The translations under genes were made by a program, and so were the position numbers. A stretch of DNA of 21,753 nucleotides from a virus. This document shows, in pieces, positions 1 to 21,753 of the stretch. The stretch lies in IMG/VR virus record IMGVR_UViG_3300036389_000009, positions 1 through 21,753 of that record; one strand, given 5' to 3'. The notes beneath the pieces were generated by a model. The model was not told the DNA's origin. It did not search any database and was given only the letters and a program-made list of their open reading frames with translations. How positions within the stretch are numbered: position 1 is the stretch's first letter; every line of letters begins with the position of its first letter.

Positions 1-177
1 TTACTCACCTTCTTTACCTCCTTTACTGGCTTGTCGCTTCCGGTTTCTTACCAAATTGGCAATTATTTCACGCACCTTGTCTGACATATCGATTTCATCC
101 TCATCACACATTGCCCGAAAGTCCTCTTTTAGCTTAGAGCTAAGTTTGATATGTAAGTGACTGATTTCCTTTGACAT
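1..177 (-). CDS. Small ribbon-helix-helix-like DNA-binding protein
   Basis: Reading the reverse strand from an ATG at 177 to a TAA at 3-1 gives a 58-aa protein. Residues 7-13 (HLHIKLS) form a short beta-strand-like stretch. Two predicted helices follow: about 15-25 (LKEDFRAMCDE) and about 31-44 (MSDKVREIIANLVR), then a basic tail (RNRKRQ). This strand-helix-helix order at under 60 aa is typical of Arc/CopG/ParG-type repressors, antitoxins and partition regulators, which bind DNA as dimers. The gene is divergent from the PIN-domain gene at 302, with 124 bp between them. It could be an antitoxin or regulator for that gene, or an independent repressor; toxin-antitoxin pairs are normally co-directional, so the pairing is only inferred. 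The stop codon lies at the window edge, so its downstream neighbours are not visible. Confidence 0.6.
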   Translation of the reverse strand: MSKEISHLHIKLSSKLKEDFRAMCDEDEIDMSDKVREIIANLVRNRKRQASKGGKEGE

Positions 178-238
178 TATCCCACATTTTTAGTTTCATA
201 AAGCTAGTAAAAAAGTGTTAACAATGTCAACATATTTC

Positions 239-269
239 TTGTGTTTCTAGTGTGTACACGTTAGATTTA
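239..269 (+). promoter_or_regulatory. Putative promoter of the PIN gene, within a palindrome-rich divergent intergenic region
   Basis: TTG at 239-241 and TAGATTTA at 262-269 are spaced 20 bp apart and match the Bacteroidota -33/-7 pattern (TTTG, TAnnTTTG) except for the final base. The PIN gene ATG is at 302. The 124-bp divergent region also holds two 8-bp palindromes, TGTTAACA (216-223) and GTGTACAC (252-259). The latter lies between the two promoter boxes, where a repressor could act. The neighbouring ribbon-helix-helix protein is the obvious candidate binder, but this is inference. Confidence 0.4.
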
Positions 270-301
270 CATTCATTAAACGACCGTTCAACGAGTGTAA
301 A

Positions 302-1072
302 ATGAATGGACAAGTGAAGTCAAATCAGCCGATTCCGATTATATGTGATACGAATATTTGGTATCGCATTGCAGACGGAAGAATAACCAAGCAAGATATA
401 ATGGGTAAATTCTTGGTTGGGACCTTTGTTACTGGTGGTGAGTTCTGTTCTAGCCCCAATGCGTTTATAGATTATAGCCGCCTGCGTAAAGCAGTAGCAG
501 CTTTTGGTGAATATCCCCAAGGCTTCTGTATTGAGCCACCTGTTGAGTATATGAAATTAGTTTCGGGTCACGATTCTGATGATTCCAAGTGGTCAGAAAT
601 TAGTTCCTCTTTGGGTATTGTTCTAAAATTAGAAGACATTCCAAATCCAGAAGTGACTCGAAAAGTTTACGCAGATTACGATAATGAGGTGACTCTATCT
701 AATAAGCCATTCCTTGATGCGGTGGCAGAGCATCGTGAACAAATTAAATATAAGGGTCGACACAAAAGGCGAATGAATGAAGTAGAGACTCGTCTGGAGC
801 ACAAGGAATTTACTAAGAATATACTTACCTCGGTCGTTGGCGGATTACAACTCGACTGGAAAGCCTTAGATCTATTTCTGTGCACCTTTGACGAGTGGTT
901 CAGACAGTTATCCATCCAACCAAGCCTTACAATGAAGATAAATGATTGGGACGATCTCTTAAATTTAGTTTATGTAGGTCCTAGTTGCCTTTATTGGACC
1001 GAAGACTATAAAAAAACGAGGGAGTTTATTGTAAGCAGCGGATGTGGGCATTATTTATATCAAAGCGCTTAG
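302..1072 (+). CDS. PIN-domain-like protein (putative ribonuclease)
   Basis: This 256-aa protein begins with residues 11-20 (IPIICDTNIW), a hydrophobic strand ending in Asp16-Thr-Asn. That is the classic opening of PIN domains, where the Asp binds the catalytic metal. Near the C-terminus, residues 214-235 contain Asn-Asp-Trp-Asp-Asp, a hydrophobic helix and then Thr-Glu-Asp (233-235), matching the later acidic positions of PIN folds. PIN proteins cleave RNA and are often toxins such as VapC. At 256 aa this one is about twice VapC length, with a charged insert in the middle, so it is more like the larger PIN proteins of accessory regions than a minimal toxin. The divergent small gene upstream may be its regulator. 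The ATG of the downstream recombinase lies 5 nt after its stop, so the two are probably co-transcribed. Family assignment is from motifs only. Confidence 0.6.
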   Translation: MNGQVKSNQPIPIICDTNIWYRIADGRITKQDIMGKFLVGTFVTGGEFCSSPNAFIDYSRLRKAVAAFGEYPQGFCIEPPVEYMKLVSGHDSDDSKWSEISSSLGIVLKLEDIPNPEVTRKVYADYDNEVTLSNKPFLDAVAEHREQIKYKGRHKRRMNEVETRLEHKEFTKNILTSVVGGLQLDWKALDLFLCTFDEWFRQLSIQPSLTMKINDWDDLLNLVYVGPSCLYWTEDYKKTREFIVSSGCGHYLYQSA

Positions 1073-1076
1073 GATA

Positions 1077-1775
1077 ATGACTAAAAAATCGATCACTCCT
1101 AATACAACTGCTGGAATTCGATATGTCGCTTATTACCGGGTATCGACTAAGAAGCAAGGCGAGTCTGGCTTAGGGCTGGACGCTCAACGCGCGGCCGTTG
1201 CTGGCTTTGTTAAGGGTTTAATCATAGCCGAATACACAGAGGTCGAATCGGGAAAGAAAGACCAACGTGAACAACTAGCCGCAGCGATCGACCGCAGCAA
1301 AAAAGACGGGGCTATCTTAGTCATTGCCAAACTTGACCGATTAAGCCGGAATGCTTCATTCATATTTGCGCTACGTGATTCGGGCGTTAACTTCCAGTGT
1401 GTCGATATGCCCGATGCAAACACCCTAACAGTGGGGATATTTGCTACACTAGCTCAACACGAACGGGAATTAATAAGCAGTCGTACGAAAGCGGCACTGA
1501 ATGCGAAGCGGGTTCAAGGGGCGCAGCTTGGTAAGCCAGAAAACTTAACAGCCGATGCGGCCGCAAAGGGCAGAGCCGGGAACGTTCGCAGAGCCCATGC
1601 TAACGAAAACAACCGGCGGGCTTCATCGATGATTGAAATGATGCGCCGGTCTGGTAAGACCTACACTGAAATAGCGGAACAATTAAACCGGGCGGGGTTT
1701 CGTACGTCACGTGGCTGCGAGTTCCAAGCTACGCAGGTCATGAGACTGGACAAACGTCAAGCAGAGATTAGTTGA
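1077..1775 (+). CDS. Serine recombinase (resolvase/invertase family)
   Basis: The product is a 232-aa small serine recombinase. Residues 16-24 (YVAYYRVST) carry the family's catalytic motif, with Ser23 as the expected nucleophile. The motif AKLDRLSRN supplies the conserved arginines. A long helix with HERELISSRTK, which precedes the C-terminal DNA-binding part, follows. The C-terminus (GKTYTEIAEQLNRAGFRT and on) is a Hin/resolvase-like helix-turn-helix. Such enzymes cut and rejoin DNA through a phosphoserine link to integrate, resolve or invert segments. The ATG at 1077 is chosen because it starts 4 nt past the PIN gene stop; an in-frame GTG at 1044 would create a 29-nt overlap. The C-terminus is clearly homologous to a decayed copy at 4508-4660, on the far side of the two-gene unit. 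It may mobilise that cargo or have mobilised it in the past. Confidence 0.9.
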   Translation: MTKKSITPNTTAGIRYVAYYRVSTKKQGESGLGLDAQRAAVAGFVKGLIIAEYTEVESGKKDQREQLAAAIDRSKKDGAILVIAKLDRLSRNASFIFALRDSGVNFQCVDMPDANTLTVGIFATLAQHERELISSRTKAALNAKRVQGAQLGKPENLTADAAAKGRAGNVRRAHANENNRRASSMIEMMRRSGKTYTEIAEQLNRAGFRTSRGCEFQATQVMRLDKRQAEIS

Positions 1776-1882
1776 GGTAGATTGAAGGATTTAACACTCT
1801 ACCTGGTTAGGCCAGCGGTATTATAACTGTGTATTTTTTGTACGGTTGTACAATTATACAGAATACTCCAATTTTATATGGT

Positions 1883-3625
1883 ATGATTCAGATTGATCCT
1901 TCCATTGCCCGTGTCCTTTATTTTCTTGCCCATCGTTCGTTTCCTACAACTACATTTCCTCGCGTTCTAGAGGAGGCTAAAGTAGCAGGAGAAGATTGGT
2001 CGGCGTATCCCGGCACTTTAGTATTTGACGATCAAAACCCAAAGCTTGTATTTACGATACCAGTCAACTTTTCAGGCCTGTTCAATAACGAATTGCCCGA
2101 TAAGTTATGGGATGTAGCGGCAGAGGCTATGACTGAGGATAGGGAAACTTTCATTTCTGACCACACTTATTTTGGTGGCGCAACAACTAATTTTGGTGGT
2201 CCTAACGAGGGAACCCGGGTTACCATACGTACGTCTTCTTGGCAGTTAACAAAGGAACCCGTTTTTTTATGGGCAGGTGTATTATCTGAGAAAATTCCTC
2301 ACTCAAAGGGTAATCTGTCATTGCATCAGAAAGATAGTTTTCACTCCGATGGCCACTATCGGTTACAGAGTGATGTGTACACATATTATATTATCCGGCA
2401 AAAGGAGGCTAGTATATTAGTCGTTGATACTAATCAATCTACTATTAAGCATGAAACTCTTACTCGTGATCTGCGTATAATGAGCTTTTGCCTAGGATTT
2501 CCAATAAACTGTAAACTGTTAACAGGCGTCAATACAGATGCAAAATTAGTTAGCTATTTAGGTAGCAACTTTGGCTTTTACCGAATTCGAAGGAACGGTA
2601 GCCACGCGCTTATTCCTTTAGAAGAAAATGCGTTCTGTTTTCCGGACTTGTTTGAAAAATTGGTTCGAAAATTTGTCGAACTATACTCGAGCGATAGCCG
2701 CTTTAACTTCCTATACGACGTATTTTTTTTATATGTTGAATATACTGCCGAACACTGGAATAACAGCAGGGAAATGAAGTTGTTTCATGCCTGTCTGAAT
2801 GGGGCGTACTGTATACTTAAAGCAAGTGGTCAGCTGCCAATAATAGCATTAGGAGAGGAAGATGATGACCAGTACATACAAGTATACGCTGACGATTCAC
2901 TTAAGGCTAATCAGTATTTTGAATGGGACTCGCAATTACCGGTTAGTGTTCTCCATGATGCTTTGTCGATTGTAGAACCCGAAGCAATTTCTAAGTATCT
3001 GCCAATCATCAAAAATAGCTTTGCTGCTTTACTTGGAGGTCAGCCTGAAGATTTTCAAGCGAGTCAAGGTCGGCAAGAAGCGCTCAAGTCTCTGTGCATA
3101 ACTTTAGTTGCTCATTATGTGGGTTATAAGGGGCCTATTGAGGATTCTTCGGATGATAAAGACCTCTTAGCTGTTAAACCAGGTATTGACCAGGAATCAT
3201 ACATGGCCACAATAGATGAGCCATTACTGCCCGGTGACATCACTGATTTATGGCCCATTTTTCAAGAGCCAATCATTCCAGAGAACTCCTTGGTAGGTCT
3301 AATTGATAATTTTGCGAAAAGCTTGGCCTCTCGAACTGACAATAGGGTTCGAGCTCGGTTAATTCCAGTTTTGATGTTAGGGGATGAATCGCCACAACTC
3401 TATGATTTTATCATAGAATCAACTCGGTACACTTTAGCCAACAATAAACTTTTTACGATCCGCCAGGATTCAGCAACCGCTCCTTTAGTAGTTGTCAACT
3501 GGGATGAAGACATTCCCGCCTTGACCAATGAGTCTCAGTTAATTAATTTCTTACGATCTGTTGCTACTGCCAAGCGAACAAAGGAGTTAATTGAGCGCTT
3601 ATTACTGGCCGTTCCAAATGAGTAA
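1883..3625 (+). CDS. Unrecognised 580-aa protein, partner of the EEP nuclease
   Basis: I do not recognise this protein. The ATG at 1883 gives 580 aa; an in-frame GTG at 1829 lies inside an AT-rich stretch that looks like promoter DNA. The N-terminal ~250 residues appear beta-rich with many aromatic and glycine residues. From about residue 255 the protein becomes helical, with segments near 270-315 and 360-420. A single Arg-x5-His (Arg296 to His302) sits in the first helical part. This resembles the R-x4-6-H signature of HEPN RNases only loosely, because the usual polar residue after Arg is a Glu here. No transmembrane segments, Walker motifs or zinc clusters are visible. The stop overlaps the start of the EEP gene by 8 nt (ATGAGTAA), implying translational coupling. 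I infer a sensor or adaptor role next to an enzymatic effector, without direct support. Confidence 0.75.
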   Translation: MIQIDPSIARVLYFLAHRSFPTTTFPRVLEEAKVAGEDWSAYPGTLVFDDQNPKLVFTIPVNFSGLFNNELPDKLWDVAAEAMTEDRETFISDHTYFGGATTNFGGPNEGTRVTIRTSSWQLTKEPVFLWAGVLSEKIPHSKGNLSLHQKDSFHSDGHYRLQSDVYTYYIIRQKEASILVVDTNQSTIKHETLTRDLRIMSFCLGFPINCKLLTGVNTDAKLVSYLGSNFGFYRIRRNGSHALIPLEENAFCFPDLFEKLVRKFVELYSSDSRFNFLYDVFFLYVEYTAEHWNNSREMKLFHACLNGAYCILKASGQLPIIALGEEDDDQYIQVYADDSLKANQYFEWDSQLPVSVLHDALSIVEPEAISKYLPIIKNSFAALLGGQPEDFQASQGRQEALKSLCITLVAHYVGYKGPIEDSSDDKDLLAVKPGIDQESYMATIDEPLLPGDITDLWPIFQEPIIPENSLVGLIDNFAKSLASRTDNRVRARLIPVLMLGDESPQLYDFIIESTRYTLANNKLFTIRQDSATAPLVVVNWDEDIPALTNESQLINFLRSVATAKRTKELIERLLLAVPNE

Positions 3626-4448
3626 ACCAGATCTATCCATTTTACAATGGAATATGGGGGACAGCCCTCATGCGAAAACTCTACGACCTAATTCATTAGG
3701 TCGAGCACAAATTCTCACGGACTTAATTAATGATAATAGTCCTACTATTATTTTACTTCAGGAGGCCCACCGAGGAGTCTTGTCATATGCTAATTTACGA
3801 CAATATGATCTGTTTGACGGCCCATCTAATTTAGTTACACTAATCAGTAAAAATAAATACAGCATAATTGACAATATATCTCATGAAAACCATTTTCATC
3901 TTCTGGCTTTAGATTCTTTATTTAAAGACGAGAAGGGATTGAAAATTATTAACCTACACCTACCTACATTACACAAAGATGAGGGGGAAAAGCAGGAGTA
4001 TATACGAAAACGCATGCCGGCCATAAATGTATGGCGCACTAAGTATGAGCCACGGTTTGAAATTATGGGTGGCGACTTTAATATTCCTCCTTACAATGCT
4101 GCACTGATAGAGGAAACAGGGGTTTTTGCCAATCGGGACATAAGACATGCCTCAACCTCTACTAGTACGTTCGGCTTTGGTAAGGCGCTATATAATACCA
4201 GCTGGCAGATATTTGGCGGAGCTTGTGGAGCGCTGGGTACTTATTATCAAAATAAATTACCGCATGGTCCTTGGCACATTCCGGATCAAATTATGCTTGA
4301 TCCGGAATTGGTTAAGCAATCTATAGTTTCCGTAAAGGTGATTACGGAAGCCAATAAAAAATCTTTTAAGTCAAAAATAGTTCAGGGACCAAACAAAGAT
4401 GTTGCTTCCGATCATTTCCCAGTGCTAGTTTCTGTAGAGATGATATAA
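3618..4448 (+). CDS. Endonuclease/exonuclease/phosphatase (EEP, DNase I-like) family enzyme
   Basis: The 276-aa product carries the full EEP active-site set in order: QWN (residues 10-12), LLQEA with Glu49 as metal ligand, NLHLPT with His114, GGDFN (151-155, Asp153 and Asn155), PDQIML with Asp223, and SDHFP (264-268, Asp265 and His266). Family members hydrolyse phosphodiester or phosphomonoester bonds with Mg2+; substrates range from DNA and RNA to inositol phosphates and nucleotides, so the substrate here is unknown. No signal peptide or membrane segment is visible, so it is probably cytoplasmic. Length is close to the bare catalytic domain. The ATG at 3618 is chosen because it overlaps the preceding stop by 8 nt; an in-frame upstream start at 3591 would overlap it further. 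Co-translation with the 580-aa protein argues that they act together. Confidence 0.85.
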   Translation: MSKPDLSILQWNMGDSPHAKTLRPNSLGRAQILTDLINDNSPTIILLQEAHRGVLSYANLRQYDLFDGPSNLVTLISKNKYSIIDNISHENHFHLLALDSLFKDEKGLKIINLHLPTLHKDEGEKQEYIRKRMPAINVWRTKYEPRFEIMGGDFNIPPYNAALIEETGVFANRDIRHASTSTSTFGFGKALYNTSWQIFGGACGALGTYYQNKLPHGPWHIPDQIMLDPELVKQSIVSVKVITEANKKSFKSKIVQGPNKDVASDHFPVLVSVEMI

Positions 4449-4507
4449 AAATAGGGCGCGTTTGTAGAGTCATATTAGACGCAGGCGCAGATAAAATAAG
4501 TAACGGT

Positions 4508-4660
4508 GCGCGAGGATTTGTGTACGATTTTGTAAACGCACGCGCCTTTATTATTGTAGCCAAGCAACTTAACCGGGAAGGGTTTAAGACCGTTTGCAGG
4601 TTTGAGTTTCAAGCTGCCCAAGTTACGTGACTAGCGAAGCATCAAACGAAGGGGGTATAA
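4508..4660 (+). pseudogene. Decayed C-terminal remnant of a second serine recombinase
   Basis: The translation in this frame contains VAKQLNREGFKT, then EFQAAQV, then after an in-frame TGA (4628-4630) LAKHQTK. The intact recombinase at 1077-1775 ends with IAEQLNRAGFRT, EFQATQV, and RLDKRQ in the same order and spacing. The TGA replaces the Arg codon of the RLDK motif. Upstream similarity is weaker and reaches about 4508, aligned with the helix before the helix-turn-helix. DNA identity is only moderate, so this is a relic of a related but different recombinase and not a fresh duplication. The N-terminal catalytic domain is missing: the EEP gene ends 60 nt upstream. A perfect terminator follows at 4690. 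Confidence 0.75.
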
Positions 4661-4689
4661 AAACTATACATTCCCATAGTGTTGCGCCT

Positions 4690-4727
4690 GTAGGGTGACG
4701 GTTTTTAGCTCGTCACCCTACTTTTTT
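4690..4727 (+). terminator. Rho-independent terminator
   Basis: A perfect 11-bp stem, GTAGGGTGACG (4690-4700) with CGTCACCCTAC (4711-4721), encloses a 10-nt loop and is followed by six T residues (4722-4727). It lies after the recombinase relic and before the phage-type operon. It can end transcription from the 580-aa/EEP unit and separate the two regions. Confidence 0.88.
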
Positions 4728-4747
4728 ATAATAACACAAAAAAAAAC

Positions 4748-4795
4748 ATACCTCAACATACCTAAACTGGGTATGTTTGGTATTGCTTGAGGTAT
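4748..4795 (+). promoter_or_regulatory. Nested inverted repeats over a -7-like element (putative operator/promoter)
   Basis: The outer arms ATACCTCAA (4748-4756) and TTGAGGTAT (4787-4795) are perfect 9-bp inverted repeats. The inner arms CATACC (4757-4762) and GGTATG (4770-4775) form a second pair. ACATACCT also occurs twice in direct orientation, 10 bp apart (4746-4753 and 4756-4763). TATGTTTG at 4772-4779 matches the Bacteroidota -7 consensus TAnnTTTG exactly and lies inside the repeats; no clear -33 box is seen. This is a plausible autoregulatory operator for the downstream operon. An excisionase-binding or recombination site is an alternative. Confidence 0.5.
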
Positions 4796-4842
4796 TTTCT
4801 AGACCTTTCCTTTGCCATCGGCTGGTTTATCAAAGCCGATGT

Positions 4843-5196
4843 ATGACTGTTGATTTTCAGAAACTCCAAGATGAGGTAAGCGAAACACGCCAATTAGTGC
4901 GGGCGCTACTCGACAGGCTAAATCAGCCAACATCTGAGTCTTTAACCATTGAGGACTCTCCCCTAACGGCTCAGCAAGCCGCTGACTTTCTGGGCATCAC
5001 TACTGCCACCATTTACGACCTGGTCCACAATCGTCGTATCCCGAGTCACCGCCCTGCCAAGCGGCTGTATTTTCTTCGCAGCGAATTAATGGAATGGATT
5101 AAAAAGGGCCGACGTAGTACCAGCGAAGAGATAGAGGCTGAGTCTACCACTCGTAAAACGCGGCAATCGCGAACCAGCAGGGGGGCTGTAGCATGA
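4843..5196 (+). CDS. Excisionase-like helix-turn-helix protein (HTH_17 type)
   Basis: The product is 117 aa. Residues 1-28 form a short coiled coil (QKLQDEVSETRQLVRALL). Residues 41-90 form a MerR/excisionase-like winged helix, with LTAQQAADFLGI, TIYDLVHNRRIP and the wing leading to RSELMEWI. The tail is basic and rich in Ser, Thr and Arg. Proteins of this type bind DNA as recombination directionality factors or early-operon regulators in Bacteroidota mobile elements. The ATG at 4843 is preferred over an in-frame TTG at 4777, which lies inside the inverted-repeat region. It is the first gene of the phage-type operon; its TGA overlaps the next ATG (ATGA, 5193-5196). The repeats just upstream make self-regulation plausible. 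Confidence 0.75.
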   Translation: MTVDFQKLQDEVSETRQLVRALLDRLNQPTSESLTIEDSPLTAQQAADFLGITTATIYDLVHNRRIPSHRPAKRLYFLRSELMEWIKKGRRSTSEEIEAESTTRKTRQSRTSRGAVA

Positions 5197-5615
5197 ACGA
5201 ACTACCTGCCTTCCGAAAACTCCAAAACTTCATTGGAGAACAGACTGCCCGTCCCACACGTAAGCCAAAAGGCTCCAAGCCCGAAACCGCCAACTCACTA
5301 ACCCGAAAGGTCGTTAATCATATCCAAGCTCATGGCGGCTTTGCTACCCGGCTTCAGTCAACCGGACAGTACCGCGACGACCTGCAAAAATTCGTCCCAT
5401 CTCAGCAGCGTTCCGGTTTGCCTGATGTGATGGCCGTCTTTGATGGTAAGTCCTGCTTTGTCGAAATCAAGATTGGTCGCGATACTCTCAGTGGCGATCA
5501 GAGAAAAGCCATTGCCGAGCTCGAACAAGCCGGTGCCTGTGTGTTCGTTGCTAAAGATTTCGAGTCCTTCCAACGCTGGTTTACCGATCAGTTCCTTATA
5601 GCCCCATTCGCCTAA
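5193..5615 (+). CDS. VRR-NUC domain nuclease
   Basis: The 140-aa protein carries the PD-(D/E)xK signature of VRR-NUC nucleases: GLPD (residues 75-78), the strand CFVEIKIG with Glu91 and Lys93, then Asp102-Gln103 in the helix that follows. The N-terminal 35 residues are basic and probably flexible. Stand-alone VRR-NUC proteins of this size are common in phage replication modules, and some resolve branched DNA such as Holliday junctions. The gene overlaps the excisionase-like gene by 4 nt and precedes the helicase, consistent with a role in processing replicating or recombining element DNA. Whether it cuts junctions or other structures cannot be seen here. Confidence 0.82.
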   Translation: MNELPAFRKLQNFIGEQTARPTRKPKGSKPETANSLTRKVVNHIQAHGGFATRLQSTGQYRDDLQKFVPSQQRSGLPDVMAVFDGKSCFVEIKIGRDTLSGDQRKAIAELEQAGACVFVAKDFESFQRWFTDQFLIAPFA

Positions 5616-5628
5616 GCCCAAAACAAAA

Positions 5629-5656
5629 CCGCTTTTGGGAGCGACACCAAAAGCGG
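5629..5656 (-). terminator. 10-bp hairpin with T-rich tail on the reverse strand
   Basis: CCGCTTTTGG (5629-5638) and CCAAAAGCGG (5647-5656) pair perfectly around an 8-nt loop. On the + strand no T-run follows. On the reverse strand the stem is followed by TTTTGTTTTGGG (reading 5628 down to 5617), so it looks like a terminator for leftward transcription, although no leftward gene is seen here. It ends 16 nt before the helicase ATG and could instead be an mRNA structure controlling helicase translation. Confidence 0.5.
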
Positions 5657-5672
5657 CTAATGCACTGATACA

Positions 5673-6782
5673 ATGAGCGATTACCAACAGGGCAAAGATA
5701 CGAAACGCCCGCGATTATATGATCTGTCGGATGAGGCAAAAGCCGACACTCCCGATTATGAACTGGAAGAACCGCAACCTGATGATTTTTTCATTATACA
5801 TCTGCGAACCGATGAGGTTGCCTTGTTGCTGTGGACATTTGAGCGCGACTCTAAAACTAACGAATGGATTCTTTCTGGTACCTACCGAACGGGAATTTTA
5901 GAATACCTCCAAAGCCAATCATTTGCCAAACGCTACCGACCTGACCAGGCCTCTACCTTTCTAATCCGTGGGGAAGCCATTATTGAACCCGTGATTGATA
6001 CGATCTTACGGGACTCAGCGAAGGCCTACATTCAGTCAATGCCTTACACGTTAACAGTCGATTACCTAGCGGCTACGTATGAAGGCCGAATGGAGATTTT
6101 CAACCGCCAACAACACCTGACAATAAATTCCAAAAGCCTGGAGGGGCTGCAAACCCATACCAGGCCATTACTGAGAGACAATGAAACGACCTGCTACGTA
6201 CCTTACCGTAATGGAATTATCCAAATCACTGCTGCGGGCGTTCGCATCCTACCTTATGAGTTTTTAGACGACCGCTGCGTATGGGCCTCACAGGTCTTAA
6301 AACGGGATTTCGATCCAACTGTTGACGGACAACAAAGCCACATCGCTCTGTTTCTTATCAACATCACTAACAGGGAGCCAGACCGACTGCGGGCGTTTCG
6401 CACCGCTATTGGCTATTTGATCCACAACCATGTAAGTCAGGCCGAAGGACAAGCCGTCCTCTGCTACGATGAAGAAGTGACCGACGCTAGAAAGCCCGAG
6501 GGTGGGACTGGAAAAGGCGTGTTTGGTAACGCAATCCGGCAAATTCGGCCAATGGCCGTTATTGACGGGAAGAAGTTTGATCAGAACGACCGGTTCTGTT
6601 TCCAGCAGGTCAACGAAGATACGGCCGTGGTCTGGATTGATGATCCGGTAGTCAATCATCCTAAGCCTGAACGCCGGTTTACCCTGGAGCGCTTTTTTAG
6701 CCTACTCACCGAAGGATGGGCGATTGAAAAAAACACGAACATGCGTTTCGCATACCGGCTAAAGAAGGGCCTAAACTACTGA
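5673..6782 (+). CDS. Phage/plasmid replicative helicase (SF3/primase-helicase-like), N-terminal and ATPase part; frame lost at 3' end
   Basis: The zero-frame product is 369 aa. Residues 1-250 match the region that precedes the ATPase in phage and plasmid primase-helicases. Walker A is GGTGKG (277-282) and Walker B is AVVWIDD (318-324). After Ile-Glu-Lys-Asn (351-354) the zero frame runs 15 unrelated residues to a TGA. The expected continuation, including the motif-C strand LLISSN and the arginine-rich SSNIRRQF, is in the -1 frame from 6734. The zero-frame protein therefore lacks sensor and arginine-finger residues and should not work as a helicase alone. Restoring both shifts would give a 545-aa protein. 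It sits between the VRR-NUC nuclease and the primase-like gene, the expected place for a replication helicase. Assignment to the DUF5906-like group is from motif order and context. Confidence 0.82.
   Translation: MSDYQQGKDTKRPRLYDLSDEAKADTPDYELEEPQPDDFFIIHLRTDEVALLLWTFERDSKTNEWILSGTYRTGILEYLQSQSFAKRYRPDQASTFLIRGEAIIEPVIDTILRDSAKAYIQSMPYTLTVDYLAATYEGRMEIFNRQQHLTINSKSLEGLQTHTRPLLRDNETTCYVPYRNGIIQITAAGVRILPYEFLDDRCVWASQVLKRDFDPTVDGQQSHIALFLINITNREPDRLRAFRTAIGYLIHNHVSQAEGQAVLCYDEEVTDARKPEGGTGKGVFGNAIRQIRPMAVIDGKKFDQNDRFCFQQVNEDTAVVWIDDPVVNHPKPERRFTLERFFSLLTEGWAIEKNTNMRFAYRLKKGLNY
6728..6753 (+). other. Candidate -1 ribosomal frameshift site: A AAA AAC plus downstream hairpin
   Basis: Zero-frame codons GAA AAA AAC place A AAA AAC (6728-6734) in the X XXY YYZ register required for -1 slippage; IS1 uses the same heptamer. 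The -1 frame has a TGA at 6725-6727, so it opens exactly here. Six nt downstream, ATGCG (6741-6745) and CGCAT (6749-6753) form a 5-bp stem with a TTT loop. AAGGA (6712-6716) lies 11 nt upstream, similar to the spacing at E. coli dnaX. The rival explanation is loss of one A from an A8 run (6727-6733 is now A7), by mutation or sequencing error. Confidence 0.5.
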
Positions 6783-7086
6783 TCTCGTCTAACGTGGTCA
6801 TGTCGAACGAAGGATCGAGCAACATCCGTCGGCAGTTCATTATCGAATTTGGCAATCATTATAAAAAACAGATCAAGAAGGGGAACGAGAAGCCGATACA
6901 GGCCGAGCACGGCTGTATTTTCTTCTCTGACGATTGGGACGAGGCCGAATGGAAGCGGTTCGATCAGTACATGATTGGCTGCGTGGTGGAATACCTACGG
7001 GATGGCTTGCAGCCGTATGCCCTGCGGAGCGCCGATCAAAACCGGCTGCGGCAAGTGGCAGGCGAAGAGTTCTACGAATGGATAAC

Positions 7087-7108
7087 CACCTACCAGGCAC
7101 CTACCAGG
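7087..7108 (+). repeat. Perfect 11-bp tandem duplication inside the helicase gene
   Basis: CACCTACCAGG occurs twice back to back (7087-7097 and 7098-7108). Because 11 is not a multiple of three, the second copy throws the helicase out of frame. With one copy removed, the frame reads EEFYEWITTYQGTGLVPNQE continuously into the C-terminal domain. The repeat is therefore most simply a duplication mutation, and one that slippage could reverse. Confidence 0.9.
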
Positions 7109-7320
7109 GGACGGGCTTAGTGCCGAATCAGGAGTACAGCCGGGATGATCTGTTCAAAGACTACAAGTCATTTGCAGGTATCCCAGATAATCAGGCTATT
7201 ACGCGCGGGTTCACTAATAATATTACGGCCTATGCCAAAGGGAAAGGCTGGAAATACGAACGCGGGTCTAGTATGCGAAACGTCACGTTCACTCTAAAAA
7301 CTCAAGAATCCTGCATTTAG
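7099..7320 (+). pseudogene. Helicase C-terminal domain displaced into a third frame
   Basis: After the 11-bp duplication, the helicase C-terminus continues in the next -1 frame for 73 codons to a TAG at 7318-7320. It reads YQGTGLVPNQEYSRDDLFKDY, then a helical domain (RGFTNNITAYAKGKGWKYERG) and a final strand (NVTFTLK). This small winged-helix-like tail, ending in K-x-W-x-Y and a beta-strand, is usual at the C-terminus of these primase-helicases. No sensible start codon precedes it in frame, so it is not a separate gene. Confidence 0.7.
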
Positions 7321-7323
7321 GAA

Positions 7324-7393
7324 ATAAGGATTCCACTGTTGGGGGGTATGTGTGTGCGTACACATATATACCCCTAAATAATAGGTTCCTTAT
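7324..7393. other. Structured intergenic region between helicase and primase genes
   Basis: GGGGT-ATGTGT (7343-7353) pairs with ACACAT (7360-7365), a 4-nt bulge, and ACCCC (7370-7374), around a 6-nt loop. Outside it, ATAAGGA (7324-7330) pairs with TCCTTAT (7387-7393). The result is an extended imperfect hairpin of about 70 nt in the only non-coding gap of the replication cluster. It could be a single-strand or primer origin, a protein-binding site or an attenuator. The inner ATGTGT/ACACAT arms resemble the operator at 15408-15432 in the opposite arrangement. Confidence 0.4.
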
Positions 7394-7427
7394 ATCCTAT
7401 ATGCAATAACCCTCCCCCTGTACCTGT

Positions 7428-8747
7428 ATGGCTCCTTCTCTGTTAGACCTGCCTATCAGCTTTTTCGAGTACGATTTAGCTCGCAATACGTTTGCTAACG
7501 TCCCCTCTCAGCAAACTACCCTTCGCCGGATGGCATCAACCCGCTATTACCAGAAACCGATTGAAGCCATCCGATCCGAATCCGACAAGCACAAGCAGGA
7601 TGAAATGAAAAAGCACCTGTCCGCTTTTACCCTGGCGCTGCTTCGCCATCGTAAGAAAGACACCTCTTTCGAGGAGAAAATTATTTACCAGTGGTCACTA
7701 CTGATGGGAGACATTGACCAAAAGGATAATCCAGGCGTTGACATGGCCGAACTAAAAACGCACCTCTGCACCCTGCCTTACGTGCTGCTCTGTGCCTACT
7801 CAGTCCGGGGCGGGCTGTGGTTTGTCGTTCGATTACCTGACCACCAGACGCCGGATACGTTGGCCGCTCATTTTCGGTACTTGCAAAAGCTGTTCACAAA
7901 TAAGTTTGATATCAAACTCGACAGCACTAAAGGCGGTAAGCCTACGGATCTGCGCTTTGTGTCTTTCGATGCGGCTCCATACCTAAATGATGATGCTACC
8001 GTTTTTTCCGGAACTTACACTCCTCCACCTCCCCGCCGTAAGCAAGTACCCTACAATCCCAGCACGAAGGATGATGAAGGTAAGCTACTGGCCCGCGTGG
8101 TTAAGGTGGTCAATAGTGCGGGGGAAGGCGTCAGGCATGAATCACTATTGAAAGCCGCCCGGTTAGCCGGTGGCTTTATTGGGGCTGATCGACTGGACGA
8201 ACAGAATGCAATTCTGGCGTTAGAAACTATAGCCTCTGAGTGGCCGCAGTTCGGTAAAAGTCAGAAAACAATCCGGGATGGCATCAAATATGGGCAAGCC
8301 TCTCCCTTGTTTCGCGAACGCTTACCAGAACGACCTGTTGAGCGTCCAGTGAGTCGAAAGCAACAGCCTAAGAGTACCGAGCCTATATTCTATCAATACA
8401 CAGAACAACTCTATTCCCAACCGCAACGTATAGAGGTAGAGGTTCAGACTCAGCCGCCTGCTTTTGAACCAAAGACAGAACCCATCATTGTTGTAACCAT
8501 TGCCGAGCAGTTAGCCAATCCCGGTAGCATCCTCCGTCCTGATGAATCACAGATCGAACGATGGGGCGAAGCTGAGGAATTGCTTGACCTGCCGCCCGAA
8601 TTGGACGAACCCGCACCACCTGGTACCGTGCCGACTATCCGTGTGTCAACGCCAACCAGCGGTAGTTACTTCAAATGGCAGAACAGCCCTGAAAGTCCCT
8701 TCAGCCAGCTTGGCCTGGCTTCACTCCAAACCAAACAACAATCATGA
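7428..8747 (+). CDS. BT4734-like/VirE N-terminal domain protein (primase-like)
   Basis: The 439-aa product has an N-terminal domain of the BT4734-like group found in Bacteroidota primase-helicases, related to archaeo-eukaryotic primases. Key elements are GDID (94-97, the acidic metal-binding pair), a short strand with SVRGGLWFVV (125-134) in place of the usual S-x-S-G-x-G, and DLRFVSFD-x-PYLN (174-187). A helical segment (about 220-300) follows. The last ~130 residues are Pro/Glu-rich and low complexity, probably disordered. In many relatives this domain is fused to the helicase; here it is separate and downstream of it. The likely role is priming of element replication. The ATG at 7428 follows the structured gap. 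The stop overlaps the next ATG (ATGA). Confidence 0.75.
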   Translation: MAPSLLDLPISFFEYDLARNTFANVPSQQTTLRRMASTRYYQKPIEAIRSESDKHKQDEMKKHLSAFTLALLRHRKKDTSFEEKIIYQWSLLMGDIDQKDNPGVDMAELKTHLCTLPYVLLCAYSVRGGLWFVVRLPDHQTPDTLAAHFRYLQKLFTNKFDIKLDSTKGGKPTDLRFVSFDAAPYLNDDATVFSGTYTPPPPRRKQVPYNPSTKDDEGKLLARVVKVVNSAGEGVRHESLLKAARLAGGFIGADRLDEQNAILALETIASEWPQFGKSQKTIRDGIKYGQASPLFRERLPERPVERPVSRKQQPKSTEPIFYQYTEQLYSQPQRIEVEVQTQPPAFEPKTEPIIVVTIAEQLANPGSILRPDESQIERWGEAEELLDLPPELDEPAPPGTVPTIRVSTPTSGSYFKWQNSPESPFSQLGLASLQTKQQS

Positions 8748-8977
8748 GATGCATTCACATTGACCTCAAATACGAACACTTCTTAGGTGACTACCACGGA
8801 CACCCTATCAAAGCTAGGCGGGATGTAAAGACCGGCGAAGTCCTCTTCGATGCCGAAAGTGTAGCACCCATCCTGGGCTTTGACTCAGCCGAAGCAATGC
8901 TCAGCGATGAAGCTGTATTAGCCGAGCTAAACCGACAGATTACCAACGGCAAAGCAACGCCGATCCGAAAACTTTAA
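8744..8977 (+). CDS. Small phage-type hypothetical protein
   Basis: A 77-aa protein whose ATG overlaps the primase-like gene stop by 4 nt, so it is translationally coupled. I do not recognise the family. The middle, AESVAPILGFDSAEAML, resembles the helix-turn-helix-like 'VA..LGY' pattern of BRO/antirepressor N-termini, but the domain is too short to claim this. No cysteines in pairs, signal peptide or membrane segment are seen. Confidence 0.65.
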   Translation: MRCIHIDLKYEHFLGDYHGHPIKARRDVKTGEVLFDAESVAPILGFDSAEAMLSDEAVLAELNRQITNGKATPIRKL

Positions 8978-8985
8978 ACCAATCA

Positions 8986-9576
8986 ATGATGAACAACACC
9001 CAACAACTCCACCCAGCTTACATGGTCTACTATAACAACCAGATCAACAAGCCCACCTGGACCTTTTTCTTTCATGACGACCTGCTCACGGCTCGTAAAG
9101 CAGCCATCACCCTGGCCGAATCGCTCTTTGGTAGTCATGCTCAGTTTACACCAGCCGAAGAGGTCGAGGTCCATTTGGTCGAAGCCATTGGCCCCGATGA
9201 TGCAGCTCCCCTTCCTATCGCCCGGGTCCTAGCCAAACGAAGCAGCCTGTTTGAGCAGGTGCATACTCAGGAAGACCCCCGCTTTATCGAGGAGATTCAT
9301 CCGCGTGTCAACTGGACCAACCGCGCTTTGATCGAGCTGGAATCTGAGTTCCGCTATTACCACCAGCATAAGCTGCCCATTGGCTTTGGGGTCTTTATGC
9401 TGCGGGTATTCCTAAGTCCGCTGATTCCAGAGGAAACTATCGCCATACTCTTTGATGCAGCGTCTTATGCCCTAGCCCTGATCAGCAATAACCCTGAACC
9501 GGCTCAACTGCTCTCGTTCACCCACCGGGAAGAATCCTCTCAAATCGAATTCGCCCCTTATCAAACCCAATCTTAA
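8986..9576 (+). CDS. Hypothetical protein in the replication-packaging operon
   Basis: This 196-aa, acidic protein is not recognised. Residues 10-70 look like an alpha/beta domain with several aromatics (MVYYNNQINKPTWTFFF), and the C-terminal third has a hydrophobic segment (FGVFMLRVFLSPLIP) that is probably a buried helix. There are two candidate starts in tandem (ATGATG at 8986); the first is used. It lies 8 nt after the preceding stop and 2 nt before the small terminase ATG, so it is within one operon. A role in packaging or replication is possible but not visible in the sequence. Confidence 0.65.
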   Translation: MMNNTQQLHPAYMVYYNNQINKPTWTFFFHDDLLTARKAAITLAESLFGSHAQFTPAEEVEVHLVEAIGPDDAAPLPIARVLAKRSSLFEQVHTQEDPRFIEEIHPRVNWTNRALIELESEFRYYHQHKLPIGFGVFMLRVFLSPLIPEETIAILFDAASYALALISNNPEPAQLLSFTHREESSQIEFAPYQTQS

Positions 9577-9578
9577 CT

Positions 9579-10097
9579 ATGGCAGCCCCTAAAGAAAATC
9601 AATTCTGGCGTCAGCGCAGCAAGCACGGTCGCGACAAACTCTTTGAAACCCCCGACGCCCTACTGGAAGCCGCGCATAGTTATTTCCAATGGTGCGATGA
9701 CAATCCCTGGCTAAAAACCGAGCAGCTCCGACGGCCGACAATTACCCAAGACACGGAAGGTAACCAAACGCTGCATACGGTAGCGGAACTGCCTACCGCC
9801 CGTCCGTATACCTTGAAAGGCCTGTGTCTGCATCTGGATGTTACGCCCGAGTGGTGGAGCCGCTTCCGCAAAAAGCATGAGGCCGATGGCGAGGAAGGTT
9901 TTAGTCAAGTCATTTCACGCGTGGAAGACATTATCTATACCCAGAAGTTTGAAGGGGCGGTCGTTGGTGCCTTCAACGCTAATATCATCAGTCGAGATCT
10001 GGGGCTGGTCGACAAAAAAGAACACGGTGGCAAGATCGAAATCGAGCAGATCACCGGTATGAACATCATCTCCACTACGCCCCCGTCTACCCCATGA
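9579..10097 (+). CDS. Terminase small subunit (gp3-like DNA-packaging protein)
   Basis: The 172-aa protein begins with the typical small-terminase opening (MAAPKENQFWRQRSKHGR). It has a helix-turn-helix-like middle (TLKGLCLHLDVTPEWWSRF) and the helix EDIIYTQKFEGAVVGAFNANIISRDLGL, which is characteristic of gp3-like packaging proteins. Small terminase recognises the packaging site on phage DNA and loads the large subunit. The gene overlaps the large-subunit gene by 4 nt (ATGA, 10094-10097), the expected pair order. The packaging site itself often lies in or near this gene, but I cannot point to it. Confidence 0.83.
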   Translation: MAAPKENQFWRQRSKHGRDKLFETPDALLEAAHSYFQWCDDNPWLKTEQLRRPTITQDTEGNQTLHTVAELPTARPYTLKGLCLHLDVTPEWWSRFRKKHEADGEEGFSQVISRVEDIIYTQKFEGAVVGAFNANIISRDLGLVDKKEHGGKIEIEQITGMNIISTTPPSTP

Positions 10098-11488
10098 GAC
10101 TCAACTTCGATGTGTTCGAGAATCAGAAGCAACTAGCCGTCTGCCAGCACTGGCAAGATCCCACGGTAACCGATATCGTCTACGGGGGAAGCAAGGGCTC
10201 AGGTAAATCCTATCTGGGCTGCTCGCTCATCTTTGGCGATGCCTTCACCTATCCCGAGACCCATTACTTCATTGCCCGTGATTCTTTGACCAACCTGCGT
10301 AAATACACTATTCCGTCGATTCATGAGGTGTTCGATCACTGGCAGCTGACTCCGAGCCACTACGCCTACAATGGTCAGGACAACTTCTACACATTGCATA
10401 ACGGTAGCCGGGTGTATTTGCTGGACGCTAAGTATCAGCCTCGTGACCCGCTGTACGCTCGTTTCGGTAGTATGCAAATGACCAGGGGCTGGATCGAGGA
10501 AGCGGGCGAGTTCCGCGAAGCCGCAAAGAACAACCTAGCGGCTTCGATAGGCCGTTGGAAGAATGATCTGTATAATCTGGCGCCTAAACTACTCCAGACT
10601 TGCAATCCAGCTAAGAACTACCTCTACAAACAGTATTACAAAAAGCATGCAGATCAGGAGTTAGAGCCTTGGAAGCGGTTCGTGCAGGCCTTTCCCCAGG
10701 ATAATAAGACGTTGCCTAAGGGTTATCTGCCCAATCTGCTGAGAACTCTGTCGGCCAATGAAATCGAGCGACTGGTGTACGGCAACTGGGAGTTTGACGA
10801 CGATCCGGCTGCCCTTATTGAGTACAACAGCATTATTGACCTGTGGAAAAATGAGCACATTCTTCGAAATGGTCAACGTTTCATCACTTGCGACGTGGCC
10901 CGCTATGGTAGGGACAGTTCCAAAGTCTGCGTGTGGGATGGCTGGCGAATTATCCAGTACCGGACCTACAAAGGGTTGTCGGTGCCTGAACTAGCCGACA
11001 AGGTGCGCGAGGCCATGAACGCCTTCGGCGTGACCGCGTCGCATGTAGTCGTGGATGACGATGGCGTAGGCGGTGGAGTAACCGACCTGATCAAATGCGT
11101 AGGCTTTGTCAATAACTCTCGCCCTGTCGAAGAGAAAGCGGCTAGTGGCAGCAAGCAGGTACCCAATTACGACAACCTCAAATCTCAGTGCTATTTCAAG
11201 CTGGCTGCCCGAATCAATAAGGGAGGGATATACATCGAACCCTCCGCCATGACCGAAGCTGAGCAGGAAGAACTAGTCGAAGAGTTGGAGCAGGTCAAGC
11301 AGAAGAACGTCAACAGCGAAGGCAAGCGGGCAGTAGTGTCCAAGGAGCGGATCAAGGAGCTCATCAAGCGCTCACCGGATAATTCGGACGTGTTGATGAT
11401 GCGCGAATACCTCGACCTTAAGCCGCCCGTTGTTCGGGGTGGAGTGCGGGTGTATTCGATACCTCTCCGGCCTGGACGTAGGTACTAA
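10094..11488 (+). CDS. Terminase large subunit (ATPase-nuclease)
   Basis: The 464-aa product has the two domains of a phage packaging motor. The ATPase part has Walker A GGSKGSGKS (31-39), Walker B-like RGWIEEAGE with Glu135/Glu136, and the coupling motif QTCNP (168-172). The RNase H-like nuclease part has three acidic positions: CDVARYG (Asp267), VVVDDDGVG (Asp321/322) and SPDNSDVLMM (Asp432). It translocates DNA into a procapsid and cuts it. Length is normal for the family and all motifs are intact. The downstream neighbour is a tape-measure-like gene; the portal and capsid genes that usually follow are missing. Confidence 0.93.
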   Translation: MRLNFDVFENQKQLAVCQHWQDPTVTDIVYGGSKGSGKSYLGCSLIFGDAFTYPETHYFIARDSLTNLRKYTIPSIHEVFDHWQLTPSHYAYNGQDNFYTLHNGSRVYLLDAKYQPRDPLYARFGSMQMTRGWIEEAGEFREAAKNNLAASIGRWKNDLYNLAPKLLQTCNPAKNYLYKQYYKKHADQELEPWKRFVQAFPQDNKTLPKGYLPNLLRTLSANEIERLVYGNWEFDDDPAALIEYNSIIDLWKNEHILRNGQRFITCDVARYGRDSSKVCVWDGWRIIQYRTYKGLSVPELADKVREAMNAFGVTASHVVVDDDGVGGGVTDLIKCVGFVNNSRPVEEKAASGSKQVPNYDNLKSQCYFKLAARINKGGIYIEPSAMTEAEQEELVEELEQVKQKNVNSEGKRAVVSKERIKELIKRSPDNSDVLMMREYLDLKPPVVRGGVRVYSIPLRPGRRY

Positions 11489-11490
11489 AC

Positions 11491-11524
11491 TTGTTGATTT
11501 ATTGATAGTTATCTTAATTTTTTG
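11491..11524 (+). promoter_or_regulatory. Possible promoter for the tape-measure-like gene
   Basis: Two TTG triplets (11491-11496) lie 18-21 bp upstream of TAATTTTTTG (11515-11524), which resembles the Bacteroidota -7 element TAnnTTTG with two extra T residues. This AT-rich 66-bp gap breaks the otherwise tight operon, so a new transcript may start here. The match is imperfect. Confidence 0.35.
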
Positions 11525-11554
11525 TATTATTACTCATACTAACAGCTAAAGAAA

Positions 11555-14500
11555 ATGCCCGAAACAAACGACCTAGTACTGCTTCGCATCGAGATTGACG
11601 AGCAGGGAGCCGATAAAAAACTAGAGGGGTTGATTGCCATCAAAGTCCGGCTCAAAAAGGAACTGGCCGACCTCAAAAAAGAGCAAAAGGCAGGTGTGAT
11701 TACTGCCAAGGAGTATCAGCAAAGCTATACAGCCATTACTACCCAACTTAAGGCCGCTGATGCCCAGATAAAAGCTACCAAAAAAAGCATTGAGGAACAG
11801 GCCGCAGTCACGGCCAAAGCGGAAGCCAGCCTACGGCAAATGCAACAGGGTTTTAAAATAACCAATGCAGACCTGCTGGCTCATCAGTCCGCTAACCAAG
11901 CCGTAAAAAAACGCATCACCGAGCTTAACGCAGAAATGACGGTAGAGAATGCCCGCCTAAAAGCGACGGCTACCAGCATGGATAAGCTGGATGATATGAT
12001 TGGCGAATTAGAGGACGCCTACCGGGGGCTGTCGCAGGCTCAACGCGAAGATGCCGAGGTGGGTGGTAAGCTGCTAACCACACTAGCCGGACTGGAACGC
12101 CAACAGCGTAAGCATCAGCAGTCAATTGATGACTCCAAAAAGACAATGAAAGACTACATCCGCGATGTGGATGTGTTAGGCTTCAATGTGGGGGCTACGA
12201 TTGACTCATTCAAAAACGGAGCGCAGGGCGTTAAGTTGTTTACGCAGGGTATTGGTACAGCCAGAGGGGCGCTCACGCTATTAGCCGCCGTGCCAATCAT
12301 CGCTATTCTAACCGGGCTGTATGTCATTCTGACCAAATCGCAGAAAGGCATGGATTTTCTAGCCAAAGCTACGGCTGGTGTGTCAGCTATCTTTTCGGCC
12401 CTTAGCACGAAGGTTATTGCCATAGGTGAAGCCCTAGCTAATGCCTGGGAGAATCCCAAGCAGGCCGTTATTGAGCTGGGCAACTTTATACAAACCAACC
12501 TGATCAACCGGGTAAAAGGGTTCGGTGTCCTCATCGATGCCATCCGCTCAGGTAATCTAGGCAAGATTGCCGACGGCTTTGCTCAAATCGGTTTCGGTGT
12601 AACTAATGCCGCTACTGGCTTAAAGAAGGTTTACGATCAGGGTGCAGCCGTTGCCCAAATGATCATCGACATTGAGAAGGCTGAAATCAGCCTCAACACT
12701 CAACGAGGCAAAAGTGAGAAGTTTATCGAGCGCCAGAAGCAAATCGCAGAGGATACCACAAAATCAATTGAAGCTCGCAAGATTGCTGAGCGGTCTGCCT
12801 TCGCTGAAAGTCAGAAGATTCAGAATGCCGAGGAGGCCTTACAAAAGAAACGGGTTGCATTGGCCCAGGCCGAGGCCAAGCAAAACCGGGGCAATCGGGA
12901 CTACTTAAAGAAAGTGTCCGAGGAGCAGGAGAAACTTGACCAGATCGGTAAAAATCGCATCGGGGAACGCACCGAACTACAAAACCAGTTGAATGCTCTC
13001 GATGCCGAGGGCGCTGCTAAGGCATTGGACAACCGCAAAAAGATTGCCGCTGAAGAGGTAGCCGAGGCCGAAGCTGCTCTAATCCTTGCTCAACGTAAAG
13101 GCGAAGAAACGCTATCTATCGAGCAGGAGATCTTACAACGTCAGATCAAGCTGATTCAGGCCCGTGCCGATGCTGAAAAAGTAGCCGTTGAAAAAGGGCG
13201 GGGCGCAGCCGCGCAGCGTAAGCTAATCCAAATAAAGGCCGATACGGAGATTTTAGAAGCGACTAAGCAAAGTGTTCAAAAGTCTGCCGATATCATCTAC
13301 AATGCGAAATCTGCTGAGATTAACAGCACCTTAGCCTTAACTCGTAAAGGCACGAAGGCCGAACTAGACTTACGGTTAGAAGGTATTGATGCGGCTCGCG
13401 TCAAAGAGCAGTCAGCTATTCAGCAACGCATTGACCTGAACAATGAACTGTTCAAGAAAAAACGCATTACCGAGCAGCAGTATAACGAAGCAGCTACCAA
13501 ATTAGAAATCGAGTTCGGCAACGTAGCCAATCAGGCCGCTAAGGCTCAGTCTGACGCCCGCATGGAGTTTGCTAAGTCGGAGGCTAACCGATTAGCGGAT
13601 CTGGCAGACAAGCGCATTCAAACTGAACTGGACAACAGCAACCAGAGCCTAGCCGCTGAACGGGATGCCGCTCAAAAACGTATCGATCTGGAAGCCAAAA
13701 CGCAGCAGGAGCTACTCGATATTGAGCGTAAGTACGATCAAATCAGCCAGGACGATTACGACACCCGCAGCAAGGCGTTAGCCGCTAAGAAGATAGCCGC
13801 TCAAAGGGCACTCAACAAACAAATTGTCGATGAGGACCGGGCGGCTCAAATAGCCATTATTGATGCTCAGTTAGAAATCGTTCGGGATGGATCTAAGAAG
13901 CAGTTAGACCTTCAATTAAAGCGGCTAAAAAAAGAGTATGAGCAGGCTATCGCCAACGCGAAAGGACAGGACGACGCTATCGAAAAAGCGAAGACCGATT
14001 ACGATAATAAACGGGCTAAAGTTCAGGATGATTACAATAAGAAGTTGGTCGACCAAATTGTCCAGATTGCTAACCAGGCGACTGCTGCATTTGATTCACT
14101 CATTGAAGCCTCGGCTGCCCGTCAGACAGCAGCCTTAGACGATCAGTATAAAGCTATCCTGTCGAGTGCGGCCCTTTCCGCAGAAGGTCGAGCGCAGATT
14201 GAAGAAAAGTACGCCAAGGAGAAAGAGCGGATTGACAAAGAAGCGGGTGAGCGCAAAAAGAAAACGGCCACGGCTGAGAACATCATAAATGGGATTGTAG
14301 CGGGTATCAAAGCCTTTGCTGATCTGGGGCCCATTGGCGGAGCCATTGCCTCAGCATTTATTGCCGCCAGCGTTATTGCTAATCAGATCAAAATAGATAG
14401 TCAAAAATTTGAAGAGGGTGGCGTTAACCGGGCAAAAGGTGGGCCGGTCTTTGGCCCTAGCCATAAGCAGGGCGGTATCCCAATGTATCATAAATCAGGG

Positions 14501-14854
14501 CGCTACGTTGGTGAAATGGAAGGTGACGAGATTATTCTAACCAAAGGGGTATACCGCGACCCCGCCACCCGCGCGATCGCGTCGGCGCTGAATGTGTCCA
14601 AAGGGGGTAGATCCTTTAGCGGCTTCGCTCCGCAGCTTCGTTACGACCTGGGCGGCTACGTACCCAGCTACCAACACGCCATTGGTGTAACCGCAAGCAT
14701 TGATGCCAACGCAATAGCCAACGCGGTAATCAGTGGGGTGAAGGCGGCTAATATCCGAGTTGGTGTAGATGCTATCACCCAAATGCAAAACGATGTAAAG
14801 CGGGTAGAGGCCGAGGCTGATTTCGGTACGGGCCCGCGTCCTCGATTTCGCTAA
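11555..14854 (+). CDS. Tape-measure-like protein (phage tail)
   Basis: This is the largest protein of the window, 1099 aa. Residues 15-200 and about 370-900 are long, charged coiled coils rich in Lys, Glu, Ala and Gln. A hydrophobic segment lies near 239-260 and a glycine/alanine-rich hydrophobic segment near 909-947. The C-terminus has GGPVFGPSHKQGGIP followed by VGEMEGDEIILTKG, the 'Gly-Gly...GPSH...GGI, E-x-E-G-x-E' pattern seen at the end of many phage tape-measure proteins. Tape measures set tail length and pass through the tube at infection. Against this call, no tail tube, chaperone or baseplate gene is nearby: it directly follows the terminase. A coiled-coil protein with another role is the alternative. 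The reading frame is intact. Confidence 0.75.
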   Translation: MPETNDLVLLRIEIDEQGADKKLEGLIAIKVRLKKELADLKKEQKAGVITAKEYQQSYTAITTQLKAADAQIKATKKSIEEQAAVTAKAEASLRQMQQGFKITNADLLAHQSANQAVKKRITELNAEMTVENARLKATATSMDKLDDMIGELEDAYRGLSQAQREDAEVGGKLLTTLAGLERQQRKHQQSIDDSKKTMKDYIRDVDVLGFNVGATIDSFKNGAQGVKLFTQGIGTARGALTLLAAVPIIAILTGLYVILTKSQKGMDFLAKATAGVSAIFSALSTKVIAIGEALANAWENPKQAVIELGNFIQTNLINRVKGFGVLIDAIRSGNLGKIADGFAQIGFGVTNAATGLKKVYDQGAAVAQMIIDIEKAEISLNTQRGKSEKFIERQKQIAEDTTKSIEARKIAERSAFAESQKIQNAEEALQKKRVALAQAEAKQNRGNRDYLKKVSEEQEKLDQIGKNRIGERTELQNQLNALDAEGAAKALDNRKKIAAEEVAEAEAALILAQRKGEETLSIEQEILQRQIKLIQARADAEKVAVEKGRGAAAQRKLIQIKADTEILEATKQSVQKSADIIYNAKSAEINSTLALTRKGTKAELDLRLEGIDAARVKEQSAIQQRIDLNNELFKKKRITEQQYNEAATKLEIEFGNVANQAAKAQSDARMEFAKSEANRLADLADKRIQTELDNSNQSLAAERDAAQKRIDLEAKTQQELLDIERKYDQISQDDYDTRSKALAAKKIAAQRALNKQIVDEDRAAQIAIIDAQLEIVRDGSKKQLDLQLKRLKKEYEQAIANAKGQDDAIEKAKTDYDNKRAKVQDDYNKKLVDQIVQIANQATAAFDSLIEASAARQTAALDDQYKAILSSAALSAEGRAQIEEKYAKEKERIDKEAGERKKKTATAENIINGIVAGIKAFADLGPIGGAIASAFIAASVIANQIKIDSQKFEEGGVNRAKGGPVFGPSHKQGGIPMYHKSGRYVGEMEGDEIILTKGVYRDPATRAIASALNVSKGGRSFSGFAPQLRYDLGGYVPSYQHAIGVTASIDANAIANAVISGVKAANIRVGVDAITQMQNDVKRVEAEADFGTGPRPRFR

Positions 14855-14895
14855 ACGCTTATATAGTCTATTTAAGGCCCACAAACGAAAAAACA

Positions 14896-15291
14896 ATGAA
14901 ATACCTACGTGATTTAATAAAACGCGCTGAGTGTCGGTTTTTGCAAGCCTACATCCTTTTAGAGCGACCTGACCTGAAAGGCAAGACTTTCCGTCAACAG
15001 TTGAATACCTATATGCTGGACACAGTCCAGGAGTATGCTAAAAAAGAGATTGGGATGCCCCTGCCCTGGCTACTGGAGCGGGTTTGTGCTTATGATGCTA
15101 CCGAGTCGATAGGCCATTACCGGGCTTCGCTTTGGGTAGAGCGACAACGGCACACGGATTTGCTGCTTGAGCATGGCGATGAAATTGTGCATAACATTGA
15201 GTTGCAACAGGAAAGTATCGAAGCCCGTAAATTAGCGCGGCAGGCTATTGCCATACTGGAAGCAAGTCAGGATATCAACCGGTTAAACTGA
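14896..15291 (+). CDS. Hypothetical protein downstream of the tape-measure-like gene
   Basis: The 131-aa product is charged and mostly helical, with the last ~45 residues (IVHNIELQQESIEARKLARQAIAIL) likely a coiled coil. I do not recognise a family. It starts 41 nt after the preceding stop and is probably in the same transcript, followed by a weak terminator-like hairpin. Confidence 0.65.
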   Translation: MKYLRDLIKRAECRFLQAYILLERPDLKGKTFRQQLNTYMLDTVQEYAKKEIGMPLPWLLERVCAYDATESIGHYRASLWVERQRHTDLLLEHGDEIVHNIELQQESIEARKLARQAIAILEASQDINRLN

Positions 15292-15317
15292 TTGAATAAT
15301 ATATAATAGGTTAGGAT

Positions 15318-15353
15318 CAGGGCAGCCCGGTGGTTTTACTGCTGGACTGTTTT
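15318..15353 (+). terminator. Weak terminator-like hairpin
   Basis: CAG-GG-CAGC (15318-15326) pairs with GCTG-GA-CTG (15341-15349) with one internal mismatch loop, followed by TTTT (15350-15353). It is placed where transcription of the tape-measure unit could end, but the stem is imperfect and the T-run short. Confidence 0.3.
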
Positions 15354-15407
15354 AAAGAGTAAACTGTACTATCGCAGCTAACAGAGTATTTTATTTGTTA
15401 ACAAGCA

Positions 15408-15438
15408 TACACATTATGTATTTATATGTGTACCTTTG
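15408..15438 (+). promoter_or_regulatory. -7 element overlapped by a 7-bp inverted repeat (putative operator)
   Basis: TACCTTTG (15431-15438) matches the Bacteroidota -7 consensus TAnnTTTG exactly and lies 24 nt before the ATG at 15463. Perfect arms TACACAT (15408-15414) and ATGTGTA (15426-15432), with 11 nt between, span the core promoter and overlap the -7 box. A repressor bound here would block the polymerase. The HTH protein encoded immediately downstream is the natural candidate. No clear -33 box is seen. Confidence 0.55.
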
Positions 15439-15462
15439 CACATAAATAAAAATTTGACGCAT

Positions 15463-15942
15463 ATGCCATTGGAAAAAGAGTCAGTTGAAAAGGAATTAGC
15501 GGGCATTCGTGAGTTCTTCGATTATACCCGCTCCCGTATTTTATCTGTTTCAGCTATTGAGCAGGAAGCCGAAATCCCTAAAAATACGTTGCTTAATGTA
15601 CTGAAGGCTAATCGAACCATTGCGACTAACCACATTAGCAGCTTAGTTGAAGTTTTGGCAAAGGTCGGTTATCAGGCTCAGGAGAATTGGAGTCAGTTTA
15701 AAACAGGCGGTATCTATTTTTATTTTAACTACCCAAACCGAAAGGTGACGCTGCATAGAGGAGAGTGTTCATTTTGTAAAAACGGGGAGGGTGCGCAAAC
15801 AAATAAGCTCGGTGAGATTAACGGCGGATGGCGTGGGGGATTTGACTCATATGAGAGTGCAGTCGTCGAAGCCCAGCAAATTGCTCAAGAAATAGCAGTT
15901 ATACCCATGAATTGTAGCAGATGTAATCCGCAGGACAATTAA
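15463..15942 (+). CDS. HTH regulator with C-terminal Cys/His motif domain
   Basis: The 159-aa product has a helix-turn-helix at about residues 27-70: ILSVSAIEQEAEIPKNTL, then a recognition-type helix and VEVLAKVGYQ, the form common in phage-borne regulators. The C-terminal half has His98, Cys102, Cys105 and a distant pair Cys151/Cys154, with an intervening GGWRGGFDSYESAVVEAQQIA. This His-Cys-Cys plus Cys-x2-Cys layout suggests a small zinc-bound domain. The ATG at 15463 is chosen over a TTG at 15436, which lies inside the -7 box. The inverted repeat over its promoter suggests autorepression. It stands next to the NACHT gene on the opposite strand, and may act as an element regulator or as a regulator of that cargo. 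Confidence 0.7.
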   Translation: MPLEKESVEKELAGIREFFDYTRSRILSVSAIEQEAEIPKNTLLNVLKANRTIATNHISSLVEVLAKVGYQAQENWSQFKTGGIYFYFNYPNRKVTLHRGECSFCKNGEGAQTNKLGEINGGWRGGFDSYESAVVEAQQIAQEIAVIPMNCSRCNPQDN

Positions 15943-15998
15943 AGAGGGCTGGTGCAGTATAGAAAAATAGCGAAGAGTTTAAACCTAAGTAACAATAA

Positions 15999-16033
15999 AG
16001 CCTGGCTAGTTCGGCCGGGCTCCTATTTATATT
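15999..16033 (+). terminator. Terminator-like hairpin after the HTH regulator
   Basis: AGCCTGGC (15999-16006) pairs with GCCGGGCT (16014-16021) with one T-G wobble and a 7-nt loop. A T-rich but interrupted stretch, TATTTATATT, follows. It is 57 nt after the regulator stop and probably ends that transcript. Confidence 0.6.
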
Positions 16034-16058
16034 CGAATGCCAGCGCCTACTAGGCTGA

Positions 16059-16139
16059 CTATTTCTTAGTTTCCTTCTGGGCTTCAAAGCGTGCCGCATG
16101 AGCCAGTGTTTCAGTTAGGCCCATAAACGGTCCTTGCAT
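16059..16139 (-). CDS. Possible 26-aa small ORF
   Basis: The reverse strand has an ATG at 16139 and a TAG at 16061-16059, giving a 26-aa peptide (QGPFMGLTETLAHAARF and a lysine-rich end). Its composition looks protein-like: an amphipathic helix and a charged tail. It could be a tiny gene downstream of the NACHT gene or the 3' relic of a lost one. No match or ribosome-binding evidence is available. Confidence 0.25.
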   Translation of the reverse strand: MQGPFMGLTETLAHAARFEAQKETKK

Positions 16140-16502
16140 TTTTGAAAGAGTGAAACGACTGCTCGAAGAATTTATTAGCAGTTGCTATGACCACCCAATA
16201 GACCTGTAGCGCACAAACGGAGCCAAAATAAAAACAGGTTGTAAACAACAACCACTTGATGTAACTAAGCTTATTTTGCTTGTTTAACCGAGTTTTTTGC
16301 CTTGAATTAAGACAGAACAGGCTATAAAGAATTTGCTAATCCGGTAGTAAAGTAGAGGCACATTCTCTTTACTGTGCTCAAAGTCAGTATTTTAAGAGGC
16401 TGTTTTCATTTAGTCCCATTTTGCAGTGTAGACCATTATGGTATAATTAGAATCTCCGTATTGTAACTAACACGTATTTTGATATTCAATTAGTACATGT
16501 CA
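16140..16502. other. Non-coding gap between the regulator and the NACHT gene
   Basis: No convincing gene is seen on either strand. The only structure noticed is a short hairpin, GGTTGT with ACAACC (near 16239-16255), without a T-run. Composition shifts to AT-rich toward 16500, marking the boundary of the NACHT gene insert. Confidence 0.4.
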
Positions 16503-18290
16503 CTATATTTTAATTATTTTCTCTAAATTACTGTCTTCTTGAAGCACCTCGAATTGAAGCTCTTTTAACTTATTTACAATCATTAACTTAATTTTGTTTA
16601 TATGCTCTGGAAGGTTATATTCAATTAGTATATCATACAGAATGTTATTCTGATTGTCTAACGGGATTACTCCTTTTGTTTGAAAATCCGGAAACTTGGT
16701 TAATATATCTAACATTGCTCCTGTATCTGAAGGAAAGTTTCTAATAGGTTCAAAATCAAAGATATCTATTAGATTCTGTAGAGAGTACAGAAGAGAATTA
16801 CTTTGCATATCAATCAGTAAAGTATAATTTGGTTCAAAAAATTCGTTTAACCCGTTAGCCCCAAATCGCAACTCTGATTTAGTACACTTAAAGAATTCTA
16901 ATAGTAATTCATACATATTTTTCTTATCTAACGCTTCTTTTATTTTCATCAATTCTGGTATTGTTACTAAATGTATAAAAGATATCCTATCCAGTTCTAA
17001 ACATAAGGAATAAAAATTTAGACCATTATCATTGCTAATACTATCAAATTTGGCAATAGCTTTTTCATAGGCATTTTTTTTATTTTTCATCGGTAATGAT
17101 TGGATGAATTTTGCTGCAAAATATTCTTGCATTGATCGATGTGGAAATACGTATTCAAATCCATCCTTGTAAATAATCGATAGGGCAACTTCAAGGTCGT
17201 TTATAAAGTCTTTAATTATATATTTATACTCCGTTGCTTCTTTTACTACTTTTAGGGTATCAACCATATATTCTTCTGTAAAAGCAAATTTGCCATCCAT
17301 TAGTGAAATATATGAATAAATAGCTAAGATGCTCTCAAAATCTTCACGCTCTAAATGAGTTAACTTTTCTCTAGGAAAGCTATTTTTATTTATTCCGTCA
17401 TGTCTTGAAAATAAAGTATCAAATACATTTCGATAAAAGGCACTTTTTCTTTTTGGAATTTCAGGATGGCTATTAAAAGCAAGGATGAACATAGAAAGGA
17501 GAAGAGGATTTGTGAGGTAATGTTTATATGATGAGTTTCTCCTGTCATTCACCGCTGCAATTATATTGTCTCTTCTTTCTATTGGCGTTACAAATTGATT
17601 AATAAATTGCAATATATCGCTTTGGCTTAATTTATTCATCCTAAAATCATGAAATCTATTCGTTCGTTCAATACCGCTGCCAGGTCTTGAAGTAATTAAA
17701 AAGTAATTTTCTGAATAAGATTCGAAAAATATATCTAATTGCTGATTAAGTTCATTTCTTCTGTGAGAATATACCTCATCAAAACCGTCAAAAAGAAAAA
17801 TAAAATTCCCATTTTTTAGCGCTCTTTTTAACGTTGTAATCGAGGGTTTTATATTTAAGTTTATTATTTTCTCAAAGACGAAATTTTCAAAACCTGATTT
17901 ATACTCATTTAATGCTCTTAGCTCAATGACTACAGGTATTCTTTGTGCCTTTTTTATAAATTGAAAGAAAATGTATTTAATCAGTGTCGTCTTACCACTA
18001 CCTGCATGCCCAATTAAAGTAATATTTTTATAGTTACTAAATATTTCTTCTGCATTGCTAAAATCAGTATTAAGAAAGCGATATGAAGCAGTTATATGGA
18101 AGTAAGAATCATTAAACTTAACCTTTTCATAAGGGTACAAAAAATTATTTGAAAGATAATATTTCTCAGTTTGAATGCGTAGATAGTTAGCTAGCCCATA
18201 CTCAGTTAAATTTTTAAACTCATTGTTTATAAGCGTTATTCCATTTATGATTGGATTAACAAGATTGCTAATTTCAATATTAGTTTCCAT
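16503..18290 (-). CDS. NACHT-domain STAND NTPase (bacterial NLR-like)
   Basis: The 595-aa protein has a complete NACHT core: Walker A GHAGSGKTT (94-102), Walker B FIFLFDGFDEV (163-173, ending in Asp-Gly-Phe-Asp-Glu as in NACHT proteins), sensor FLITSRPGSG (197-206) and a winged-helix/HRSMQEYFAA motif (384-393). The first ~85 residues form a short N-terminal part without a recognisable effector domain, and the last ~190 residues are helical with no clear repeats. Bacterial NACHT proteins are anti-phage sensors that oligomerise on detecting phage components. The gene is far more AT-rich than its neighbours and on the opposite strand, which fits a separately acquired defence cargo. The lack of an obvious effector means either a small unknown N-terminal effector or a partner elsewhere; no partner gene is adjacent. 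Confidence 0.88.
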   Translation of the reverse strand: METNIEISNLVNPIINGITLINNEFKNLTEYGLANYLRIQTEKYYLSNNFLYPYEKVKFNDSYFHITASYRFLNTDFSNAEEIFSNYKNITLIGHAGSGKTTLIKYIFFQFIKKAQRIPVVIELRALNEYKSGFENFVFEKIINLNIKPSITTLKRALKNGNFIFLFDGFDEVYSHRRNELNQQLDIFFESYSENYFLITSRPGSGIERTNRFHDFRMNKLSQSDILQFINQFVTPIERRDNIIAAVNDRRNSSYKHYLTNPLLLSMFILAFNSHPEIPKRKSAFYRNVFDTLFSRHDGINKNSFPREKLTHLEREDFESILAIYSYISLMDGKFAFTEEYMVDTLKVVKEATEYKYIIKDFINDLEVALSIIYKDGFEYVFPHRSMQEYFAAKFIQSLPMKNKKNAYEKAIAKFDSISNDNGLNFYSLCLELDRISFIHLVTIPELMKIKEALDKKNMYELLLEFFKCTKSELRFGANGLNEFFEPNYTLLIDMQSNSLLYSLQNLIDIFDFEPIRNFPSDTGAMLDILTKFPDFQTKGVIPLDNQNNILYDILIEYNLPEHINKIKLMIVNKLKELQFEVLQEDSNLEKIIKI

Positions 18291-18771
18291 ATTATTGATT
18301 TGTAAATTAGTCTGTAATGAAGTTTATTTCTTTCGCTTAATGAACGCTTTTGTCAACATATACTCGCTTTGACGACAACAATTATACATAATGTTGGCTA
18401 TAAACTGATTTGATTCAAAAAGTTGATTTCATAAAATAAAATCCATAATGCTAATTAAATCCACTTTCTGAACCTACTTTTTGAGTTGTTTCAAGTATTT
18501 TAATAGATGATTAGCCAAGATTAAGAAAGGTATGGCTTTTGAAAGTCATTATGCCGATCAATTAGCCAAGTGACGGAACTTGTACGAATCGCTTGGGCGA
18601 TTCGAAATCCATTTTTACTTCACTGAGGGCAATATAGGGAGAAAACTAGACCCCCTTATTTGACTTTATTATGCGGTACAATCATAGTGGTTTAGAGGAA
18701 AACTATTGATTAACTTAAGCGTAATAGTCTAAACAGTATATCTTTACGGGCAAGATAAATCCTTGCCTCTA
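18291..18771. other. Gap holding a degraded reading frame and a hairpin
   Basis: No intact gene is seen. Frame 18532-18663 starts with ATG, reads 13 residues, hits a TGA (18571-18573), then reads 29 more protein-like residues (NLYESLGRFEIHFYF) to a second TGA; this may be a relic gene of unknown family. A perfect 8-bp stem, CGAATCGC (18585-18592) with GCGATTCG (18597-18604), lies inside it. TATCTTTA (18739-18746) is a near match to the -7 element, 25 nt before the XRE gene ATG. The NACHT gene promoter should lie near 18300-18340 on the reverse strand, but I cannot define it. Confidence 0.35.
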
Positions 18772-18978
18772 ATGTCAGACCAAACCCAACATACAGGACA
18801 AATGATTAGAGAAGCACGATTAAAAGCGGGCTTAACTCAAAAGGAGTTAGGCGAACGTATGGGTGTATCGGAATCCGCAATTAACAAACTTGAGAATAGT
18901 AAACATGCTCCTACGCTCACGACCTTAGAGCGTATTGCAGAGGCTGTAGGAGTAAAGCTAGTCCTTAAGTTTGAATGA
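18772..18978 (+). CDS. XRE-family (Cro/CI-type) HTH regulator
   Basis: The 68-aa product is one helix-turn-helix domain: QMIREARLKAGLTQKELGER (helices 1-2), MGVSESAINKLENSK (recognition helix region) and PTLTTLERIAEAVG (helices 4-5), ending in a short strand (VKLVLKFE). Such single-domain XRE proteins are phage repressors, Cro-like switches or antitoxins. No toxin gene is adjacent. The ATG at 18772 is used; a TTG at 18763 is also in frame. It lies between the NACHT gene (divergent) and the integration module, so it may control either. Confidence 0.85.
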   Translation: MSDQTQHTGQMIREARLKAGLTQKELGERMGVSESAINKLENSKHAPTLTTLERIAEAVGVKLVLKFE

Positions 18979-18994
18979 TATTTTTTTACGGCAG

Positions 18995-19016
18995 TACTTG
19001 ACAAGTTTCTCAAGTA
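18995..19016. repeat. 7-bp inverted repeat, operator-like
   Basis: TACTTGA (18995-19001) and TCAAGTA (19010-19016) are perfect inverted arms with 8 nt between; the left arm is also part of the tight palindrome ACTTG-A-CAAGT. It lies just downstream of the XRE gene. It may be an operator for the rightward integration genes, but no promoter box is clear. Confidence 0.35.
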
Positions 19017-19070
19017 TGCATAACATTGTGAACATAAAGCGGACGAAGTACGCACGCTAGACATAGTAAA

Positions 19071-19108
19071 CCCCAACGCGACAGCCTGAGAAACTTACAG
19101 CGTTGGGG
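19071..19108 (+). terminator. 9-bp hairpin with 20-nt loop (terminator-like)
   Basis: CCCCAACGC (19071-19079) pairs perfectly with GCGTTGGGG (19100-19108). The tail, CCTTGTG, is only weakly T-rich. It may end the XRE transcript or a short untranslated RNA starting after the operator-like repeat at 18995. Confidence 0.45.
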
Positions 19109-19139
19109 CCTTGTGTCAACCACTTAATTCTTACGTCAA

Positions 19140-19514
19140 ATGTCAACAGGACAAAGTTACCTGGGGAAAGGGGATTCTACAACCCTTCTTGAGCATTCGG
19201 ATCAAATATCCCCTCAAAACACCGCTCTGGCTGATGATCTTTCAGCCCCTTCAATCAATCCCCGCATCTACGAAGCGCAAACCCGGTTGCTGGACCTATC
19301 AGACCAGTTTGTAACGCTTGGCTTTGAGCAAGGACCTATGCAGGCCATTGGTGATATGCTTACGCACTGGCTAACGACACCGACGGAAAAGCTCGCAGCA
19401 GACCAGTTACGGGCCATGCAGCTACTGATTGGCCTGCTCAGTACATTCTATTCTGCTACCAGCCAGCCGTTGACGTCTGCTTCCACTTCTATTACTCTCT
19501 GCCTCTCCTGCTAG
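19140..19514 (+). CDS. Hypothetical protein upstream of the integration module
   Basis: The 124-aa product has a polar N-terminus and a helical middle (YEAQTRLLDLSDQF, QAIGDMLTHWLT, LRAMQLLIGLLSTFYSA). I do not recognise it. The ATG at 19140 is used. It precedes the HNH endonuclease gene by 100 bp, which contain no convincing gene. Confidence 0.55.
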   Translation: MSTGQSYLGKGDSTTLLEHSDQISPQNTALADDLSAPSINPRIYEAQTRLLDLSDQFVTLGFEQGPMQAIGDMLTHWLTTPTEKLAADQLRAMQLLIGLLSTFYSATSQPLTSASTSITLCLSC

Positions 19515-19614
19515 AAATGTATTCACTCGATTATTTACCAATAACCCTCTCGTACAACTATGTCGAATCAACCCCAATGCACTCTCATCGGACGGCTTAA
19601 CCCCTTTTCTACTT

Positions 19615-20076
19615 ATGAATACTAATCAAGTAGCACCAGTAAGCGCTCACAAACGGCGCAAGTATCAACCGCACACCCTTTGTGCTCCCGACCTGCCGGG
19701 GGAAATCTGGAAACAGATTCCAGACATAGAGCCCCGTTTCGAGGTGTCTAACATGGGCAGGCTTCGGAGTGCGGTCTACTCTGACATTCCCGGTATAGTC
19801 GTAGAACACCCTGACGGGCGAATACTGAAAACCAGCGCCAGAGAAGACGGGCTTGAATCAGTAGTGGTAAAGAGCTACGGCAAGCCAGCCTATTTACGCC
19901 CTCACCGACTCGTAGCAAAGCTCTTTGTGCCTAATCCAGAGGGCTTTACAAGCGTTCGGCACAAAGACGGCGACAAATCGAATAATCGAGCCGATAATTT
20001 AGTCTGGTTCAAGCAATGGGAAAAATTTAAATCAACACCACAAAATTCAAAATCAAACCAGAGGGAATATAGATAA
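19615..20076 (+). CDS. NUMOD4/HNH homing-type endonuclease
   Basis: The 153-aa product has a NUMOD4 motif (GEIWKQIPDIEPRFEVSNMG, about residues 29-48) and an HNH motif (HRLVAKLFVPNPEG followed by VRHKDGDKSNNRADNLVW, about 97-131), where His-x-Asp and Asn-Asn-Arg-x-x-Asn-Leu-x-Trp are the hallmarks. Stand-alone enzymes like this are phage-borne homing endonucleases that nick or cut DNA and promote their own spread. It lies 44 bp before the tyrosine recombinase. Start ATG is at 19615; the last residues are low complexity. Confidence 0.88.
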   Translation: MNTNQVAPVSAHKRRKYQPHTLCAPDLPGEIWKQIPDIEPRFEVSNMGRLRSAVYSDIPGIVVEHPDGRILKTSAREDGLESVVVKSYGKPAYLRPHRLVAKLFVPNPEGFTSVRHKDGDKSNNRADNLVWFKQWEKFKSTPQNSKSNQREYR

Positions 20077-20120
20077 GCACTCATCCTAGATTGAAGGTCT
20101 AACTCTTAAAACCGTTTTTT

Positions 20121-21497
20121 ATGCAACTCAATTGCCAACTCCCGCAAAACCTGCGCGTCCGATTTGATTTTCGAAAAGCCAAGTGGACCCGAAAGCAAAA
20201 TATGGGCTCTCCTTCGGCTCGCCACACCTATGACGGTGCTGTTCAGGTTACCATTACCATTAATAATGTCAAGTATGGCCCTCATGGTACGAGTATTCGT
20301 ACTTTCCGTTCGGTCTGGGATGGCCGCAAAGCTCAACGGCTTAGCAATGAAAGCAAGGCGTTGATTAACGAGCTGTCTACCTATGAGGCATTGATCGAAG
20401 CCATTTACCGGGACTTGATGAGTCGTGATGAAATCGCCGATGGCGAAGCTATTATGCAAATTATAAAACGGGGCGGTAGCCTGCACGGGGCTACCCTGCC
20501 CGATGTCTACACCGAGTTCCTGACTGCCCGTAAAGCGATGATCCAGCCCGACCAGCGGCTGCGTCAACCTGATCAAATCAGTATAGCGACCTTCGCCACC
20601 TATGCCAAGCGCTGGGATATGATTCAGCTGTATCTGGTAACCTCTGGCCGCACCAACGTCCCTGTAACCGCGATCAATTACGGCTTTGTGACCCGTTTCA
20701 AGGAATATTTAGTCGCCTACCGCTCACCTCGCTATGACGCTTATAGTTCAGCAACCATTAATAAATGTATTTCGCTGCTAAAACAACTCATTACCTATGC
20801 ACAAAGCAAAAACTATGTACGGGCTAACACGATTGCCAACTTTGCTTGCCGGGGCGGGTCAGCGGCTAAACCGAAACCCCTAAGCGAAGCCAACCTGACA
20901 CTGCTGGAAACCGTGCAACTCTCCCGTAAACTGCGCCACGTGTGCGATTCCTGGCTGATTGCCGGAGAATTGTGTCTACACTACGCGGACTACATGAAGC
21001 TGCCCACTATGAAGTTCGTCAATTATCAGGGCCGGGTGTATATCCAGCATGAGCGTAGTAAGCAGCAGGGCACGAGCCTAGTGCAGACGGTCAATGTAAC
21101 GGCTCGGGCAGCTCGTTTAATCGAGAAGTGGGGCGGTACCGAAAAGCTATACTATATGACCAGCGGGGCCTTTTCCTCGGCCCTCAAGCAGATTGCTTTA
21201 TTTGCCGGCCTAAAAGATGATGATGGCAATTATATCAGTCTACAATTCGGCCAGGGGCGCGACACGGGATTAACCAACCGGGCTAAGAAAGGGGCCAACG
21301 CTATCCAGCTCTCGAACATGGCCGGATGGAGCAACCCCCGTGAGGCCAGGCGTTACATCGGGGATGGACTGGGTGTGGTAGCCGGCTTTGTGGATCGCAG
21401 CGAAGAGGCCCCGGCATCTGAACCACCTCGGCCTCATCAGGCCCAACCCTTTCTTCGTATTCACCGGCCTGATCCTCCTAAATATGACGCTCTTTAA
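20121..21497 (+). CDS. Divergent tyrosine recombinase/phage integrase with altered catalytic residues
   Basis: The 458-aa protein has the order of Bacteroidota integrases: an N-terminal arm-binding part (1-115), a SAM-like core-binding domain (about 125-240) and a catalytic domain (about 255-420). In the catalytic domain the usual Arg I (in L-R-x-S-D) is His287 (CLHYAD), and the His of H-x-x-R is Gly377 (FGQGRDTG). Lys314, Arg380, Trp403 and the nucleophile Tyr412 (RRYIG) are kept. Loss of Arg I normally abolishes strand cleavage, so it may be inactive, may have a rearranged site, or may be a regulator. A proline-rich tail (430-455) follows. It is the last large gene of the element, where integrase genes are expected. 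Its stop overlaps the next gene by 14 nt. Confidence 0.75.
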   Translation: MQLNCQLPQNLRVRFDFRKAKWTRKQNMGSPSARHTYDGAVQVTITINNVKYGPHGTSIRTFRSVWDGRKAQRLSNESKALINELSTYEALIEAIYRDLMSRDEIADGEAIMQIIKRGGSLHGATLPDVYTEFLTARKAMIQPDQRLRQPDQISIATFATYAKRWDMIQLYLVTSGRTNVPVTAINYGFVTRFKEYLVAYRSPRYDAYSSATINKCISLLKQLITYAQSKNYVRANTIANFACRGGSAAKPKPLSEANLTLLETVQLSRKLRHVCDSWLIAGELCLHYADYMKLPTMKFVNYQGRVYIQHERSKQQGTSLVQTVNVTARAARLIEKWGGTEKLYYMTSGAFSSALKQIALFAGLKDDDGNYISLQFGQGRDTGLTNRAKKGANAIQLSNMAGWSNPREARRYIGDGLGVVAGFVDRSEEAPASEPPRPHQAQPFLRIHRPDPPKYDAL

Positions 21498-21753
21498 TCT
21501 TGACCCTTTCAGTTGTAATGATATGGAGACCTTACAAGAGTGGGTGTCTCTGTTGCAGCAGATGGTGGTTAACCTGCAAGGCATGGATAAGTCCAGCCAC
21601 AAGATCGGCGATCTGCTCTACCGGGTCAATGAAAAGCAGGGTGAACAAATAGCCTTATTAAAGGAGCAGAACGAGCTGATGAAGGCCCGCTTGAAACAGT
21701 ACGAAGTAGCGTTCTCAGCCGAGCATTTCAACGATGTACGCAGGCTGAATTAA
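21484..21753 (+). CDS. Small coiled-coil protein coupled to the integrase
   Basis: From ATG 21484 the product is 89 aa, mostly helical with a coiled coil (VNEKQGEQIALLKEQNELMKAR cut short here as VNEKQGEQIALL). The start overlaps the integrase gene by 14 nt. A second ATG at 21523 would give 76 aa without overlap and is equally possible. Family is not recognised. It resembles small coiled-coil partners of recombinases or regulators only in size and position. It ends at the window edge. Confidence 0.55.
   Translation: MTLFNLDPFSCNDMETLQEWVSLLQQMVVNLQGMDKSSHKIGDLLYRVNEKQGEQIALLKEQNELMKARLKQYEVAFSAEHFNDVRRLN

Follow-up and report, generated by a model that had tools for sequence, protein, structure and literature searches.

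The stretch of DNA analysed here (the window, 21,753 bases, which is the entire virus record) is probably a phage satellite without shell genes, which carries its own packaging motor and a tape-measure protein (TMP) and belongs to a family in Bacteroidota. Our best explanation as a whole, in which we place good though not complete confidence, is that the window holds the greater part of a phage satellite integrated in a Spirosomataceae-like bacterium. The family is supported as one of head-less satellites with a swappable terminase-plus-tape-measure cassette, the satellite kind itself being already known. Packaging into helper particles remains an inference without induction or particle data.

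Three genes follow one another at the centre of the argument (here and below on the plus strand unless stated otherwise): the small terminase subunit TerS (9579..10097; PF16677, E 5e-27; phrog_606, E 8.8e-45), the large subunit TerL (10094..11488; PF03237, E 7.9e-07; phrog_2, E 1.5e-22) and a 1099-aa protein (11555..14854), which starts 66 bp behind the TerL stop. TerL retains an undamaged Walker A motif (GGSKGSGKS) as well as those acidic residues that its relatives have in common, and it is 73-77% identical to TerLs from phages and satellites found in the same family of bacteria. For the 1099-aa protein itself, neither Pfam nor PHROG gave a significant match. It is 34% identical over 1006 aa to the TMP of phage G408, and from this full-length homology we identify it as a TMP. 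The G408 protein (1101 aa), encoded within the tail module of this 54.9-kb phage, has a TMP PHROG match with an E-value of 2.7e-5. Phage record G408 is also found as a prophage on G628:C1 (L140, L141), a contig of 5.79 Mb that represents an almost complete chromosome, with 100% identity of the compared proteins. Further alignments link the window TMP to TMPs of Bacteroidota phages, among them annotated ones of Croceibacter phage P2559Y, and, with 28% identity, to the TMP of the sister element G566:C17, which matches the TMP family phrog_25241 (E 4.6e-11). An earlier note on this DNA had described intact terminase genes followed directly by a tape-measure-like gene, with no room for head genes. 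The coordinates and the 66-bp gap confirm this arrangement, the clear family matches and intact TerL motif residues confirm the state of the terminases, and homology to the TMPs of G408, P2559Y and G566:C17 confirms the assignment of the third gene.

A Pfam and PHROG scan covered every gene-like ORF of the window from about 75 aa upwards and revealed no gene for a portal, capsid, protease, connector, tube, holin or lysin. Tail-tip genes are absent from the window and no capsid-size or tail-interference gene was recognised in it. In front of the terminase genes lie an AlpA/excisionase-like HTH_17 regulator (4777..5196; PF12728, E 6.5e-14), which has homologues at the same place in sister elements, a VRR-NUC nuclease (5193..5615; PF08774) with homologues of 36-68% in sister elements, a primase/helicase-like Rep (5673..7374; phrog_28855) and the primase-like core protein prim (7428..8747). 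They are followed by the small conserved protein e (8744..8977; 77 aa; 44-68% in three sister elements) and by the conserved protein f of unknown function (8986..9576), with homologues of 28-30% at the same place in the sister elements G622:C17 and G608:C16. Rep is split by two frameshifts: its similarity to the unbroken homologue of G622:C7 (562 aa) continues through three frames in succession, with identities of 70%, 91% and 49%. These frameshifts reflect either decay of the window copy or errors in the record or the sequencing; given both of them, the window copy may be dead. The integrase, regulators and replication module listed by the earlier note are present (replication genes at 5673-8747), but the double frameshift of Rep had been missed.

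The conserved right end comprises an Xre-type regulator (18775..18978; phrog_1373, E 1.5e-18; 72% in G622:C17), the conserved unknown ORF i (19140..19514; homologues of 51% in G622:C17 and 39% in G608:C16), a tyrosine integrase (20121..21497; PF13102, E 4.2e-8; 47% in G608:C16 at the same place) and a terminal coiled ORF (21523..21753), whose homologues (43% and 35%) are the last element genes in G622:C17 and G608:C16, respectively. An HNH/NUMOD4 homing endonuclease (19615..20076; PF13392, PF07463) lies between ORF i and the integrase. Between the TMP and this right end, an unknown ORF behind the TMP (14896..15291) has no family match and a second one (15436..15942) has no Pfam, PHROG or PADLOC match. 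A NACHT-type STAND NTPase with a C-terminal SNaCT8 domain follows on the minus strand (16503..18290; PF05729, E 1.1e-9; PF22714, E 3.7e-8) in a low-GC stretch (about 0.30); we regard it as cargo and as a defence candidate. The left cargo (302..4448; GC about 0.40) consists of a 256-aa ORF, a serine resolvase (1044-1775; PF00239, E 1.2e-24), a 598-aa ORF and a weak endonuclease/phosphatase-like ORF (3591-4448), and its membership in the element is uncertain. PADLOC gave no clear match for the NACHT gene or the left cargo. Both window termini lie exactly at ORF stop codons, which the earlier note had likewise missed. To judge from these ends, the record appears to have been trimmed at gene borders, so the left window end need not be the end of the element. 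A search of the window for direct repeats yielded no attachment sites.

A Spirosoma-like (Spirosomataceae-like) soil bacterium as host is deduced from the resolvase, whose counterparts on plasmids of Fibrella and Spirosoma are 75% and 72% identical to it, as well as from the genomes in which sister elements reside. This genome group was reached via a Y-family polymerase close to one on a Spirosoma plasmid, the carboxylate-amine ligase of a Spirosoma plasmid being of no use as a taxonomic marker. The window integrase found no match in plasmids or in the phylum sample. The unannotated Persicobacter plasmid CP012855 (L037, 48.5 kb) resembles a complete plasmid-prophage with a 1221-aa TMP.

The shared core (integrase, AlpA-like HTH, VRR nuclease, Rep and prim) occurs at about 20 other places in Spirosomataceae-like genomes, where sister elements were read in 20-kb stretches around prim matches. 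At 8 of these places, as in the window, a packaging gene and/or a TMP comes next and never head genes. The TMP-bearing elements number nine (the window, G622:C17, G608:C16, G564:C16, G622:C7, G608:C22, G640:C11, G566:C17 and G541:C20). A likely tenth element, G622:C20 (L215), is incomplete and apparently decaying, with its TMP in pieces of 682 and 101 aa and a damaged integrase. The best marker of the family is prim, which is matched in 18 of 158 genomes and reaches an identity of no less than 59% at some 15 further places; related phage loci gave a single distant match. Protein e is confined to TMP-bearing elements and missing from every TMP-less element examined. A search with it found G622:C17 only, and its resemblance to phage antirepressors is very weak (E 0.16). 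Single-protein searches of IMG/VR with the window TMP, primase or Rep gave no matches, and the IMG/VR relatives were found via TerL alignment. Among about 90 such loci with a related TerL, this gene is in most cases followed by a portal gene (a cluster of 57 members) or by a tail gene, the head module then lying elsewhere. L040 (G409) alone has a TMP directly behind TerL, apart from one small ORF.

A genome search at family level located the L040 element on contig C17 of genome G622 and also gave a third element, G608:C16, as well as two phages. In common with the window, G622:C17 has the primase-like gene, e (68%), f, TerS (54%) and TerL (74%), and at the right end the Xre regulator (72%), ORF i (51%) and the last ORF. 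Behind its TerL a 150-aa ORF precedes a 1206-aa TMP (TMP_3, E 5.8e-27) and cargo unlike that of the window. G608:C16 is complete, with host genes on both sides of about 23 kb, and reads integrase, AlpA-like HTH, VRR nuclease, RepA-like ATPase, prim, f, TerS, TerL, a small ORF, a TMP of 1213 aa, cargo, ORF i, two integrases and the last ORF; its TerL, prim and TerS are 76%, 54% and 56% identical to those of the window. Its ends, searched for attachment repeats, showed only 10-bp matches. Neither of these two elements contains head genes. The same gene order without capsid genes, for which the earlier note had proposed to search related genomes, hence recurs in divergent elements that share a non-phage core.

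The slot behind the core is filled in different ways. In G564:C16, the same core is followed by an unrelated TerS (phrog_51) and TerL (phrog_38, E 5.9e-72) directly before the TMP. G566:C17, G541:C20 and G640:C11 each have a TerS, of three different families, and then a TMP without TerL, while G608:C22 and G622:C7 combine the TMP with an HNH gene, found in front of the TMP in one element, or with tail-chaperone-like genes. In all, four TerS types precede TMPs (phrog_606, phrog_51, phrog_309 and, weakly, phrog_24579), a TerL of phrog_2 or phrog_38 type occurs in four elements and was seen in none of the other TMP-bearing ones, and there are at least four TMP types (TMP_3/phrog_18891, phrog_5062, phrog_28 and the G408 type). 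From this variety we infer repeated swaps of the cassette in a single slot. To account for TMP carriage, the prim tree requires at least three changes. Two tail-assembly-chaperone-like proteins without a PHROG match (L186, 9614-10027; L214, 8430-8840) directly precede phrog_5062-type TMPs, and in G608:C1 such a chaperone-like gene with a phrog_5062-type TMP is present twice in tandem. Core elements without TMP carry other cargo, including restriction systems (type IIG and type III matches) and, by our reading of the sequences, putatively type I restriction. Seven of them (L191, L192, L193, L194, L195, L199 and L201) have restriction or helicase-type cargo and resemble a defence-carrying island family. 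The TMP-less elements L193, L191, L196 and L192 close with tandem rows of small ORFs that are related to one another (lengths of about 85-165 aa; starts such as MKRAEK.. or MKFEKGREKTGGR..).

Judged by substitution rates (dN about 0.1-0.35, dS about 1 or saturated), the terminase genes are under purifying selection. Between the window and G622:C17, dN is 0.21 with saturated dS for TerL, 0.35 with a dS of 1.5 for TerS, and 0.20 with a dS of 0.94 for protein e. The terminases are constrained although there are no heads for them to fill. In a quick tree, the satellite TerLs form no clade apart from the phage TerLs, and this intermixing is as expected if the genes were exchanged.

An example of such exchange is presented by genome G622, which carries the satellite on contig C17 together with a phage on contig C54. 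This phage has TerS, TerL, major head protein, portal, structural genes and a TMP of 1215 aa, the portal and head genes lying between TerL and TMP. Satellite and prophage are 73% identical in the TMP (over 1193 aa) and 85% in TerL. Within terL, a tract of 546 bp has 2 mismatches (L142 2391-2936 vs L144, L145), and within tmp, 977 bp have 7 mismatches inside a 1069-bp match with 22 (L142 5146-6214), whereas the flanks are about 45-76% identical. Tracts of 99% DNA identity indicate that the two recombined recently, and we read them as recent gene conversion in exactly the two virion genes that satellite and phage have in common. The assembly is a draft, and the tracts could partly be an assembly effect; the scattered mismatches argue against this. 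Since the TMPs of the satellite (1206 aa) and its candidate helper (1215 aa) are nearly equal in length, tail shortening is not the point here.

From the gene families, the following course can be proposed. An active helper phage would trigger the AlpA-like regulator to switch the element on, the integrase would excise it and it would replicate with its own Rep/primase. Its own TerS-TerL, or its own TerS with the TerL of the helper, would then bring the element DNA to empty heads made by the helper. The TMP would be built into tails whose remaining parts come from the helper, a step proposed after the precedent of the Vibrio PLE satellites. The outcome would be chimeric particles and a diversion of helper heads and tails. 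TMP and terminase may have been taken from local phages and kept similar to theirs by recombination. Gene content, conservation and exchange are observed; activation, excision, replication, packaging and the use of helper heads are all inferred from family membership. For the window copy no helper is known, and the closest phage TMP is only the 34% identical one.

The TMP could alternatively be a weapon rather than a virion part, that is, a decoy which ties up the tail chaperones and tube protein of the helper and blocks its tails; the element itself would then rely on helper tails made in another way or on lateral transduction. Defence systems of satellites and prophages are known to attack tail assembly and above all TMP (Rta, PMC12987554; Tab, PMC10884400), and many sister elements have defence cargo in place of a TMP. 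We nevertheless regard a decoy as unlikely: the TMP is intact, full-length, of helper-like length in G622 and mostly a neighbour of packaging genes, satellite and helper TMP are kept alike by gene conversion, and the PLE precedent shows incorporation.

Somewhat less probable still is the defective prophage, which the earlier note had named as the alternative: an ordinary siphophage from which the head and most tail genes were deleted between TerL and TMP and behind the TMP. Phages with TerS, TerL, head genes and TMP in this order do exist nearby (G622:C54, and the portal cluster right after TerL among the IMG/VR relatives), and the window rep gene is frameshifted. Against this, the plan recurs in divergent elements whose common core is not seen in phages, the terminases are under purifying selection, and terminases and TMPs of unrelated families occupy the slot. 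One deletion cannot have given rise to the sister elements that have TerS-TMP or an unrelated TerS-TerL there. In the nearest full phage, G408, the TMP lies upstream of the head genes and the terminase downstream, so no single deletion yields the window order, and a deletion in a G408-like phage that placed the TMP after TerL is ruled out. Relatives with a full head module between terminase and TMP, which were to refute the satellite reading, were indeed found among phages such as G622:C54; they are, however, candidate helpers and not sister elements. The satellite-like element suggested by the earlier note is therefore supported by the recurrence of the head-less plan, the complete copy in G608:C16 and the purifying selection on the terminases, packaging still being an inference.

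That head genes lie elsewhere, outside a cut record or in a split genome, has very little left in its favour. Its ends make the window record look trimmed at gene boundaries, and that the element stops at the left end is unproven, but G608:C16 is complete between host genes without head genes, which largely refutes this reading. A head-less tailocin or gene transfer agent was rejected for lack of tube, sheath, baseplate and capsid genes.

To our knowledge, no satellite was known to encode a TMP before 2026. The PLE satellites of Vibrio put their own TMP into tails, and deletion of tmp cuts transduction by 96-99.9% in three PLEs (PMC12987554). In PLE11 particles, the satellite TMP replaces that of the phage and the tails are about 10 nm shorter; this work showed a satellite TMP once and suspected a wider occurrence (PMC12987554). 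As in PLE, the TMP of the family described here is encoded in a head-less integrative element, adjoins other tail genes, differs between variants and in some members has a chaperone-like gene beside it. In contrast to PLE, the family belongs to another bacterial phylum with no shared sequence shown (no PLE genes were compared), it has terminase genes (TerS, sometimes TerL), an AlpA-like regulator and a Rep/primase module, and its likely helper is a temperate co-resident phage, not the lytic ICP1.

PLE differ from PICIs in organization and gene content (PMC6092414). With Gram-negative PICIs, the family shares the integrase, the AlpA-like regulator, the primase/Rep module, TerS in several members, the lack of head and lysis genes and accessory defence cargo. 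It differs by a structural gene (TMP), by TerL in some members and by its size of about 20-23 kb versus 12-15 kb. Of the PICI criteria (PMC6092414), an integrase, a replication module and a master regulator in conserved order are met, the window Rep being frameshifted; a size of about 12-15 kb is not met, as G608:C16 has about 23 kb; and for unique attachment sites never used by prophages, a further criterion, the ends of G608:C16 offer only the 10-bp matches. Although the core fits, TMP and size fall outside, and we therefore do not file the family as PICI. For some cfPICIs, a tmp gene has been predicted (PMC12987554, Extended Data Fig. 10). The own TerL is a feature in common with cfPICIs, from which the absence of capsid, portal and connector genes in the window and the sister elements sets the family apart. 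P4-like satellites are similar in integrase, AlpA/Vis-like regulator, primase and full dependence on the structural genes of a helper. P4 itself is not known to have a terminase or a TMP. Head, portal, tail tube and lysis genes, as expected of a complete tailed prophage, are present neither in the window nor in G608:C16. Our literature search found no description of satellites of Spirosomataceae or Cytophagales.

Whether the elements form an undescribed satellite class of Bacteroidota, defined by a swappable cassette of TerS (with or without TerL) and TMP, the lack of a capsid, gene conversion that matches the cassette to local helpers and a TMP that serves as key to helper tails, is in our view an even question. 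The family adds an independent phylum with at least nine elements and repeated gains of unrelated TMPs in one slot. In G622, a satellite and a prophage have exchanged pieces of exactly their two common virion genes. The general question why satellites bring their own tape measure thereby becomes testable.
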